A DNA stretch of 64,000 bases. It comes from Anaerolineae bacterium (lineage in GTDB: Bacteria > Chloroflexota > Anaerolineae > 4572-78 > J111). Shown here piece by piece: positions 1 to 64,000 of this stretch. Position 1 is the first letter of the stretch; the number at the start of each line of letters is the position of its first letter. Both the position numbers and the translations under genes were made by a program. The DNA lies in the NCBI GenBank assembly GCA_023382535.1, contig JAHDWA010000008.1:62001-126000 (forward strand), given 5' to 3'. Below the pieces are notes generated by a model, which was not told where the DNA came from, ran no database searches, and saw only the letters and a list, made by a program, of their open reading frames with translations.

Positions 1-617
1 CCATCAATGGTCTGGCGCGAAAAAAGATCAGCGGTGACGGAGTGGTGGAAGCATTTGAAGCCGCACTGTGTATCTTCGAAACCGGGCACGGCCATAATTT
101 TGACCAACAGATTAAAAACCCGCCCCATCAAATGGCGATAGGCCGGTTCGTTATAGCGGACTGCTCCTTGCCCTTCACGCGAGCCAATCGCTACTTGATA
201 ACCGTTTTGGCAGGGGGGCAGGAATTTAGGCAGTTCGGAAATCGGCATGGCTAAGTCGGCGTCGCACAAAAAGGCATACTCGGCTTGAACTTGCAGCATG
301 CCGGTTTTGACCGCGTGCCCTTTACCGCCGTGCGGAGCACGCACCAGGCGCACGCAAGGATATTGCGCAGCAATCTCTTCGACAATCTGAGCCGTCCTGT
401 CGGTGCTGCCGTCGTCAACCACCACCACCTCAGCCCTATAAGCTTGAGCTTCCACAAATTTTGCCACTTGTGGTAAAGTGTTGGGCAAACGGGATTCTTC
501 ATTATAGGCTGGGATAACAATTGACAGAAAGAGCGATGGCTTTTGCCCGTTAGTGACTTCTTGTATCACGGAACCCACACAAGCATAAAAATAGCGCACC
601 TCGGCGCAGTGTCCCAT
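1..617 (-). CDS. Family 2 glycosyltransferase, dolichyl-phosphate glucosyltransferase-like (partial)
   Basis: The minus-strand frame opens at an ATG at 617-615, preceded by an AAGGGA-like ribosome binding site, and runs off the left edge, so the C-terminus is missing (205 complete codons visible). After about 35 residues it shows the GT-A fold signature of family 2: a start like SIVIPAYNEE, then VVVVDDGSTDRT, GKGHAVKTGM, the DXD-like LCDADLAMP and later GFEDTQCGFKCF. This order is typical of DPM1/dolichyl-phosphate beta-glucosyltransferases, which load sugar from a nucleotide donor onto a polyprenyl phosphate at the inner membrane face. That would supply lipid-linked sugar to GT-C enzymes such as those encoded at 1554-6838. 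The exact sugar cannot be read from the sequence. Confidence 0.9.
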   Translation of the reverse strand, partial: MGHCAEVRYFYACVGSVIQEVTNGQKPSLFLSIVIPAYNEESRLPNTLPQVAKFVEAQAYRAEVVVVDDGSTDRTAQIVEEIAAQYPCVRLVRAPHGGKGHAVKTGMLQVQAEYAFLCDADLAMPISELPKFLPPCQNGYQVAIGSREGQGAVRYNEPAYRHLMGRVFNLLVKIMAVPGFEDTQCGFKCFHHSVTADLFSRQTID

Positions 618-696
618 GATACACGTCCCTTGTACTTTTGGCAAAATCTAACAAATATCAGTACCCTAACTCCCCCCTAATCTGTTAACGCCAATC

Positions 697-725
697 TGGT
701 CATCTGCCCCGGCCTTTGCTATAAT
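697..725 (+). promoter_or_regulatory. Putative sigma70-type promoter for the pentapeptide/GT-C genes
   Basis: A perfect TATAAT at 720-725 is preceded at 17 bp by TGGTCA (697-702, four of six matches to TTGACA). It lies in the 206-bp gap between the divergent GT2 gene and the gene at 824 and points at the latter. Confidence 0.45.
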
Positions 726-823
726 AGCGGGGCTTAAGGTTGGCCGGCCGTGCGAGGTTCGATCTTTTCCAAACCGCGCCCGCCTGATTTATTGTCCGAC
801 CGCTTTCACGAGGAAAACGAGCC

Positions 824-1564
824 GTGGATATACGAGACTTGATCCAGCGTTATCGGGCCGGTGACCGGGATTTTAGAGGCGTAGAGCTGGCTGGCTTCAA
901 TCTATACAGCCTTCGTTTTGACCAGGCCAATCTCTCTCGGGCCAATTTGCGCAGTACCAAGCTCATGGCTGCCACGTTGCAGCAGTGTAATTTGAGTGAG
1001 GCCATTTTGGATGAGGCGGATTTAAGCGGAGCGAACTTAAGCGGCAGCATCCTCAATTGGGCCAGATTGACCGGGGCTACTCTGAACGGAGCCAACTTGC
1101 ACCGAGCCAGTCTCATCGAAGCCCACTTGAGCCGGGCCAAACTGTTTGAAGCCAATTTGAATGAAACGATTTTGAGTTGGGCTGATTTGAGCTGGGCCAA
1201 ATTGTACGAGGCCCAGTTAAGCTGGGCTAATCTGAGCGGGGCCAATTTGAGCCGGGCGCACCTGATTTCGGCCAGCCTGAGTGAAGCTAACCTCAGTGAA
1301 GCCGATCTGACCACGGCCGACCTGAGTCACGCCGATTTGCGCGAAGCCAAGCTCAGCTTTGCCAATCTGGAGGGGGCTATCCTGCGCCGGGCTAACCTCA
1401 GCGGCGCCGATTTGCGCGACGCCAATTTGACCGAAACTGATTTAACCGGCGCCAAGTTGAACTGGGCCAATTTGACCGGCGCCGAAGTGAGCGAAGCCCA
1501 GTTAAACCTGGCCGCCACCCTGGAAGGAGTCATCCTCCCCGACGGCTCAACCCATGAAGCCTGA
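824..1564 (+). CDS. Pentapeptide repeat protein
   Basis: The 246-residue product is almost wholly made of A(D/N)LXX pentapeptides (ANLSGAN, ADLSWAKL, ADLREAKL and so on) from about residue 20 to 235, which predicts a right-handed quadrilateral beta-helix. No catalytic or signal sequence is visible, so it is probably a cytoplasmic scaffold or DNA-mimic-like protein of unknown target. The GTG start at 824 is chosen because GAGGAAAA lies just upstream. Its 3' end overlaps the next gene by 11 bp, so the two are probably co-transcribed. Long antisense ORFs here are by-products of the repeat and are not annotated. Confidence 0.9.
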   Translation: MDIRDLIQRYRAGDRDFRGVELAGFNLYSLRFDQANLSRANLRSTKLMAATLQQCNLSEAILDEADLSGANLSGSILNWARLTGATLNGANLHRASLIEAHLSRAKLFEANLNETILSWADLSWAKLYEAQLSWANLSGANLSRAHLISASLSEANLSEADLTTADLSHADLREAKLSFANLEGAILRRANLSGADLRDANLTETDLTGAKLNWANLTGAEVSEAQLNLAATLEGVILPDGSTHEA

Positions 1565-4025
1565 ACTTGCTCTTGAAAAAACTAAACGCCGCGCCTTAGG
1601 TCTGTCTATTGGATTGTTCTTGCTGGCAATTTACCTCTTGGCCTACCGGGGCGGTTTTCACTCCGTTGACGAAGTCTCTATTTTTGCCGTCACCGAAAGC
1701 CTGGTCAAATTTGGCCGCTTGAATACCGATCAAATCGCCTGGACCCAATGGACGACCAGCCAGGCCGAAGCGCAAGGTTTTTTTGGCCGGGATGGACACG
1801 TTTACTCCAAAAAGGGTCTGGCCCTGTCCCTGGCCCAGGCTCCGCTCTACTGGCTGGCGCTTTATTTGCCGGGCATCGGCATGCTGCAAACTGTCTCCCT
1901 GCTGAACAGCTTCATTACCGCTGCGACCGGCCTGCTCGTCTTTATGTTTGGGCAGCGCCTGGGTTTCTCCAACCTGACGGCCACCGTCGTCTCGTTAATT
2001 TTTGGCCTGACCACGATTGCCTTTGTCTACGCCAAGTATCTCTTCAGCGAGCCTCTGGCCGGGTTTTTACTCCTTCTGGCGGCCTACATGCTTTTTGTTT
2101 ACCGCCAGGAAGGCGGCCTGCATCACATCGCTATCGCCGGGCTGGCCGCCGGCTTCGCCGTATTGACCCGCGCCAATAATCTTTTTTTGCTGCCGGTGTA
2201 TGGTTCTTATATGCTGGGGATAATAATTGAGGAGACGAAGAAACGTAGCAGCGAAGAGACGAGGGTGCAAGTTCTTCCGCTCCCTCGCCTCCTCGCCTCC
2301 TCGTTCCTGCCCTTCGTTATCTTTGGCTTAACTATCGCCTTCGCCGGGGCAATTCTGATGGGCTACAACGCGCTTCGCTCCGGCAACCCCTTCCAGACCG
2401 GCTACGATTTAACCCTGTTCTCGCCTAATATTCTGCTGGGTCTTTACAAGCTCCTGCTCAGCCCGCTGCGGGGCTTCTTTATTTACTCACCGATCCTCAT
2501 CCTGAGCCTGCCCGGCTGGTGGCTGTTCCACAAGACTCACCCCGCCGAAGCCTGGCTCTTTGCCGGCCTGACCGGTGTTACGGTTGCTCTCTTTTCCGCC
2601 TGGTCCTCCGGCGAGGGCCTCTCCTGGGGCAGCCGCTTCCTCGTGCCGGTCGTGCCGTTCTTTGCCATCACTCTGGCTCCCATCGTTGAACAGGTCGCAG
2701 GTAGCAAGGTAACAGGTAGCAAGGTAGCAGCTAATACGGAACACGCACCAGAGCAAAGCCTCCCCCTGGGACGCAACATGCGATACGCAACACGCAACAC
2801 GCAACACGCCCTACGCTTTACGCTTTACGCTTTACTCCTCCTCTCCCTACTCATCCAGCTCCTCGGCGTCGTCATCAATCCCTGGGTCTTTCTCGGCCAA
2901 CTGCAAGCCCAATTTGGCGGCGAATTTTTCTTGGAAAACACCACGGCTCTCTACGATTTTCGCTACAGCCAGATTGTCGGCCAGCTCCGGGCCTGGTCGC
3001 TCCAAAACTCCGACTTGGCCTGGTGGCAGCCCTGGGGCTTCGACGGCCTGGCCTTTGGCCTGAGCCTCGCCCTGGTTCTGCTCTCCGGCTGGCTCCTCTG
3101 GCGGCAAATTAAGCAGGGGGGCAGGGGACTGCCAGCCCGGAGCACCGTGCGGGGGGAGCAGGAGAGCATAGTTTCTCTTAGCCTTAGCCTCGGCCTTTGC
3201 CTTGTGCTCACCTACTTCCTCCTCACCCGCTACTTCACTACCGACCGGCAGTTCGGCCCGCCGGCTGATCCGTACACCCAGGCGCTCGAGACTGCGGCCG
3301 CTCAGGCCAGCCCGGCTGACCAGATTATTACTATCGCCCCGTACCATTACCATGTGCCGATGAACCGGTTCAAAGTCCGTCTACCCCTCACCGGCCTGGC
3401 CCAACAGACCTGGCCGCCCCCGGAGACGGTCCTGCCGCTGCTGCAAAACACGCTGACTGGTCCCAACGCCTGGCTTGTCACTGTTGGCGTTCCACCGGCC
3501 GCGCCTGATACTGCCGCCGAACGATGGCTGGCTCTTAACACCTTTGCCGCCGCTAATGACTGGTTTGAGGATGTTCGCCTGGTCCGCTTCGGCACGCGAA
3601 CGCCGACTGTCTCCCGGCCGGTCAATGCTACCCTGGGCAATGAGGTCCGGCTGCTGGAAATCAAGCTCAACGAGTCGCTCCAGCCCGGACAAACCCTGCC
3701 GGTCCAATTGATCTGGCAGCCGCTGCAACCTCTCCAGACCGATTACAACCTTTTCCTCCAACTTCTCGCTGCCGATGGGTCGCTGGCGGCCCAACATGAC
3801 GGGCCTCCCAACGCCGGCTACACGCCGACCTCAACCTGGCAGCCTGGCCGGACTTTAGTTGACCGTCATGCCCTGGTACTACCGCCCGATTTGCCTCCCG
3901 GTGCTTATCGCCTGATTACCGGTCTCTACAATCCCGCTATCGGCCAGCGCCTGTCTGTGGACGAGGAGAGGGATTTTGTGGACTTGGGCCAGGTAACGTT
4001 AAACGCGGAACGTTTAAACCCATGA
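1554..4025 (+). CDS. GT-C type membrane glycosyltransferase-like protein with C-terminal beta-sandwich tail
   Basis: This 823-residue protein has a first membrane helix at about 15-35 followed by a short loop with acidic residues (FHSVDEVSIF), as in PMT/ArnT-like GT-C enzymes that take sugars from polyprenyl phosphates. About ten more hydrophobic segments follow, then an extracytoplasmic tail. Residues about 720-810 form a beta-sandwich module (LPVQLIWQPL... PPGAYRLITGLYNP) that recurs in the two other GT-C proteins here. Residues about 400-428, between two hydrophobic segments, are encoded by a heptamer-repeat insertion (2753-2836). The start overlaps the pentapeptide gene and the stop overlaps the next gene in an ATGA. 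Donor and acceptor are unknown. It could also be a non-catalytic relative. Confidence 0.75.
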   Translation: MKPELALEKTKRRALGLSIGLFLLAIYLLAYRGGFHSVDEVSIFAVTESLVKFGRLNTDQIAWTQWTTSQAEAQGFFGRDGHVYSKKGLALSLAQAPLYWLALYLPGIGMLQTVSLLNSFITAATGLLVFMFGQRLGFSNLTATVVSLIFGLTTIAFVYAKYLFSEPLAGFLLLLAAYMLFVYRQEGGLHHIAIAGLAAGFAVLTRANNLFLLPVYGSYMLGIIIEETKKRSSEETRVQVLPLPRLLASSFLPFVIFGLTIAFAGAILMGYNALRSGNPFQTGYDLTLFSPNILLGLYKLLLSPLRGFFIYSPILILSLPGWWLFHKTHPAEAWLFAGLTGVTVALFSAWSSGEGLSWGSRFLVPVVPFFAITLAPIVEQVAGSKVTGSKVAANTEHAPEQSLPLGRNMRYATRNTQHALRFTLYALLLLSLLIQLLGVVINPWVFLGQLQAQFGGEFFLENTTALYDFRYSQIVGQLRAWSLQNSDLAWWQPWGFDGLAFGLSLALVLLSGWLLWRQIKQGGRGLPARSTVRGEQESIVSLSLSLGLCLVLTYFLLTRYFTTDRQFGPPADPYTQALETAAAQASPADQIITIAPYHYHVPMNRFKVRLPLTGLAQQTWPPPETVLPLLQNTLTGPNAWLVTVGVPPAAPDTAAERWLALNTFAAANDWFEDVRLVRFGTRTPTVSRPVNATLGNEVRLLEIKLNESLQPGQTLPVQLIWQPLQPLQTDYNLFLQLLAADGSLAAQHDGPPNAGYTPTSTWQPGRTLVDRHALVLPPDLPPGAYRLITGLYNPAIGQRLSVDEERDFVDLGQVTLNAERLNP
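2696..2836 (+). repeat. In-frame heptamer array with flanking GTAGCAAGGTAACAG-type repeat
   Basis: From 2753 the DNA divides into 12 consecutive 7-bp units: GCAAAGC, CTCCCCC, TGGGACG, CAACATG, CGATACG, three CAACACG, CCCTACG, two CTTTACG and CTTTACT. Just upstream (2696-2737) lies a second tandem motif, GGTAGCAAGGTAACA. All of it is translated without a stop as part of the membrane protein. A related GTAGCAAG motif occurs inverted at 5156-5183 in the next gene. Confidence 0.85.
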
Positions 4026-6838
4026 AATTGTCAGGCCCTCGTTATAAATTCATCATTTTGGGGTTGACTCTGCTGGCCTTTCTGCTGCGAGCCTACCGGC
4101 TGGAAACGCAGAGTTACTGGATTGAGGAGGCCTGGACCCTTTACTTTGCCAAGCTTCCCCTGAATGAACTGTGGCGTTCCTTGCTGACCGAAGAACCCAA
4201 ACCCCCCTTCTATTACTTTGCCACCCTGTATTGGATTCAATGGACCGGCGACAGCGAGTATGCGCTGCGCTTTTTCTCCCTGGTGTTTGGGGTGATGGCC
4301 GTGCCTTTGAGCTATCGCCTGGGCCAGGCCCTGGGCGATAAGCGCCTGGGTTTTCTGACCGCGCTGCTGATGACCGTTGCTCCCTACCAAATCTGGCACT
4401 CTCAAGAAGCGCGGATGTACAGCATCTTTACCGCCGCCTCGATCATGAGCATGTGGGGCTTTGTTAAAATGCTGCCCCATCTCGCCAACTTTTGGAAACC
4501 TGGGTCGAGCCGTTTTTGGCCCTGGTGGCTGGTTTACGCGGCCGGTACGGAGTGGGCTATTCTGACTCATTATCACGCGCTGGTGGTTATCGGCAGCCAG
4601 GGCCTTTTTTTGCTGCTCACCTGGCGGCGGCACTGGCGGAGTTACCTGGCCTGGGGCGGCACCTTAATCGTTATTTTTTTGATTTACCTGCCGTGGCTCG
4701 TTGTTAGTTCAGCCCTGCTGCAGCGCTTTCTCCACTGGCTGGAGCAGCCCACCTTGTGGGAAATCTTTGTCCGGGGCGCGCAAGCCTATACCGTCGGTGA
4801 ATATATGCCGCAGGCCGAAGCTGTCCCGCTGATCCTGGTTGTTGTGGTCGTTTATCTTCTGGGATTGATCTACGCCTCTCGCCGCCGGTGGGGTTTGTGG
4901 CGCGGCCCGGAGATGCTGGCCTTTCTGCTCGCCTATACCCTGGCCCCTAACCTGGCCACCTGGCTTTACGGCGAACTGCGCACACCGGTTTACTTTGAAC
5001 GTTACCTGATCCCCGTCCAGGTCGGTTTTCTGCTGGTAGTCGCCACGGGAATTTTAGCGATTTACGATTTACGATTTTGGACCGGTAAGACCCATAGAGA
5101 TTCTCCCCCGCTCCTCCGCTCCCACCTGCCCCCGGTAGTTCACAGGGGTGTCCCCCTGCTACTTGCTACCTTGTTACTTGCGACCGTTCTCGCCATCAAC
5201 GGCTACGCCCTCTGGCAGCACTACTTTAACCCGGCCTATGCCAAGGACGATTGGCGAGCGGTCATCCGTAAAATTGAGGCTTTTGAACTGCCCGGCGACG
5301 CCATTATCCTCACCGGCGATGGAGGTGAGAAATTATTCGACTACTATTATCGCGGCAAGCTGCCGCTTTACCTGGATTTTCTGTCACCGGCTCCGCCACC
5401 GGAGGAGGCCCGCCAAATCATCGCCAGAATTGTCGGAACACACCGCCGCCTCTGGTTCACCCCATACGGCGTTGACCTCGACCCGGTGCTGGAAAGCTGG
5501 CTGGCCGAACACGCTTACCCCGCCTGGCATAGCTGGCTGGGCCGTAAACGGCTGGCCTTGTACGCCGGCAGCGCCACCCCTACCGACCGAGTGGAAGAGG
5601 TCAATACGATTTTTGCCGATTCACAAGGAAGCGGGCCGGAGTTAATCACGTTAGCCTTAGCTAACACAACCACACCTGCCGGCGACCTGCTCCCGCTGCA
5701 CCTCACCTGGCAAACGCCCACCCCCCTGGAGCGAGATTATCAATTATCGCTGCGCCTGATGAACAACCGTGGTGACATTTTTACTCAGAGCGACTGGCCT
5801 CCTCTAACCGCCGCTGGCAGTACTTCAACCTGGCCGCTCAACCAGCCCATCCCCGACCGCCGCGCCCTCTGGCTGCCATCGGACCTCCCCCCCGGCAGTT
5901 ACGCCCTCCAGCTTGTCGTCTATGACCCTGCTTCCGGCCAGCCCCTTGGCCAGCCGCTCATCATTTCGAACATCCCGGTCGGTCCGGCAGAAATCACCCC
6001 ACCCCTGACCGCCCTGCCCATCCCTAATCGAATTGACAATTCACAATTGTCAATTGATAATTCACAATTCACTCTGGCCGGCTACGTGCTCCCCGACAAA
6101 TTCCAGCCCGGCCAGGATATGTGGCTCTGGCTGTACTGGCAGGCTCTTTCCTCTCCCTTTAAAGGAGGGGAGGTCCGCCTTACCCTCAGCGACGGCACAA
6201 ATGCCGTTGCCAGTGACTTTCCCCTGGCCGAGTCCGTCGGGCCGCTGGACTCCTGGCAGGCAGGGCAGGTCCGGCGAGCAGTCTATCACCTGCCGACAAG
6301 CCCCCGCCTGACCGGCAGCCAGGCTCAGATTACGGTGGCCGTGCTAACGCCACCGGGAGAGGTTGAAGCCGAAACCGCTCTAGCCCCTGTTGCCCTGGCT
6401 GTTCGTTCCCGCCAGTTTGAGGCTCCGGCTATCGCCACAACGGCAGATATTGCTTTTGGCAATTCCACCCAACTGAAATTGATTGGCTACGACGTGCCAC
6501 CTCCCGCCCTGGCTTCTGGCGATCCTTTGCCGGTCACGCTCTACTGGCAGGCCGTCGCCGAGATGAAAACCGACTATACCGTGTTTGTCCAACTCTTGAA
6601 TGATGCCGGGCAGGTCGTCGCTCAAGTGGACAGCCAGCCCCTGGCCGGAGCAGCGCCCACTACTACCTGGCTTCCCGGCGAAATCGTGACCGATCCTTAC
6701 ACTCTGACCCTTCCCGGCGATCTTCCCCCCGGCGGCTATCGCCTGATCAGCGGCCTGTACGACGCGGCGACCGGCGCCCGCCTGCCTATAACGGCTGGGG
6801 GTAATTTTGTAGAGTTGTCACTATTTACGGTAAAATAA
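4022..6838 (+). CDS. GT-C family (GT39/PMT_2-like) membrane glycosyltransferase with tandem beta-sandwich tails
   Basis: This 938-residue protein begins with a membrane helix and the loop SYWIEEAWT, carrying the acidic pair expected of GT-C active sites. It continues with PKPPFYYFATLYW and WHSQEARMY, characteristic of the PMT_2/ArnT superfamily. Multiple membrane spans fill roughly residues 10-410. The extracytoplasmic C-terminal half holds three copies of the beta-sandwich module, at about 555-655, 690-775 (degenerate) and 825-930 (LPVTLYWQAV... PPGGYRLISGLYD). It overlaps the upstream gene by 4 bp (ATGA), implying coupled translation. Short repeat insertions are translated in frame at 5060-5080, 5156-5183, 6031-6070 and 6150-6173. 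The likely role is sugar transfer from a polyprenyl phosphate to a surface acceptor, with substrate unknown. Confidence 0.8.
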   Translation: MKLSGPRYKFIILGLTLLAFLLRAYRLETQSYWIEEAWTLYFAKLPLNELWRSLLTEEPKPPFYYFATLYWIQWTGDSEYALRFFSLVFGVMAVPLSYRLGQALGDKRLGFLTALLMTVAPYQIWHSQEARMYSIFTAASIMSMWGFVKMLPHLANFWKPGSSRFWPWWLVYAAGTEWAILTHYHALVVIGSQGLFLLLTWRRHWRSYLAWGGTLIVIFLIYLPWLVVSSALLQRFLHWLEQPTLWEIFVRGAQAYTVGEYMPQAEAVPLILVVVVVYLLGLIYASRRRWGLWRGPEMLAFLLAYTLAPNLATWLYGELRTPVYFERYLIPVQVGFLLVVATGILAIYDLRFWTGKTHRDSPPLLRSHLPPVVHRGVPLLLATLLLATVLAINGYALWQHYFNPAYAKDDWRAVIRKIEAFELPGDAIILTGDGGEKLFDYYYRGKLPLYLDFLSPAPPPEEARQIIARIVGTHRRLWFTPYGVDLDPVLESWLAEHAYPAWHSWLGRKRLALYAGSATPTDRVEEVNTIFADSQGSGPELITLALANTTTPAGDLLPLHLTWQTPTPLERDYQLSLRLMNNRGDIFTQSDWPPLTAAGSTSTWPLNQPIPDRRALWLPSDLPPGSYALQLVVYDPASGQPLGQPLIISNIPVGPAEITPPLTALPIPNRIDNSQLSIDNSQFTLAGYVLPDKFQPGQDMWLWLYWQALSSPFKGGEVRLTLSDGTNAVASDFPLAESVGPLDSWQAGQVRRAVYHLPTSPRLTGSQAQITVAVLTPPGEVEAETALAPVALAVRSRQFEAPAIATTADIAFGNSTQLKLIGYDVPPPALASGDPLPVTLYWQAVAEMKTDYTVFVQLLNDAGQVVAQVDSQPLAGAAPTTTWLPGEIVTDPYTLTLPGDLPPGGYRLISGLYDAATGARLPITAGGNFVELSLFTVK
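5060..5080 (+). repeat. Short in-frame ATTTACG heptamer array
   Basis: Two exact ATTTACG units plus a degenerate third (ATTTTGG) are translated as IYDLRFW inside the GT-C protein. This is the same unit as in the long arrays at 12292 and 19253. Confidence 0.75.
6031..6070 (+). repeat. CAATTGTCAATTG-type AT-rich inverted repeat inside coding sequence
   Basis: Alternating TTGACAATT, CACAATTG, TCAATTG and CACAATTC words form overlapping dyads. They are translated as a polar NSQLSIDNSQF-like stretch between two beta-sandwich modules. The same type of sequence recurs at 12113-12152 in the YfhO gene. Confidence 0.65.
6150..6173 (+). repeat. C/G-rich palindrome inside coding sequence
   Basis: CCTCTCCC, TTTAAA and GGAGGGGAGG form a near-perfect dyad, translated as part of SSPFKGGEVR within the degenerate middle beta-sandwich copy. 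Similar C-run/G-run palindromes occur in genes at 45050 and 18856 and between genes at 29588 and 46524. Confidence 0.6.
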
Positions 6839-6914
6839 GGATTCGTTGCGTTGGGGGGAAATTTAACCAAATATCATAATCCTCTTATTTTTCAAACAGA
6901 TTGGAGTCGTTGCA

Positions 6915-8117
6915 ATGACAAATATCAAAAAAACCAAAGGGGTTATTGGCATCCTAACCGGCGGCGGCGATGTGCCGGGGCTTAACCCGGCCATTCGTGC
7001 GGTAACCATCAGGGCCTTGCGGGAAGGGTATAAGGTGATTGGCCTGCGGCGTGGCTGGCTGGGCATCGCCAGCATCATTCGTGACAAAGATGCTAATAAC
7101 AGCGACTGGTACCAGGTTCTGACTGAAGAAGTCGTCAACAAAGCCGGGCGCACCGGCGGCACCTTCTTGCACACCTCGCGGACGCGGCCCAGCTCTATGT
7201 CTAAGAGCGATGTTCCGCCCCATTTGCGTGATACTTATACTGCCGAGAAAAACGACCTGACCCCGGAAGTCATCAAAAATCTGGATTTTCTGGGCATTGA
7301 TTATCTCATCCCCATTGGCGGCGACGATACGCTGAGCTATGGCGTGCGGCTCTACCAGGAGGGGGTTAAAGTCGTTGCTATTCCCAAAACAATGGACAAC
7401 GACGTGCCCGGCACCGAGTATTGCATCGGTTTTAGCACCTGCGTGACCCGCACGATTCAATTGACCCATATGCTGCGTACTTCGGCTGGCTCACACGAGC
7501 GGCTTTTGGTGCTGGAGGTTTTTGGCCGGTATGCCGGGTTTACAGCCATGCTGCCGACCATGGCCGGCGCCGCCGACCGCTGCGTCATCCCTGAATTTAA
7601 ATTTAATATGGACCGCCTGGCCGAGCTGTTAGTTTATGATCGCAACAAGAATCCCAGCAAATATTCCGTTGTCTTGGTCTCCGAGGGGGCTATGTTTGAG
7701 GGTGGTGAGATGGTCTTCCAGGGTGCCACCACCGACGCTTACGGCCACGCCAAGCTGGGTGGTATTGGCGATTTAGTCTCTGTCGAACTTAAAGAGCGCT
7801 CGGCCAAATTCAACAACGGCAAAAAGCTCAACATCATCAGCCAAAAGTTAGGTTATATGGTGCGCGGCGGCGACCCCGATGCGCTGGACTCAATTGTGCC
7901 GATGGCCTACGGCAACCTGGCTCTGGATTTGCTGCTCCAGGGTGTGCATGGCCGCCTGGTCGTCCTGCGCAACGGCCGCTACGACGACATGCCTATTGAA
8001 GCCGTGACCAGCTCCAAAAAGTTGGTTGACGTGGAGAAATTCTACAACACGGAACGCCTCCGCCCCAGCTATAAAAGCTTCGAGATGAAGCCGCTCTTGA
8101 TTATGACCAGCGAGTAG
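6915..8117 (+). CDS. pfp: Pyrophosphate-dependent 6-phosphofructokinase
   Basis: This 400-residue PfkA-superfamily enzyme interconverts fructose 6-phosphate and fructose 1,6-bisphosphate in cytoplasmic glycolysis/gluconeogenesis. The phosphate-binding loop GILTGGGDVPGLN is at residues 12-24. The donor determinants read GGDDT (about 134) and PKTMDND (about 156). Asp in place of the second Gly of GGDG and Lys in place of Gly in PGTIDND are the substitutions associated with PPi rather than ATP use, and the TMDND aspartates supply the catalytic base. The sugar-phosphate motif FGRYAGF follows near 200. GGAG lies 11 bases before the ATG. The upstream gap (6839-6914) shows only a weak CATAAT -10 candidate. 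The gene appears monocistronic. Confidence 0.9.
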   Translation: MTNIKKTKGVIGILTGGGDVPGLNPAIRAVTIRALREGYKVIGLRRGWLGIASIIRDKDANNSDWYQVLTEEVVNKAGRTGGTFLHTSRTRPSSMSKSDVPPHLRDTYTAEKNDLTPEVIKNLDFLGIDYLIPIGGDDTLSYGVRLYQEGVKVVAIPKTMDNDVPGTEYCIGFSTCVTRTIQLTHMLRTSAGSHERLLVLEVFGRYAGFTAMLPTMAGAADRCVIPEFKFNMDRLAELLVYDRNKNPSKYSVVLVSEGAMFEGGEMVFQGATTDAYGHAKLGGIGDLVSVELKERSAKFNNGKKLNIISQKLGYMVRGGDPDALDSIVPMAYGNLALDLLLQGVHGRLVVLRNGRYDDMPIEAVTSSKKLVDVEKFYNTERLRPSYKSFEMKPLLIMTSE

Positions 8118-8164
8118 AGTTGGACTCTTACAATTCTCGCTCGCATCTCTATGTTTGACGTTCC

Positions 8165-8198
8165 GGTCGGAGTCCAAAGTACACTTTGGACTCCGACC
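8165..8198 (+). repeat. Perfect 16-bp-arm palindrome after pfp
   Basis: The arms GGTCGGAGTCCAAAGT and ACTTTGGACTCCGACC are separated by only 2 bp. It lies 48 bp past the pfp stop and has no T-run. It may be a transcription-attenuating hairpin or a dispersed palindromic element. It falls inside the longest MFS reading frame and so argues against the upstream start at 8155. Confidence 0.8.
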
Positions 8199-8295
8199 CC
8201 CATATAGACAGAAATTTACGGCTCGGTTTCAGCAGGGGGGTGCTGATGTTACTTTTCTCCAAGCAATTTCTGCCGCATCCAGCCAAAGGGGACTG

Positions 8296-9558
8296 ATGCT
8301 GACCACCGCTCTCTACACCCGTTTCCCCCTTCTCTTCGAGTCGCCGGGCTACCGCTGGCTGTGGCTGGCTAACCTCGTCTCGAAGCTGGGTGACTGGCTG
8401 GGCATCATTGCCCTGAATCTTTACGTATTTGATTTGACCGGCTCGGCCACCGCCCTGGCCGGCCTGCTGGCGGTCGAATCGATCCCCGCCCTGCTAATTA
8501 GCCCGCTGGCGGGGGTGATTGTGGACCGGCTCAGCCGCCGCCGGGTCATGATGATCGCCAACCTGGCTGCTGCGCTGATGTTTGCCCTGCTGCCGTTGAT
8601 GGCCTCGCTCTGGCAAATATACATTTTGGCCTTGCTCTGGCGCGTCACCATCAGCTTTATGGAGCCGGCCGAGCGCTCGCTCATTCCAGACCTGGTCGGC
8701 AAAGACAAAGTTCTGGTCGCCAATTCGGGCTTGAGTGTAGTTAACCACCTGGCCTTGATTGTCGGTCCAGCCATTGCCGGTTTCCTGGTGGCTTCCTCCA
8801 GCGCCGCGGTCGCCTTTTGGGCCGATGCGGTCAGCTTTCTGTTCGCCGTCTTCTTCATTTACCGGATCACCGGCGAACTGCCCCGGACCCGGCTGGACGG
8901 GAATAGCCGGCCGGGTTGGTTTGACGACCTGAAAGTGGGCTTGCACTATGCCTTCAACAACCAGGCCCTGCGGGTGCTGCTGGTCACCACGTTTGTCGCC
9001 GCCTTTGCCGGGGCAGCCCTGGTCACCATTGAAGTGGTTTATATCAAAGAGGTGCTTGACGGCGGCGATGTGGGCTATGGGCTGCTCTATTCCGTGGCCG
9101 GGGTGGGGGCGATCTTAGGCTCGGCGAACGCCATGCGCTGGGCGCGGCGTTTCACCCTGACCGGCCTGTATGTCGGTACTGTGCTATTAACCGGCCTGAT
9201 GTTCTTTCCCTATGCCAACATACAGGTCTTGTGGTTTGTCATTGTCGTCGCCGGGCTGCACACCGTGCCCTGGGTGCTGGGTTATATCCTGGTGGACACC
9301 ATGCTCCAACAGTGGGTCGCCGACGAGGTCCGGGGGCGCATCTTCAGCCTCATTCATACCCAGCGCAGCGCCGGGCAGGTCCTGGTCGCCGGGCTGCTGG
9401 CCCCCCTGGTGGATTGGTGGGGACCTGTTACTGTTTTGAATCTTTCCGGGGTGATTTATACCCTGGTCGGCCTGTATGCGATTAACCGCCTGGGCGTCTT
9501 GCGCCAGGCTGAAGAAAAAACCTTGAGCCAGGTCACACCCCAGGAGTCACTCTCATGA
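8296..9558 (+). CDS. MFS transporter, MFS_3/enterobactin-exporter-like
   Basis: The 420-residue inner-membrane protein has about 11-12 hydrophobic segments and the MFS loop motif between helices 2 and 3 (GVIVDRLSRRRVMM, about residue 70). WLANLVSKLGDW, GSATALAGLL and the central hydrophilic loop (about 195-215) fit the EntS/MFS_3 efflux family, which is driven by ion gradients. The substrate cannot be inferred. The frame is open from 8155, but ATG 8296 is preferred because AAAGGGGA lies just upstream and the extra 47 residues contain a palindrome and no recognisable motif. Confidence 0.85.
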   Translation: MLTTALYTRFPLLFESPGYRWLWLANLVSKLGDWLGIIALNLYVFDLTGSATALAGLLAVESIPALLISPLAGVIVDRLSRRRVMMIANLAAALMFALLPLMASLWQIYILALLWRVTISFMEPAERSLIPDLVGKDKVLVANSGLSVVNHLALIVGPAIAGFLVASSSAAVAFWADAVSFLFAVFFIYRITGELPRTRLDGNSRPGWFDDLKVGLHYAFNNQALRVLLVTTFVAAFAGAALVTIEVVYIKEVLDGGDVGYGLLYSVAGVGAILGSANAMRWARRFTLTGLYVGTVLLTGLMFFPYANIQVLWFVIVVAGLHTVPWVLGYILVDTMLQQWVADEVRGRIFSLIHTQRSAGQVLVAGLLAPLVDWWGPVTVLNLSGVIYTLVGLYAINRLGVLRQAEEKTLSQVTPQESLS

Positions 9559-9677
9559 AGAGTTGGAAGACTGGAAGCGTGGCAGGTCAGGGGCCATTTC
9601 TGCGGGTTTTGGCCGACCGCAGCCGTCTGCCTGAAGCCATGCGATATATAGTTTGAGATAGTGAAAAGGAGCATAGG

Positions 9678-10613
9678 ATGGAGTACCGTCAATTAGGAAA
9701 TTCCGGGGTGCGCGTTTCGGTGATTGGATTGGGGACAAATCGTTTTGGCTCGCCGAAACTGCCCCAGGATAGCGTTACCAAAGTCATAGATGCCGCCCTG
9801 GACCGGGGCATTAACTTTATTGATACGGCTAACACTTACCAGGAGGGCCGGTCCGAAGAAATGCTGGGGCAGGCGCTCAAAGGCCGCTGGGATAAATTTG
9901 TTGTCGCCTCCAAATTCTATCACCCGGTCGGTGACGGCCCTAACGACCGGGGCGCCTCGCGCTACCACATGCAGCATGCGGTGGAAGCCAGCCTGCGCCG
10001 CCTCCAAAGTGATCACCTCGACCTGCTGTACGTGCATCGCTGGGATGCCGATACGCCTATTGAGGAAACGCTGCGGGCGCTGGATGATCTCATTCGCCAG
10101 GGCAAAATCCGCTACGCCGGGGCCTCGAATTTTGCTTCGTGGCAGTTGGCTCACGCTAACCTCCTGGCTGAAGTCCGCGGCTGGTCGCCTTTCGTCGTCA
10201 TCCAGTCCGAGTACCATCTGCTGGAACGTGATGTCGAGCGCGAAGTGCTGCCTTATTGTCGCGCTCATAAGGTTGGCTTTGTGCCCTATTTCCCCCTGGC
10301 CGGCGGCTTTTTGACCGGCAAATACCAGCGCGGCCAACCAGCCCCGCCCGGCTCGCGGGGCGAAAGCAACAGTTACGTCCAGCAGTACATGACCGACGCC
10401 CATTACGATAAGATCGAGCAGCTATCCGCCTGGGTGCAGGTGCGCAACCGGGGGTTGAACGAACTGGCCCAGGCCTGGCTACTCGCTCAACCGCAAGTCT
10501 GCTCTGTGATTACGGGTGCAACGAGTCTGGAGCAGCTCTTGAGCAACGTCAAGGCCGCCGATTGGATCTTGACTGCCGCAGAAGTGCAGGAGATAGATAC
10601 AATTTTAGGGTAA
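9678..10613 (+). CDS. Aldo/keto reductase family oxidoreductase
   Basis: This 311-residue (beta/alpha)8 protein reduces or oxidises carbonyl/alcohol substrates with NAD(P)H in the cytoplasm. The catalytic tetrad is visible as D49 and Y54 (NFIDTANTY), K79 (VVASKF) and H120 (LLYVHRWD). The family motifs IRYAGASNF and, near the end, SVITGATSLEQL for cofactor binding are present. It most resembles the YajO/YhdN-like general stress group, and the substrate is unknown. AAAAGGAG precedes the ATG. The gene stands alone between the MFS and GNAT genes. Confidence 0.92.
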   Translation: MEYRQLGNSGVRVSVIGLGTNRFGSPKLPQDSVTKVIDAALDRGINFIDTANTYQEGRSEEMLGQALKGRWDKFVVASKFYHPVGDGPNDRGASRYHMQHAVEASLRRLQSDHLDLLYVHRWDADTPIEETLRALDDLIRQGKIRYAGASNFASWQLAHANLLAEVRGWSPFVVIQSEYHLLERDVEREVLPYCRAHKVGFVPYFPLAGGFLTGKYQRGQPAPPGSRGESNSYVQQYMTDAHYDKIEQLSAWVQVRNRGLNELAQAWLLAQPQVCSVITGATSLEQLLSNVKAADWILTAAEVQEIDTILG

Positions 10614-10660
10614 CTGCTCACTTAAGCTTTGCGAGTTTCAACCGTCTTGCCAGGGGAGAA

Positions 10661-10680
10661 AAGTGCCAGTCACCTGAGTA
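10661..10680 (+). repeat. Arm of a GGTGAC/GTCACC dispersed element
   Basis: AAGTGCCAGTCACCTGAGTA matches the right end of the element at 36370-36457 and resembles the arms of 59901-59945. A degenerate partner (GGTAACTGCTCACTT) covers the stop codon of the aldo/keto reductase gene at about 10610. Confidence 0.6.
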
Positions 10681-10689
10681 GTAACACAA

Positions 10690-11541
10690 ATGATAATTAC
10701 CATTTATCCAAACGCAGATAAGTTTCTGGCTAAAACCCAGGCTGCTTTGGAAAAAAACGAAGCCGCCAATAACCTGATCCTGGGCCTTAGCTTGCGGGTG
10801 AGTCGCTTTCTGCCAGCGGCTCAACATTCACCCTACTTTGCTACGGTAACGGATAAAGGCGATCTGCTCCTGGCCGCGATGATGACTCCCCCGCGCTCCC
10901 TGGTCCTGTATACCGAACTGGCCGATTGGGATAAGGCGCTTGAGCTGCTCCTTCGGGAGGTAGCGGCCCGGCAGTGGCCCATCCCCGGTGTTACCGGCTA
11001 TCCCCCGCTCGCTCAAGCGTTTGCTGCTGCCTGGGCCAGGCTCAAAGGAACAACTTACCGGGTGAAGATGCACAACCGGCTCTATGAATTGAAGCGAGTT
11101 AATCCAATCCCGCCCATACCCGGCCGGTTAAGAGTGGCTACAGCGGACGATCTTGAACTGATTACCGGGTGGATCTTTGCTTTTCAGAACGAAGCGCTGC
11201 ATCGCGGCGACCTGGCCGAAAGCCGCGAAGTTGCCCGCTACAGGATCAACGATCAGGATATCTACCTGTGGGAAGACGGTCAGCCGGTTTCCATGGCCGC
11301 CCAGAGTCGCCCCACGCGCAATGGGATTTGTATTAGTCTTGTTTACACCCCGCCGGAACTGCGCGGGCGGGGCTATGCAACCGCGTGTGTCGCCCGGTTA
11401 AGCCAACTGCTGCTGGACTCCGGACGTAACTTTTGCGTCTTGTTTACCGATCTATCCAATCCGACCTCTAATAGTATCTATCAAAAAATTGGCTACGCAC
11501 CAGTTTGTGATTTTACCGAATATACTTTTGACCTGGAATAA
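10690..11541 (+). CDS. GNAT family N-acetyltransferase
   Basis: This 283-residue cytoplasmic protein carries its GNAT fold in the second half. Strands around 135-200 lead into YTPPELRGRGYATACVARLS, where RGRGYA is the acetyl-CoA pyrophosphate-binding loop (motif A). It ends with SNSIYQKIGYAPV, the usual C-terminal Tyr region. The N-terminal 130 residues are a second, degenerate GNAT-like half seen in two-domain members. The acceptor substrate is unknown. It is separated from the YfhO gene by only a few bases, so the two may be co-transcribed. Confidence 0.85.
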   Translation: MIITIYPNADKFLAKTQAALEKNEAANNLILGLSLRVSRFLPAAQHSPYFATVTDKGDLLLAAMMTPPRSLVLYTELADWDKALELLLREVAARQWPIPGVTGYPPLAQAFAAAWARLKGTTYRVKMHNRLYELKRVNPIPPIPGRLRVATADDLELITGWIFAFQNEALHRGDLAESREVARYRINDQDIYLWEDGQPVSMAAQSRPTRNGICISLVYTPPELRGRGYATACVARLSQLLLDSGRNFCVLFTDLSNPTSNSIYQKIGYAPVCDFTEYTFDLE

Positions 11542-11546
11542 CACCC

Positions 11547-14009
11547 TTGAAGCCCTGGTCTCGCCTCGATTGGCTCATCATTTTAGGTTTCGCCGCGCTG
11601 GTTATCCTGTTCTACTGGCCCATCCTGACCCCCAACCCGGCGGATCGCCAATCCTTTCCCCCCGGTGACTTCTACCTCCAATTCTGGGCCTTCACCACCT
11701 TCGACGTGCGCGAGCTAAGCGCCGGCCGCCTGCCCCTGTGGAATCCTTATAACTTCGCCGGTTCGCCCTTCTGGGCCGACGTGCAGGCTGCCGTTTTTTA
11801 TCCGCCCAGCCTGCTGACGCTGCTCTTGTCTGCTCCCTGGGGCTTTTCTGCCTTTGCCCTGGAAATCGAAGCCATTGCCCATTTCTGGCTGGCTGCCGTG
11901 TTTATGTATCTCTTCACCCGCCAGATCACGGCCAGTCGCTCTGCCGCTGTCATCGCGGCCCTGACCTTCACCTTCAGCGGCTACCTGACCGGCTACCCCA
12001 GCCAGCAGTTGGCCGTATTGGAAGCCGATGTCTGGCTGCCGCTCATCCTCTTCTTTCTCCACCGGGCCAATCAGCAAATGGCAACCACCGACCGCCGACC
12101 GCTGACCGAAGAACAATTGTCAATAATCAACAGTCAATTGTCAATAGTAAATTCTCCACGCTCCGCTCCTCCGCTCCTCCGCTCCTCCGCTCCCCTGCTC
12201 CTCGCCGGCCTCGCCTGGGGCATGACCCTCCTCGCCGGCCACCCCCAAAGCGCGTTTATCGTAATCTGCATTAGCCTGGCCTATCTTTTATATTTACGAT
12301 TTACGATTTACGATTTACGATTTACGATTTACGCACCCCGCACCCCGCACCACGCTTTACGCCTTACGCTTTACGCCTTACGCTTTACGCACCCCGCTCT
12401 CCTCTTTCTCATCACCGGCCTGGCCCTGGCCGCCATTCAATTCATCCCCGCCGTCGAGTACACCCTGCGCTCCGTCCGCGCCGAAGGGACTTATGACAAA
12501 ATGTCCGGCGGCTTTCCCCTGGTTGATCTGATTCAGTTTCTCCTGCCCGGGCAGATCAGCCATTACTCGCCCCTGTACGTGGGCGTTGCCGGCCTGGTCT
12601 TGGCCCTCTGGGTTATCTTTGCCAGCCCCAACCGCCCCACCCTCTTCTGGGCCATTGTCGCCCTCGTGGCTCTGTTGATCTCTTTTGGCGGCAACACTTT
12701 TCTCTATACCCCTCTCTATCTCACCGTTCCCGGCTTCTCCCTCTTCCGCGGGCAGGAACGCTGGGCCTTTGCCGTGACCTTCAGCCTGGCGGTCCTGGCC
12801 GGGTACGGCTTCAAAACCCTGACCACCCACCACCGACCGCCAACCGCCGATAAAAGTACCCCTTCCTACGTATCAGGCATCAGGCATCAAGCATCAAGTA
12901 TAACGCCTTCCGTCTCTCGCCTCACTTCCTTCCTCTTCCTCTTCTCTCTCCTGCTGACCTTCCTCTTCTTCTTCGGCCTCAACCAAACCGGCTGGACTCC
13001 CAACAGCCCTTTCTACGGTCTCCTCGGTGCGGCGAGCCTATTAACGATTTTGCTGGCGCTGGCCTGGCTGCTCTGGCGATTTGGACCGGGCTTGCATCCG
13101 GCCCTCTTCACCGCCTTTACCGCTGCCCTCATCTGCTTCGACCTCTTCTCCGCCAACTGGCAGACCAACCTCTACCCGCAGCCGCCGGAGTGGCACACCC
13201 AAATGCCGGCTGCCGTCGCTGCCATCAAACAAGATGCCGCCGCAGCCCCCGGCGAACCCTTCCGCGTCTACAACGAATTTCGCCTCTACGACAACTACGG
13301 TATCCCTTTCGAGCTGGAAGACCTGTGGGGAGCCAGTCCCCTGCGGCCCTTGCGGTATGATCGGCTTTTGGCTCCGCCCATGCCCATTGAACGCGCCTGG
13401 GAACTGCTCAACGTCAAATATGTCATCACCTGGCGGAAGGAATTGTACGTGCCCTCAACTATCATTTACGAAGAGCCGGCCGAGAAAGATACGACTTACG
13501 TTCACCGGCTCAACACCGTCGGTCCACGAGCCTGGCTGGTTACACAAGCAGAAATCGCCGACGACCCGACCGTCCTCCAAAAAATCGCCGACCCGAACTT
13601 TGATCGCTGGCATGTCGCCCTCTTAGAGCCGGGAGCAGAGCCGTATGTCCAACTAATGGGGGAGGCGGGGAAGCAAGGAGGCGAGGAAGTGAAGCACGAT
13701 GAGCCGCAATACGCCTTACTCTCCACGCTTCACGCCTCACGTCTCACCCTCCACCTCACCACCGACTCCCCTGCCCTGCTCATCCTCAGCGAAGTGGACT
13801 ACCCCGGCTGGCAAGCCACCGTAGACGGCCAATCGGCGCCCATCCTCCGGGCTTATTACACCCTCCGAGCTGTGCCTGTCCCTGCCGGTGAACACATAGT
13901 TGAACTGATCTTCCGGCCCTTCAGTTTCACCGTCGGCGCCATTATTACTGTTTTGAGCATCCTGATGATTGGCGTGGCCCTTTTCCGCACCTGGCGGGTA
14001 AAGCGTTAA
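11547..14009 (+). CDS. YfhO family membrane protein
   Basis: This 820-residue polytopic membrane protein resembles YfhO, a family linked to glycosylation of cell-surface polymers. Family signatures are the early loop FPPGDFYLQFW, LPLWNPYNFAGSPFWADVQ (about residue 60), FSLFRGQERWAFAVTF (about 395), and the C-terminal extracytoplasmic domain ending in VDYPGWQATVDGQ plus a final membrane helix. No ATG is available early, so TTG 11547 is the most likely start, with no obvious ribosome binding site. Four stretches of the protein (about 190-217, 249-283, 440-453 and 721-734) are encoded by short repeats inserted in frame, mostly in loops. Confidence 0.82.
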   Translation: MKPWSRLDWLIILGFAALVILFYWPILTPNPADRQSFPPGDFYLQFWAFTTFDVRELSAGRLPLWNPYNFAGSPFWADVQAAVFYPPSLLTLLLSAPWGFSAFALEIEAIAHFWLAAVFMYLFTRQITASRSAAVIAALTFTFSGYLTGYPSQQLAVLEADVWLPLILFFLHRANQQMATTDRRPLTEEQLSIINSQLSIVNSPRSAPPLLRSSAPLLLAGLAWGMTLLAGHPQSAFIVICISLAYLLYLRFTIYDLRFTIYAPRTPHHALRLTLYALRFTHPALLFLITGLALAAIQFIPAVEYTLRSVRAEGTYDKMSGGFPLVDLIQFLLPGQISHYSPLYVGVAGLVLALWVIFASPNRPTLFWAIVALVALLISFGGNTFLYTPLYLTVPGFSLFRGQERWAFAVTFSLAVLAGYGFKTLTTHHRPPTADKSTPSYVSGIRHQASSITPSVSRLTSFLFLFSLLLTFLFFFGLNQTGWTPNSPFYGLLGAASLLTILLALAWLLWRFGPGLHPALFTAFTAALICFDLFSANWQTNLYPQPPEWHTQMPAAVAAIKQDAAAAPGEPFRVYNEFRLYDNYGIPFELEDLWGASPLRPLRYDRLLAPPMPIERAWELLNVKYVITWRKELYVPSTIIYEEPAEKDTTYVHRLNTVGPRAWLVTQAEIADDPTVLQKIADPNFDRWHVALLEPGAEPYVQLMGEAGKQGGEEVKHDEPQYALLSTLHASRLTLHLTTDSPALLILSEVDYPGWQATVDGQSAPILRAYYTLRAVPVPAGEHIVELIFRPFSFTVGAIITVLSILMIGVALFRTWRVKR
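12113..12198 (+). repeat. Composite insertion: CAATTGTCAAT dyads plus CGCTCCTC octamers in the YfhO gene
   Basis: AT-rich CAATTGTCAAT words (12113-12152) are followed by tandem CTCCGCTC/CTCCTCCG octamers (about 12158-12198), all translated in frame as a polar then Ser/Pro/Leu-rich loop. Similar octamers (GCCTCCTC) occur at 2279-2303. Confidence 0.65.
12292..12396 (+). repeat. In-frame array of 15 heptamers in the YfhO gene
   Basis: Fifteen uninterrupted 7-bp units span 105 bp: six ATTTACG, two CACCCCG, CACCACG, five alternating CTTTACG/CCTTACG and a final CACCCCG. Every unit ends in CG. Translation gives 35 residues with a heptapeptide period (LRFTIYD) and no stop. Confidence 0.9.
12864..12905 (+). 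repeat. In-frame heptamer array (CATCAGG/CATCAAG type)
   Basis: Six 7-bp units (TCCTACG, TATCAGG, CATCAGG, two CATCAAG, TATAACG) lie inside the YfhO gene and are translated as a polar loop (YVSGIRHQASSI). Confidence 0.75.
13707..13748 (+). repeat. In-frame heptamer array (CTTCACG/CCTCACG type)
   Basis: Six units (CAATACG, CCTTACT, CTCCACG, CTTCACG, CCTCACG, TCTCACC) are translated in frame near the C-terminal domain of the YfhO protein. Confidence 0.7.
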
Positions 14010-14017
14010 ATTCCCCC

Positions 14018-14046
14018 TTGACAAAGTGTTCCCTATGTGTTATTAT
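14018..14046 (+). promoter_or_regulatory. Strong sigma70-like promoter of the marR-type gene
   Basis: TTGACA (14018-14023), a 17-bp spacer and TATTAT (14041-14046) give a near-consensus promoter starting 9 bp past the YfhO stop and 37 bp before the regulator start codon. Confidence 0.7.
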
Positions 14047-14066
14047 CAAAGCAATATTTGCTAAAG

Positions 14067-14078
14067 TAATAATTATTA
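14067..14078. promoter_or_regulatory. Candidate MarR operator palindrome
   Basis: TAATAATTATTA is a perfect 12-bp palindrome between the -10 box and the regulator start codon. That is the position expected of an autorepression site for a MarR dimer. It is AT-rich, so chance occurrence is possible. Confidence 0.4.
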
Positions 14079-14082
14079 ACGT

Positions 14083-14541
14083 ATGGAACCTGATTATATC
14101 TACGATATTAGTAGCCTGGACAAGGCCATAGCCTACAAAATCCAGCGGGTGGCCCGGTTGCTCCGGCTGCATCTGGTGAAGTTTTTGCAGGACGCCGGGG
14201 CCGAGACTACACCCGAACAATGGTTTATTTTATTTCGCCTGTATGAAAAAGATGGTCAATCACAGGGGGAATTGGCCGATAAAGACCTGCACGATCACCC
14301 TAATGTCACCCGCATGCTGGACGCCCTGGAAAAGCGTCACCTGGTTGTTCGCCGGGCCGATCCACAGGACCGGCGTAAATCCCTCATTTTTTTAACGGAA
14401 GCGGGTCACAAGCTCCTGGCTCAGATACTCCCCAGAGCGATTGAAGAAAGGAAGAAGGTGCTTAATGGATTAACGCCTCAAGAAATTAGTCTCTTCACCG
14501 ATGTGCTAAAAAAGATTGAAACCAATGTTTTGAAAGATTAA
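14083..14541 (+). CDS. MarR family transcriptional regulator
   Basis: This 152-residue winged-helix regulator binds DNA as a dimer. Helix 1 at the N-terminus is followed by the wHTH: SQGELADKDLHDHPNVTRML (helix-turn-helix, about 65-85), then LEKRHLVVRRADPQDRRKS, which carries the typical D-X-R-D/R wing. A dimerising C-terminal helix follows. The gene has its own near-consensus promoter and a palindrome suited to autoregulation. The downstream SnoaL-like gene may be a target or operon partner. The inducing ligand is unknown. Confidence 0.93.
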   Translation: MEPDYIYDISSLDKAIAYKIQRVARLLRLHLVKFLQDAGAETTPEQWFILFRLYEKDGQSQGELADKDLHDHPNVTRMLDALEKRHLVVRRADPQDRRKSLIFLTEAGHKLLAQILPRAIEERKKVLNGLTPQEISLFTDVLKKIETNVLKD

Positions 14542-14548
14542 TTTTTTT

Positions 14549-14577
14549 GACAAGTTATTTGCTTCGGCAATCTTGTC
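14549..14577 (+). promoter_or_regulatory. UUCG-tetraloop hairpin between the regulator and the SnoaL-like gene
   Basis: GACAAG and CTTGTC enclose an inner stem TTGC-TTCG-GCAA. An upstream run of seven Ts makes it a plausible terminator for the opposite direction or an RNA stability element. TTGACA (14547-14552) also overlaps it, but no good -10 follows. Confidence 0.5.
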
Positions 14578-14600
14578 TAAAGCAAGAAATGGGGGTTTAT

Positions 14601-15008
14601 ATGTCTAACGAAAAAACCAAAGATATTGTCTGCCGCTATATTGAAGAAGTTTGGAACAAGCAGAATCTTAAGGCTGTAGAGGAATTTTTAGCTGAGAATT
14701 ACGTAGACCATTCCCTGCCACCGGAGTTCCAGGGGCGGTCGGGAGTAAAACAGTGGGTCAAAGCGGTCAGCACCTTCTTCGACGAGCAGACGATCATCGA
14801 AGATCAGGTAGCTGAGGGGGACAGATCCATCATTCGGTTAACCATGCGCTTGACCCACCATGGTGAGTGGCGGGGTATCCCGGCCACCGGAAAACAAGTG
14901 GAGATCAAGGGGTATCGGGCTTACCGCCTGGAAGGGGATAAAATTGTGGAGCATTGGGCCTTGATTGACGGCGACAGTCTGGAACGGCAGTTGCGGGAGA
15001 CCAATTAA
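14601..15008 (+). CDS. SnoaL-like / ester cyclase domain protein
   Basis: This protein of about 135 residues has an NTF2-like alpha+beta fold. IVCRYIEEVWNKQNLKAVEEF, then NYVDHSLP (about residue 32), GVKQWVKAVSTFF, WRGIPATGKQVEIKG and IVEHWALID match SnoaL-like polyketide-cyclase relatives. These bind small hydrophobic molecules or act as isomerases or hydratases. The frame is open from 14547, but ATG 14601 is chosen for the GGGGG ribosome binding site just upstream and because the domain starts there. It lies downstream of the MarR regulator. The substrate is unknown. Confidence 0.85.
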   Translation: MSNEKTKDIVCRYIEEVWNKQNLKAVEEFLAENYVDHSLPPEFQGRSGVKQWVKAVSTFFDEQTIIEDQVAEGDRSIIRLTMRLTHHGEWRGIPATGKQVEIKGYRAYRLEGDKIVEHWALIDGDSLERQLRETN

Positions 15009-15038
15009 AGGCAAGGCGTCTTTGGTAACAAGCCGCAA

Positions 15039-15074
15039 AATGAGGAGGCCAAAGTTCCCTTTGGCCTCCTCATT
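15039..15074 (+). terminator. Strong 16-bp stem-loop after the SnoaL-like gene
   Basis: AATGAGGAGGCCAAAG and its exact reverse complement flank a 4-base loop. No T-run follows, so it is either a factor-assisted terminator or a stabilising 3' hairpin. Confidence 0.6.
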
Positions 15075-15127
15075 CCATCCATAGTACAATACCCCCCGAT
15101 GCCGCCCATTATCAAAGTAAATAACCT

Positions 15128-15356
15128 ATTAGACGCTGCAAAAACGCCGACACCAATGCCGTTGACTTTACCCGTGTCGTCTATTACGCCAGGCAGCCAA
15201 GCATAACAAAATTGTGCTGCAAAAGCCCTTCTACAATCTGGCGGTGATGATAGCCATGTTTTTTGTTTTCCTTGCCACGGGCACGTTTCTGTTTGTGCGC
15301 GGTGGGCAGAGCCGGTCAAACGGTGTAGTCAAACTCTGCCAGGATTGGCTCTACTA
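15128..15356 (+). pseudogene. Decayed membrane-protein fragment with frameshift
   Basis: In the 411-bp gap before the EamA gene, one frame reads RRCKNADTNAVDFTRVVYYARQ. A second frame then continues AAKHNKIVLQKPFYNLAV, a hydrophobic helix (about 20 residues, FFVFLATGTFLFV) and ends at TAA 15354-15356. The two halves join sensibly only if a frameshift lies near 15190. No start codon or ribosome binding site is visible. It looks like the remnant of a small single-helix membrane protein. I do not recognise the family. Confidence 0.35.
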
Positions 15357-15419
15357 ATCAGGCCGATTTTCCCCTACAATACGAGTAATCATTGATCTCT
15401 CCCAGAGGTAAATAGAGTT

Positions 15420-16412
15420 ATGTCCACCCTTACTCCCCGTTCAAATCTCACCCGAGGCTACACGCTCGCTCTGATTAGCGCCGCTATCCTCTCAACCACG
15501 GCTGTTTTCATCCGTTACCTGACCCAAACCTACCACATCCCGTCGCTGGTGCTGGCTTTTTGGCGCGACGGCCTGGTGGCTCTGACCCTGCTGCCGGTGC
15601 TGGGCCGGTTGTGCCCGCGCCTGCTCCCGGTGAAGCGCCCCCATTTGATCTATCTTGTCGGTTACGGCCTGGTGCTGGCTGTCTTTAACGCCCTGTGGAC
15701 TCTGTCGGTGGCCCTGAATGGAGCGGCGGTTTCCACGGTGCTGGCTTACTGTTCAGCCGCGTTCACCGCCCTGCTGGGCTGGTGGTTTCTCAACGAACGC
15801 CTGGATTGGGCTAAACTTCTGGCGGTCGTTCTCTGCCTGGGCGGCTGCGTCCTGGTCTCAGGAGCACTGGACCCGGCAGCCTGGCAGACGAACTGGGTCG
15901 GCATTCTGACCGGGATATTCTCCGGCCTGGGTTACGCGGTCTACAGCATGATGGGGCGCTCGGCCTCACAGCGCGGCCTGAACCCCTGGACCACCCTGTT
16001 CTACACCTTCGGCTTTGCCACCGTCTTCTTGCTGCTCTTCAACCTGCTGCCCGGCGGAGTTTTGCCCAGCGCGGCGGCCCGTCCTGCTGACCTCTTTTGG
16101 TTGGGGAACAGCCTGGCCGGTTGGGGCATTTTGTTCCTGCTGGCGGCGGGTCCGACGATAGCCGGATTCGGGCTGTATAACGTCAGCCTGGGCTATTTGC
16201 CCTCCAGTGTGGCTAACCTGGTTGCGACCCTGGAGCCGGCCTTTACGGCGGTGATTGCTTACTTCCTGTTGGGTGAGCGTCTGACCTGGGTGCAGCTTGG
16301 CGGCAGCCTGCTGATTCTGACTGGGGTTGTCTTCTTGAGGCTCTATGAAGGCTGGCTAGGGGAGCTGACGGCTCCAGCTAAGCCGGGCAAGCATCAGGCG
16401 CGGATAGTATAG
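15420..16412 (+). CDS. EamA/DMT-superfamily transporter
   Basis: This 330-residue inner-membrane protein has ten hydrophobic segments in two EamA halves. The signature of the first half is FWRDGLVALTLLP and WWFLNERLDWAKLLAV (about 125). The matching second-half motif is ATLEPAFTAVIAYFLLGERL (about 275-295). EamA proteins export metabolites such as amino acids or nucleobases, and no substrate is evident. AGAGG lies 11 bp before the ATG. The gene ends in a clear terminator. Confidence 0.9.
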   Translation: MSTLTPRSNLTRGYTLALISAAILSTTAVFIRYLTQTYHIPSLVLAFWRDGLVALTLLPVLGRLCPRLLPVKRPHLIYLVGYGLVLAVFNALWTLSVALNGAAVSTVLAYCSAAFTALLGWWFLNERLDWAKLLAVVLCLGGCVLVSGALDPAAWQTNWVGILTGIFSGLGYAVYSMMGRSASQRGLNPWTTLFYTFGFATVFLLLFNLLPGGVLPSAAARPADLFWLGNSLAGWGILFLLAAGPTIAGFGLYNVSLGYLPSSVANLVATLEPAFTAVIAYFLLGERLTWVQLGGSLLILTGVVFLRLYEGWLGELTAPAKPGKHQARIV

Positions 16413-16436
16413 TCGAGATCAAGAACTTCTGATAAG

Positions 16437-16496
16437 AGCGCGGATTTTTGACCGGAGTGAAAAGTTCTCCCGGCCAAAAGTCCGCGCTGTTTTTTG
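16437..16496 (+). terminator. Rho-independent terminator of the EamA gene
   Basis: AGCGCGGATTTTTG pairs with CAAAAGTCCGCGCT (one mismatch), with an inner CCGG/CCGG stem, and is followed by GTTTTTTG. Confidence 0.8.
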
Positions 16497-16685
16497 TCTG
16501 CGGCGGGACAATCTTCCCGGCCAAGGCGGGACACTGTCTCATGACAACGGGACGCTTTATCGGGTAGCATCTACCGTCTACTATTTTGGCACAACTTTTC
16601 GTAACGCTCTCTGTAACGATTCCGAGACGATGGCAGACTAAACTACAGATAGCTTAAAGATGAAGCTGCAAAGGGGAAATGAAAA

Positions 16686-17048
16686 ATGGACGAAAAAACT
16701 TTGATCAAACTGCTGCAACTGCAATTTGAGCATGAGCGCAAGCTCCGCGAATTTGCCGGCAAACTCAATCTGAATTATTTGGAGATAGATTTATTGAGCG
16801 TGGTGCTGGATGCCGTCGGCGTGCCGGCCGATAACACCCTGGATCAAATTGAAAAGTACGGGTATGCCGGCTGGCTCGATCAGCCCGACACCGTTTCCCG
16901 GGCCTGGTACTACGATGAATTTCAGCGGCAGGTAGCTCACGGCACTTATGAAGAGGCCCAGGCTTATTTAGAAAGTGTGATGGTGACCAGCGCTTTCCAG
17001 TACATGCTCAATAGTCACAAAATTGAAATGGCCTTCGTCGCCGCCTGA
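16686..17048 (+). CDS. Small protein of unknown function (120 aa)
   Basis: No family is recognised. The product is acidic, mostly helical in appearance, soluble, and has no Cys pair or signal peptide. LQFEHERKLREFAGKLNLNYLEIDL suggests a first amphipathic helix, and aromatic residues cluster in WLDQPDTVSRAWYYDEF. AAGGGGAAATGAAAA gives a good ribosome binding site. The 273-bp region upstream has the EamA terminator but no clear promoter. A hairpin terminator follows 47 bp after the stop, so it is probably monocistronic. Confidence 0.75.
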   Translation: MDEKTLIKLLQLQFEHERKLREFAGKLNLNYLEIDLLSVVLDAVGVPADNTLDQIEKYGYAGWLDQPDTVSRAWYYDEFQRQVAHGTYEEAQAYLESVMVTSAFQYMLNSHKIEMAFVAA

Positions 17049-17095
17049 TAAAACGTTACTCCTCATCTCAGAAAGCTTGCAGGCTGGCCATTAGC

Positions 17096-17128
17096 AGACC
17101 TGACAGGTTTGTAGGACCTGTCAGGTCT
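17096..17128 (+). terminator. Perfect 13-bp stem-loop with ACCTGTCAGGT core
   Basis: AGACCTGACAGGT and ACCTGTCAGGTCT flank a 7-base loop, and TTGTTGATTTT follows. The same core hairpin occurs at 61968-61998, so it is a dispersed terminator-like repeat. Confidence 0.75.
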
Positions 17129-17144
17129 TGTTGATTTTGGGAGA

Positions 17145-17173
17145 TTGTCAGGGAAAAGCGGGTATGCTACAAT
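17145..17173 (+). promoter_or_regulatory. Putative promoter of the DsbA-like gene
   Basis: TTGTCA (17145-17150), a 17-bp spacer and TACAAT (17168-17173) with an upstream TG (17165-17166) lie 40 bp before the start codon. Confidence 0.55.
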
Positions 17174-17212
17174 AGGTCGAACCAAAATTCAAGGACAAGC
17201 AGCAGCGTTGAT

Positions 17213-17929
17213 ATGACCCAGCTTCCCGTTCAAATCGAGCTATACTCCGATGTTCATTGCCCCTACGCCTATCTGACCGTGTACCGCTGGCGCAAGCTGC
17301 GGGCCGAATACGCCGGGAAAATCAGCCTGGTCCGGCGCAGCCTGGCCCTGGAGTACATCAACCGCCGGCCCACGCCCCACAACATTATCAATGCCGAAAC
17401 CCCGATTTTAATGCTCGAAGAGCTGGATATTCCTTACCACCCCTGGCACCGGCCCCTCAGCGAATGGCCGGTGACCATGTGGCCTGCCTTTGAGGCCATT
17501 AAATGCGCCGAACTCCAGGGGCCGGAACACGCCGACGAGCTGGATTGGGCCATTCGCCAGGCTTTTTTTGCCGAGAGCCGCTGTATCTCCATGCGTCACG
17601 TCCTGTTTGAGCTGGCCGAAGCAGTTGGCCTGGAGATGACGCGCTTTGCCGAGGCGTTTGACAGCGGCGTTACCAAGCGCCAGGTGCTGCAAGAGGCCCG
17701 GCTGGGCTGGGAGACCCTGAAAGTGGAGGGCAGCCCAACCTTTGTCTTGCCCTCCGGCGAACAGCTCTCCTACCTGGCCCTGCCCAAGGTCAAGATGGAC
17801 CCCCAGCGCAATTACCGCGCCGCCGCCGTCGAGCCGGCCCCTTGTTCCGGCCCGGCCTGTTTGGACCTCTACCGGCAGTTGTTTGACAAGGCCCTAAACG
17901 ACGCTGATTTGAGGAGCCAGCATCCCTAG
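17213..17929 (+). CDS. DsbA family thioredoxin-fold protein with a single-cysteine CPYA motif
   Basis: This 238-residue protein starts directly with the thioredoxin strand and active-site region IELYSDVHCPYAYLTVYRW. The usual CXXC is CPYA, so the resolving cysteine is missing. A helical insertion (about 70-165) and the cis-Pro region VEGSPTFVLPSG (about 175) fit the FrnE/2-hydroxychromene-2-carboxylate isomerase branch of the DSBA-like family. There is no signal peptide, so it is cytoplasmic. A glutathione-S-transferase-like, isomerase or monothiol role is more likely than disulfide formation. A CSGPACLDLY segment near the C-terminus holds two further cysteines. Confidence 0.82.
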   Translation: MTQLPVQIELYSDVHCPYAYLTVYRWRKLRAEYAGKISLVRRSLALEYINRRPTPHNIINAETPILMLEELDIPYHPWHRPLSEWPVTMWPAFEAIKCAELQGPEHADELDWAIRQAFFAESRCISMRHVLFELAEAVGLEMTRFAEAFDSGVTKRQVLQEARLGWETLKVEGSPTFVLPSGEQLSYLALPKVKMDPQRNYRAAAVEPAPCSGPACLDLYRQLFDKALNDADLRSQHP

Positions 17930-18052
17930 CTGCGGCTCCGCGCCGGCGGGCATCTGGGGATGCTTCACTTCTCCTGAGGTTGAGGTATCGGAGGGCGGTT
18001 GACGCGTTGGGTTTCTAAGTGAAACTTTCCGCCAGATGAGGAGGAATAAACT

Positions 18053-18433
18053 GTGGACAGAGTCCTTTTCACCCATTTGGAACACGGCGACGACATCATC
18101 ATCTCCCTGGGCTGTGACGAAGCATCGGCGTTTGGGGTGGATGGCTTCATCATTCAAAGAAACGCCAGGTACGAGCCTTTTCTCAGCCCCAACGAACGCG
18201 GCGCTAGCGTGGCATGGGAAGATGATGACATTATCGTCCTGCTGGATAGGGTCTTCATTCGCCGGGATGAGTTGAAAATAAAGACCAAGGGCAAGGTGCG
18301 CAACTATCACTTTGACCTGACCGCTCTCTCCGATGAGGAGTATGTGGCCCTGGTCAAGCATTTTCAGTTGATCAATTTCGACGGCTCGATAAAGATTAAG
18401 GTAGTCGGCGCAAACCGCAGGTCTCGTTTTTAA
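18053..18433 (+). CDS. Hypothetical protein (126 aa)
   Basis: No family is recognised. The start is GTG 18053, chosen for the strong ATGAGGAGGAA just upstream. The sequence is beta-rich and hydrophilic, with an Asp/Glu-rich centre (WEDDDIIVLLDRVFIRRDEL) and a basic C-terminus ending NRRSRF. It has no signal or membrane segment. It lies 40 bp upstream of the DUF559 gene and may be read with it. Confidence 0.7.
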   Translation: MDRVLFTHLEHGDDIIISLGCDEASAFGVDGFIIQRNARYEPFLSPNERGASVAWEDDDIIVLLDRVFIRRDELKIKTKGKVRNYHFDLTALSDEEYVALVKHFQLINFDGSIKIKVVGANRRSRF

Positions 18434-18472
18434 CGGGACAGCTTATCTTGAGTAGCCCAATTCAAAAAACCA

Positions 18473-18907
18473 ATGTCACCGTCCAAACGTTACCCATACC
18501 CTTATCCCGAAATGATTGCTCGAGCCAAAGGGTTACGCCGGCCCCTTACCCCTCAGGAAGCCAAATTGTGGCAGTGCCTCAAGGGCAAACAATTCTTTGG
18601 ACTCAAATTCCGGCGGCAGCATCCTTTATATCAGTTCATTCTGGATTTTTACTGTCACGAAAAGCGCCTCGTGATCGAGATTGATGGAGAGAGCCATGCT
18701 GAACTCGCTCAACAGCGCTATGATCAGACGCGGACCGCCTGGCTGGAGCAGCATGGACTTCGGGTTATCCGTTTTCAGAATCGAGAAATTGATAGCAGCC
18801 TGCCGGGAGTCCTAGAGGAAATTGCGCGACAATGTGGGGTATTGCCCCCCTCTAGCTCCCCCCAAAGGGGGGAGAACAAGACGAGTCCCCCCTCTGGGGG
18901 GATTTAG
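18473..18907 (+). CDS. DUF559 domain protein (Vsr/restriction-endonuclease-like fold)
   Basis: This 144-residue protein carries the DUF559 core: LRRPLTPQEAKLWQCLKGK, FFGLKFRRQHPLYQFILDFYC and LVIEIDGESHAE, followed by WLEQHGLRVIRFQNREI. The fold is related to very-short-patch-repair endonucleases, and D, E and H residues in the middle motifs could bind a metal. The last 20 codons lie in C-run/G-run palindromes (SSPQRGE, SPPSGG). The TAG at 18905 is the only stop separating it from the coding frame of the next glycosyltransferase, which is in the same frame. DUF559 genes are often scattered and mobile-looking, and this one may have inserted here. Confidence 0.85.
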   Translation: MSPSKRYPYPYPEMIARAKGLRRPLTPQEAKLWQCLKGKQFFGLKFRRQHPLYQFILDFYCHEKRLVIEIDGESHAELAQQRYDQTRTAWLEQHGLRVIRFQNREIDSSLPGVLEEIARQCGVLPPSSSPQRGENKTSPPSGGI

Positions 18908-18914
18908 GGGGGCC
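18845..18914 (+). repeat. Paired C-run/G-run palindromes at the DUF559 3' end
   Basis: CTCCCCCCAAAGGGGGGAG (18856-18874) is followed by TCCCCCC-TC-TGGGGGGA (about 18886-18902) and a further GGGGGG run. The pair spans the end of the DUF559 coding sequence and abuts the 5' end of the GT-C gene. Confidence 0.75.
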
Positions 18915-19081
18915 AGTACACCATCAAACCACCATTCATTATCCAAAATCGAAAACTCACCCTCTGGCTGGCCTTCATCGCCGTCACCCTCATCGCCTTC
19001 TTCCTTCGCTTCTACCGCCTGGCCGACCATCCCCTCGGTCTCTTCTTCGACCCGGCCATCAACGGCCTCGACGCTATCCGC

Positions 19082-21628
19082 TTGATGCAGCGCGGCGGCC
19101 CCGTCCTCTTCTTTCCCACCAACGGCGGCCGCGAAGCCCTGTTGATTTACCTGCTCATCCCCTTCATCTGGCTGTTCGGAGCGACTCCCTTTGCCTTCCG
19201 CCTCCAACTGGCGATCATCAGTTTGCTGAACGTAGTGTGCCTCTTTGGTTTCCTCTACGATTTACGATTTACGATTTACGATTTACGATTTACGCAACAC
19301 GCAACACGTTTCACGCCTCACGCCTCACGCCTCTGGCTTGCCACGCTCGCCGGCCTGACCCTGGCCGTTTCCTCCTGGCACATCGGCATCAGCCGCGGCG
19401 ACCAGCGCCCGCTCACGGTGCCGCTGCTGGCGGTGCTGGTCTTCTGGTTTTTTCTCAAAGGCTGGACCACCGGCCAAAAACGCTGGCTCCTGCTCTCCGG
19501 CCTGTTCTTGGGCCTGGGCTTCCATACCTACTCTGCCGCCCGCCTGCTGCCCCTCATTTTGCTCTTAGCCTGGCTCCCGGAGGTTTTTTTATACAACACG
19601 CCACAGAGCGCAGCCTCCCCTGGGGACGCAACACGCAACACGCGATACACTTCACGCTTCACGCTTCACGCTTCAGTGCGCAGCCTCCCCTGGGGACGCC
19701 TCACGCTCCTCCTCCTCCCCGCCCTCCTCGTTGCCGCGCCGATGCTCTGGTACTTTGCCGCGCATCCGGCCCAATTCAGCGCCCGGGCCGCCTCGGTCAT
19801 GATCTGGAGCTATCTCGACACCCCCGGCGCCATCCTGGCCGAACTGGGCCGCAATCTGCTGCGGGTATTGGGCTATTTCTGCTGCGCCGGCAGTCCCAAC
19901 GCTATTTTCGGCCTGCCGGGCTACCCCGGCCTCTCGCCCCTCCTGGCCCCCTTCCTGCTGCTCGGCCTGATCATGGCCCTCAAAAACTGGCGCGACCTCT
20001 TCTCCCGGCTGGTCGCACTGTGGTGGCTCATCGGCATCTCCCCCTCGATCATCGCCATCGAAGCGCCTCATCCCCTGCGCATGATCGTCGCCCTGCCCGC
20101 TACCGCCATCCTCGTCGCTCTCGGCTTCGTGTGGGTTTCACGTTTCACGTTTCATGTTTTAAGGCGCAACTTCTCCTTGGGATGTTTTACGCATCACGTA
20201 TCAATGCGAAGCCTCCCCTTGGGACGCTTCACGCATCAGTGCGAAGCCTCCCCTTGGGACGCTTCACGCTTTACGATTTACGCTCTCCCCCTCCTCCTCA
20301 TCCTGGCCACCCTCCCTGGCACGGTCTCGGCCTACTTTACGGAGTGGACACGGCTGCCGGTGACCCAGGGCATTTATGATTACGGCGCAGTAGCCATCCG
20401 CGATGCGGTGCTGGCGCAGGCCAGCGACTCTCGGCCTATCTATTTGCCTTTAGCCCGCTTCAATGACCCCCCGCTTCTCTTCTACCTGAGCGGCAGATTC
20501 CGGCGTGAGGCCGTCCTTTCGGCCCCCCCCGCCGCCTCCGCTCTCGTCATCTCCCCCGAAAAGAATGAGCGCGATTCGGTCTGGGTCCGGCTGCAGGGCG
20601 ACACTGCCGCCATCCTCCCCCCGCTGACCGCCGAGGGGCAGCAGTTGATCCAGGCTGCCCTGGCCGGCGGCTCGGTCCAGGCCATTCAGACTCCCCGTGG
20701 TGAAACGGTGGCCCGGCTGGCCGCCCTCCCCACCGACCCGGCCCGCTTTGTCCAGCAGCCAATGCGCCCGCTGGCGGCTGTCTTTGGCCCGGCCCGGCTG
20801 ATGGGAGCGGCTTACCCCCCGGTGATTGACCAACCCTCCGCTGCCCTGCCGGTCACGCTCTACTGGCAGGCCGTCCGGCCCATGCGGGATGATTACGAAG
20901 TCATTCTGCATCTGGTTGACGACAGCCGCCGCGTTGTGGGCGACGGCACGGCCCGCCCTAACGATTGGGTCTACCCCACAACTTTCTGGCGGCCCGGCCT
21001 TGATATGGTCGCCGCTCAACAGCATATCACCCTGGAAAATGGCTCGCTGGCGCCGGGCCGCTACTGGCTGGCCGTCGCCCTCTTCGACCCGGCGGCGGGC
21101 CGGCGTCTCCCTTTAACTGAGGGCGGCAGCGACTCGCCGGATACGTTCTTTATCGGCCCGCTGAAGGTTCCGCTGCCGGCCCCGCCTTCTTTGCCCCTGC
21201 CGCTGGAAGAAGGAGCGACGTTTGGAAAGCTTATCCAACTGTCCGGCTTCAGGCTCGACACGCCTAACCTCGCTGCTGGGGAGCCGGTGCAGCTCAGCCT
21301 GCTCTGGCAGGCGCTGGACACCCCGCCGCTGGATTACACCGTCTTTGTCCACCTGCTTGACGCCGGCGATCATGTCGTTGCCGGCAATGATACCCAGCCG
21401 GTCAACAACACCTATCCTACCTCTATCTGGTCGCCCGGTGAGCGCATCCTTGACCACCACACCGTGCCCACGCCCGCCTCCTTGCCACCCGGCCCGTACC
21501 GCCTGGCTATCGGCCTGTACTATCAACCAAGCGGGGAACGGCTGCCCCTGTCCTTTGCAGACGGTCGCATAGACTCCCAAGGACAGTTAATTGTCAAACC
21601 GCTCATTACGATAACCGCCGGTCCTTGA
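19082..21628 (+). CDS. GT-C type membrane glycosyltransferase-like protein (start unclear)
   Basis: This protein of at least 848 residues has many membrane spans (about 20-430) and two C-terminal copies of the beta-sandwich module (about 575-675 and 720-835; LPVTLYWQAV, TVFVHLLDAG). WHIGISRGDQRP and the acidic FFDPAINGLDAIRL loop match GT-C membrane enzymes. The coding signal clearly continues upstream: codons 18947-19081 encode a first membrane helix (LTLWLAFIAVTLIAFFLRFY) and that acidic loop. However, no ATG, GTG or TTG exists between the DUF559 stop (18905) and TTG 19082. The true N-terminus therefore lies upstream with a rare start, or was cut off by the DUF559 insertion. Three heptamer arrays are translated in frame (19253, 19594, 20136). 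Confidence 0.72.
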   Translation: MMQRGGPVLFFPTNGGREALLIYLLIPFIWLFGATPFAFRLQLAIISLLNVVCLFGFLYDLRFTIYDLRFTQHATRFTPHASRLWLATLAGLTLAVSSWHIGISRGDQRPLTVPLLAVLVFWFFLKGWTTGQKRWLLLSGLFLGLGFHTYSAARLLPLILLLAWLPEVFLYNTPQSAASPGDATRNTRYTSRFTLHASVRSLPWGRLTLLLLPALLVAAPMLWYFAAHPAQFSARAASVMIWSYLDTPGAILAELGRNLLRVLGYFCCAGSPNAIFGLPGYPGLSPLLAPFLLLGLIMALKNWRDLFSRLVALWWLIGISPSIIAIEAPHPLRMIVALPATAILVALGFVWVSRFTFHVLRRNFSLGCFTHHVSMRSLPLGRFTHQCEASPWDASRFTIYALPLLLILATLPGTVSAYFTEWTRLPVTQGIYDYGAVAIRDAVLAQASDSRPIYLPLARFNDPPLLFYLSGRFRREAVLSAPPAASALVISPEKNERDSVWVRLQGDTAAILPPLTAEGQQLIQAALAGGSVQAIQTPRGETVARLAALPTDPARFVQQPMRPLAAVFGPARLMGAAYPPVIDQPSAALPVTLYWQAVRPMRDDYEVILHLVDDSRRVVGDGTARPNDWVYPTTFWRPGLDMVAAQQHITLENGSLAPGRYWLAVALFDPAAGRRLPLTEGGSDSPDTFFIGPLKVPLPAPPSLPLPLEEGATFGKLIQLSGFRLDTPNLAAGEPVQLSLLWQALDTPPLDYTVFVHLLDAGDHVVAGNDTQPVNNTYPTSIWSPGERILDHHTVPTPASLPPGPYRLAIGLYYQPSGERLPLSFADGRIDSQGQLIVKPLITITAGP
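19253..19329 (+). repeat. In-frame array of 11 heptamers
   Basis: CTCTACG, five ATTTACG, two CAACACG, TTTCACG and two CCTCACG are contiguous over 77 bp and translated as YDLRFTIYDLRF... without a stop. Confidence 0.9.
19594..19705 (+). repeat. In-frame heptamer array with two 21-bp triple-heptamer cassettes
   Basis: Sixteen units in one 7-bp phase. CAACACG and CTTCACG units surround two copies of the cassette GCGCAGC, CTCCCCT, GGGGACG (19608-19628 and 19678-19698), which itself is 3 x 7 bp and encodes RSLPWGR. Confidence 0.9.
20136..20282 (+). repeat. Longest in-frame heptamer array (21 units, 147 bp)
   Basis: Units such as TTTCACG, CATCACG, CTTCACG, CTTTACG and ATTTACG stay in one 7-bp phase and include two exact cassettes (GCGAAGC, CTCCCCT, TGGGACG at 20206 and 20241) and one decayed copy (GCGCAAC, TTCTCCT, TGGGATG at 20164). 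The array encodes 49 residues between two hydrophobic segments. Confidence 0.9.
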
Positions 21629-21660
21629 TCAAGGTTTTGAGTAATTGAAGCCCTACTATT

Positions 21661-21729
21661 GGACGCGGATTGAACGGATCGAACGGATTTAAGTCATTTT
21701 TATCCGAAAAACCCCTCGAATCCGCGTCC
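21661..21729 (+). repeat. GGACGCGGATT inverted repeat element
   Basis: GGACGCGGATT and AATCCGCGTCC bound a 69-bp element containing tandem GAACGGAT words and an inner CGGAT/ATCCG pair. It fills much of the 283-bp gap before the first cohesin gene. No other feature is seen in that gap. Confidence 0.7.
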
Positions 21730-21911
21730 CATTCCCCACGAGTCTTATTGTGAAGGTTATCTGCCGTCTGCTGTCTCCCGTCTACCCTCCGTGGTACCCA
21801 TTCTCTATTGTTCCGCTTCCTCGTCTATGTTATGCTTAACTTGTTGAGAAATTGATGAGTGTGGCGGGATAAGACCCGTTCCCGCCCGGTTCTTTACCAA
21901 CCCAGTGGGTT

Positions 21912-23105
21912 ATGGTTACGCTTATGAGCCTTTTTTGGACTCTCCTGAGCCGGTTTCAGCGGCGCCTCTGTCATCTCCCCCCAGCTTCAGCAGTTGCCGG
22001 GCTGTTTGGGCGTATCCAAATAAAGGGCAAGCCGGGATTTTTTGTTCGTCCGGCTGTGCCTGACCTTTCCCTGGGTTGGCCTGCTCTGGCTGTTGTTGCC
22101 GTCAGCCCCACCTTATCTCCGCTAAGAAAAATTAATCGTGTCTTTTTTATCTTGCTCTTTTTGGCGCTCATTCTTGGGAGCTGGCTCCGGCCTGCGCCAG
22201 CTACTCAGGCTCAGACAATGGATCAGGCGGAGACACCCTTCGGCCTGACGCTGGCTATCGCCGGGCCGTCCACCGTTAACGTCGGCGAAACCTTTGAAAT
22301 CCAGGTGGTCTTCAATAACCCCTCGCCGGCCGGTGTTTTTGGCTACCAATTTGGGCTAACCTGGAACAGCGCCGTCGTCATACCTGTTGAACCTGCGCCC
22401 ACCCTCAGCCCTGAGTTTCCCCTCGTTGCCCAAAATGAAGTCGCTAACGGGCAGCTTGCCGTGGCTGCCAGCCGCCAGGGCGATGTACCCGACCTGCCCG
22501 GTTCGCTGACCCTGCTGACCTGGCGGTTCCAGGCTGTCGCGCCCACCGGCGTTGACTCAACCCGCTTTGAGCTAATTGCACCCACCCTGGGGCAAAAGGA
22601 TGGGACAGGACTGCCGCTGGAGGCAGTAACCCCTCTCGCAATGGGGGTGGCTGAACCGGCTCCCCAGCGCGGCAGTCTGCTTGGAAATGTGCAAGTTGAA
22701 GGGCGCGCTCCCGGCAGCCAGGCTAATATCAACATCCTGATCAACGAGTCGGGCCTGGCCTTAGCCGCTGCCCCTGGCGGTGAGTTTACCTTCGCCGATC
22801 TTGACTTTGGCGCTTATACCTTGACCGCCAGCAGCCCCGGTTTTCTGAGAGCAACCTGCAACGTGATTCATCAAAGTGAACTGACCACCCTGGCCGGTCT
22901 CACCCTGCTGGCCGGCGATCTCAACGACGACGGCGCCATTGATGTGGCCGACGCCACGGCGCTGGGCCTGGCTATTAGCAGCAGTGCCCCCGGCGCCGTG
23001 GCCGATCTAAATGTGGATGGAACAGTCAACGTGCTGGATTTAATTCCGCTGGCCGTTAATTTTGGACAGTCAGCGGCAGCTCACCCCTGGCTTTGCCAGC
23101 CCTGA
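21912..23105 (+). CDS. Secreted cohesin-like plus dockerin protein
   Basis: A hydrophobic signal or anchor helix lies at residues about 77-95 (FFILLFLALILGSWL), so the true start may be internal. ATG 21912 is kept as the longest frame. A cohesin-type beta-sandwich follows (about 115-250; VGETFEIQVVFNNPSPAGVFGYQFGL). Next comes a carboxypeptidase-regulatory-like fold (about 265-320), then a type I dockerin with two calcium loops, GDLNDDGAIDVAD and ADLNVDGTVNVLD (about 333-385). Family knowledge: cohesin binds dockerin to assemble extracellular complexes. It is the first of eight such genes. Its stop overlaps the longest frame of the next gene. Confidence 0.8.
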   Translation: MVTLMSLFWTLLSRFQRRLCHLPPASAVAGLFGRIQIKGKPGFFVRPAVPDLSLGWPALAVVAVSPTLSPLRKINRVFFILLFLALILGSWLRPAPATQAQTMDQAETPFGLTLAIAGPSTVNVGETFEIQVVFNNPSPAGVFGYQFGLTWNSAVVIPVEPAPTLSPEFPLVAQNEVANGQLAVAASRQGDVPDLPGSLTLLTWRFQAVAPTGVDSTRFELIAPTLGQKDGTGLPLEAVTPLAMGVAEPAPQRGSLLGNVQVEGRAPGSQANINILINESGLALAAAPGGEFTFADLDFGAYTLTASSPGFLRATCNVIHQSELTTLAGLTLLAGDLNDDGAIDVADATALGLAISSSAPGAVADLNVDGTVNVLDLIPLAVNFGQSAAAHPWLCQP

Positions 23106-23125
23106 AAAAGTGGAGGAAACAACTG

Positions 23126-23836
23126 ATGAAAAGGTCAAACAGATTTTTCTCATTCAAAATCGCCTGCCTGTCCGTTATTCTGCTGGCGTTGTTTGCCCTG
23201 GCGCCCCTGGCCCTGGCCCAGAATGGGACGCGGGTGTATCTCCAGCCGGCCGAGTCGGCCAGCGGGCATTTGACGGTCGAGGTGTTGGCTGAAAATGTAA
23301 CCGATCTGTATGGACTCGAGCTTCACCTCAAATATGACCCGGCCGTGTTAGAAATCCAGGACAGCAAGGCTGACCAGGAGGGAGTCCAGATTGAGCCGGG
23401 CACCCTGCTGCCCGTCAACCAGGGGTTTGTGGTGGCCAATCAGGCGGATCAAGGCCAGGGAACCATTCTTTACGCTCTGACCCTGCTCAACCCGGCCCCG
23501 CCAGTTCAAGGCAGCGGGCCGGTGGCCCGGATAACCTTTAAAGTACTGCAAGATGTGCCCTCAACCATCAGTATTGAACAAGCTACCCTGGTCGCGTCCA
23601 ATTTACAGACCATTCCCAGCGAAATGGCCCCGTTAACGGTCGGCGGCTCCGCCGAGAGTCAGGACAGCGGCTTCCCCTGGTGGATCGTTGGGGCCGCAGT
23701 GTTGGGGCTGGGCGTGGTGGTCCTGGGCGGATTGGTGGCGCTGCTTAGTTTCAACAAAAAAGCTCGCCCCCGGACTCCTGAAAAATCCGGACGAGGATCT
23801 GGCAGCCGGCCCAGTGCCTTTAAAGAGATGCGCTAG
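23126..23836 (+). CDS. Membrane-anchored cohesin-like protein
   Basis: ATG 23126 follows GGAGGA at a good distance and begins a classical signal peptide (IACLSVILLALFALAPLALA). A single cohesin-like domain (about 32-170; LTVEVLAENVTDLYGLELHL, DPAVLEIQD, GSGPVARITFKV) is followed by a membrane helix (WWIVGAAVLGLGVVVLGGLV) and a basic cytoplasmic tail. It has no dockerin. The layout suggests an anchoring subunit that displays one cohesin on the cell surface to capture dockerin-bearing partners encoded nearby. It starts 21 bp after the preceding gene, so it is in the same operon. Confidence 0.85.
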   Translation: MKRSNRFFSFKIACLSVILLALFALAPLALAQNGTRVYLQPAESASGHLTVEVLAENVTDLYGLELHLKYDPAVLEIQDSKADQEGVQIEPGTLLPVNQGFVVANQADQGQGTILYALTLLNPAPPVQGSGPVARITFKVLQDVPSTISIEQATLVASNLQTIPSEMAPLTVGGSAESQDSGFPWWIVGAAVLGLGVVVLGGLVALLSFNKKARPRTPEKSGRGSGSRPSAFKEMR

Positions 23837-23877
23837 ATTCAATACCACTTATATTATCTTTCTCCAGGCCATAATCT

Positions 23878-23978
23878 ACCGCAGAGAGCGCACACTTGCC
23901 CCTGGCGCGGCAAGTGCCAGGGGCAGGACGCTGAGATTAAAGAAGAAAATTCTCTGCGTTCTCGGCGTGCTCAGCGGT
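23878..23978 (+). repeat. ACCGCAGAG/CTCAGCGGT inverted repeat element
   Basis: ACCGCAGAGAGCGCA and TCTGCGTT...CTCAGCGGT form the ends of a roughly 100-bp element with an inner hairpin CTTGCCCCTGGC/GCCAGGGGCAGG. It lies between the anchored cohesin gene and the histidine kinase gene. Confidence 0.65.
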
Positions 23979-23985
23979 AAAAAAT

Positions 23986-25554
23986 GTGGTGATTGAACGA
24001 TCAAAGTCGGTCATTTACACGATTAGAATGATCCTGCCGATGAACCAGGCAAATCGGCTTAAGAACCAAATATCCTCGCCCTGGGAGGCTTCCCCGGCTG
24101 AACGCAGGTGGAAGCCTTTCCGCCATTTTCCCGCTCCCCAGGAGCGGCAGCTTTACTCAATCATCACGCTTCTGCTCACCTCACTTTTTGCCGTCCTGCT
24201 TTATTTTCTCCTGTCTCTTTTCTCCCTTCAATTGACTGGTTTCGCGCTCGTCTACGGACTGGTCAGTCTTTGTCTCTTTGCCTGTTTGCATCCCTGGTTG
24301 GAACTGTTCCTGGAACGGCGATTTCACCCGGAACGACTTCTTTACCGCCAACTGGTCGAGGATTACGGCCGGGTTGTCCGCCAGACGTCGGACCTGGACA
24401 TCCTGCTGCCCTTTGTCGCGTCAACTCTGGCTACAAGGCTTCATCACCAGAGTGTCACGATCTGGTTCTGCCATGCCGAAGACAGCATGCTGGTTTTGGC
24501 CCACGTCGAAGGGGCGCTGGCCGTCGAGGATTTGGTTGAATTGCCGCTTGACGTGCCGCAGGGGCCCTTGTTCGGGACCCAACCCGTTTTGGCTCTACCG
24601 GAAAGCGCCCTGCGCCAGGGCTTGCTGCTGCTGGGCGTTGAGACCGTTGCTGCGTTGAGTTTACAGGATGAACTGGTGGGTTTGATTGGCCTGGGCCAGG
24701 GGATTCAGGGCCAATCCAGCGGTCCTGAGGCGCTGCAAGTATTGGATTGGATGACCGCACAACTGGCGCTGGCAGTCAAGAACGCCCGTCTCATCGCGGA
24801 GTTGGCCGAAACGCTGGACAAACTCCAACTGGCCTACCGCCGGACGATTGACGCCCAGGATGAGGAACGCCGCAATCTGGCTGTGGAACTCCATGACGAC
24901 ATTTTGAGCCGCCTGACAACCATGGGCATGACCCTGAGCAGCGGCCAACGCCAATTGGCCAGCGACCCGGCCCGGCTGCAAGCCTGCCTGGAGCTGTTGG
25001 GCCAGGAGACGCGCTACCTGAATGGCCGCTTGCGCGAAATAACCCAGGGACTGCACCCGGCGGTGCTGGCCGACCTGGGCCTTATTGCCGCTCTCCAGGC
25101 TTATATGGACTCGCTGAGCAAACTGGTGCTGCCGGCCTCGGCCCCCCGTACAATTGATCTGACCGCCCAGGGCTTTGACGGGTCGCGGATTGACGATCCT
25201 AAATTAGAACGGGACTTGTACTATATCACCCGCCAGGCGCTTGACAACGCCATTAAACATGCCCAGGCCGAGCAAGTTTTTATCCACCTGCGCTGGCGTG
25301 ACGACGCTGTAACCGTCACGATCCAGGATACGGGTGTTGGGTTAAAGGCTGCGCCCGAATTGTTGATGGGGCAGCAGGGCCATTTGGGCTTGTTGTCGCT
25401 GCACGAGCGGGTTCTGGCCTGGCAGGGCCGCCTCAGCTTTCAGACCGGGCCGGGCCAGGGTACCACGATTTACGCCCGTCTGCCTATCCACCAACCCAGT
25501 CCCAATCCGACCCATCTGCAGGCGTTTACCCATTATTTAAGGAGTAAGGAGTAG
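23986..25554 (+). CDS. NarL-system sensor histidine kinase (TM-GAF-HisKA_3-HATPase)
   Basis: This protein of up to 522 residues has two hydrophobic helices (about 60-105), a GAF-like domain (about 125-265), and a HisKA_3 dimerisation/phosphoacceptor helix with ELHDDILSRLTTMG (phosphorylated His about 304). The HATPase_c domain has DNAIKHAQ (N box), IQDTGVGL (G1) and GHLGLLSLHERV (G2). It would phosphorylate the NarL-type regulator encoded convergently at 25613-26266. No ribosome binding site favours GTG 23986 over ATG 24028 or 24040. It ends inside a GGAGTAA heptamer array. Its position inside the cohesin/dockerin cluster suggests it controls that cluster. Confidence 0.88.
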   Translation: MVIERSKSVIYTIRMILPMNQANRLKNQISSPWEASPAERRWKPFRHFPAPQERQLYSIITLLLTSLFAVLLYFLLSLFSLQLTGFALVYGLVSLCLFACLHPWLELFLERRFHPERLLYRQLVEDYGRVVRQTSDLDILLPFVASTLATRLHHQSVTIWFCHAEDSMLVLAHVEGALAVEDLVELPLDVPQGPLFGTQPVLALPESALRQGLLLLGVETVAALSLQDELVGLIGLGQGIQGQSSGPEALQVLDWMTAQLALAVKNARLIAELAETLDKLQLAYRRTIDAQDEERRNLAVELHDDILSRLTTMGMTLSSGQRQLASDPARLQACLELLGQETRYLNGRLREITQGLHPAVLADLGLIAALQAYMDSLSKLVLPASAPRTIDLTAQGFDGSRIDDPKLERDLYYITRQALDNAIKHAQAEQVFIHLRWRDDAVTVTIQDTGVGLKAAPELLMGQQGHLGLLSLHERVLAWQGRLSFQTGPGQGTTIYARLPIHQPSPNPTHLQAFTHYLRSKE

Positions 25555-25619
25555 GGAGTAAGGGAAAAAAACTTGCTTCTTCCACTACTTTTTACTCCTT
25601 ACTTCCTATTCCCTATTGT
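25541..25619. repeat. Inverted heptamer arrays forming the shared 3' ends of kinase and regulator genes
   Basis: GGAGTAA, GGAGTAG, GGAGTAA, GGGAAAA (25541-25568) face TTACTCC, TTACTTC, CTATTCC, CTATTGT (25592-25619). The kinase stop TAG lies in the second unit. The regulator stop (on the minus strand) lies in the last unit of the other arm. The dyad can act as a bidirectional terminator. Confidence 0.8.
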
Positions 25620-26266
25620 CCTGCCTGCAAAAACAGCAGCACCGCCATCACGCGCGGATTGTGAGTTGCTTCGCTGGTCAAATTCAGCTTGGAGAAAATA
25701 TTGTTGACGTGGCTCTCGACCGTGCGCTCGCTGACCGAGAGGCGCTGGGCAATGGCGCTGTTGGTGTAGCCCTCGGCCATCAAGCCGAGGACTTCCTGCT
25801 CCCGCCGGGTCAACTGGTTAAGTTGGGCCTGGGGCCGGGCCGAAGCCAGGTGCAGCAGTTCATCCTGGATTTCGGGAGCCAGAATGGCTCCACCGTCGGC
25901 CACCACCTCGATGGCCCGGACGAGTTCCGCCGGTTCGTTGAGGGTAGTTTTGAGGAGGTAGGCTTTGCCGGCGGTACCATCCCGCAGAAAGGCTTCGGCA
26001 TACTGGCGCTGGCTGTGGTGCGAGAACAGGACAATGCCGATATGGGGCAGCGCTGCCCGAATCTGTTTGGCCGCTTCGATGCCGTTGAGTTGGGGCATCT
26101 GGATGTCTAACAAAGCCACGTCGGGCTGCAAGTGCTGTGCCCCCTCGACGGCAGTTTGGCCATCAGCTACGGATGCGACCACGGCAATATGCGGCGCGAT
26201 CTGCAAAGCATGCAGATAAGCCTCGCGCAGAATGGTCTGGTCTTCGGCAATCAAAACGCGGATCAT
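25613..26266 (-). CDS. NarL/FixJ family response regulator
   Basis: This 217-residue protein has a receiver domain (about 1-120) with acidic pocket DQ near the start, phosphoacceptor Asp in VALLDIQMP (about 54), Ser/Thr in VLFSHH and Lys in KAYLLKTT. A LuxR-type HTH follows (about 150-212; LTRREQEVLGLMAEGYTNSAIAQRL, then ERTVESHVNNIFSKL). It is the expected partner of the convergent histidine kinase, and phosphorylation would promote DNA binding. Likely targets are the flanking cohesin/dockerin genes, which is inferred from position only. Confidence 0.93.
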   Translation of the reverse strand: MIRVLIAEDQTILREAYLHALQIAPHIAVVASVADGQTAVEGAQHLQPDVALLDIQMPQLNGIEAAKQIRAALPHIGIVLFSHHSQRQYAEAFLRDGTAGKAYLLKTTLNEPAELVRAIEVVADGGAILAPEIQDELLHLASARPQAQLNQLTRREQEVLGLMAEGYTNSAIAQRLSVSERTVESHVNNIFSKLNLTSEATHNPRVMAVLLFLQAGQ

Positions 26267-26629
26267 AACTCCATCTTATGCCAACTCTTTGCCTGCGTCA
26301 AGAGGTTATCTTTACCCATTCCCAGTTCGGAATTTTTTCTTCATCTCCCTCCGTGCCAATACGGATAGCGCCCTCCCTAAAACCACTGAAAAATTTTCCG
26401 CATTGCTACCGTTGAGACAGGGTAGGCAATCGGTTATGATGAAAGTGGCCGCTATGAATCCGTAGCGGCTTAGTTTAGGCTGAAATATCTCCCCGTGAGG
26501 TTGGAGGATTATGGGCAATTGATTTTTTGGACTTAGGAAAGGAGGGTGACCACGCCGCCAAGCCAAAACCCGAACAAGAATTGCTTCAGTTTAATCAATT
26601 TAACTTAATTCGACATGGAGGCTTAACTG
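26267..26629. other. Divergent intergenic region (363 bp) with a small hairpin
   Basis: This region separates the minus-strand regulator from the plus-strand dockerin gene and should hold both promoters. A stem GCCGCTA/TAGCGGC (26448-26469) is the clearest structure. TTGCTT with CTTAAT 17 bp downstream (about 26581-26609) is a weak promoter candidate. No open reading frame with a ribosome binding site is convincing. Confidence 0.5.
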
Positions 26630-27733
26630 ATGAAACAAAAAAATTTACGTAAAACGACGTGGCTTATCTTGCTTGTGCTGCTTCTGGCGGCGGTGACGGT
26701 TCTGCCCGCCGCCGCTCAGGAGCCGGATGGCGACGTAAGCGTTCAGGTGGTGGATTTTTCTGCTTTCCTCTGGAATCCCGCCGCGACCAATGTTTCCCGT
26801 GGCGATGGCACGGTCATACAAAAACTCGACGTTCAAGGAGCATCGGAAATTTCGGGGATGACCCTGGCAATTGGCTACAATGCCTCGGTTGTCTCCCCGC
26901 AGGATGTCCGGCCGGGCGACCTGTTACCGGGGACGCGCGGGGTTGACTACTTCTTTACCGTTCAGACCGGCGGCGCTGCGCTGGCGTGCGGCGGTGATGC
27001 CTCGTTTAGCGTCAATCTTGTTTACTTTGACCCCACCGTTACGATCAATGGCAGCGGCAGCGTGCTCGATATTGTCTGGCGCAGCGACCCCGATGCGGCG
27101 ATCGGTGATGTGGCCGATGTTTGTTTGGATGGAGCCACCTCCCTGGTCACGGACAACGGCGGCTTTCCCGGCCCGGCGGTTGTTGATGTGCCTGGAACCA
27201 TCACCGTGATTGCCCCCAGCATCTTTACTTTCCAAATCGGCCTGGAAGGGGGCAAAGATGCCGGGCTGATCGTCGGCGCAGTGCCTGAAAATATTTTTAC
27301 CGATGTCAAGATCAACGGCATTTACCCATGCGATGGTGGCAGCGTTGGTCCCGCCGGTATTTGTCCATTTAACAATGCGTCCGTACCGCCCCCCTACACG
27401 GTTGATGTCAGCCGCCGCGGCTACCTCGACGCCAGAGCCTCCTTCGCTGACCCCCATGACTCAACCTCGATCTTCCTTCTGGCGGGCGACCTTAATAACG
27501 ATAATGTGGTCAATATCCTCGATATCGTGTTGATGGCCAGTGTCCTGAACCAACCGGCCGGCCCCAGCACCCTCTCCCAGTCGGCAGATTTTACCGGCCC
27601 TCCCGCCGGAATTGGCTTGCCGCCTGCCCCGGATAGCCTGATCAATATTCTTGACCTGGTTTTGGTGGCCAAGAACTTTGGCGCTTCCGGGCCGACGAAT
27701 GGTGTGCCTCCCGGTGGGAGTTTCCCCTTCTAG
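26630..27733 (+). CDS. Secreted cohesin-like/dockerin protein
   Basis: ATG 26630 follows TGGAGG and starts a signal peptide cleaved near AAAQEP. Residues about 32-195 form a cohesin-like sandwich (GASEISGMTLAIGYNASVV... VNLVYFDPTV). A carboxypeptidase-regulatory-like segment (about 200-280) has Cys pairs. A C-terminal dockerin (about 283-355) has a first calcium loop GDLNNDNVVNILD, with Asn for the usual Gly. A 25-residue Pro/Gly insert precedes a shortened second half, PDSLINILDLVLVAKNFG, that lacks the first Asp ligands. The tail is GASGPTNG. It may be a dockerin with only one intact calcium site. Confidence 0.8.
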   Translation: MKQKNLRKTTWLILLVLLLAAVTVLPAAAQEPDGDVSVQVVDFSAFLWNPAATNVSRGDGTVIQKLDVQGASEISGMTLAIGYNASVVSPQDVRPGDLLPGTRGVDYFFTVQTGGAALACGGDASFSVNLVYFDPTVTINGSGSVLDIVWRSDPDAAIGDVADVCLDGATSLVTDNGGFPGPAVVDVPGTITVIAPSIFTFQIGLEGGKDAGLIVGAVPENIFTDVKINGIYPCDGGSVGPAGICPFNNASVPPPYTVDVSRRGYLDARASFADPHDSTSIFLLAGDLNNDNVVNILDIVLMASVLNQPAGPSTLSQSADFTGPPAGIGLPPAPDSLINILDLVLVAKNFGASGPTNGVPPGGSFPF

Positions 27734-27755
27734 GCGGGTGTTAATGGTTGTGATC

Positions 27756-27794
27756 CTCCCCTGCCCTCCTTAAGTAAGAAGGAAGGGCAGGGAG
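27756..27794 (+). terminator. C-run/G-run hairpin after the dockerin gene
   Basis: CTCCCCTGCCCTCCTT and AAGGAAGGGCAGGGAG pair imperfectly around a 7-base loop. No T-run follows. It is of the same composition class as 29588-29635. Confidence 0.55.
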
Positions 27795-27912
27795 CAGGTA
27801 AGAACTTACGGGAAGTGGGGAGGGTTTAAGGGTGTCGCCGGAACTTTAAGTTCTCCCCAGTTTGCATAAGTCCAGACCAACCGTGTCGTTTTGGATCAAT
27901 GGAGGAGCCTCA

Positions 27913-29574
27913 ATGGAAAAAACTTGGTTGCAAACCTATCCCCAAAAATGGCTGGTCGCCGGAATTCTGGCGCTGGCCGTGTTGACCCTGGCTTTCCAGA
28001 CCGGTGATGGTGAGGTAGATCCGGCCCACTGCCGCACCTGTCCCCCTCGTCCGCCCACCGCGACAGCAACGCCCACTGCACCTCCGCTCCAGGCTTGCCA
28101 GGTGACAGGCGTTTTCTTTAACGACCAGCCCTATACACTGGGTACAACAATTACGGCTACTGCCGGTGTTCCGCTTAACGTCACCGTGCGGGTGGCCGAC
28201 AGCCAGGGCGCGCCTCTCATCGGGGCCAATGTGGATGCGACTGTCACCCAGACCTCGACCGTCCAGGCGGCCGCTATCCCGCCGCTCGAAGACCAGTCCG
28301 GCACCTATGACGGCATTTATACGCCTGAAAATCCCGGATTGTATATCCTTAAATTTTCAGTCAGCGATCTTACCGGGCCGCGTTTTTTGCCGTGTTCGGC
28401 TGAGGCATTGGTTCGGGTTGTTGAGTTACCCCCTGTTGAGCCATGCAGTATCAATCTCGACGTTCAACCGAACCCGGTCACGCTTGGCAGCACCGTCAAT
28501 CTGACCGCCACGCTAACCAACGCCACTTGCTCTAGCGGGGTAACTGCCGATATCCAGGTGCCGGGTAACGGGATCGTCACTGTTCCCCTCACCGGCACAG
28601 CCAGTATCTGTACCGCTCCCTACACGCCGCCCGTAACCGGCGCCTACACCCTTATAGCCAGGGCTAATTCAGCCGGTGGAAACTGCCAGTCGGATCCACC
28701 CCGTAACCTTACGGTCGGGACCACGCCTCCGCCCACAACACCCACCCTTCAGCTCCAATTACCGGCATCGCCCATTGACCTCTGTGGCAGAACCGAACCC
28801 ATTGCCGGAACCCTGGTAATTTCCGGGGTCACCGGTCTGAGTAGTGTCGGACTGGAAGTTACTTACGACAGATCCTTTATCCAGGTGATTGATGCCTTTG
28901 GCCGGCCCACCCCGCCGGTTCAAGTCGAATCACTGCTGCCTTCAGATTGGGTTATTACGGAAAATCGGGTTGATACGGCCAATGGTCGCATCTTTTTCAC
29001 GGCTAATGGGGGTACTCCCCTTAACGGCAGCCAGGATTTGATTGAGATTAACTGGCAACCGCAGGGTCGAACAGGCGTTACTCCCCTCAATGTAACCGCA
29101 GTTCTGACCGACGCGCTTGGAACCCGGACCGAGACCGGGGCAGCCGCGTTGAACATCACTGTCGGCTCCCCCTGCCGCGCTGGCGTCACCAGCTTGCAAG
29201 GCCGCACCGACCACGGCGGAGTCATTGTGACCAACACTGCCGGTCAGCAAACCCAAAGTTACCCGAATGGCCTGTTTGCTATCGCGCCGCAAGGCCCGCT
29301 CAGCCTTAATTTCCCCGGCTATCTCGCAGTCCAGGCGGACCTGCCCCCTGATGCGGCAGAACAGTCTGCCAGCCTGGGGACCTTCACTCTCCTGGCCGGC
29401 GACGTGAACGGCGACAGCACCATCAACATTCTTGACCTGGCCTACCTGGCCCAGCGCTACCAATCCGCCGATCCCGCCGCCGATCTTAACGCCGATGGCA
29501 TGGTCAATATTCTCGATCTGGCCCTCGTTGCCGGGAATTACCAGCGACAAGGCCCGCTGACAACCTGGAAATAA
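27913..29574 (+). CDS. Secreted multi-domain protein: Ig-like x2, cohesin-like, carboxypeptidase-regulatory-like, dockerin
   Basis: ATG 27913 is preferred to 27862 because GGAGGAG lies 6 bp upstream and a signal helix (WLVAGILALAVLTLAF) follows. A Pro/Thr spacer is followed by an Ig-like domain (CQVTGVFFNDQPYTLGTT..., about 60-170). Next come a second Ig-like domain (about 175-270), a cohesin-like domain (about 280-425; LVISGVTGLSSVGLEVTY), and the LQGRTDHGG module (about 430-490). It ends in a two-loop dockerin (GDVNGDSTINILD, ADLNADGMVNILD) and QRQGPLTTW. The first Ig domain is paralogous to one in the next gene. No enzyme domain is present, so it is probably a structural or adhesive partner. 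Confidence 0.82.
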   Translation: MEKTWLQTYPQKWLVAGILALAVLTLAFQTGDGEVDPAHCRTCPPRPPTATATPTAPPLQACQVTGVFFNDQPYTLGTTITATAGVPLNVTVRVADSQGAPLIGANVDATVTQTSTVQAAAIPPLEDQSGTYDGIYTPENPGLYILKFSVSDLTGPRFLPCSAEALVRVVELPPVEPCSINLDVQPNPVTLGSTVNLTATLTNATCSSGVTADIQVPGNGIVTVPLTGTASICTAPYTPPVTGAYTLIARANSAGGNCQSDPPRNLTVGTTPPPTTPTLQLQLPASPIDLCGRTEPIAGTLVISGVTGLSSVGLEVTYDRSFIQVIDAFGRPTPPVQVESLLPSDWVITENRVDTANGRIFFTANGGTPLNGSQDLIEINWQPQGRTGVTPLNVTAVLTDALGTRTETGAAALNITVGSPCRAGVTSLQGRTDHGGVIVTNTAGQQTQSYPNGLFAIAPQGPLSLNFPGYLAVQADLPPDAAEQSASLGTFTLLAGDVNGDSTINILDLAYLAQRYQSADPAADLNADGMVNILDLALVAGNYQRQGPLTTWK

Positions 29575-29587
29575 ACCAGGGCCGCCG

Positions 29588-29635
29588 ACCCCCTCCCTGC
29601 CCTCCCCCTCACAGGGGGAGGGCAGGGAGGGGGGT
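29588..29635 (+). terminator. Long C-run/G-run hairpin
   Basis: A 22-base arm beginning ACCCCCTCCCTGCC pairs with its near-exact complement across a 3-base loop, ending 52 bp before the amidase gene. It is probably a dispersed palindrome serving as terminator or attenuator. Confidence 0.65.
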
Positions 29636-29686
29636 GCGGTCAGCGGTCACACTTTATCTGTTCCCTTCTTCTTCAAGGAGCGCCTT

Positions 29687-32257
29687 ATGAAAACAATCGT
29701 CACTTTCAAATCTCTTATCTCCGGCTCACTCATTTTACTGGTCGCCCTGCTCTCCTTCACCTGGGCCAGCCAAACCTCGGCCCATCCCCCTCGCCAGGAG
29801 GGTGAGCAGCCGGCTTTTACCGGCTCCGTCCAGAGTTCGGCGGATGGCAGCGCCACGATTGCCTCCCAGGAGACCCAGCTCGATGCGGCCTACTTTGGAG
29901 CCAACGGCCAGCTTGAAGGATTGGCAGTCACCTCTGCCGGCCTGGCCTTGGCTCCCGACACGCTTGAAGGAAGTTATACCTCCGGGACTATCCTCAGTCC
30001 ACTGGGCTTTACCACCGACATCGTTCCCCTGTGGGGGGCTGACCTGCCGGAAGGTACAAATCTGCGCCTGGAAACCCGCCTGAGCAGCGACGGCGGCGCG
30101 TCCTGGAGCGACTGGGTGGAGAACCCGGAAGCCTTCTATCCCGTCCGCGATGATCTGCGCAGCGGCAATCTCATCTGGGCCGGCTCTGAGCAGGTGGCCC
30201 TGCAATTTAAAGTTACCCTGCACAGCGGCTCGCTGGACTTTGGGCCGGCACTCAGAAGCGTCACCTTGGTTTTCAGCGATACCAGCCAGGGTCCAACCGA
30301 CGGTGAAATCGCCGGCCAGATGGCCGAAGTCAGCGCCGCCGCTCAGGTTTGCCCGATTCAAAAGCCGGGGGTCATCTCCCGCACCACCTGGGGCTGCCCC
30401 GACGGCCAGAACAGTCCCCGCCGCCCGCCCCAGTATGCTCCGGTCACTCATATCATCATCCACCAGACCGAAACCCCCAATCAGCCCCAGCCCTACTCCG
30501 GTTATGCCGGTTGGGTTCGCTCCGTCTGGAACTATCACGCCAACATCCTTCGTTGGGGTGACGTAGGCTATAACTACCTCATTGACCCCGAAGGTAAGAT
30601 TTATGAGGGCCGGGCTGGCGGCGACGACGTGATCGGCATTCACGATACGCACAATCGCGGCTCCATGGCGATTGGCTTTATCGGCTGCTACGGCAACTGC
30701 GATGATCCCCGGCTCGGTGTAGCCCAGCCCGATGAGGCGATGCTCAAGAGCGCCGAGGACTTAATCGCCTGGAAATTGCAGCAGAAGGGGATTGATCCAC
30801 TAAGTTCGGCTGCCTATGATGGCTTGGCCAATGTGCCGGTTGTCGCTGGGGGACGCGATGTTACCTGGACGACTTCGCCGGGGGATCATCTCTACAACCG
30901 GCTTCCCGACTTGCGCACGAAAGCTTCTGAAAGGATAAAGAGTTGTAGTAACCCTCAAGCCTGCCAAATCACCGGTGTCATCTTTGGCAAAGAAAGTTAC
31001 ACTACCGGTGAGACGGTCAGCTTCACGGTCAGATTGGCCGATTTTCAAGGACTGCCGCTCGTTGGGGCAACGGTGACCGCCACTAAAACCGTCAGTGCGC
31101 CGCCGGTCGGTGCGCTGGCTTCCACCGGTTTTGGCTTTGTAGACCGGGCCGGCGAATATGACGGTCAAGATCCTGAAACAAGTGTCCCCGGCCTTTACAC
31201 TTACACCTTCACCGCCAGCGATCCCAACCAGCGGTTCCTGCCCTGCTCGGCTACTGCCAGCATTGAAGTTAAAGGAAGTGGTCCGGTAACCGCTACCCCC
31301 ACCTCCACTGCTACACCCACGGCTACCCCAACCGGCACGCCGCCAACGGTTACGCCCACCCCAACCAACACCCCCACTCCAACGACGACGCCCCCCACCG
31401 GCACCACCGTCCGGGTCAACCCGGCCAACCTGATCATTCCTGTTTGCAGCGCCCAGGGGACTGCCGCCGTTGAAGTCGTCAATGTAACTAATATGCTGGC
31501 CGTCCAACTCCAACTCCGCTACAACCCCAGCCAGGCCCAGGTGATTGACGCCGACCCGGCCCGGGCCGGCATCCAGGTGATCGCAGGCAGCATCTTCTCC
31601 ACCGGCTTCATTGCCCAAAATTCGGTGGATACAAATACCGGGGTCATTTCCTTTGCTGCCACTCTATTGAGCGGAGCGATCAACGGCAACGCCGAGTTGA
31701 TTCGAGTCAATTGGCAGCCTGTTGCTGCCGGCAGCGCCCCGCTGAGTCTGGAAAATGTGATCCTGGTCAACGCTGCCGGGCAGCCCATCTCCTTTACCGC
31801 CCAAAATGGCCAGCTCGAAGTTTCTCCCAACTGCGCCGGTATCGCCGGGATATTGACCCTCCAGGGCCGTACCCATCACAGCGGTATCGTCGTCGTCGGT
31901 TCCGGCGGCCAGCAGACCCAAACGCAGGCGGACGGCTCCTTTACCGTGCCCGCTGCGGATAACCTGAAATTCAGTTTTCCCGGCTACCTGTCCGCCCAGG
32001 CTGACGTGCAGACGTTTCTGGCCCAAAACCAGGGCGCGACAGGTCAAGCCGTGAATCTGGGGAGTCTGACTTTGCTGGCAGGTGATCTCAACGCCGATAA
32101 TCGTGTTGACATCCTCGATCTGGCTACTATCGCCAAAGTTTACAGCTCCGGCGATACCCTGGCCGATCTGAACGCCGACGGCACGGTGAACATTTTGGAT
32201 TTGGTCCTGGCCGCCGGAAACTACGGGCGGCAAGGTCCGCTGACGGATTGGCAGTAG
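29687..32257 (+). CDS. Secreted PGRP/N-acetylmuramoyl-L-alanine amidase with Ig-like, cohesin-like and dockerin modules
   Basis: This 856-residue protein has a signal peptide (1-30), then a beta-rich N-terminal region (about 40-205) typical of large bacterial amidases. The peptidoglycan-recognition amidase domain (about 225-400) has ISRTTWGCP, the zinc histidine in HIIIHQTETP, WNYHANILRWGDVGYNYLID, and HDTHNRGSMAIGFIG. It would cleave the bond between muramic acid and the peptide stem. After it come an Ig-like domain (about 425-525), a Pro/Thr linker, a cohesin-like domain (about 580-715), the LQGRTHHSG module, and a dockerin (GDLNADNRVDILD, ADLNADGTVNILD) ending GRQGPLTDW. It carries both cohesin and dockerin, so it could bridge partners. 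Confidence 0.88.
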   Translation: MKTIVTFKSLISGSLILLVALLSFTWASQTSAHPPRQEGEQPAFTGSVQSSADGSATIASQETQLDAAYFGANGQLEGLAVTSAGLALAPDTLEGSYTSGTILSPLGFTTDIVPLWGADLPEGTNLRLETRLSSDGGASWSDWVENPEAFYPVRDDLRSGNLIWAGSEQVALQFKVTLHSGSLDFGPALRSVTLVFSDTSQGPTDGEIAGQMAEVSAAAQVCPIQKPGVISRTTWGCPDGQNSPRRPPQYAPVTHIIIHQTETPNQPQPYSGYAGWVRSVWNYHANILRWGDVGYNYLIDPEGKIYEGRAGGDDVIGIHDTHNRGSMAIGFIGCYGNCDDPRLGVAQPDEAMLKSAEDLIAWKLQQKGIDPLSSAAYDGLANVPVVAGGRDVTWTTSPGDHLYNRLPDLRTKASERIKSCSNPQACQITGVIFGKESYTTGETVSFTVRLADFQGLPLVGATVTATKTVSAPPVGALASTGFGFVDRAGEYDGQDPETSVPGLYTYTFTASDPNQRFLPCSATASIEVKGSGPVTATPTSTATPTATPTGTPPTVTPTPTNTPTPTTTPPTGTTVRVNPANLIIPVCSAQGTAAVEVVNVTNMLAVQLQLRYNPSQAQVIDADPARAGIQVIAGSIFSTGFIAQNSVDTNTGVISFAATLLSGAINGNAELIRVNWQPVAAGSAPLSLENVILVNAAGQPISFTAQNGQLEVSPNCAGIAGILTLQGRTHHSGIVVVGSGGQQTQTQADGSFTVPAADNLKFSFPGYLSAQADVQTFLAQNQGATGQAVNLGSLTLLAGDLNADNRVDILDLATIAKVYSSGDTLADLNADGTVNILDLVLAAGNYGRQGPLTDWQ

Positions 32258-32268
32258 GTTACGTAGAG

Positions 32269-32322
32269 CGTGGTGCGTGGTGCGTATTCGTTTAATTCAA
32301 GCATCACGTATCACGCATCACG
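32269..32322. repeat. Intergenic inverted heptamer arrays
   Basis: Two CGTGGTG units and CGTATTC on the left face CATCACG, TATCACG, CATCACG on the right, giving a dyad 12 bp after the amidase stop. This is one of the few heptamer arrays outside a coding sequence. Its left arm is in the opposite orientation to the coding ones. Confidence 0.75.
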
Positions 32323-32333
32323 AACGAACACTG

Positions 32334-33314
32334 ATGACTTACTTTTATAAAATAACTTTAGGTTGGCTCATCCTATTCACCTTTTTAATACCCTGGCCGG
32401 CCCTGGCTGATGAACCCGTTCAACTGATTCTGCGCAACTTGCCGCTCCAGGACGACCGGCTGCTGGTTATGACTATCCAGCTCGAAAATGTGGCGGACCT
32501 GTACGGGGCGGAGATTCAACTTCGTTACGATTCAACGCAGTTGAAGGTGCGCGACGAAGACCCACGCCTGGAAGGTGTGCAGATCGCCCCCGGCCCGCTG
32601 CTGGCTTTTGACGACCGCTTTGTGGCGCTCAATGAAGCCAACGCCCAGGCTGGCCTGATTGATTTTGTCTTTACTCTGCTTAAGCCGGCCCTGCCGATCA
32701 ATCAGGCCGGCGTTTTAGCAACGGTCGCTTTTGAGGTGACCGGCAGCGGCCCCTTCAAAGTCGAGGTGGCCCAGGCCAAATTTGTCTCCTCTAAATTGAC
32801 TGCCATGCCCGTAGCCACGACCGTCCTGGCGCTGGCCGGGCCGCAGGATTTGGAGCCAGTTTCGCCGCAATTGGTAGCTGCCAGGTTTCCGTTGAGTTGG
32901 ATCTGGGCCATCGCCGGGATTTTGGGAATTGTGATCCTTACTCTCCTCTTTTTTCGGCTGCTGCCCGTGGGACCAGAGGTGACGAGCAGCCTCCCTGCGG
33001 CTCGCCGTGTGCCCGGTGTCACCGCTTCACCCACTCACACCGCCGTCCTGCTGACCGAGCAGGGCCGGCGAGCCATGGCGCAGGGCCATCCGGCTCAGGC
33101 TTATGACCGTTTTAGTCAGGCCATCGAACTCGACCCGGCCAATGCGGCGGCCTGGCTGGGCAAGGGGTTGGTAGCGCAGCAGGAAGTAGAAAAGCGCATC
33201 TGTTTTCAACGGGCACTGGCGCTTGAGCCTGGCAATACCCAGGCCCGGGCGGAACTGCAACGGCTTGATACCTCCATGAAGGGGTTTGTGAACCATGAAA
33301 ATTATTCCTCATAG
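32334..33314 (+). CDS. Membrane-anchored cohesin-like protein with TPR tail
   Basis: ATG 32334 begins a signal peptide (ITLGWLILFTFLIPWPALA). The earlier in-frame start at 32277 lies inside a heptamer repeat and is rejected. A cohesin-like domain (about 25-165; LENVADLYGAEIQLRYDS) is followed by a membrane helix (SWIWAIAGILGIVILTLLFF, about 205-225). About two TPR motifs lie near the C-terminus (AQAYDRFSQAIELDPANAAAWLGKG), which would be cytoplasmic if the helix spans once. It has no dockerin, so like 23126-23836 it is a candidate surface anchor, here with an inward-facing protein-protein interaction domain. It overlaps the subtilase start by 20 bp. Confidence 0.8.
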   Translation: MTYFYKITLGWLILFTFLIPWPALADEPVQLILRNLPLQDDRLLVMTIQLENVADLYGAEIQLRYDSTQLKVRDEDPRLEGVQIAPGPLLAFDDRFVALNEANAQAGLIDFVFTLLKPALPINQAGVLATVAFEVTGSGPFKVEVAQAKFVSSKLTAMPVATTVLALAGPQDLEPVSPQLVAARFPLSWIWAIAGILGIVILTLLFFRLLPVGPEVTSSLPAARRVPGVTASPTHTAVLLTEQGRRAMAQGHPAQAYDRFSQAIELDPANAAAWLGKGLVAQQEVEKRICFQRALALEPGNTQARAELQRLDTSMKGFVNHENYSS

Positions 33315-35052
33315 AATGCTTTTTTTCGTCGCCGTGATGCTCATGGCAGCGCTGTTCCCAGGCCCGTCTCTGGCCCAAGCCCCAACTAATGTGGCTGACG
33401 TTGAGTCCGCCCTGGCCGCTGAACCGACGGTCAAAGTAATTGTAGCTTTGCATCCGGTCGAGGCGGGTATGGTCCAGGCGGGTCAGATCGCTCAGAGCCA
33501 GACAAACCTGATGAACACGGTGAGTCCCTCGGATTTCCAGGTAACCCAGACCTATCAAACCCTGCCTGCTCTGGCCGGTGAAGTAACTTTGGCCGGTTTG
33601 GAGGCGCTCCGCCAGCAGCCCGACGTTGCTGCCATCGCCCTTGATTTGCCCGTGGAGATTGCCGATGTCACCCCCGGCGCTGTCTTTATTGGCGCGGATG
33701 CTGTCTGGCGAGATTTTGGCTTAAGTGGAGCCGGAGTACGGGTAGCCGTCCTGGATACGGGTGTTGATACCGCCCATGTTGACCTGGCGGGCAGTCTGGT
33801 CAGCCAGCACTGTTTCAACCGTACCGGCGGCTGCCTGCCCGAACGGATAACTGAAAGCGACAGCGCCCAAGATGAAAATGGTCACGGCACTCATACAGCC
33901 GGGATTATTGCCAGCCGCGGCCAGACCAGTCCCCAGGGTATTGCCGCCGCAACCGAGTTAGTCGCCGTGCGCGTATTAGGACCAAACGGTACCGGCTTTT
34001 CGTCCGACGTGCTGGCCGGGATGGATTGGGTGGTGGCAAACCAGGCCCAGCTTGGGGTCAAAGTAATGAACCTGAGCCTGGGCGGCGGCGGCTACGCCGG
34101 GGTCTGTGATCAGGCCGATGCCAATACCATGCTCTACGCCGCTGCTGTCCAGGCAGCGCGGCAAGCCGGGATCACCGTTTTTGCGGCTGCCGGCAATAGT
34201 GGTCAGGCCGATATACTCATGGCGCCCGCCTGTGTTTCAGGAGTCGTCGCCGTCGGTAATGTTTATGATGCGCCTTTGGTCAGCATGAGCTGGCCGACAT
34301 GCACCGACCAGAATATCATGGCCGGCCAGGTGGCCTGTTCCAGCAACACTAGCCCTGAACTGGACTTACTGGCGCCCGGAGTGCTGGTCCGATCAACCAA
34401 TTTGGGCGGCGGCGAAGCCACTAAATCCGGTACCTCGATGTCTACCCCGCACGCGGCCGCTGTTGCTGCCCTATTGCTGCAAGCTAATCCCAATCTAGCC
34501 CCGGCTGACCTGGAAACCATTCTGGAAGAGACCGGGACGCCGGTCACGGACAGCCGGAATGGCCGGGTTACGCCCCGGCTGGATGCCCTGGCCGCAGTCA
34601 CCCGGGTTGTCGCCGGGCAGGTTACGCCGATTTCGGGAACTGTGCTGCTGCAAGGTCGAACCGATCACAGCGGAACCCGTATTTATCTGAGCGATGATCC
34701 CTGTTCCTCGTCGGTTACGGGAGAACCGGCCGCTCTCACCAATATTGAGGGTCGTTTTGCAATTAATGCTTCAACTGACCAGCATTACCTGTGCTTGCAA
34801 GCGGCCCAACGCGGGTACTTAATGGCTCAAGAGGATGAGCCTAAGGGCGAGCTGGGGATCATTACCCTCCCCGGCGGTGATGTCGTCGCAGATCAGGTCA
34901 TCAATATTCTGGACCTGGCCTTTATGGCCATCCGTTATCGCAGCAGTGACCCCACCGCCGATGTCAACGCCGATGGGCAGGTGGATATTTTTGATTTGAC
35001 CATCGCTGCCAGTAATTACAACCAGCGGGGTCCGGTAACCAATTGGGAATGA
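33295..35052 (+). CDS. Secreted subtilase (S8) with dockerin
   Basis: This 585-residue protein has a signal peptide (SLAQA), an inhibitor-I9-like propeptide (about 28-125), and a subtilisin catalytic domain with the triad D154 (VAVLDTGVD), H197 (ENGHGTHTAG) and S381 (SGTSMSTPHAAA). The oxyanion Asn is in FAAAGNSG. All key residues are present, so it should be active outside the cell. The LQGRTDHSG module (about 455-520) and a dockerin (GDVVADQVINILD, ADVNADGQVDIFD) follow, ending NQRGPVTNW. The first dockerin loop has Val-Ala in place of Asn-x, a weakened calcium site. It would be recruited by the nearby cohesin-bearing anchors. Confidence 0.92.
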   Translation: MKIIPHRMLFFVAVMLMAALFPGPSLAQAPTNVADVESALAAEPTVKVIVALHPVEAGMVQAGQIAQSQTNLMNTVSPSDFQVTQTYQTLPALAGEVTLAGLEALRQQPDVAAIALDLPVEIADVTPGAVFIGADAVWRDFGLSGAGVRVAVLDTGVDTAHVDLAGSLVSQHCFNRTGGCLPERITESDSAQDENGHGTHTAGIIASRGQTSPQGIAAATELVAVRVLGPNGTGFSSDVLAGMDWVVANQAQLGVKVMNLSLGGGGYAGVCDQADANTMLYAAAVQAARQAGITVFAAAGNSGQADILMAPACVSGVVAVGNVYDAPLVSMSWPTCTDQNIMAGQVACSSNTSPELDLLAPGVLVRSTNLGGGEATKSGTSMSTPHAAAVAALLLQANPNLAPADLETILEETGTPVTDSRNGRVTPRLDALAAVTRVVAGQVTPISGTVLLQGRTDHSGTRIYLSDDPCSSSVTGEPAALTNIEGRFAINASTDQHYLCLQAAQRGYLMAQEDEPKGELGIITLPGGDVVADQVINILDLAFMAIRYRSSDPTADVNADGQVDIFDLTIAASNYNQRGPVTNWE

Positions 35053-35110
35053 AGGAGAATTTTCTGGTTCGTTTCACATTTTAGGCTTTACGTTTTTTCT
35101 TTTATGTGCT

Positions 35111-35139
35111 ACACTATGTCAAGTTGACATAGTGTTTTT
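35111..35139 (+). promoter_or_regulatory. Perfect 12-bp-arm dyad with T-run (terminator or operator)
   Basis: ACACTATGTCAA, one base, TTGACATAGTGT, then TTTTT. The T-run makes it a good rho-independent terminator for the subtilase gene. The TTGACA within the right arm could instead be a -35 box, so a regulatory switch for the LysM gene is possible. Confidence 0.65.
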
Positions 35140-35158
35140 GTTTGCAAGGAGGTACCCC

Positions 35159-36361
35159 GTGAACAGGATCATCTCCTATTTTTGGCTTATAACCCTGGCG
35201 CTAGGGCTTTTTGGTTGTGACATCCCTCGTGGTGATCAAGCCACGGGGGATATTGACCAATTTTCCCCCCCGGCTGCTGCTTCTCCGGTTGCTTCACCCC
35301 CGGCGGAGGCGGCAGCAGCGCAAGCCGAGGCGGTGATTCGCTTTGAGCCGTCCGTCGTTCAGGTGGGGACCGGCAATTCCCAGGTTATCGAGCTTAGGAT
35401 TGAAAATGTGGCCAACATGGCCGGCGCCGAGATACAAGTTCAGTTTAACCCGGCCGTGCTCCAGGTTCAGGATGCCGATCCGGGGCAGGACGGTACCCAG
35501 ATTGAGCCGGGGAGCTTTCCGGCTCCTGATTTCGTCGCCAGCAATGTGGTGAGCAATACGGTTGGACTGCTTCAGTATGCCGCCGTGCAGATCCCCCCGA
35601 CCCAGCCGGTCAGCGGCAGTGGTCTGTTGGCCCGGATCACCTTTCAAACGCTTGCCGCAGGCACAAGCGATCTAATTTTCACCCGCGCCGACCTGGCTAC
35701 GGGCGATGCCCGGCCTATCGCGGTTACCAGGCAGTCGGGCCAGATTGTGGTCAGCGGCCCGGGACCCCTTGTGACCCCAACCTCGACGAATACCCCTATT
35801 CCTGGCCAGCCAACCCCGACCCCCACGAGTACTCCAATTCCTGGCCAGCCGACTGCCACCCTTACGCCGCTACCCCCTCCACCAACGGCAACCCCGTTCA
35901 TCCCCACCCCTGTCCCAACCTCTACACCGGTCACGCCGCAGGTGTTTATTCCACCCGGAGCAACACAAGGCTTCTGTTACCGGGTGCAGCCGGGAGACAC
36001 CCTGGAAAGCCTGGCCTATACGTATGGCACGGACCCCGGCTTTATTAGCATCGCCAATGACCTGTATCCACCCGGTCACATCTATCCCCAGCAGGTTTTG
36101 TTTATGCCCACGGCGTATGGTAACGGGCCGAATGTGTATGTGGTCCAGCCGGGAGATACCCTGGCCGCAATAGCCGAGCAGTGCCAGTTGAAAGTAGATG
36201 TTCTGGCTTATGTCAATGGCCTGGCGGAGAATGCAAGCCTGGCGGGGATTGGCGTATTGATTATTCCCAGGCCGCCCTTTGCGCCGCCGTCGCGCTACCC
36301 CTATCCCCAGGTGGGGCCGCCCTCCGTCTGGCCTCCGCCCTGCTCTGGCTCGTGTTATTAA
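35159..36361 (+). CDS. Cohesin-like lipoprotein with two LysM domains
   Basis: GTG 35159 is chosen because AGGAGG lies 6 bp upstream. It starts a lipoprotein signal ending LGLFGC, so Cys20 should be lipidated. A cohesin-like domain (about 58-200; VIELRIENVANMAGAEIQVQ) is followed by a Pro/Thr linker with repeated PTPTSTPIPGQP. Two LysM domains (about 277-325 YRVQPGDTLESLAY and 333-380 YVVQPGDTLAAIAE) bind peptidoglycan or chitin-like glycans. It has no dockerin. Lipid plus LysM gives double attachment to membrane and wall, consistent with an anchoring scaffold that presents a cohesin to dockerin-bearing partners. Confidence 0.9.
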   Translation: MNRIISYFWLITLALGLFGCDIPRGDQATGDIDQFSPPAAASPVASPPAEAAAAQAEAVIRFEPSVVQVGTGNSQVIELRIENVANMAGAEIQVQFNPAVLQVQDADPGQDGTQIEPGSFPAPDFVASNVVSNTVGLLQYAAVQIPPTQPVSGSGLLARITFQTLAAGTSDLIFTRADLATGDARPIAVTRQSGQIVVSGPGPLVTPTSTNTPIPGQPTPTPTSTPIPGQPTATLTPLPPPPTATPFIPTPVPTSTPVTPQVFIPPGATQGFCYRVQPGDTLESLAYTYGTDPGFISIANDLYPPGHIYPQQVLFMPTAYGNGPNVYVVQPGDTLAAIAEQCQLKVDVLAYVNGLAENASLAGIGVLIIPRPPFAPPSRYPYPQVGPPSVWPPPCSGSCY

Positions 36362-36369
36362 AGCATACC

Positions 36370-36457
36370 AGGTGACCGGCACTTCAATCGGATAAATGAG
36401 GCCTGATTTTGGTTCCGTCAGTACTTTATTGAAGCGAAAGTGCCAGTCACCCGAGTA
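36370..36457. repeat. MITE/REP-like element with GGTGACYGGCACTT ends
   Basis: AGGTGACCGGCACTT at the left and AAGTGCCAGTCACC at the right form terminal inverted repeats of an 88-bp element filling the gap before the VOC gene. Related copies are at 10661-10680 (one clear end) and 59901-59945 (45 bp, both ends). Confidence 0.7.
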
Positions 36458-36481
36458 CAAAATTTACGCTGAATATTAGTT

Positions 36482-37324
36482 ATGACAACCACCCTCAAAA
36501 TTGACCACGTGACCATTGCCGGCTCGGACCTGGCTTTGCTGGAGCAGGCATTTGCGGCGGTGGGGCTGCCCACAGAATATGGTGGTCCTCATTCCAACGG
36601 CGTCACCCATATGGCCCTCTTAGGTTTTGAAGATGGCTCCTATATCGAGTTAATTTCCTTTTTGAGCGCAGGGGCCAAAGAAACCATCTTTTGGGGCGAG
36701 CAGATTGCCGGCGATGGCGGTCCCTGTGCCTGGGCCGTGCAGAGCAGCGACGTGGGGGCTGAAGCGGCGCGGCTGGCTGCTCTGGGGATCACAGTCAAGG
36801 GACCGGTCTACATGCACCGCCGCCGGCCCGATGGCGTTCTGGTGGAATGGGATTTGGCCTTCCTGGGCGACCGGCCCGCCGGGGCAACTCTGCCCTTTAT
36901 CATCAAAGACATTACACCGCGCGAGTGGCGGGTGCAGCCCTCAGCCGGCATCGCGGGCCGGTTGACCGGCGTGGCAACGGTTATCCTCGCCGTAGAAAAT
37001 TTGGCCGACTCGATTGATCTTTTTCGGCGGGTGTATGGCTGGTCCGTTCCCCAGTTCAAAGAGGACCCTATATTTGAGGCCAGATTGGCCTATTTTGCCG
37101 GTACGCCGGTCACTCTAACGGCGCCCCTGGCCAAAGATGACTGGCTGGCCAAGCGGTTGGCCCGTTTTGGCCCATCTCCATGCGCCTATTTGCTTGGCAC
37201 ACCAGATCTTGAAGCTGCCAGTCGCGATTTTGGGTTGATGCCTGCGACTAATTGGCTGGGTCGTTCCGTGGCCTGGTTTGACCGGGCTCGACTCCACGGC
37301 CTCAAGTTGGGAGTGATCGCTTGA
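36482..37324 (+). CDS. VOC (glyoxalase-like) superfamily protein
   Basis: This 280-residue cytoplasmic protein starts with DHVTIAGSDLALLEQAF and has GVTHMALLGFEDGSYIELIS, the beta-alpha-beta-beta-beta pattern of a glyoxalase-like domain. His and Glu are at metal-ligand positions (DHV, YIEL). A second module begins near residue 155 (GVATVILAVENLADSIDLFRRVYGW). It probably binds a metal and a small substrate, and the reaction cannot be specified. It abuts the next gene with no gap (TGA then ATG), so the two are co-transcribed. Confidence 0.82.
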   Translation: MTTTLKIDHVTIAGSDLALLEQAFAAVGLPTEYGGPHSNGVTHMALLGFEDGSYIELISFLSAGAKETIFWGEQIAGDGGPCAWAVQSSDVGAEAARLAALGITVKGPVYMHRRRPDGVLVEWDLAFLGDRPAGATLPFIIKDITPREWRVQPSAGIAGRLTGVATVILAVENLADSIDLFRRVYGWSVPQFKEDPIFEARLAYFAGTPVTLTAPLAKDDWLAKRLARFGPSPCAYLLGTPDLEAASRDFGLMPATNWLGRSVAWFDRARLHGLKLGVIA

Positions 37325-38023
37325 ATGAATTCCTCTCCAAAACGGCGTAGAAAGTTAACCCCAGAACAGGTTGTTCTTTTTCTGGGCATTTTTGGCTTTA
37401 TCGTTTTCATCTGGATGATGGCCTTCCTTTTTGTGCCGCTGCTGGCCCACCGGCCCACGCCGGTCGTTCTCGCTCCGATTCTGATTGTGGAGATGGCCGC
37501 CACGCGAGGTTTTGTCCTGCCACCCACCTGGACCCCAACTCCAAGCCGTGAAATTATCCCCACCACAACTTCAACGCCGGCTTACGATGGTTCAATCCCC
37601 ACGCGTCTCTACACGCCCCGCCCAACCTCACTGCCGGGCCTCCCGCTGCCCCTTCAGGTTCCCAAATTGTCGGTGCTTGACCTGGCTCGCATTATGCAGG
37701 GTGAGTCGCCGGGGGATAAAGAAGCGGCCTATATGGTCGGTTGGGTGGCTAAAAATCGGCTGGTGCATCCCAGTTATGGCGATACCTACGCAGTGGTGTC
37801 GCACGGGTTTTTTGGTTATCGCCCTGATCTGACTCCCAGTAAGGAATTTATGGACATCGCCCGGCGAATCATCAAATCCCGCGAAGACCCGACCGGCGGT
37901 TGTCTCTATGCCCTTTCTCGCACCGATATTACCAAGCTGCGTATTCCGCCCAGCCGGGCCGACGTGGCCTTCGGCGAGTGGTTTTTCTTCAAAACCTGGC
38001 CCCTGGCGGATCGGGGGCTTTAA
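37325..38023 (+). CDS. Membrane-anchored SleB-like cell-wall hydrolase domain protein
   Basis: This 232-residue protein has a basic N-terminus, one signal-anchor helix (VVLFLGIFGFIVFIWMMAFLFV, about 17-40), a Pro/Thr-rich extracytoplasmic linker (about 60-110) and a C-terminal domain. The latter reads LARIMQGESPGDKEAAYMVGWVAKNR and DPTGGCLYALS. The conserved GE followed by a helix and the terminal GG-LY pattern resemble hydrolase_2/SleB lytic enzymes that cut peptidoglycan. The call is by motif only. It starts immediately after the VOC gene. Confidence 0.65.
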   Translation: MNSSPKRRRKLTPEQVVLFLGIFGFIVFIWMMAFLFVPLLAHRPTPVVLAPILIVEMAATRGFVLPPTWTPTPSREIIPTTTSTPAYDGSIPTRLYTPRPTSLPGLPLPLQVPKLSVLDLARIMQGESPGDKEAAYMVGWVAKNRLVHPSYGDTYAVVSHGFFGYRPDLTPSKEFMDIARRIIKSREDPTGGCLYALSRTDITKLRIPPSRADVAFGEWFFFKTWPLADRGL

Positions 38024-38091
38024 GCAGAAACCCTTGAATTCACCTTCATCCCCACCAAGAAATTTTAACATTAGACGGTACTGATTTCCTT

Positions 38092-38120
38092 TTGAACTAG
38101 CGTACCGGCTATGTTATAAT
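38092..38120 (+). promoter_or_regulatory. Promoter of the Ser/Thr kinase gene
   Basis: TTGAAC (38092-38097), a 17-bp spacer and a perfect TATAAT (38115-38120) with an extended TGT in front lie 110 bp before the kinase ATG. Confidence 0.65.
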
Positions 38121-38229
38121 GTTACTGTCTGAAGGGGCTGCTTCATCTTCCAGCTTTTTATTCATTTATCAGTTTCACCTGTCACCCTTCGATTAGCCCT
38201 ATCTAACAGGTTTTGTGAGAGGAAACGTT

Positions 38230-39489
38230 ATGGAAGACCTGGTTGGTCGCTCCTTTGGAGGTTACGAACTCAAAGAACTCATTGGGACCGGCGGCATGGC
38301 CAGCATCTACAAAGCTTTTGATGAAAAGCTGTCGCGTTGGGTGGCCATCAAAGTAGCGCCAATTTTTGGAGCCGAAGAGACCATGCTGGCTCGTTTTCGC
38401 CAGGAAGCCCAGGCTATTGCCGCTCTGCGTCACCGTAATATTTTGACCATTTATGGCTACGGGGAGGACCGTGACGGAGGCTGGGCCTATATTGTTATGG
38501 AATATGTCCCCGGCGGTTCGCTCAAAGAGTTGATGAAGCTAAACGAACCTTTCACCTGGCAGCAGGCTTTGACGGTGATTATTCCTGTGTCGCAGGCGTT
38601 GGCTTTTGCCCACAAACACGGCGTTATCCACCGCGATATAAAACCGGCCAACATTTTGATGCCGCAGGAAGATTGGCCCTTGTTGGCCGATTTTGGCCTG
38701 GCCAAAATGCAGCATTCTACGACCCCCAATTTGACCATGCCGGGCCAGGTATTGGGGACGATGGCCTATGCCGCTCCTGAACAGATTCAGGAGAGCACCG
38801 TCATTGATGCCCGGGCCGATATTTATTCCCTGGGCATTGTGCTGTACGAACTTTTAACCAGCAAACTGCCCTTTCAGGGCCAAACCTCTTTTGATTTCTT
38901 AATGGCCCGTCTGACCGACCCGCCCATTCCCCTGCTCAAAGCCAATCCAGCGGCATCGCCGGTTTTTGTGTCTGTCCTTGATAAGGCCCTGGCTCAGCAG
39001 CCTGATGACCGCTACCAGACGATGGATGAATTCTCGCGAGCCTTGTTAGATGCCCGCTACGAACTCAGCGGCTCATTTTCCACCCAGCCGCCTCCGGCCA
39101 GGCTGAAGCCTAAACCCGACGAGAAAACCTCTATCATTGACACCGAGGAGTTGAATAACCTGGAAGATGTTAAGATTCGGTTGAAATTACCGGCTACCGG
39201 CAAAGAGATTTCGACCGAGGGGCGGGGGGAAATAGTGATTGGCCGCGCTTATAAAGATGCCAGGCCCGATGTTGATTTAGGCCCGTATGGCGGCAGTCAA
39301 GCCGGTGTTTCCCGCTTACATAGCCGGCTGGTTCGCCAGGGGGACGAATGGTCCATCGAAGATTTGGGCAGCACGAACGGTACCTTTGTCAATGGTGCAA
39401 AAGTGGCCCCGCACCAGAAGAAACGAGTCAAAAGCGGCGACATCATCCGCTGCGGCCAGATTGAACTGCAATTTCACGTAGAAAAGTAG
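38230..39489 (+). CDS. Ser/Thr protein kinase with C-terminal FHA domain
   Basis: ATG 38230 follows GAGAGGAAA. The 419-residue protein has a Hanks-type kinase domain (about 8-270). It shows GTGGMASIYKAFDEK (P-loop), VAIKVA, HGVIHRDIKPANIL (catalytic loop), ADFGLAKM and a MAYAAPEQ activation segment. A short linker leads to an FHA domain (about 320-418; GVSRLHSRLVRQGDEW, DLGSTNGTFVNG) that binds phosphothreonine peptides. There is no membrane helix, so it is cytoplasmic. A kinase fused to FHA can bind its own or another kinase's phosphorylated segment. The downstream lipoprotein phosphodiesterase may be in the same transcript. Confidence 0.94.
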   Translation: MEDLVGRSFGGYELKELIGTGGMASIYKAFDEKLSRWVAIKVAPIFGAEETMLARFRQEAQAIAALRHRNILTIYGYGEDRDGGWAYIVMEYVPGGSLKELMKLNEPFTWQQALTVIIPVSQALAFAHKHGVIHRDIKPANILMPQEDWPLLADFGLAKMQHSTTPNLTMPGQVLGTMAYAAPEQIQESTVIDARADIYSLGIVLYELLTSKLPFQGQTSFDFLMARLTDPPIPLLKANPAASPVFVSVLDKALAQQPDDRYQTMDEFSRALLDARYELSGSFSTQPPPARLKPKPDEKTSIIDTEELNNLEDVKIRLKLPATGKEISTEGRGEIVIGRAYKDARPDVDLGPYGGSQAGVSRLHSRLVRQGDEWSIEDLGSTNGTFVNGAKVAPHQKKRVKSGDIIRCGQIELQFHVEK

Positions 39490-39539
39490 GACTCCAGAAA
39501 ATCCGCTCAGTTTCCGCTGTACTGCTTCAGCTTGTACTC

Positions 39540-40691
39540 TTGTTGGCCGGGTGTACCGGGAATGCCGGATTATCCGCGCCGACTCCCATCGCCTTCACCC
39601 CGCCGCCGGTGGCGGCGAGTCCATCACCGATCGTCACAGTTGTAACTGCCGAACCTGCGGCAGCCGCGATTTCCACACCTGTTCCCACCCTCCTGCCCGC
39701 GCCAACTGAGATCTCACCCACGCCGTACCCCACTGCGGTGGTGACGACAACCCCAACGCCGACTGTCGCCGTCGCTACCCAGGAACCCACGGCTGCTGCG
39801 ACCTCTACACCGGTTCCAACCAACCTGCCGGCGCCGGCTGAAGTTTTGGCTACCTCCCTTTGCGCCTGTGACCCCGCCTGCTCCTGCCAGATCAATCATG
39901 TCGTCATCATCAGCATTGATGGCCTGCGCCCTGACGCCCTCGAACAGGCAGATACGCCTATCCTTGATGGCCTGCGTACCCAGGGGGCCTACAGCCCGGC
40001 CGCCCAGGCGGTGCTGCCCAGTGTCACCCTGGTGAATCATGCCTCGATGCTGAGCGGGATGAGTCCGGCCAAGCACGGCATCTATTGGAATTCTAACGAT
40101 CCTGACCTGGGCAAGATCAAAGGGCCGACTCTGTTCAGCGCGGCTCATGAAGCCGGCCTGAGCACGGCCATGGTGGTCGGCAAGCCCAAACTGGAACACC
40201 TGGTAGTGCCGGGTTCGGTAGACAATTATATTTACGCCGGCTTTACCGACCGGCAAGTAGTCAATGAAGTAATTCCCTTGATCCAAACTAACATGCCCGC
40301 GCTGCTTTTTATTCACCTGCCGGATGTAGACTCGGCCGGGCACGCGGTTGGCTGGATGTCCCTGGCCCAGTTACTGGCCGTAAGTATGACCGACAGCTTG
40401 ATTGGCGAAATCGTGGCTGCGCTGCAGGAACAGGACTACCTTAGCCAAACTCTGCTCATTATCACCGCTGATCACGGCGGCAGCGGCCGTCGCCATGGCA
40501 GCGACTCGCCGGAGGATATGACCGTCCCCTGGCTGGCGGTAGGGCCGGGTGTCCCGGCCGGGGTGGTTTTGCCGGGTGAGATCACCACCTATGATACGGC
40601 GGCTACGGCTCTGTCTGCGCTGCGTGTGCCAATTCCCTCAGAATGGGACGGCCGGCCCGTGCCGGAGATCATAGAACAAGTTCCCCAATGA
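39540..40691 (+). CDS. Lipoprotein, type I phosphodiesterase/nucleotide pyrophosphatase (alkaline phosphatase superfamily)
   Basis: After a long Pro/Thr/Ala linker (about 10-100) the catalytic domain starts with VVIISIDGLRPDAL (metal-binding Asp). It has SVTLVNHASMLSGMSPAKHGIYWN (Thr/Ser nucleophile region and metal ligands), HLPDVDSAGHAVGW and ITADHGGSGRRHG, the expected zinc-ligand set for nucleotide pyrophosphatase-like enzymes. TTG 39540 encodes MLAGC, too short for a signal. The frame continues upstream as a good lipoprotein signal (SAVLLQLVLLLAGC) back to 39465 but contains no ATG, GTG or TTG. A rare start such as ATT 39471 or ATC 39501 is likely. Confidence 0.82.
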   Translation: MLAGCTGNAGLSAPTPIAFTPPPVAASPSPIVTVVTAEPAAAAISTPVPTLLPAPTEISPTPYPTAVVTTTPTPTVAVATQEPTAAATSTPVPTNLPAPAEVLATSLCACDPACSCQINHVVIISIDGLRPDALEQADTPILDGLRTQGAYSPAAQAVLPSVTLVNHASMLSGMSPAKHGIYWNSNDPDLGKIKGPTLFSAAHEAGLSTAMVVGKPKLEHLVVPGSVDNYIYAGFTDRQVVNEVIPLIQTNMPALLFIHLPDVDSAGHAVGWMSLAQLLAVSMTDSLIGEIVAALQEQDYLSQTLLIITADHGGSGRRHGSDSPEDMTVPWLAVGPGVPAGVVLPGEITTYDTAATALSALRVPIPSEWDGRPVPEIIEQVPQ

Positions 40692-40714
40692 ACTAAAAGC
40701 TTAACTTTCAGCAG

Positions 40715-40834
40715 TGTCATTTCGACCGAAGTACCCAGAGCCGAAGGCCCCCTGTGGGAAGAGCATAAAGGAGAAAGCCCGAATGCCTATGTATCGGCTT
40801 CAGGGATTTCTCGGCCTATGGCCTCGAAATGACA
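40715..40834. repeat. TGTCATTTCGA inverted-repeat element
   Basis: TGTCATTTCGA and TCGAAATGACA bound a 120-bp element containing GAGAAAG and GGATTTCTCGG inner arms. It occupies about half of the 274-bp gap between the phosphodiesterase and cofC. A further short dyad (GGATTAGG/CCTAATCC, about 40880-40927) follows. Confidence 0.75.
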
Positions 40835-40965
40835 TGGGGCTGAATTAGTAATAAACGGGCAATATAAGCCGGGATTTGGGGATTAGGAGAAAATTCTTTA
40901 AAATAACATCTTCAAAGCCCCTAATCCATAGGGCATAAAACCTGTCCCGGTGAAAAAAGTGGCCT

Positions 40966-41580
40966 ATGATGAAACAGTTGCCTCAAGATTTATTTGTGAT
41001 TATTCCGGCTAAGCCGTTCGACCAAGCGAAAACGCGGCTGGCGGGAGTTCTCCCGATAGCTGAACGGATTGATCTGAGCCGCCACCTGGTGGAACGAACG
41101 ATTCACCTGGCCCGTCAAGTAGGCGAGGTGGTGGTCGTATCACGGGATATGGCCGTGCGCAAGCTGGCCAAGCAGGCCGGAGCCTGGGCGCTGGTGGAAG
41201 CAGGCCAGGAGTTGAACGGGGCCTTGCAGCAAGCCTCGGATTGGGTGACTGCCAGGGGAGGGCAGGCTGTGCTGGTTTTGCCGGGCGATTTGCCCTTGCT
41301 GCAGCCATCAGACTTGACCGAAATCTTGGCGGCAGGCCAGCACTCACCCTCCATTGTCATTGCTCCCAGCCATCGTCTCGACGGCACCAACGCCTTACTG
41401 CTGCGGCCGCCTGGCTCCATCGAGTTTGCCTTTGGGCCGGGAAGCTTTGACCGCCATCAACAGGCGGCCCGAGGCACGGGAGTTGAACCTGTAATTTATC
41501 ATTCTCTGACTGTGGCTTTGGATTTGGACTTGCCGGAGGACCTGCAGACGGTGCAAAACCGGTTAGTCTCGTTTGATTAA
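40966..41580 (+). CDS. cofC: 2-phospho-L-lactate/phosphoenolpyruvate guanylyltransferase
   Basis: This 204-residue MobA-like nucleotidyltransferase starts [20 protein letters not shown], the CofC/FbiD signature with the GTP-binding K-x-x-x-x-K-T-R-L stretch. It has [14 protein letters not shown] (metal-binding Asp) and [15 protein letters not shown] plus [11 protein letters not shown] (substrate region). It activates phospholactate or PEP with GTP in coenzyme F420 biosynthesis in the cytoplasm. No other F420 gene is in the window. The last 18 bp overlap the end of the convergent isomerase gene. Confidence 0.93.
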
Positions 41581-42585
41581 ACGATCTGTTTGCTGCAGGC
41601 CGGCAATCGAGTCAACCCCAATGCCAAACATGGCCACCTGCAGCTCCGTGGTAGCAATTTCGATTTCGTCCAGCACGGCCTGCAAGGAGTCAACCGCCGC
41701 CTTGAGGAAGGGACCGGCCATGCCGGCCAGGGTAGCGCCGAGGGCGATGCACTTGGCCATGTCCAGGCCGTTGCGCAAGCCCCCGCTGGCAATGATCGGC
41801 AGAGAGCCGCCGGCCCGTTTAGCCGCCAGAACGGCCTCGCTGGTGGGAATGCCCCAATCCACAAAGGTGGCTGCCACGCGCCGCCGGATTTCCGAGTTAG
41901 CCCGGTACATCTCCACCTGAGTCCAACTGGTGCCGCCGGCGCCGGCCACGTCAATCGCGGCTACGCCAGCCTCGACCAGGCGGCGCACGCTGTCCTCTGA
42001 GAAGCCCCAGCCAACCTCTTTGGCAATGACCGGTACGGACAGCGCCCGGCAAACGGCTTCCACCTTGGCCAGCAAACCGCTAAAATTGGTATCTCCCTCC
42101 GGCTGGACCGCTTCCTGCAAAGCATTGAAATGCAGAATCAGCGCATCGGCCTCAATCATCTCGACGGCCCGGCGGCAGTGGTCCACAGTATAGCCGTAAT
42201 TGAGCTGGACCGCGCCCAAATTGGCCAGCAAAACCGTAGTTGGGGCTACGGCTCGGACCTGGAAGGTCGGGGCCAGGGCTGGATCTTCAATGGCCGCCCG
42301 CTGCGACCCCAGCCCCATGGCGATACCGGCCCTCTCGGCGGCCTGAGCCAGGGTCTGGTTGATCTGGCGAGCCTGGTCGGTGCCGCCGGTCATGGAGGAG
42401 ATCAGGAGGGGCGCACGGAGCTTTTTGCCCAAAAACGAGACCGACGTGTCCACTTTAGCCAGGTCAATTTCCGGCAGCATTTGGTGCAAAAAATGATAAT
42501 TTTCCAGGCCGGTGGTCAGTTGGCGGAAGTTGACATCCTCTTCCAGGTTGATACGAATGTGATCTGATTTTCTCTGCTCGTGCAT
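41563..42585 (-). CDS. fni: Type 2 isopentenyl-diphosphate delta-isomerase
   Basis: This 340-residue FMN enzyme interconverts IPP and DMAPP for isoprenoid synthesis in the cytoplasm. Signatures are [14 protein letters not shown] at the N-terminus, [37 protein letters not shown] (the HxN...Q-E-x-x-x-P-E-G-D metal/substrate motif), [20 protein letters not shown] and [10 protein letters not shown] for flavin phosphate binding. The frame extends to 42792, but ATG 42585 is where family similarity starts. Only a modest ribosome binding site is visible there. Confidence 0.95.
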
Positions 42586-42795
42586 GGCTGTACGACCGCC
42601 GGCGACAGACAGCAGACCGCCGCAGGGTGAGCGGGGGTCGGTCTTCCATCGCCCTGTTCTTTTTCTTGAACAAAAGAGAATCAAGCAAGCGCAGCTTTCT
42701 AACCGCGCCTTAGACCTGGGCAGTTTACCAGTGGCCTCAGCGGGTGTCAAACTGTTGTGAGGGTTATCGGCATTAGGACGGAGGATGAACACAGC

Positions 42796-42824
42796 TTGCT
42801 ATCTAGGGTAGTCGCAACTATAAT
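42796..42824 (+). promoter_or_regulatory. Putative promoter of the CotH-VTC-DUF4956 genes
   Basis: TTGCTA (42796-42801), a 17-bp spacer and a perfect TATAAT (42819-42824). If used, transcription starts near 42831, which excludes GTG 42757 as the CotH start. Confidence 0.5.
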
Positions 42825-42834
42825 GCGCCCTGTT

Positions 42835-45741
42835 ATGTGTACCAACAGCAAGCGTAAAGTTCTTTTCTGGTTTGTGCTGCTAGTGATTTCGCTCTTTGGC
42901 GCAAACCAAATTTTTTCCAAACCCCGCGGCGATGGGGCCAGCGAGCTTATCATCAGCGAATTCCTGGCAGTCAATGGCGCCGGGCTGGCCGACGCCGACG
43001 GCGACTTTTCCGATTGGATCGAGATTTACAACCGCAGCAATCAGCCGGTCAACATGGCCGGCTGGTCGTTGACCGACGACCCCGAGCAGCTTGAAAAGTG
43101 GACCTTCCCGAATATCAGCCTGGGCAGCCATCAATATCTGGTCGTGTTTGCTTCCGGCAAAGATCGCCAGCCAGACCGGGCGGGAGCCGAACTGCACACC
43201 AATTTCAAGCTCGACCGGACCGGCGAATTTCTGGGACTGTACAATGTACTGGAAGACAAGCTGATGGACTCGGTTTCGCCCGGCTATCCTGAGCAGTTTA
43301 ACGACGTATCCTACGGCCGCCTTGACGATGACCTGGCTTTTAATTACCTGGCTCATCCCACTCCCGGCGCTGCCAATGACCCGACCCTGGCCTGGGTCGG
43401 CACGGTTGCCCCGGTCAATTTTAGCGTCGCCCACGGCTTTTATGACCGGCCCTTTAGCCTGGCCCTGACCGCCGACTCCCCTGAAGCTGCCATCCGCTAC
43501 ACCACCGACGGCAGCATCCCTGGCGAGAGTCACGGGAGAGTTTATGATGAGCCGCTGCTCATCAACCGGACTACCTTTGTCCGGGCAGCCGCCTTTAAGC
43601 CCGGCTCACTGCCTTCACTTGTCAACACGCAAACCTACATTTTCCCTGATAACGTGCTGGCTCAACCGGCCAAGCCGCCCGGCTTTCCCGACACATGGGG
43701 CACCCATGCGGTTGATTTCATTAATTACAAAAGCGGCGAGCCGGTGCAGGCCGATTATGAAATGGATCCCGACATTGTCAACGACTCCCGCTACGGCCCC
43801 ACTCTTAAAGAGGCCCTGAAAGCTATTCCGACTTTATCCATTGTCACCCCGGTCGAGGGTTTCAAAATTTACGCTAATCCTCGAGAACACGGAGTAAATT
43901 GGGAAGAGCCGGCCTCTGTTGAACTGATTGACCCGAGCGGAGCCGGGCCGGGGTTTCAAATCAATGCCGGGATTCGGATTCAGGGCGGGGCAGGCCGCTG
44001 GGAATTTATGCCCAAACATTCCTTGCGGCTCTTCTTTAGAGATAAATATGGTGCGCCCAAACTGAATTACCCTCTCTTTGCCGACTCACCGGTGGAGGCG
44101 TTCGACACCCTCATCCTGCGGGCCGGTTCGGACCGTGGCTACGCCGGCCATCCTGATACTCAAGACCAGCGTTTGACCACCTACCTGGAGGATGAGTGGC
44201 TGCGCCGTTCTCAGATTGCTATCTCGGGCATTGGCTCACACGGGGTGTTCGTCCATCTCTACCTCAACGGTTTGTACTGGGGTTTGTATAACCTCGTCGA
44301 AAAGCCTGACGAGTCCTTCATGGCCTCTTACTTTGGCGGCCAAAAAGAAGATTGGTATGTCATTAATCACAGCGGCGCGATTAGCGGTTCCAGCGACCGG
44401 TTTAATGAACTCCTCAAATTGGCCGAGGCGGGCGGGCTGGCTAATCCCGCCAGATATGCCGCGCTCAAAAACTATTTGGATGTGACCGAATTTTGCGATT
44501 ACCTCATTTTAGAATGGTATGCCGGCAACACCGATTGGCCGCAAAATAATTGGTACGCCGCGGTGCAGAATCCTTCGGGCCAGGTTAGATTTTTTATTTG
44601 GGATGGCGAGCTGACCTGGGTGGAGGGGGCCAAACTTCATGTGGGTCAAACTAACGCCGTCGGTTTGACCAATATCGTGAAACCCCTGTTCGAAGCCCTC
44701 ATTCAAAATCCCGACTTCAAAATGGAGCTGGCCGACCGCTTTTATAAACAGCTCTTTAACGGCGGAGCATTGACCGATGCCAACGCTCAAGCGCGCTGGT
44801 TGAACCTGGCCCATCACGTTGAGCCGGCCATCGCCGGCGAGTCGGCCCGCTGGGGGGATGCTCGTACCAACCCGCCGATCACCCCGGATGATTGGCGCCA
44901 GGCTCGCGAGGCCGTATTGAAACAAATGGAGGGCAATGGCGCCAGGCTGATTGCCCAGGCACGCCAGTTAGGCTACTACCCTGAACTGGACCCGCCGGTA
45001 TTCAACCAGCCAGGCGGTCTTATCGAAAGCGGGTTTGCTGTTACTTTGACCCCTCCCACTCTTCCTTTACAGGGAGGGGACACCGGTCAATCACCGACCA
45101 TCTACTACACCACCGACGGCTCCGACCCGCGCCAGCCGGTGACCGGGGCTGTTGCACCAACGGCATCAGCCTACACCGGTCCGCTGATCTTGACCGGCAC
45201 AACCCAGGTCAAGGCCCGGTTATGGGCCGGCGACTGGAGCGCTTTAACTGAGGCTACTTTTAAAGTGGTTGAGCAAAAGAGCCGGGTGGCAGTTACTGAA
45301 ATCATGTACAATCCCATCGAGGGTAACAACTACGAATTTATCGAGTTAAAGAATATCGGCGACGGGGACTTGAACCTGGCCGGCATGTTCTTTGACGAGG
45401 GCATTGAGTTTACTTTTCCGCCGGGCCAGCCGCCCCTGGCCCCCGGCGGTCTGCTGGTGTTGGTCCACAATGCCACCGCCTTCGCCGAACGCTACCCGGG
45501 CGTGGCCGTGGGCGGGGTGTACCAGGGTAAATTGTCCAATCAAGGGGAAAAAGTTACCATGCGGGATGCATCAGGACAGGCTGTATTGTCCGTGAGTTAC
45601 GATGACGAAAATGGCTGGCCATTCAGCCCCGATGGCCGGGGTGACTCGCTGGTCATTGTTGATGCGGCTGGCGACCTGGAGAATCCCCAGAATTGGCGAG
45701 CCAGTTCTAATCCCAACGGCACGCCCGGCCTGGATGAGTGA
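42835..45741 (+). CDS. CotH kinase family protein with lamin-tail and chitobiase-C-terminal-like domains
   Basis: The protein has about 968 residues from ATG 42835 (the frame is open from 42757). A signal/anchor helix (KVLFWFVLLVISLFGANQ) is followed by a lamin-tail domain (about 35-180; IISEFLAVNGAG... DWIEIYNRS) and a CHB/HEX_C-like sandwich (about 205-270; YTTDGSIPGESH). The CotH kinase-like domain (about 320-700) has RIQGG, SLRLFFRDKYGAP, YWGLYNLVEKPDE and FIWDGELTW. A second CHB-like domain (YTTDGSDPRQP) and a second lamin-tail domain (VAVTEIMYNPIEGNNYEFIELKN) follow. CotH proteins are atypical extracytoplasmic protein kinases. It is translationally coupled to the VTC gene (4-bp overlap). 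A palindrome insertion is at 45050. Confidence 0.85.
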   Translation: MCTNSKRKVLFWFVLLVISLFGANQIFSKPRGDGASELIISEFLAVNGAGLADADGDFSDWIEIYNRSNQPVNMAGWSLTDDPEQLEKWTFPNISLGSHQYLVVFASGKDRQPDRAGAELHTNFKLDRTGEFLGLYNVLEDKLMDSVSPGYPEQFNDVSYGRLDDDLAFNYLAHPTPGAANDPTLAWVGTVAPVNFSVAHGFYDRPFSLALTADSPEAAIRYTTDGSIPGESHGRVYDEPLLINRTTFVRAAAFKPGSLPSLVNTQTYIFPDNVLAQPAKPPGFPDTWGTHAVDFINYKSGEPVQADYEMDPDIVNDSRYGPTLKEALKAIPTLSIVTPVEGFKIYANPREHGVNWEEPASVELIDPSGAGPGFQINAGIRIQGGAGRWEFMPKHSLRLFFRDKYGAPKLNYPLFADSPVEAFDTLILRAGSDRGYAGHPDTQDQRLTTYLEDEWLRRSQIAISGIGSHGVFVHLYLNGLYWGLYNLVEKPDESFMASYFGGQKEDWYVINHSGAISGSSDRFNELLKLAEAGGLANPARYAALKNYLDVTEFCDYLILEWYAGNTDWPQNNWYAAVQNPSGQVRFFIWDGELTWVEGAKLHVGQTNAVGLTNIVKPLFEALIQNPDFKMELADRFYKQLFNGGALTDANAQARWLNLAHHVEPAIAGESARWGDARTNPPITPDDWRQAREAVLKQMEGNGARLIAQARQLGYYPELDPPVFNQPGGLIESGFAVTLTPPTLPLQGGDTGQSPTIYYTTDGSDPRQPVTGAVAPTASAYTGPLILTGTTQVKARLWAGDWSALTEATFKVVEQKSRVAVTEIMYNPIEGNNYEFIELKNIGDGDLNLAGMFFDEGIEFTFPPGQPPLAPGGLLVLVHNATAFAERYPGVAVGGVYQGKLSNQGEKVTMRDASGQAVLSVSYDDENGWPFSPDGRGDSLVIVDAAGDLENPQNWRASSNPNGTPGLDE
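45050..45079 (+). repeat. C-run/G-run palindrome inside the CotH gene
   Basis: CCCCTCCC and GGGAGGGG flank ACTCTTCCTTTACA, translated as part of PPTLPLQGGDTG in the loop entering the second CHB-like domain. Confidence 0.6.
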
Positions 45742-46502
45742 TGATGCTGCCACCGAAAATTAGACTTTCTGATCGCTTTGAACTTAAATATTTGCTCAAT
45801 CAGGCCCAGGCGGAGGCGCTGGCCGCCGAGCTGGCCAGGTATATGGCACGCGATCAGCGGGGGGATGAACACGGGCGTTACTTAATTACGAGCCTGTACT
45901 ATGATACGGCGGATCACCAGGCTTACTGGGACAAGATAGAAGGTCATCGCTTCCGGCGCAAGGTGCGGGTTCGGGTTTACGGCCAGGAGCAAGTAACTCC
46001 CGATACGCTCTGTTTTGCCGAAATAAAGCAGCGCATCAATAAAACGTTGCAAAAAAAGCGGGCTATCCTGCCCTATAGGGAAGCGGTTAAGTTGTGCGGA
46101 ACCGGGGAAGTAGTGGCGAGCGCAGATGAGTCTGACCAAAAGGTGATTGAGGAGATCAGTTATCTGCACCACACTCTGCACTTGCAGCCAACCTGTGTGG
46201 TCAGCTACAACCGGCTGGCCTTTGAGGGCAGCGACGAGGACCCTGGTTTGCGCGTCACTTTTGACACCCAGCTCAAGTGCCGGGCGCACGATTTGACGCT
46301 GCTGTCGCAGGGGTATACCGAAAATCAGTTCTTTCTGCCGCCCCAGCAATGTGTGCTGGAGGTCAAGGTTAACAACCGCACCCCTTATTGGCTCACCGAA
46401 CTGGTTAACTATCATCGCTGCGCTTTTCGGCGCATCAGTAAATACTGCCTGGCCCTGGAGCAGGCTAAATTAAAGGTGAGTCGCCAGCAAATCTTTGCTT
46501 AA
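45738..46502 (+). CDS. VTC domain protein (polyphosphate polymerase-like)
   Basis: This 254-residue triphosphate-tunnel-metalloenzyme-fold protein begins RFELKYLLNQAQAEAL. It contains ITSLYYDTADHQAYWDK, FRRKVRVRVYG, FAEIKQRINKTLQKKRAIL and VLEVKVNN. The alternating Arg/Lys/Glu strands form the VTC catalytic tunnel that binds triphosphate and a metal and can make polyphosphate from nucleotides. There is no membrane helix, so it probably acts with the DUF4956 membrane protein encoded next. The start overlaps the CotH stop (ATGATG), so they are co-translated. Confidence 0.9.
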   Translation: MMMLPPKIRLSDRFELKYLLNQAQAEALAAELARYMARDQRGDEHGRYLITSLYYDTADHQAYWDKIEGHRFRRKVRVRVYGQEQVTPDTLCFAEIKQRINKTLQKKRAILPYREAVKLCGTGEVVASADESDQKVIEEISYLHHTLHLQPTCVVSYNRLAFEGSDEDPGLRVTFDTQLKCRAHDLTLLSQGYTENQFFLPPQQCVLEVKVNNRTPYWLTELVNYHRCAFRRISKYCLALEQAKLKVSRQQIFA

Positions 46503-46523
46503 ATATTGATGATCGAAATCTGA

Positions 46524-46577
46524 CCCCCACCCTAGCCCCTCCCCCGATCCGGGGGAAGGGCTAGGGGAGGGGGTTTT
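46524..46577 (+). repeat. C-run/G-run hairpin with TTTT
   Basis: CCCCCACCCTAGCCCCTCCC and its complement (GGGAAGGGGCTAGGGG) surround GATCC and end in TTTT. It sits between the VTC and DUF4956 genes and may attenuate read-through. Confidence 0.65.
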
Positions 46578-46596
46578 ACGAGAAGAGAGATAAGTT

Positions 46597-47292
46597 ATGG
46601 ATTTCCAGAGTTTTCTCGGCAGCCTCCAACAGGACGCCACCGATGTTTTTAGCGTGGCCGATGTGGTTTTGGTGACGGTGTTAAGTTTTTTGCTGTCCCT
46701 GGTTATTGCCAAGGTTTACCAGCTTACCTATAAAGGGGTGTCGTACACCCAGTCATACGTCCATACGCTGATAATGATGGCCATGGTGGTCGCCATTATC
46801 ATGCTGATTATTGGTTCCAATATTGCCCGCGCCTTTGCCCTGGTCGGGGCGTTATCTATTGTCCGTTTTCGTAATGCCATCAAGGATACGCGGGATGTCG
46901 GCTATATCTTTTTTGCCATGGCCGTCGGCATGGCCTGCGGCACCCGCTTTTATCTGCTGGCGGTGATAGCAACCTTCACTATTTCTTTTATCTTGTGGGG
47001 TATGGCCATCCTCAACCTGTTTGCCAAGGACATCCGCGAGCAAATTCTCAAAATCCGGCTGCCCGGCGACATGCGTTACGAGACATTATTTGATACGGTT
47101 TTTAACCGTTACCTCAACCGTTTCAGTCTGATTGCCGTGGAGACGGTCCAGGCCGGCACGCTGACCGAGCTGGTCTACGGCGTCGAGTTAAAGCGGCAGT
47201 CCGATGCCCAGGCGTTTATGAATGAGCTGCGCCAATTGAATGATAACAACAAGGTGGCTTTGATCACAGGGTATAATGAGGTGGATTTATAG
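46597..47292 (+). CDS. DUF4956 membrane protein
   Basis: This 231-residue protein has four hydrophobic segments in the first 150 residues. The family core is YTQSYVHTLIMMAMVVAIIM, then IARAFALVGALSIVRFRNAIKDTRD and FFAMAVGMACGTRFY. A soluble C-terminal half has a ferredoxin-like appearance. DUF4956 genes are commonly found beside VTC and CotH genes, as here, and the protein is thought to work with the VTC protein at the membrane. The function is otherwise unknown. Confidence 0.88.
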   Translation: MDFQSFLGSLQQDATDVFSVADVVLVTVLSFLLSLVIAKVYQLTYKGVSYTQSYVHTLIMMAMVVAIIMLIIGSNIARAFALVGALSIVRFRNAIKDTRDVGYIFFAMAVGMACGTRFYLLAVIATFTISFILWGMAILNLFAKDIREQILKIRLPGDMRYETLFDTVFNRYLNRFSLIAVETVQAGTLTELVYGVELKRQSDAQAFMNELRQLNDNNKVALITGYNEVDL

Positions 47293-47329
47293 GTCTACCG
47301 GCAGATATCCCATGCTCGTTTTCAGAAAT

Positions 47330-47369
47330 ATGCCTTGACGAAAGAACAGTCAGGGCATTTTTAATTTTT
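47330..47369 (+). terminator. Rho-independent terminator after the DUF4956 gene
   Basis: ATGCCTTGAC and GTCAGGGCAT (one G-T pair) around a 9-base loop, followed by TTTAATTTTT. It closes the CotH-VTC-DUF4956 unit. Confidence 0.75.
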
Positions 47370-47485
47370 GCGACTTTCCGCCAGGAATACAGCCGATATG
47401 AGCGATTAGACTCTCCCTGAAATGCGGGTTGAAACAATTTTGTGAGTGAATTGTCAGTGAACTGCCAGGAAACTGTAACGATGAC

Positions 47486-47508
47486 TGTGATATAATAGCG
47501 TTATCACG
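47486..47508 (+). promoter_or_regulatory. Extended -10 promoter overlapped by a GTGATA dyad
   Basis: TGATATAAT (47488-47496) is an extended -10 without a clear -35. GTGATA and TATCAC form a dyad over the same bases. It lies 34 bp before the S1-REC-kinase gene, so a regulator could occlude the promoter. Confidence 0.5.
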
Positions 47509-47529
47509 GATAAATGAGTAAGGAATGTG

Positions 47530-49794
47530 ATGAGCCAATCGGGCCAAGCGTATAGGTTAGGGCAGCAAGTAGCAGGCAGAATCGAGAAATTGCTCTCTTA
47601 TGGCGTTTTTGTGCGCCTGGAGGATGGCGCTCAAGCTTATATCCGCCGTAGGGAACTAACCTGGGCGGGGAATATTGACCCCCATGAGTTGTGGCAAGAA
47701 GGCCAGAAGATCGAGGGGAAAGTTTTAAAGTTGGCTGAACCCGGCCAATGTTTGGAACTCAGTCACCGGGCTACCTTAACTGACCCCTGGGAGAAGTTCG
47801 TCAGCCAGTCTCAGCCAGGCGATGTCATCCAGGGAGCCGTCAAGAGCCTGAGCAGGCACGGCATCTTTGTCGAAGTTACCCCCGGTATAGATGGCCTGAT
47901 TCCACTGCGAGACCTGGCCCCATGGGAAGTGTCACAGCCGGGGGATATGCTATGGGTAGGTGATACGGTTGAAGCGGTGATTACCTCGCTTGACCGCCAG
48001 AACAGGCGACTCCGCTTGAGTATCCAGGCCCGGTGGCGCCAGGTAGCGGTGGTATCCCAGATGATGGAGCACCTTAACCTGTCCCCTGGCCTTGATAGTG
48101 GACCTGGCGACTCCCCCGCAAAAGATTTGCCGTCAGAGTCTGAAACCGCTCTCCCTACCTATCATGGTGTTGGCCGCATTCTGGTTGTGGACGACCACGA
48201 GGAGGTCCGCTTACCCCTGGTTGAGTGGCTGCGGCATCGGGGCTGTGAGGTGGATCATGCCAAAGATGCGGAAGAGGCGGCTGAAAAAGTTCAAAAAGAA
48301 ATTTATAACCTTCTCTTTATTGATCTTAATTTGCCAGGGATGGACGGCCTGACCCTCCTCCGCCAGATTAAGGGGCAAGGTCTCAAAGGCCATGCTGCGC
48401 TGATGAGCACATCTGAGTGGCTGGGGGAGCGCAGCAGCGAAATCGAAGATATTGGCGTGGTTGAGGTTTTTGTGAAACCCCTGGAACTGGACGAGATCGA
48501 GCACCTGTTGGGTCGAGTAGAACAGAAGGAAGAGCTGCCCCCGTGGCGGATGGCTCCGGCATCTGCTGATGGCAAGGCGCCAGAGTCTTTTTATCGCCTG
48601 GCCAACGCGGTGCGCAGCGGTTCCTCACTGGCCGAGCAACTGCGCGCGGGCTTGCAGCAGCTTGAGGCGGCGACGCCGGCAGAAGTAGGATTAATTTTTA
48701 ATCTTAATCCCATCTCGCAAGCGGTATCCATTACGGCTGAAGCAGGCAAAACCCAGCTTATAAACGTAGAAGCTATGCACATGCTGGGGGCCAGTCCGGT
48801 TCGAGAGGTGATCAAAGAAGGCGAACAGATTTTAGAGAACCAAATGACCGGCAAGGTGAGGGATCGCTTCCGCAAATTACTGGATTTGCTTCCTTTCGAG
48901 TCTTGTATTGGCATACCCATTGAAGTGAGTGGCGGCGTTCATCGCGCCCTGTTCCTTTTTCAACGCCAGCCGAATGCTTTCAATCGTTATCATCTGCGGG
49001 ATGCCCTGGCCGCCAGCGCCCTCTTCGCCGTGACAATTGAGCGTGAGACAATCGAACAGCGCTCGCGCGCGCTCAATAAACTATTTCTGACCGGCCAATT
49101 GGCCAGCGGCTTTGGTCACGAAGTTTACAATAAGATGTCAGGGTTGGAGATTCAGCTTCGTAATCTCCAAACAGACTGTTACCTGTCTGAAGATCAGGCG
49201 CACAGCTTAAGTGAGATCCAGCAAGCCGCCGATAGACTCCTGGAGACTTTTTACGATTTGAAGCAGACGGTTGAACTGTTCCAGCAATTGATGCGAGCCG
49301 AAGATGACCAGGAAGTGTCGCTGAACGAAGTGATTCAGAAGATTGTGACTCTGCTCAAACCGGTGATGCGTAAGGAGAAAGTCAGATTAGAGACTGAACT
49401 GGATCCGCATTTACCGAACACCGCCGGCAGTGCCGTTAGATTGCAGCAAGCATTTCTCAATATCATGCTGAATGCAATGCAACATATGCCTCAAAAGCCG
49501 GGCGGCAGCAGGTGCTTGAGCATTACCACCTCTTGCCAGATAAAAAATAAGGAACGCCCCCTTGAAGTACGCTTTTCGGATACGGGAGCGGGGATTCACC
49601 GGCAGCTTTGGGAGAAAATTTTTGAGCTGGGTTTTACTACCCGCCTGGGCGGCACAGGGCAGGGACTTTACATTGCACGCAGTCTGGTGGAGTCGGTGGG
49701 GGGCACCATCCGGGTGGAACGAAGCGTCATTCCTCTCGGGACCACCTTTGTGGTGGCCTTACCGCTGGGTCAACCGTATGGGAGGGCCAGGTGA
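47530..49794 (+). CDS. Hybrid protein: two S1 RNA-binding domains, receiver, GAF-like, histidine kinase
   Basis: This 754-residue cytoplasmic protein has two S1 domains (about 6-80 VAGRIEKLLSYGVFVRLEDG and 95-170 IQGAVKSLSRHGIFVEVTPGIDGLI). A receiver follows (about 217-335; ILVVDDHEE, LLFIDLNLPGMDG, VFVKPL). Next is a GAF-like region (about 360-510), a phosphoacceptor-type helix (SGFGHEVYNKMSGLE, His about 530), and HATPase_c (about 610-750; FSDTGAGI, GTGQGLYIARSL). ATG 47530 follows AAGGA by 5 bp. The stop overlaps the next gene's GTG by 4 bp. S1 domains bind single-stranded RNA, and their fusion to a complete kinase is unusual. RNA-responsive phosphorelay is an inference. Confidence 0.9.
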   Translation: MSQSGQAYRLGQQVAGRIEKLLSYGVFVRLEDGAQAYIRRRELTWAGNIDPHELWQEGQKIEGKVLKLAEPGQCLELSHRATLTDPWEKFVSQSQPGDVIQGAVKSLSRHGIFVEVTPGIDGLIPLRDLAPWEVSQPGDMLWVGDTVEAVITSLDRQNRRLRLSIQARWRQVAVVSQMMEHLNLSPGLDSGPGDSPAKDLPSESETALPTYHGVGRILVVDDHEEVRLPLVEWLRHRGCEVDHAKDAEEAAEKVQKEIYNLLFIDLNLPGMDGLTLLRQIKGQGLKGHAALMSTSEWLGERSSEIEDIGVVEVFVKPLELDEIEHLLGRVEQKEELPPWRMAPASADGKAPESFYRLANAVRSGSSLAEQLRAGLQQLEAATPAEVGLIFNLNPISQAVSITAEAGKTQLINVEAMHMLGASPVREVIKEGEQILENQMTGKVRDRFRKLLDLLPFESCIGIPIEVSGGVHRALFLFQRQPNAFNRYHLRDALAASALFAVTIERETIEQRSRALNKLFLTGQLASGFGHEVYNKMSGLEIQLRNLQTDCYLSEDQAHSLSEIQQAADRLLETFYDLKQTVELFQQLMRAEDDQEVSLNEVIQKIVTLLKPVMRKEKVRLETELDPHLPNTAGSAVRLQQAFLNIMLNAMQHMPQKPGGSRCLSITTSCQIKNKERPLEVRFSDTGAGIHRQLWEKIFELGFTTRLGGTGQGLYIARSLVESVGGTIRVERSVIPLGTTFVVALPLGQPYGRAR

Positions 49795-52700
49795 CTGAAC
49801 AAGTGTTACGATTGCTTTTGGTAGATGATGAATTCAGTGTGCGTGAACCCCTGGCCAAGCACCTGCGCCAAGTTTACCATTATGAGGTGGATACGGCGGC
49901 CGATGCCCAGGCGGCGCTGGATTGGCTTGGGCAAGTACGCGGCAACTACGATGTGGCGTTGATTGACGATTTGCTGACCCCTGCGCCTGGCCAGGACCCG
50001 GAGCCGTTAGGGGTAACGTTGACGACGGAAATTAAGGCTCGTTATCCCCGGATAGAAGTGATCATCTTCACCGGTTGGGGCATGAAGTCGGGGCTAGAGG
50101 CCCTGCGCGCGGGCGCCTATCGCTACCTGGCCAAGCCGCTCAATTTGGAAGAACTGGGCATGTTGATCCAAACAGGGGCTGAGCACAGCCGCCTGAAAAG
50201 CGCTGCCCACGAAAAACAGCTACTGGAGCAATTGATGGCCACCAGCACCGCTCTGCTGAGTGGCCGGAGTTTGCCGGAAGTTTTGGAGGTTATTTTGCGG
50301 GGTGTGCAGGCTATTGGCTTTGACCGGGTGGGTCTCTACCTGTTATCTGAAGATCGCCGGATGATGAGAGGCGAGGCGCAAGTAGGGATAGGTCCAGAAT
50401 TTGTTGGGCATATACGTCCGGTTGCTGCGGACCAGCAGATGCAAATAATGCTCGCTGATCCTCGTCCCCGCGTGTTCGAACGCGAGGATGGGCAGTTATT
50501 GCCCTATGAACGGGAGTTAGCCAGAGAAGGGGTTAATCAATGGGCCTGTGTGCCGTTGATTTTGCAGGGCGAAGTTATCGGCAAATTATCAATAGATAAC
50601 AAGAACAGCCAGCGGCCGATTGCAGAGGCGGAATTACGACCCCTGGCTCTGTTTGCAGCTCAGGCGGCGGCGGCCATCGAGCAGACGCGTCTCAGGGATA
50701 AGGAGCGGGAGGCAACCCAAACAGCGGAGCGACGAGCCTGTAACCTCCAGGCTATCCAGGAGGTTTCGACGGCGATCAATTCCCTTCTTGAGCTGGATAA
50801 GATTCTTGAAGCGACGTGCCGGGCGGCCGTGGGACTCTTTGGGGTCGAGCATAGCGGCATGGTCCTTTTCGAGAAGCCTGACCGCGAGCGGGGCCGGGTA
50901 GCAGCAGAGTATCCGGCTTTGGGGACGCTCGGTTTAGAAATTCCGGTGCGAGGTGTTCAGGCGGAGGAAGATTTAATCCAGTCCCAAGCACCTCTTGTGC
51001 TGGCTGATGCAGCCCATGAGCCGTCGCTGGGGCCAGTTCAGGACATCTTACGCCAATTTGACATCCGCTCTATTTTGATTGTACCGATGGTGAATAAGGA
51101 GCAGGTACTTGGTTCTTTCAGTCTAGATGCGATTGGCCATACCCATATTTTTTCGGATGAAGAAATTGAACAGTGCCGGATTTTTGCCGCTCAAGTGGCG
51201 GTGGCCGTTGAAAATGCGCGGCTGTATAAGGATGTTGCCCTGGAGCGTGACCGTTCGGACTGGCTGGCCGAGCAGCTTTTGGCCCTCTACCAGATCACCC
51301 AGGAAATCCAATCGGAATTGGACCTGCCAAACCTGCTCAACTTAATCTCCCGGTTGGCGGCAGAGTTATTAGGAGCGGATGCGGGGGGGATTCTGCTTTT
51401 GGATGATGAAAAAGAGCACTTGACGTTCAAGGGGGCTTACGGACTGAGCCAGAAGGCTGTCGAGGGTACTCGTGATGTGGTGGGGAGCAGCATTGCGGGG
51501 CGCGTGGTCAAGACGGGTGAGCCTATCATCGCCAATGATGTTACGAATGACCCCCGCTTTTATAACCCAGCCGCAGATGGCGAAGGATGGCTGGCGATTA
51601 TGAGTACACCTCTCCAGGTAGGGGGCAAAATTATCGGTACTTTGGATGTCCATAGTAAGCGGAATCGGCATGTCTTTGACAAGGATGACTTACAAATTCT
51701 TTCCCTGATGGCTAACCAGGCCGCCATTGCTATCGAGAATGTGCGGCTGTTTCAACAAACCTCTCATCGAGCCTTGGCTTTGGAGACTTTACATCGGACC
51801 TCTCTCGACATCACCAGTCGTCGCCAGATGCCGGAGTTGGTCCGGGCTATCTTAGAGCGAGCCGTGGAACTTCTGCAAGCCAAAGGAGGGGGTCTCTACT
51901 TGCTGGAAGAATCGGGCCGGCGCGTCAAGGTGGTTGCCCTGTCCCACCTGCCTGAAGATTTTGTAGGGACGGATTTGGGTGTGGAAGAGGGTGTTGTCGG
52001 GCAGGTTATAGCCACCAAAACTCCGCAAGCGGTATCTAACTATCGAGATTGGCCGCAGCGGCTGCGCCAATATGACTCGTACAACTTTACGGCCGTGGCT
52101 GGGGTACCCATTACCTGGGAAGATAAAATTTGGGGGGTTCTGGTCGTTCACGATACGGTTAAAGGTAGAACCTTTGGCCAGGAAGATTTAGACCTGCTGG
52201 CGCATTTTGGCAATTTGGCTGCCGTGGCCGTGGAGAACGCCGCATTGACGAGCAGAGATGCCGATAAACTCAGGCGATTAGCCAGGCTTTCTCAGGCCAG
52301 CAGCGAAATGATGGGCAGCCTGGCTACCATGCCGCTGGATGAAAGGCTAAACCTTATCACCCGGCACGCTGCCGAGATCCTGGAGGCGGAAGCCTGTGCT
52401 ATTTTTTTAGTCAAACGTCCTGAATTTCTGAGTCTCGAAGCCAGCTACGGGCATCGAGCAGGATGTTTTGAAAAGGGTAAAGCATTTGCCATTTGCAGCG
52501 GCCCTGGCAGCGGCCTAACCGGCCATATGGCCAGTGACGGTAAACTATTTAATGCGTATGGAGATAGACTCACCGGCCACTTTGCCAGGAGGGAAGAGGA
52601 AGCCCGTCATACACCCTCTGAACATGGCTATTCCGTATTGGCAATCCCGTTGAAACAGAGGAGTGAACACCAGGACAAGTTGATTGGCCTATTGAAGGCA

Positions 52701-55700
52701 GATAACAAAAAAGACCGCACTGGACAGGCCGGGCCAACCGTGGGGTTCACTCAAGAAGACGAATGGATTCTCCAACTCTTTGCCGATGCCGTGGTGGTAG
52801 CTATTGAAGGCGCTGAATTGTTTCAAGCAGCCGAGGCCGCCCGGAAAAGGATTCGTTCCTTCTACGAAGCCAGCAATGCGCTGGTCTCATCGCGAGACCC
52901 TGAACTGGTGTTACAAGATATTGTCGAACAGGTGTATACAGCCACAAATGCTTGTGGGGCCAGTATGGTCTTGATTGACCAAATGGGTGAGGTTCGAAAA
53001 TTAGTAACCGCCGGAGTCAACAAACGGTCTGACGTGAACCATATGGTGCGGTCCGATGGGCTATCTATGCAGATTATGCACACCGGCCAAATCGAGGTGA
53101 TTGAGGACACCAGCCAGCAGCGAGATCGAGTCAACCCCAGTGTCTTTGAGCGGGGTATTGGCGCAGCGTTAGGCTTGCCTGTCTCCCTGGAGGATAAAAT
53201 TATTGGGGTGATGTGGCTGGATTATGATCAGCCCTGCCACTTTTCAGAGGATGAGATTGACTCAATGCGGCTTTATGTTAATCAGGCGACCCTTGCTTAC
53301 GACAGCGCTCGACGGATCAAAGAGCTGGATCACATGCGCCAGGCTGCTGAGGCCCTGGCCGGAGTCGCCGGACTGCAAGAGGTTCTGGAGCAAATCACCC
53401 ACAGCGCCCGAGGGGTGCTGCAGGCGGACTCGGCGGCTATCTGGTCCTATGATCCTGTTCAAGATCGGTTTAACCTGGAAAGATCAGTTGCTGCTGGTAT
53501 TCCAATGGGGCGGTGGAAAGAGTTCCAGAAAGTAGGACCTCGGCAGGGTGGAACGGCTTTTACAATCATGGAGCGGGGTTGGGTTGGCGTGACCGATATT
53601 AATGATGTGCAACGATACGGATTTTTGGGCGGGCCTACTTCTAAACTTCTCAAGCAAATTGGAACACGCAGTTTCCAGGGCATTGCCTTAACGGTGGGTG
53701 AAGAGAAGCTGGGCATCCTCTATGTGAACTACAACCATCGCCGCAACTTCAGTGAAAAAGAGCAGGAGATTGCCCAAATCTTTGCCAACCACGCTGCCCT
53801 GGTCTTACGAAATGCCAAGTTATTAGACCAGGTCAGCAAGGCTCATGATGCGGCCCGGGTGGTGGCCGAGGTGATGGTGTTGGAGGATCTGCAGAGCACG
53901 CTGAATTCCATTGTTCAGGGAACGCGGGATGTTCTGGATTGCGATCTGGTGACTCTTTACACCTATGACCAGGACTGGGACGAGGTGGGCTTTCCTCCGG
54001 CGATGATCGGCGTGAATTACCCGGAAAAAGTTCTTGAATTAGGCAAGGTGACGAGACAGTCGCTAATTTATGGGATTCTGGCCCAGGACGATTTGTATAA
54101 AACAAAGAATGCGACAACTAACCCCTTGACGGACAGCCCGTTTGCAAAGCGGGAGAAAATTGTCTCATCAAAAGGTTTGCCTCTGGTTGCGGGGGACCGC
54201 AAAGTTGGGGTGATGTTCGTCAACTACCGGCGACCGCATCTTTTTACCCAGGATGAACTAACCAATATTGAATTATTTGCCAATCAGGCGGCTGTAGCTA
54301 TTCGCAATGCCCAACTGTACGAGCGGCTCCAAAAACGGGCCAGAGCCTTGGAGACCCTTTATGAGGCGGGCCGGGCCGTAACCAGTTCCTTGAATTCGGA
54401 AGAGATTCTGTGGGTCATCGCCGAACAGTCGTGGCGTCTCATTGACACATCACGTTTCAGCAACCTGGCTGTTATGGTTGAAAACAATTTGAAGTCTGTA
54501 GCCTCCTACCCGCCGGAACATTTTTCCGGCATCCAGAAAGTAATAGCCAATATTGATCTAAACGGCGCTGAGCCTATCGGGGTTATGGGGCGAGCGGTGA
54601 AGACTGGACAAACCCGCCTCATCGGCGACATCACCGGGGATAATGACTACATCAAGTATGATCCTGATACGCTGTCTGAATTAGCTGTCCCGATTAAGCG
54701 CGGCGTTGAGATTATGGGGGTGATCAATGTTGAAGCCTCCGAGCGCAATGCTTTTGATGAGGAAGATCAGCGCACCCTGGAGTCTCTGGCGGCTCAGGCA
54801 GCGATTGCCGTCGAGAACGCCCGTTTATTTGAGCAGACGCGGCGACGTACTCGTCTGCTGGACGCAGCCGCCCAGGTTGCTCGCGGGGCTACGGCCATCT
54901 TGGATATTGACAAACTCCTGCATGAAACAGTTCGCCTCATCGTTGAACGTTTCGACTGCTACCATGCCGCTGTCTTCTTGTTAGACAACGAGGGCGAGTA
55001 CGCGATTCTGCGAGCAACTTATCCTAAAGATGACCAACGGATGTTAAAACCAGATCACATGCTCAGAGTTGCCCAGGAGGGGATTGTGGGTTATGTTGCC
55101 GGAGCTGGCCGGCCCCATTTTGCCCCAGATGTTAGCAAAGATTCTTACTACATTCCTAACATGCCCCTTACCCAGGCCGAAATGGCTTTTCCTCTCATTG
55201 CCCGTGAGCAGGTGATTGGGGTGTTAGATGTCCAAAGCATTAAAGCGGGTGACTGGTGGGCTGAAGATATTGCTACCCTCCAAACGATGGCCGATCAATT
55301 GGCCAATGCGATCCACAATGCCCAGCTTTATCAGCAGCTAGCTGAACGTTTGGTGGAGGTTAATACTTTACAACATGTTGCTGTTTCGTTAGCGGGCGCC
55401 CTGGAGCTTGATGAGGTGTTAAGTTTGATCATGTCCGGGGCCATGAAATTGACTAATACCCCCGGCGTTAGTGTTTTATTATGGGATGCCCAGCAAGAAA
55501 AATTTACCCAGGGGCTTAGAATTGACGAAGGAGGAACATTATACCCATATGAAATAAAGGCCCGCTCAAAGGGGGGCCTGGCTCGGAAGATTTTGGATGA
55601 ACGAAAATCTGTCGCTATTTTCGACGCCCAACAGGTTTCCGACTTCAACCCGGCTTTTCTCGATCAGGGATACCGCTCATCGCTCGGCGCGCCTCTCGTC

Positions 55701-56609
55701 TGCCAGGACGAAGCCATTGGCGTCCTTTATGTTCACGACCGGGAGCCGCGCCAGTTCCACGGGGGCCAGATCATCTTTCTGGAAGCTCTGGCCAGCCAGG
55801 CAGCGGTAGCCATTGATCGCGCCCGGCAGTATGAGGAATTGAAAAAAACGTATGAAGAGTTGAAACGGACCAAGGGCCTCGTCGGTACCAGAACTGCCCT
55901 GGCCTGGATGGGGATGGCTACCAGTACCTGGCGGCATGCCATTGATAAGCATGCCCTGACGATTCGCGAACAGGTACAACTTCTGGCTAAAAATTTGGAA
56001 GAGATAAATTCCTCCAACCAATATCCCAAACTCAACGAGAGGCTGGCCACCATCGAACGGCTGGCCGGTAAAATTTTGGAAAAACCCCTCACCCCCCCTC
56101 TCACTGCCGAAGAAGGCGTTGACTCGGTCACAATCAATGATTTGATCGGTGAGCGCGCCAAACAATTGTGGCAGAATGAGCCATACAAAACGGCCAGGCT
56201 GAAAATTGACCTGCAGCTATCCGGTGCGGCTACGGTTAAGATTAGCCGGGAATGGCTGCGACGGGCCTTTGATATTTTAGTAGACAACGCTGTAGATGCG
56301 GTGACTCAGCGTGAAATACGAGAAGTTGTTATTGGCACGCAAGCAGCTAATGCCGGCGTTGAAATATTCATCGCTGATACCGGCCCTGGGCTTTCCCCGC
56401 AGATACAAGAAAAAATTGGCCTGGAAGTTATTGAGAAACCCGAAGACGCCAGGGGCTTAGGCATGGGGCTGTTGATGGCCCAAACCATTGTGCAGACTTA
56501 CAGCGGCCAGCTTCGGGTAGGGTCCACTGGGCCAACCGGCACGGTGATGGTTATTTGGCTGCCTTTAGAAAATGTAGGAGTATCGTATGGTAAAAGATCG
56601 CAAATATGA
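49791..56609 (+). CDS. Giant sensor: receiver, eleven tandem GAF domains, histidine kinase/HATPase
   Basis: This 2272-residue soluble protein begins with a receiver domain (about 7-125; LLVDDEFS, VALIDDLLTP, IFTGWG, YLAKPL). Eleven GAF domains of about 160 residues follow to residue about 2010. Most end in a helix like LFANQAAVAIRNAQLYE, which marks the repeat. Linking helices have a coiled-coil pattern. A phosphoacceptor-like helix (TSTWRHAIDKHALTIREQ, His about 2047) precedes HATPase_c (about 2115-2260; LVDNAVDAV, IADTGPGL, GLGMGLLMAQ). GAF domains bind small molecules, haem or bilins. No GAF shows an obvious bilin Cys signature. GTG 49791 follows GGAGGG and overlaps the upstream stop. Domain borders are by eye. 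Confidence 0.92.
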   Translation: MTEQVLRLLLVDDEFSVREPLAKHLRQVYHYEVDTAADAQAALDWLGQVRGNYDVALIDDLLTPAPGQDPEPLGVTLTTEIKARYPRIEVIIFTGWGMKSGLEALRAGAYRYLAKPLNLEELGMLIQTGAEHSRLKSAAHEKQLLEQLMATSTALLSGRSLPEVLEVILRGVQAIGFDRVGLYLLSEDRRMMRGEAQVGIGPEFVGHIRPVAADQQMQIMLADPRPRVFEREDGQLLPYERELAREGVNQWACVPLILQGEVIGKLSIDNKNSQRPIAEAELRPLALFAAQAAAAIEQTRLRDKEREATQTAERRACNLQAIQEVSTAINSLLELDKILEATCRAAVGLFGVEHSGMVLFEKPDRERGRVAAEYPALGTLGLEIPVRGVQAEEDLIQSQAPLVLADAAHEPSLGPVQDILRQFDIRSILIVPMVNKEQVLGSFSLDAIGHTHIFSDEEIEQCRIFAAQVAVAVENARLYKDVALERDRSDWLAEQLLALYQITQEIQSELDLPNLLNLISRLAAELLGADAGGILLLDDEKEHLTFKGAYGLSQKAVEGTRDVVGSSIAGRVVKTGEPIIANDVTNDPRFYNPAADGEGWLAIMSTPLQVGGKIIGTLDVHSKRNRHVFDKDDLQILSLMANQAAIAIENVRLFQQTSHRALALETLHRTSLDITSRRQMPELVRAILERAVELLQAKGGGLYLLEESGRRVKVVALSHLPEDFVGTDLGVEEGVVGQVIATKTPQAVSNYRDWPQRLRQYDSYNFTAVAGVPITWEDKIWGVLVVHDTVKGRTFGQEDLDLLAHFGNLAAVAVENAALTSRDADKLRRLARLSQASSEMMGSLATMPLDERLNLITRHAAEILEAEACAIFLVKRPEFLSLEASYGHRAGCFEKGKAFAICSGPGSGLTGHMASDGKLFNAYGDRLTGHFARREEEARHTPSEHGYSVLAIPLKQRSEHQDKLIGLLKADNKKDRTGQAGPTVGFTQEDEWILQLFADAVVVAIEGAELFQAAEAARKRIRSFYEASNALVSSRDPELVLQDIVEQVYTATNACGASMVLIDQMGEVRKLVTAGVNKRSDVNHMVRSDGLSMQIMHTGQIEVIEDTSQQRDRVNPSVFERGIGAALGLPVSLEDKIIGVMWLDYDQPCHFSEDEIDSMRLYVNQATLAYDSARRIKELDHMRQAAEALAGVAGLQEVLEQITHSARGVLQADSAAIWSYDPVQDRFNLERSVAAGIPMGRWKEFQKVGPRQGGTAFTIMERGWVGVTDINDVQRYGFLGGPTSKLLKQIGTRSFQGIALTVGEEKLGILYVNYNHRRNFSEKEQEIAQIFANHAALVLRNAKLLDQVSKAHDAARVVAEVMVLEDLQSTLNSIVQGTRDVLDCDLVTLYTYDQDWDEVGFPPAMIGVNYPEKVLELGKVTRQSLIYGILAQDDLYKTKNATTNPLTDSPFAKREKIVSSKGLPLVAGDRKVGVMFVNYRRPHLFTQDELTNIELFANQAAVAIRNAQLYERLQKRARALETLYEAGRAVTSSLNSEEILWVIAEQSWRLIDTSRFSNLAVMVENNLKSVASYPPEHFSGIQKVIANIDLNGAEPIGVMGRAVKTGQTRLIGDITGDNDYIKYDPDTLSELAVPIKRGVEIMGVINVEASERNAFDEEDQRTLESLAAQAAIAVENARLFEQTRRRTRLLDAAAQVARGATAILDIDKLLHETVRLIVERFDCYHAAVFLLDNEGEYAILRATYPKDDQRMLKPDHMLRVAQEGIVGYVAGAGRPHFAPDVSKDSYYIPNMPLTQAEMAFPLIAREQVIGVLDVQSIKAGDWWAEDIATLQTMADQLANAIHNAQLYQQLAERLVEVNTLQHVAVSLAGALELDEVLSLIMSGAMKLTNTPGVSVLLWDAQQEKFTQGLRIDEGGTLYPYEIKARSKGGLARKILDERKSVAIFDAQQVSDFNPAFLDQGYRSSLGAPLVCQDEAIGVLYVHDREPRQFHGGQIIFLEALASQAAVAIDRARQYEELKKTYEELKRTKGLVGTRTALAWMGMATSTWRHAIDKHALTIREQVQLLAKNLEEINSSNQYPKLNERLATIERLAGKILEKPLTPPLTAEEGVDSVTINDLIGERAKQLWQNEPYKTARLKIDLQLSGAATVKISREWLRRAFDILVDNAVDAVTQREIREVVIGTQAANAGVEIFIADTGPGLSPQIQEKIGLEVIEKPEDARGLGMGLLMAQTIVQTYSGQLRVGSTGPTGTVMVIWLPLENVGVSYGKRSQI

Positions 56610-57147
56610 CCGGGTTAATATTCAAGGTGTTGAAACACTGATAGGATTTTGGGGTGACGGGTTTGGACATAAATCTCAACCCCTGCCAGCAGGGGTAAAC
56701 GTGGTTAAACTGCCGCTGGGGTTATCCGCTCCCTCTCAGGAGAATATACGCCTCGAGTTGGAGAAGAGGACGGTTATGGAACATACTTTTTTATTGATTG
56801 GTGAGAAAGCAGAGAGTCAGTGGCCTTTGGTTTTGGAACAGGCGTTGTCACCCCTGGGTAAATTACATATTGTGTCTGAGCAGACCGTAGTAAAGAGAGG
56901 TATTCACCCGGATTGTGACGTGATTATTATTGATGCGGGGGTGGTAGAGGATGCAGTTACCTTAGTATCTTCTCTGCACCAACAACAGCCTCAGGCTCGT
57001 ATCATTGTTGCTACTGCCTCACCGACCTGGCAGCGCGCCCGCGAGATGCTCAAGGCGGGTGCAGCGGATTATATCTATAAATCTCTGGACGAAAAACAAC
57101 TTCAATCCGAAATTCGAGCCGTGTTGGAAACCCCATCATCGCCCTGA
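56587..57147 (+). CDS. Receiver-like protein with unrelated N-terminal segment
   Basis: ATG 56587 follows TAGGAG and overlaps the giant sensor gene by 23 bp. The first 60 residues (VKDRKYDRVNIQGVETLIGFW...) match nothing I recognise. Residues about 64-180 form a receiver-like domain: TFLLIGEKAE instead of the usual double Asp, CDVIIIDAGV (phosphoacceptor-position Asp), IIVATASP and ADYIYKSLDE (conserved Lys). Loss of the acidic pair suggests weak or no metal-dependent phosphorylation, hence a pseudo-receiver. An internal ATG at 56776 would give the domain alone. It probably acts with the flanking sensors. Confidence 0.72.
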   Translation: MVKDRKYDRVNIQGVETLIGFWGDGFGHKSQPLPAGVNVVKLPLGLSAPSQENIRLELEKRTVMEHTFLLIGEKAESQWPLVLEQALSPLGKLHIVSEQTVVKRGIHPDCDVIIIDAGVVEDAVTLVSSLHQQQPQARIIVATASPTWQRAREMLKAGAADYIYKSLDEKQLQSEIRAVLETPSSP

Positions 57148-57178
57148 TGCCTCTATAAAAACCAAAGGAGGTTTAAAT

Positions 57179-57889
57179 ATGGCTAAGACAACCATTCTTT
57201 TTGCTGACAATCACCCCGATTTTAGTAAGGCCCGGGTGGAAATGTTGGAAGCGGAAGGCTATCAAGTGATTTCGGCAGCCAATCCAACCGAAGCTCGCCG
57301 GTTGCTGGAGAGAAACAGCATAGACCTGGCTATCCTGGATATCCGGCTGCTGGATGACGACGATGAAAAAGATACCAGTGGTTTGACGATAGCCAAAGAG
57401 GTTGCCCCGGCGGTGCCCAAAATCATTCTAACCGATTACCCCAGTGTGGATGCGGTGCGCGAGGCGCTCAAACCCCAGTTTCACGGCCTCCCTCCCGCTG
57501 TGGATTTTTTGGAAAAAAAGGCCGGGCCCGAAGCCATGTTGGCCTCGGTTAGACGTTCGATCGCGGTAAATGTTGAAAAAAGCCCTAAACGAGCCGTGCT
57601 GGAATTAGATTTGTCGGCACAGTTGGAAAAAGATTATGAAGAAGCTCGAAAGCAGGCCATTTTTATTCATCGGGTCAGGTTGGTCCTGATTGTAATAGGC
57701 AGCGTGGTAATTATTGGCGGGGCAGTTGGAGTCATTATGGGGCAAACCGCCGCCGGAATTTTGGGAGTTGTATCGGGGGCTGTGGTCGAGGGATTAGCCG
57801 GACTTTTTTCAAAACTTTCGGAGGATGCCAACAGACGCATGGATAGATACCACAAGGAGCTGCTCGAGCTTTACAAGAAGCAAAAGTAA
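57179..57889 (+). CDS. Receiver domain fused to two membrane helices (TRADD-N-associated-type membrane domain)
   Basis: ATG 57179 has an excellent ribosome binding site (AAAGGAGG), so the longer frame from 57005 is rejected. Residues 4-125 are a receiver (ILFADNHPDF, LAILDIRLLDDDDEKD, IILTDYP, VDFLEKK). After a charged linker, EEARKQAIFIHRVRLVLIVI starts a helical hairpin of two membrane segments (about 162-205; GILGVVSGAVVEGLAGLF) and a basic amphipathic tail. The hairpin resembles the two-helix membrane domain found with TRADD-N-like domains in proposed bacterial conflict systems; this assignment is from memory of the family. It would place a phosphorylatable receiver at the membrane. Confidence 0.75.
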   Translation: MAKTTILFADNHPDFSKARVEMLEAEGYQVISAANPTEARRLLERNSIDLAILDIRLLDDDDEKDTSGLTIAKEVAPAVPKIILTDYPSVDAVREALKPQFHGLPPAVDFLEKKAGPEAMLASVRRSIAVNVEKSPKRAVLELDLSAQLEKDYEEARKQAIFIHRVRLVLIVIGSVVIIGGAVGVIMGQTAAGILGVVSGAVVEGLAGLFSKLSEDANRRMDRYHKELLELYKKQK

Positions 57890-57911
57890 TCAGAGATCTG
57901 GGAGGGACACG

Positions 57912-59885
57912 ATGTCGCAGAGCCGTATATTGTTTGCCGACAACGAGCGTGATTTTCTTGACACCCGGGCTGAATATTTGGAAAGCGCCGGGTACCTGGT
58001 CCTCAAAGCCGACACCCTGGAGCAGGCCAGGAAGCTTTTGGTCGAGACCCGGGTCCACCTGGCTGTTTTAGATATCCGGCTGGTGGACGATGACGACGAC
58101 CACGACCTGAGCGGCCTGACCCTGGCTAAAGATCCGGCCTTTAGCCCGGTGCCCAAGATCATCCTCACCGGTTTCCCCACCTATCAAGCGGTGCGGGAGG
58201 TGTTAGGGCCGGTGGTGGAGGGGCTGCCGCCGGCGGTAGACTTTTTAGACAAACGTGAAGGGCCGGAGACCATGGTCCAGGCCGTCGAAAAAGCTTTGAC
58301 CATGTATCTCTCCCTCAATTGGCGGCTTACCATCCGTTGGGCCGAACACCTCTCCTTTGTTCACCTGATCAGCCTGATTGACCCCCACATGGACAATACG
58401 GATATCCTGGACCGGGTGGGTGAGCTGGAAGATCTGTTTCGCCGTTCATTTCACGACAGCAGCCAGATAACCATCAGCCGGCTTTTGACCCGACAGAAAA
58501 ACAAGGTCATTTTGGCGGTCACTGCCTTTTCAACGGATGGCCTGGAAAGGCAGTTTGTCATTGCTTGCGGGCCAAGAGCTTTTATTCAACAAGAAGCAAA
58601 AATTTTTGAAACGTTAACCCCAAAAGCCAGCGGCGAAGGGGGTGTCGTAGAAGTTAAGTTTGTCGAGACAGTCCATTTTGCCGCAATTGTCTACGCCCTG
58701 AACGGCGGAAATCTGGACGACATCACTACCCTGGCCGAATTTTATCGGGACAGCTCCATTGAAATGGTAACAACTGCCCTGAATCATCTCTTTGGCACTA
58801 CCCTGGCCCCCTGGTACGAACAGGGGCGGCTGTATGAAGGTGACAAATCACTCACTCAAATTTTACGGGAAGAATTAGCCTTGACTGAAGAAGCGCTCGC
58901 TGCCACGGAACTGGGACGCCGCTTCAATGTGATTTGCCAGGAAGGATTGGCCGCTAATCTGGCCAAAATCTATTACGCTGCCAACAGCTTAACCCTCCAA
59001 CTGGCCGATGGTTCATCCATTTCCTATCCTAACCCGGCCATTCATCTGGCCGAAAAACGCATCGAGGTCAACTTGCCGGTTCTGATGGGCGTCACCTATG
59101 GTCAACTCAACGGCGACAGCCTGCTGGTAGATCGCCAGGGCCGGACCTGGTTAATTGACTTTAGCCAAGTCAGCCGGAGTCCCTTGCTGCTCGATTTTGT
59201 CTCCCTGGAAACCGCGCTTAAATTTGAGCTGTTTTCTATCCCTAATGTGCTCGCCCGCTATGAACTGGAGAGACGTTTGCTAGACCTGCCGCATTTGGAT
59301 GCGGCCGCAGCCGCAGAAAATTTGGAGCCGGAACTGGCCAAAATCTTCCGGGCAATTTGCCGGGTGCGTTATTGGGCCTCTGTCCTGATTGGCCGGGAGA
59401 TGAACACCTATCTGCTGGGGTTGTTGTTTTGTACGGTCAGTCAATTGATCTCTTATGATGCTGCCGTCCGTTACACCCGCCGTGAACTGGCTGCCTATCT
59501 GCACCGGGTCTTGTCGGCGGCCATGTTATGCCAGAAACTCATGCCCGCTCCACCCAGCCATATCCCTGCTAATCAGGATTTATGGATTGACGAGCCTAAC
59601 AAAGAAGTTTGGATTGAACACCAGCGGGTGGAGTTAGCCCCCACGGAATATGAGTTGATGCTGACCCTTTACCGTCAGGCCAACCAGCTCTGTACGCGCC
59701 AGATGATCAGCCGGGCCGTTTATGGGGTAGATTACGACAAGCTGACCATGGATGACACCATCAACGCCCTGGTGAGCCGGCTGCGGGAACGGATCGAACC
59801 CAATCCACGCCAGCCCAAATACGTTATCAATGTCCGCGGCGTGGGTTACAAACTTAAGCTCAAACATGACCCCTCTTCAGAATAA
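57912..59885 (+). CDS. Transcriptional regulator: receiver, kinase-like (TCAD9/APH-like, degenerate) middle, OmpR-type winged helix
   Basis: ATG 57912 follows GGGAGGGA. The 657-residue protein has a receiver (about 5-125; ILFADNERDF, LAVLDIRLVDDDDDHD, IILTGFP, VDFLDKR) very like the preceding gene's. The middle (about 130-545) contains VTYGQLNGDSLLVDRQGRTW then LIDFSQVSRSPLLLDFVSLE. This corresponds to the HGD-x-x-x-x-N...DF loop of aminoglycoside-phosphotransferase-like domains (as in TCAD9), but the catalytic HxD reads YGQ, so it is probably a pseudokinase. The C-terminus (about 555-652) is an OmpR/PhoB winged helix (LAPTEYELMLTLYRQ, VNVRGVGYKLK). It is the only DNA-binding output of the signalling operon. 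Confidence 0.85.
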   Translation: MSQSRILFADNERDFLDTRAEYLESAGYLVLKADTLEQARKLLVETRVHLAVLDIRLVDDDDDHDLSGLTLAKDPAFSPVPKIILTGFPTYQAVREVLGPVVEGLPPAVDFLDKREGPETMVQAVEKALTMYLSLNWRLTIRWAEHLSFVHLISLIDPHMDNTDILDRVGELEDLFRRSFHDSSQITISRLLTRQKNKVILAVTAFSTDGLERQFVIACGPRAFIQQEAKIFETLTPKASGEGGVVEVKFVETVHFAAIVYALNGGNLDDITTLAEFYRDSSIEMVTTALNHLFGTTLAPWYEQGRLYEGDKSLTQILREELALTEEALAATELGRRFNVICQEGLAANLAKIYYAANSLTLQLADGSSISYPNPAIHLAEKRIEVNLPVLMGVTYGQLNGDSLLVDRQGRTWLIDFSQVSRSPLLLDFVSLETALKFELFSIPNVLARYELERRLLDLPHLDAAAAAENLEPELAKIFRAICRVRYWASVLIGREMNTYLLGLLFCTVSQLISYDAAVRYTRRELAAYLHRVLSAAMLCQKLMPAPPSHIPANQDLWIDEPNKEVWIEHQRVELAPTEYELMLTLYRQANQLCTRQMISRAVYGVDYDKLTMDDTINALVSRLRERIEPNPRQPKYVINVRGVGYKLKLKHDPSSE

Positions 59886-59900
59886 ACGTTATCGAAATTA

Positions 59901-59945
59901 AGGTGACAGGCACTTACCGGGCGTGTTTAAAAGTGCCTGTCACCT
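59901..59945. repeat. Compact GGTGACAGGCACTT inverted repeat
   Basis: AGGTGACAGGCACTT and AAGTGCCTGTCACCT are exact 15-bp arms around a 15-bp centre, 16 bp after the regulator stop. It is a shorter relative of the element at 36370-36457. Confidence 0.8.
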
Positions 59946-60001
59946 GGTTTTTCCTTTCCCGATGGAGTCTGATAAAGACCCTTTGAAAATAAGTACCCCT
60001 C

Positions 60002-60027
60002 AAAAGAGCGCACGAGGCGCTCTTTTT
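60002..60027 (+). terminator. Rho-independent terminator of the signalling operon
   Basis: AAAGAGCGC, loop ACGAG, GCGCTCTTT with a T-run continuing to 60027. Confidence 0.85.
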
Positions 60028-60038
60028 GTTAGAACCGT

Positions 60039-60086
60039 CTTAACATTTATGGGAATTTGGTTAGATTTCCCATTAAAACTGTTAAG
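60039..60086. promoter_or_regulatory. Long dyad upstream of the SPFH gene (operator candidate)
   Basis: CTTAACA...ATGGGAA (60039-60054) mirrors TTCCCAT...TGTTAAG (60066-60086) around TTTGGTTAGA. The two arms contain two matched words each, as expected of paired half-sites. It lies upstream of the -10 at 60118. Confidence 0.5.
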
Positions 60087-60117
60087 GAATGGTCAGTGTA
60101 CACTTTCCTTTTTCTTT

Positions 60118-60123
60118 TATAAT
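60118..60123 (+). promoter_or_regulatory. -10 element of the SPFH gene
   Basis: A perfect TATAAT 47 bp before the start codon. No good -35 is present at 16-18 bp, which fits an activator-dependent promoter with the dyad just upstream. Confidence 0.4.
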
Positions 60124-60170
60124 AGAGATATAAGCGAGAAGATTAAGGTGAGTTGACAGGAGGCATCAAA

Positions 60171-60962
60171 ATGAAACGTTTATTTGCTTGGTTAGGCCGA
60201 ATGCTGGGTCTTCATTTTGCCCCCGATAACCATGTTATCCCCGTCCTACGCCTGGGTAGGTACCACCACGTTAAAGAGTCGGGTTTCTTTTGGATTTGGC
60301 CCCTGGTAGAGCAAGCCCTTCCGCCGGTTAAAACGGGCCTGCACGTTGGCAATTTTACCTTTGATGAAGTGCTGAGTAAAGATAACATCCCCTTCAAAAT
60401 TCATCTGACTGTTTTGTTTAATTTCAACCCGGCCTCTGCCGTTAGAAGTGCGGCGGCTCAATTAGTCAAAGGGGGGGATGATCTCTTACAGATTATTGTC
60501 AAAGATTATACCAACCAAATTTTGCGCCGGCTGGCTTCCCGGTATGAGGCCGAAGAGTTGAGCGGCAGCCCGGCTCTGGCGGCTATCGAGTGGCACTTAA
60601 CCCGCCTGCTCAGTATCCAAATGCGTCTATTAGGCCTGGCCCCCTTAAAGAATGGGGGAGTTCTGATAAAGGAAACCATTGCCCCGGAAAAGTTCAAACG
60701 GGCAATCTTGCAGGCGCGGCGGCTGATGGCCATTTCGCAATCCCTGGCCAGCTTTCCCATCCCCGGCCTGGCTGAAAAAGCTATTCAAGCCGGCTTTGTC
60801 ACGGGCCTGGAAGACTTTGAAGGGGATCTAACCCTGTGGTCTGGCGGGTCTCCTCTGGAGACTATTCCTGCCCCCCATCTGGCGGACCTGACCCGGCTGC
60901 CGCATCAGAACGGACACGCCAAACAAAATGGAGGTTCCGGGGCGGGTCATAAAGTATGGTGA
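60171..60962 (+). CDS. SPFH/band-7 domain protein
   Basis: ATG 60171 follows ACAGGAGG. The 263-residue protein has a hydrophobic N-terminus (LFAWLGRMLGLHFA) and a band-7/SPFH-like region (about 20-190): VLRLGRYHHVKESGFFWIWPLV, DNIPFKIHLTVLFNFNPASAV, then KDYTNQILRRLASRY and LRLLGLAPLKNGGVLIKETI. SPFH proteins oligomerise on membranes and organise microdomains. The C-terminal tail is Gly/Asn/His-rich and disordered-looking. It has its own promoter after the signalling-operon terminator and may be a target of the winged-helix regulator. Confidence 0.75.
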   Translation: MKRLFAWLGRMLGLHFAPDNHVIPVLRLGRYHHVKESGFFWIWPLVEQALPPVKTGLHVGNFTFDEVLSKDNIPFKIHLTVLFNFNPASAVRSAAAQLVKGGDDLLQIIVKDYTNQILRRLASRYEAEELSGSPALAAIEWHLTRLLSIQMRLLGLAPLKNGGVLIKETIAPEKFKRAILQARRLMAISQSLASFPIPGLAEKAIQAGFVTGLEDFEGDLTLWSGGSPLETIPAPHLADLTRLPHQNGHAKQNGGSGAGHKVW

Positions 60963-61012
60963 ATTTTTGACAAGAGGTAACGAGGGGCCTGCCTCAGCTT
61001 TTAGGCGGTTCT

Positions 61013-61039
61013 GTAGGGCAAGTTGTCAACTTGCCCTAC
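61013..61039. repeat. GTAGGGCAAGTTG palindrome
   Basis: GTAGGGCAAGTTG, one base, then CAACTTGCCCTAC: a perfect 13-bp-arm palindrome in the 148-bp gap between the SPFH gene and the four-repeat protein gene. Confidence 0.8.
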
Positions 61040-61110
61040 GTTACCAAAAACTGGGGACACACCTTGAGGTTGCTGCCTTATTGATCCAATCGCTTCGCAG
61101 GAGAGCTTTT

Positions 61111-61899
61111 ATGAGATTACAGGTCAGGCAAACCGAAGACATAGAAAATGTTTTATGGGCCATGCAAGTAGTTATCCAAACAACGGCGGCCTCCTCCGAG
61201 GGCAGTGACCTCTCTCTCGTTTATCGGCGCAGCTTTAATCACGGCTTTGAGACCGCCTGGCAGGCTATCAAAACATTTTTTGAGGTCAAACCCCCTTCAA
61301 AAAAGATATGGACTGCTGAGGAAATTAAACATCTCCTGGAAACTGTTCAATCTCGTCTGGTCATCTCAGCCAATGGGGCAGCAGCGAAATATGATAACCA
61401 GGGCTATTATCAGGGCGGCGAAGCCGCGTGCTGGTGTGTAGCTACCTCCTTCGGCCTGAATCTAATCCCGGCAGTCTCCGTTGCTCAGTCCCTCCCACCT
61501 GCCTTCCCGGCCGCTGACTCGCGGGTCTGGTTTCACGAAGATGTTCAAAACATTTTGTGGGCTGTCCAAACTGTTATCCAGATTACAGCTGCGGCCCTGG
61601 AAAATATCGCCCGGCCCGCTGTCTACCATGAAGGCTTTGAAGCGGCCCTGGATTGTGCCGCTAAACTATTTGGTATTCCTTTGCTGTCACCCACCATGCC
61701 GGCTGGTTCAAGAACAAAGGCTGTTTTCTGGTCCGTCAAAGATATTGAATATAAGCTGCGTTTAGTATCTCAAGTTATGCCGGCTCAGGATTTAGCCACA
61801 GACGAAGATAAGGCTCAAGCGGACATCTATCGGCAAGGCTTCAAGGCGGCTTTGGAATGTATGGCTGCCTCATTGGGTGTGCGAAAGATAGCTTACTAA
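61111..61899 (+). CDS. Protein of four tandem ~60-residue repeats, function unknown
   Basis: ATG 61111 follows GCAGGAGAG. The longer frame from 60928 overlaps the palindrome and is rejected. The 262-residue protein consists of four related units starting at about 5, 67, 134 and 208. Examples are TEDIENVLWAMQVVIQTTAA and HEDVQNILWAVQTVIQITAA, each ending in a Y-x-x-G-F-E-A-A helix and a phrase such as KLFGI or TSFGL. Each unit looks all-helical (two long helices). There is no signal or membrane segment and no recognised family. Position after the SPFH gene suggests a partner of it or of the signalling operon. Confidence 0.75.
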   Translation: MRLQVRQTEDIENVLWAMQVVIQTTAASSEGSDLSLVYRRSFNHGFETAWQAIKTFFEVKPPSKKIWTAEEIKHLLETVQSRLVISANGAAAKYDNQGYYQGGEAACWCVATSFGLNLIPAVSVAQSLPPAFPAADSRVWFHEDVQNILWAVQTVIQITAAALENIARPAVYHEGFEAALDCAAKLFGIPLLSPTMPAGSRTKAVFWSVKDIEYKLRLVSQVMPAQDLATDEDKAQADIYRQGFKAALECMAASLGVRKIAY

Positions 61900-61967
61900 G
61901 GTTTCATTCTTAAGATTTTAATCTCCTCTTAAATGTTTGCTCCTATAGTCAAGGGTATTCTAATAAA

Positions 61968-61998
61968 AACCTGACAGGTCTCATAGACCTGTCAGGTT
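61968..61998 (+). terminator. ACCTGTCAGGT-core hairpin
   Basis: AACCTGACAGGTCT, CAT, AGACCTGTCAGGTT: a perfect 14-bp stem with the same core as 17096-17128, ending the four-repeat gene and lying 23 bp before the peptidase start. Confidence 0.75.
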
Positions 61999-62021
61999 TA
62001 AATTTGCCAAATGGAGAAGAG

Positions 62022-64000
62022 ATGCGCATGCGCCCAAAAATGCCCTGGTTATTATCGCTGTTACTTTTGCTGTTGTTGGTCCTCCCCCTCCCCACCCACG
62101 CCCAAGACCCCAAACCCCTCAACTTTGCCGATTACGAACTCTCTCTGACCGACTATACCCTGCCCAACGGCCTGCGCGTTATCCTGGCCGAAGACCACTC
62201 CGCGCCGGTGGTAGCGGTGGACATCTGGTATCACGTCGGGGGGGCCAACGACCCCGCCGGGCGCTCCGGCTTCGCCCACATGTTTGAGCACATGATGTTT
62301 GAAGGCTCGGACAATATTCCTAACGGCCAGTGGGACCCGCTGCTGGAATCCATTGGGGCCAACCATAATGCTTACACCGCTAATGACAAAACTGCCTATT
62401 GGGAAGTGGCCCCGGCCAACCAACTCCCCCGCATTTTGTGGATGGAGAGCGACCGCATGGCCTCGCTGGGCGTAACCCAGGACGTCTTTGAAACGCAGCG
62501 GGATGTGGTCGTCGAAGAGTTTAACCAGCGCGTGGCCAACCGGCCCTACGGCGCGGCCAACCGCCGCCTCTTTACCCAGCCGATGCAGGGCTACGTGCCT
62601 TATGAACGCTCGGTTATCGGCAGCATCGAGGATTTGAACGCGGCGGCCCTGGCCGAATTAAGAGCCTTCCACGACACCTATTACAAGCCGAACAACGCCA
62701 CGCTGGTCATTGTTGGCGATATTGATCTGGAGCAGACCCAAATTTTGGTCCAGGCTTACTTTGCCGACATTCCTGCCGGGCCGGAAGTCACCCCCATTCT
62801 CGAGCAGTATCCCTTGCCCGGCGAGTTTCCGCTGCTGCGCACCGACAGCGCCACCGGCTGCAACATCGGCGCCGAAGAAACCTTGATTGACCCGCAGGTC
62901 GAAGTGCCGCGCTGGGCGGCAACGGTCGTCGGCCCGCCGCGGGGCAACCCCGATTTCTATGCCCTCAGCCTGCTGACCGACATCCTGGCCGGGGGCAACA
63001 GCAGCCGCTTTGAGCAAAACATTATCCAGCAGGGCAAGGCTGCCAGCGCCTACGTCGGCTTGAGTGACTACCTGGGGGCCAGCATCCTTTACGCCATCGC
63101 CCAGCCTAACAGCGGCGACAGCCTCGACGCCATGCCCCAACTGGTCCGGGACGAGTTTGAGAAAGTGATGGCCGACAGTGTGACCGAGGCCGAGTTGGAA
63201 CGGGTCAAAAAACAGGCTCTGGTTGGTTCGATTGCCTCATTTCGCGAGTCGGCCCTGAACACCGCCGAGTGGCTGCAAGATGCCGTCCTGACCTTTGGCG
63301 ATCCCAATACCATTGATGAGGAACTGGCCCGGTATCAAGCCGTCACGGTAGATGATATTCAGCGTGTCGCCCAAACCTACCTGTGCGACAAGCCGATGAA
63401 TATCCAACTGACCCTCAAAGAAGGTGAGGAAATCCTGAGCGAACCCCCCGGCCTGCTGGTCGAGCCGGTAGAAGTGAAGGCCACCCCCGAACCGGCCTCT
63501 GAGGTGCTGGACCTCCAATTGAGCGACGAGGTTCTGGCTGGCCTGCCCGAAGGGGTCATCAGCCGCAGCTCGGTTCCGGCCGCCCTGCCGGTCACGGAGA
63601 GCAACTTTCCCCCCTTCGAGCGCTTTACCCTCGAAAACGGTCTGAATGTTATTTTTGTACCTCAAACCGAAGTGCCCAAACTGCGCCTGCAGTTGAACGT
63701 GGGCGGTTCCAACGCCGCTGCCCCGGCCGATAAACAGGGCGTGGCCGACCTGATGGCCGACCTGCTGACCAAAGGCACAAAAACCCGCACCGCCGCCGAA
63801 ATAGCCGAAACAATTGAAGCGGCCGGCGGCTCAGTCGGCTCCAGCGCCGCCCTGGAGTGGACCTCCGTTTCGGTGGACGCTTTGGCCACGGATGCGACCC
63901 TGGCCTTTGACCTGCTGAGCGATATGGCCCGCAATTCGACCTTTCCCGAAAAGGAGTTCCAGGTTGATAAAACCCAAACCCTGACCTTTTTGGAGCAGGA
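62022..64000 (+). CDS. M16 family zinc peptidase (partial)
   Basis: The frame starts at ATG 62022, after GGAGAAG, and is open to the window edge (659 complete codons), so the 3' end is missing. A signal peptide (LLSLLLLLLLVLPLPTHAQ) is followed by an M16 N-terminal domain. It has LPNGLRVILAEDHSAPVVAV and the inverted zinc motif HMFEH in SGFAHMFEHMMFEGS (about residue 90), with the downstream Glu expected near VVVEEFNQR (about 165). A second M16 half begins near residue 525 (FTLENGLNVIFVPQ). It is a secreted two-domain processing-peptidase-like protein. Confidence 0.92.
   Translation, partial: MRMRPKMPWLLSLLLLLLLVLPLPTHAQDPKPLNFADYELSLTDYTLPNGLRVILAEDHSAPVVAVDIWYHVGGANDPAGRSGFAHMFEHMMFEGSDNIPNGQWDPLLESIGANHNAYTANDKTAYWEVAPANQLPRILWMESDRMASLGVTQDVFETQRDVVVEEFNQRVANRPYGAANRRLFTQPMQGYVPYERSVIGSIEDLNAAALAELRAFHDTYYKPNNATLVIVGDIDLEQTQILVQAYFADIPAGPEVTPILEQYPLPGEFPLLRTDSATGCNIGAEETLIDPQVEVPRWAATVVGPPRGNPDFYALSLLTDILAGGNSSRFEQNIIQQGKAASAYVGLSDYLGASILYAIAQPNSGDSLDAMPQLVRDEFEKVMADSVTEAELERVKKQALVGSIASFRESALNTAEWLQDAVLTFGDPNTIDEELARYQAVTVDDIQRVAQTYLCDKPMNIQLTLKEGEEILSEPPGLLVEPVEVKATPEPASEVLDLQLSDEVLAGLPEGVISRSSVPAALPVTESNFPPFERFTLENGLNVIFVPQTEVPKLRLQLNVGGSNAAAPADKQGVADLMADLLTKGTKTRTAAEIAETIEAAGGSVGSSAALEWTSVSVDALATDATLAFDLLSDMARNSTFPEKEFQVDKTQTLTFLEQ

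Follow-up and report, generated by a model that had tools for sequence, protein, structure and literature searches.

A conserved cohesin/dockerin gene cluster in an Anaerolineae bacterium as a candidate non-cellulosomal cell-surface scaffold

A cluster of eight cohesin and/or dockerin genes, lying within the 64,000-nucleotide stretch of Anaerolineae DNA analysed here (the window), encodes what we consider, with somewhat more confidence than doubt, to be a cell-surface scaffold joined by cohesin–XDoc contacts. We favour this reading because the model of the tail of protein E has the Coh-X-Doc order and folds of CipA, because the division of the modules into class 1 and class 2 matches on both sides of the interface, and because gene order is kept in relatives, with F and G adjoining in nine of the ten genomes that have a full-length F. 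It is further consistent with the co-occurrence of F and the pseudo-amidase E among the matches listed, in genomes that are not independent, and with a PGRP domain that lacks its zinc ligands and retains Tyr295. The features are as follows.

A, 21912..23105, + strand: signal, class-2 cohesin, carboxypeptidase-D-like (X-like) module, class-2 dockerin (Pfam and HMM)
B, 23126..23836, + strand: signal, class-1 cohesin (Pfam Cohesin 5.7e-11), C-terminal transmembrane helix (187-205)
HK, 23986..25554, + strand: sensor histidine kinase (HisKA_3/HATPase_c, Pfam), in the same place in L001, L002, L006 and L150
RR, 25613..26266, - strand: NarL/LuxR-type response regulator (Pfam), divergent from C
C, 26630..27733, + strand: divergent cohesin (0.029) and dockerin (Dockerin_1 1e-6) with an insertion in the second calcium loop
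D, 27907..29574, + strand: Ig-like repeats, class-1 cohesin, X module, class-1 dockerin (Dockerin_1 4.5e-8)
E, 29687..32257, + strand: predicted secreted PGRP-like pseudo-amidase (Amidase_2 8.7e-13) with Ig-like module and Coh-X-Doc tail
PGRP/Amidase_2 domain of E, 30434..30883, + strand: H259 and Y295 retained, G389 in place of the second His and S397 in place of Cys
Cohesin module of E, 31403..31831, + strand: model residues 1-143 (structure model)
X-module and type II-like dockerin of E, 31832..32254, + strand: model residues 144-284 (structure model)
F, 32334..33314, + strand: signal, class-1 cohesin (Pfam Cohesin 3.1e-6), transmembrane helix (192-210), predicted cytosolic TPR (Pfam)
G, 33295..35052, + strand: S8 subtilase (Peptidase_S8 1.1e-45), X module, class-1 dockerin
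Palindrome, 35112..35134, no strand: perfect palindrome CACTATGTCAAGTTGACATAGTG upstream of H (0 expected by chance)
H, 35159..36361, + strand: lipoprotein-like class-1 cohesin (3.7e-9) with two LysM (5.1e-17)

All eight open reading frames that a preliminary description had placed at 21912..36361 were recovered there, and its division into three anchored cohesin-only proteins (B, F and H, by Pfam cohesin, hydrophobic helices, TPR and LysM) and five dockerin proteins (A, C, D, E and G, by Pfam and a family HMM) held up. Beyond that description, we observed X modules, the loss of zinc ligands and, in all of the dockerin proteins except G, a cohesin as well. Pfam Cohesin scores above cut-off in A (1.7e-6), B, F and H and below it in E (0.0019) and C, with no match listed for D. 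Pfam Dockerin_1 clears its cut-off in A, C, D and E, with G slightly under it (20.0 vs 22.9 bits). The family HMM was built here with training rows that include E and D of the window; it matched the cohesins of E, D, H, B and F (E-values 1e-56 to 7e-21) and none in A or C, as well as the dockerins of D, E, G, C and A, and it found X modules in D and G besides E. The calcium loops are canonical in the dockerins of A, D and E, the first loop of G is weak at position 3, and the features of a type II-like XDoc dyad, an X-module directly before the dockerin and two calcium loops, are present. By Pfam and the family HMM, no protein in the window carries more than one cohesin, and the multi-cohesin scaffoldin that would mark a cellulosome was not found there. 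Pfam also bore out the claimed absence of glycoside hydrolases on the dockerin proteins of the window's set, and recognised none among 47 Pfam dockerin matches in eight relatives' genomes, on which our genome-wide statements rest and where this search misses some dockerins. A chance origin of the cluster is set aside because five of the eight Pfam dockerin matches in the 9.4 Mb genome of the nearest relative fall within this one cluster.

Structure prediction, proposed in the preliminary description as a check, gave for the tail of E a confident model of a cohesin-like fold followed by X-module and dockerin, as at the end of Clostridium thermocellum CipA. The cohesin is a jelly-roll whose best structural match is 2xdh from Archaeoglobus fulgidus, and type II chains come lower in the ranking than type I and non-cellulosomal ones. 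Type II cohesins are described as bearing a crowning helix between strands 6 and 7 (PMC5141474). No helix of four or more residues occurs in residues 1-143 of the model, and assignment to type II was rejected on the missing helix and the lower ranking; in the model the E cohesin looks nearer to type I/non-cellulosomal than to type II cohesins. B contrasts with E, its best PDB sequence matches being cohesins of scaffoldin adaptor protein B (ScaB), with B compared by sequence and E by model.

E had been described as a PGRP amidase, of which the PGRP/Amidase_2 domain stands and the active amidase does not: in place of the His-His-Cys/Asp ligands of zinc-dependent family members it has His, Gly and Ser, and with two of three ligands replaced the domain is probably catalytically inactive. 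In PGRP-LB, zinc is removed by the C160S substitution, as described in PMC8124813. A homologue search with E gave 105 proteins, the window's own among them. Zinc ligands are lost in 101 of 183 aligned PGRP rows, including all 99 aligned sequences bearing cohesin and/or dockerin, and neither module occurs in the 81 ligand-intact sequences (0/81). Ligand loss with no cohesin or dockerin detected is seen in L010, a zinc-less PGRP domain, and L007, whose tail lies in another frame. Elsewhere in the alignment table P0091 has X-Doc with no cohesin detected, P0084 has a cohesin alone, and the sequence of L042 is cut off. Tyr295 is kept in 100 of 102 rows of the PGRP alignment, and by its sequence the domain resembles a peptidoglycan-recognition module. 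No relative was found in a scan of viral contigs with E.

The S8 protease was correctly described as intact, the triad of G (D154/H197/S381) being conserved in 12 of 12 aligned sequences, the window's included. The cellulosome-like reading with hydrolases as cargo is partly supported. The family HMM places an X module (8e-11) and a dockerin (1e-28) in G, the predicted start of which overlaps the end of F, and the adjacency of the two genes hints that G and F may be a cognate pair.

In the cohesin tree, which left out 11 of 64 Pfam matches (including C of G004 and G008 and E of G005), class 1 comprises the cohesins of B, D, E, F and H, with C attached; class-1 dockerins are those of D, E and G, with C as a variant, and class-2 A stands apart by both modules. 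The dockerin of A (Dockerin_1 2.2e-6) has a loop spacing of 29, and its X-like module scores 2e-5 with CarboxypepD_reg (below cut-off) and 0.0012 with the X HMM; its N-terminus is long and the true start uncertain. The cohesin of C exceeds the Pfam cut-off in the G002 orthologue (1.5e-5), and its dockerin loop insertion is missing from the three Ardenticatenia orthologues; a four-residue loop insertion is described for A. cellulolyticus ScaA (PMC5141474). The AF2 model of C, made from 7 sequences, reached a pLDDT of 30. The Coh-X-Doc tails of D and E share 43% identity over 259 residues, and D, itself among the training rows, matches the family HMM in cohesin (5e-32), X (1e-24) and dockerin (8e-33). 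Among the anchored proteins, B and F each have a signal and a second hydrophobic helix, and H carries a lipobox-like cysteine (LFGC, read by eye; LTGC in the L137 orthologue, VTGC in that of L006). The homologue search with H gave 525 proteins, the best 120 of which were listed, some aligning over less than 40% of H.

The search for the gene set in other Chloroflexota, also suggested at the outset, revealed the order HK-RR-C-(D)-E-F-G-H in G001, G544 and G006 (where one additional Coh-X-Doc gene separates G from H), and in G002 as far as G. Over 396 genomes of this class, the listed matches comprise 10 genomes with F, at least 11 with the pseudo-amidase and 9 with both; these genomes are related, and seven of them were first reached via E. 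Pfam confirmed the embedded histidine kinase/response regulator pair between B and C; the regulator has 75-98% identity and a kept position in four relatives. As a core component the pair was rejected, several distant sets being without it. The palindrome, a candidate operator or leader hairpin, has a single site in each of G001 and G002, in either case preceding H, and none in six other relatives; a terminator of G was rejected because in G002, where the locus has no G, the palindrome still precedes H.

In the scaffold that we favour, the cohesins of H (wall and membrane), B (a one-helix membrane protein) and F (membrane, with a predicted cytosolic TPR) would serve as docking sites for XDoc proteins, namely the apparently active subtilase G, the pseudo-amidase E, the Ig-like D and the small partner C. 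In E and D the cohesin stands immediately before XDoc, as in CipA, so a docked copy would expose an additional site that would take another class-1 XDoc or a partner yet to be found. The subtilase would probably sit where membrane and wall meet, with peptidoglycan gripped by LysM and the PGRP-like domain, and A would belong to a separate class-2 set. Cohesin and XDoc are of the same sequence class within each of E and D, and one could imagine both chaining head to tail from F and H as a self-extending wall-to-membrane tether, in which pseudo-enzymatic PGRP domains grip peptidoglycan and are linked mechanically to a cytosolic TPR partner while the subtilase trims or releases the chain. We hold such a tether to be quite doubtful. 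The type II dockerin of CipA does not bind type I cohesins, and the tether is weakened because the E cohesin appears nearer to the type I/non-cellulosomal kind.

The intact triad of G, together with an I9 prodomain over cut-off in its G544 orthologue and several modules of peptidoglycan-binding type in the set (Pfam), would also suit a machine for feeding, a necrotrophic analogue of the cellulosome that would hold on to the peptidoglycan of other, dead cells by LysM and the PGRP-like domain while its docked subtilase breaks down their protein. Dockerin proteins of G005 include some with other cell-wall hydrolase domains, either Amidase_3 or M23 combined with SLH, and dockerin-bearing S8 and C25 peptidases are described beside a scaffoldin in Cloacimonadota (PMC8542988). 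However, G is the single intact hydrolase of the window's set, no other hydrolase was recognised on the dockerin proteins of G001, one dockerin protein of G002 has weak alpha/beta-hydrolase matches below cut-off, and H and F seem attached to the cell's own envelope, leaving this explanation rather unlikely.

Alternatively, F might be a surface sensor that reads docking or wall state and signals through its TPR to a cytosolic partner, the HK/RR pair controlling expression. Strong conservation of the TPR even in distant relatives, linkage of HK/RR in four relatives and an FHA Ser/Thr kinase downstream of H in the window, G001, G002 and G007 fit such a role, which we nevertheless regard as improbable, given that the fetched regions of G003, G004, G008, G007, G494 and G580 showed no HK/RR next to the set and that no TPR partner was identified. 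Lastly, the domains could be non-binding homologues, beta-sandwich and EF-hand-like folds whose dockerins work in cis or cap the C-terminus in a calcium-stabilised form. Cohesin–dockerin binding is predicted from sequence, and Pfam scores the C, D and E cohesins and the G dockerin weakly or not at all; but the complete Coh-X-Doc architecture of E, the calcium loops kept in most dockerins, the matching class split and the conserved cohesin–dockerin gene adjacency leave little likelihood for it.

If the scaffold reading is true, the attachment logic of the cellulosome (cohesin–XDoc) would be shown to serve envelope architecture in general, in a phylum that is large and for the most part uncultured. 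The compact, partly conserved set of C, E, F, G and H, with HK/RR in some genomes, suits direct tests of binding specificity. The literature listings and abstracts searched showed no publication describing this cluster. The tail of E shares module order and folds with C. thermocellum CipA/CipB (3kcp, 2b59, 5m0y) at about 15-25% identity, with a loop spacing of 27. The CipA/CipB X-module is described as carboxypeptidase-D-like (PMC5141474), as is the X-like module of A by Pfam (below cut-off); the window differs in its PGRP-like domain in place of CBM or enzymes, its single cohesins and its lack of glycoside hydrolase cargo. For ANME archaea, dockerins unconnected with cellulose are described on S-layer proteins and others at the surface, commonly on ABC substrate-binding proteins, together with scaffoldin-like proteins that have up to five cohesins (PMC9012536), whereas the window has a conserved gene order, anchors linked to wall, membrane and cytosol, and a subtilase. 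The cellulosome-like complex described for Cloacimonadota Ca. Stygibacter likewise includes a dockerin-bearing S8 peptidase, but comprises a multi-cohesin scaffoldin of 3,755 aa along with GH18/GH57 enzymes (PMC8542988), neither of which was found in the window. Zinc-site loss that tracks cohesin/dockerin tails in a bacterial PGRP family parallels the animal non-catalytic PGRPs (PGRP-1/PGLYRP1), which give the E domain its best PDB sequence match; both have Ser at the Cys ligand, and E, bacterial, secreted and dockerin-borne, has additionally lost the second His. We file the cluster among the known non-cellulosomal cohesin/dockerin systems, such as that of A. fulgidus, as a distinct form.

The eight cohesin/dockerin genes (A to H) of the preliminary description are borne out in the window by open reading frames and Pfam, as are its anchored cohesins (B, F, H) and its dockerin carriers (A, C, D, E, G), and a cohesin is also present in the dockerin proteins A, C, D and E.

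21912-23105, A, cohesin and dockerin
23126-23836, B, anchored cohesin, signal- or lipoprotein-borne
23986-25554, histidine kinase (HK), between B and C
25613-26266, divergent response regulator (RR), between B and C
26630-27733, C, dockerin and cohesin
27907-29574, D, dockerin and cohesin
29687-32257, E, dockerin and cohesin, Amidase_2 domain
32334-33314, F, anchored cohesin, signal- or lipoprotein-borne, its end overlapped by the predicted start of G
33295-35052, G, dockerin, subtilase
35159-36361, H, anchored cohesin, signal- or lipoprotein-borne
38215-39489, FHA Ser/Thr kinase

Pfam is weak or silent on the cohesins of C, D and E, and that of C rises above the cut-off in one orthologue. A family HMM, whose training rows include the window's own E and D, found cohesins in E, D, H, B and F (all at an E-value of 7e-21 or better) and no cohesin match in A or C. 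D and E share 43% identity across 259 residues of their cohesin-X module-dockerin (Coh-X-Doc) region.

The complete order A-B-HK-RR-C-D-E-F-G-H is shared by G001 (Anaerolineales H5_CFX7). It is also found in G006 (Bin_81R), with an E-like Coh-X-Doc protein replacing D and an additional Coh-X-Doc gene separating G and H, while G002 (H5_CFX5) keeps it as far as G, with H located elsewhere, and G544 shows HK-RR-C-E-F-G-H. Three Ardenticatenia relatives keep the C-E pair. Their F, G, LysM-cohesin and small secreted cohesin lie on different contigs from that pair, all four being consecutive in G003 and G004 and spread over two contigs in G008. The matches listed from 396 genomes of the class include full-length F in 10 genomes, with G adjoining it in nine (the exception is G005, where 8 kb around F were read), and E-kind pseudo-amidases in at least 11, together with F in nine. 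Two results speak against a strict core: G007 and G494 carry E without full-length F, and in the more distant genomes no HK/RR pair was found next to the set. In a sample of 301 genomes of G001's phylum, 28 have cohesins.

A perfect 23-bp palindrome (35112-35134) lies just upstream of H, the LysM-cohesin gene, and may be its operator or leader hairpin; G001 and G002 each have a single copy of the identical palindrome core in a 9-Mb genome, both times upstream of H, and six other relatives lack it. At 37325-38023 lies a membrane-anchored protein whose match to SleB-like Cell Wall Hydrolase is weak and stays below the cut-off (PF07486; E-value 0.004-0.016 in all four scanned sequences, window included). 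This gene is kept beside H, and with the FHA Ser/Thr kinase in three relatives' loci.

E had been taken for a PGRP amidase, but it is probably no amidase, as two of its three zinc ligands are replaced: H259 is kept, G389 takes the place of the second His and S397 that of the Cys. The best PDB match of its Amidase_2 domain is mammalian PGRP-1. In an alignment of 183 rows, made up of 80 loci and 103 proteins (counting that of the window), the ligands are lost in 101, His-His-Cys/Asp is kept in 81 and one row is cut off. By family HMMs a cohesin and/or dockerin is carried by all 99 ligand-lost rows other than L010 and L007 (the tail of the latter lies in another frame) and by none of the 81 intact rows; since the rows are related and overlap in part, some genomes being represented by both proteins and loci, and the HMMs derive from this same family, this counts as a single evolutionary association and not as 99 events. 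Tyr295 is present in 100 of 102 rows (the ligand-lost ones and the cut-off one), and Drosophila PGRP-LB, with ligands H42, H152 and C160, is described as losing zinc in C160S (PMC8124813). On these grounds we read E as a peptidoglycan-recognition module, its binding to peptidoglycan being inferred. L010, a 660-codon open frame of H5_CFX7, has a zinc-less PGRP domain that shares 68% identity with E's; the C-terminal region after it is unrelated, and cohesin and dockerin are both absent. The subtilase triad of G, reported as intact, is indeed kept (D154, H197, S381) in 12 of 12 sequences, window included.

Cohesins and dockerins both fall into two sequence classes, which suggests two binding specificities. 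In a tree of 60 cohesin domains (seven from the window and 53 of 64 Pfam hits), A sits among paralogues that belong to NHL-repeat and AAA proteins and is separated from B, C, D, E, F and H, with modest split support (0.34 and 0.75). Loop spacing is 27 in 18 of 31 dockerins, among them those of D, E, G, the SBBP beta-propeller proteins and cytochrome c7. Seven (A and its kin) have a spacing of 29, with a first helix that contains DATA/DAAA and second loops that resemble the other class, and two (C of Ardenticatenia) have 33; in four, including window C, one loop alone matched the search pattern. In G007 a class-2 (A-like) cohesin-dockerin protein adjoins an HK/RR pair that shares about 33% identity with that of the window (L140, 2892-7841).

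Eight relatives gave 47 Pfam dockerin matches at an E-value of 0.01 or better, in a search that was incomplete, missing the dockerin of G in G003, G004 and G008 as well as class-2 dockerins in G001 and G002 that came to light via their cohesins. Cluster members were identified by tblastn, not by their own Pfam scan. Outside the cluster lie three of eight matches in G001 (two SBBP/DUF7948 beta-propellers and a cohesin-dockerin protein), two of seven in G002 (a beta-propeller, and an fn3 protein adjoining the cluster with weak, below-cut-off alpha/beta-hydrolase matches), three of eight in G006 (a beta-propeller, a multihaem cytochrome c7 and a 374-aa dockerin protein) and four of six in G007 (two beta-propellers, NHL-cohesin and AAA-cohesin). 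In G003, G004 and G008 Pfam detected no dockerin proteins but C and E, and in G005 it detected E plus 11 others, including EPTP-repeat, FG-GAP-repeat and cohesin-dockerin proteins as well as an SLH-M23-dockerin protein (L162) and an Amidase_3-VWA-cohesin-dockerin protein (L163) with predicted cell-wall hydrolase domains. The c7-type protein of G006 (L123) bears a class-1 dockerin and is possibly surface electron-transfer cargo. Recognised glycoside hydrolases are absent from the 47 matches.

The window set is not a cellulosome, because two defining features were looked for and not found: a multi-cohesin scaffoldin in the window, and dockerin-bearing glycoside hydrolases in the window's set and among the 47 matches of the relatives. 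Elsewhere in the phylum, a 1723-aa open reading frame with five cohesin matches (L155, G268:C119) is scaffoldin-like, its C-terminus being dockerin-like by eye, and in G309 and G366 (L154, L157) a LysM-cohesin gene adjoins a 1908-aa open reading frame with more than one cohesin match.

The best reading of the cluster is an envelope scaffold, in which the wall-fixed cohesin of H and the membrane-fixed cohesins of B and F would receive X module-dockerin (XDoc) proteins, E and D each presenting one further cohesin once docked. If this cohesin took another class-1 XDoc, a chain could grow; by tree and HMM it groups with the anchor cohesins, by structure it looks type I-like, and in C. thermocellum type I cohesins are described as not recognised by type II XDocs (PMC5141474). 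The conserved, predicted cytosolic TPR of F suggests a partner inside the cell. Because H and F look envelope-fixed, we favour the cell's own peptidoglycan, rather than another cell's, as what is gripped. The peptidoglycan theme is reinforced by the two dockerin proteins of G005 that carry Amidase_3 and M23.

The literature searches turned up no account of this operon. Non-cellulosomal cohesin/dockerin sets are already known, among them those of ANME archaea (PMC9012536) and Cloacimonadota, and the present set is filed as a variant within that kind. In the Cloacimonadota set, as in the window, an S8 peptidase bears a dockerin (PMC8542988).
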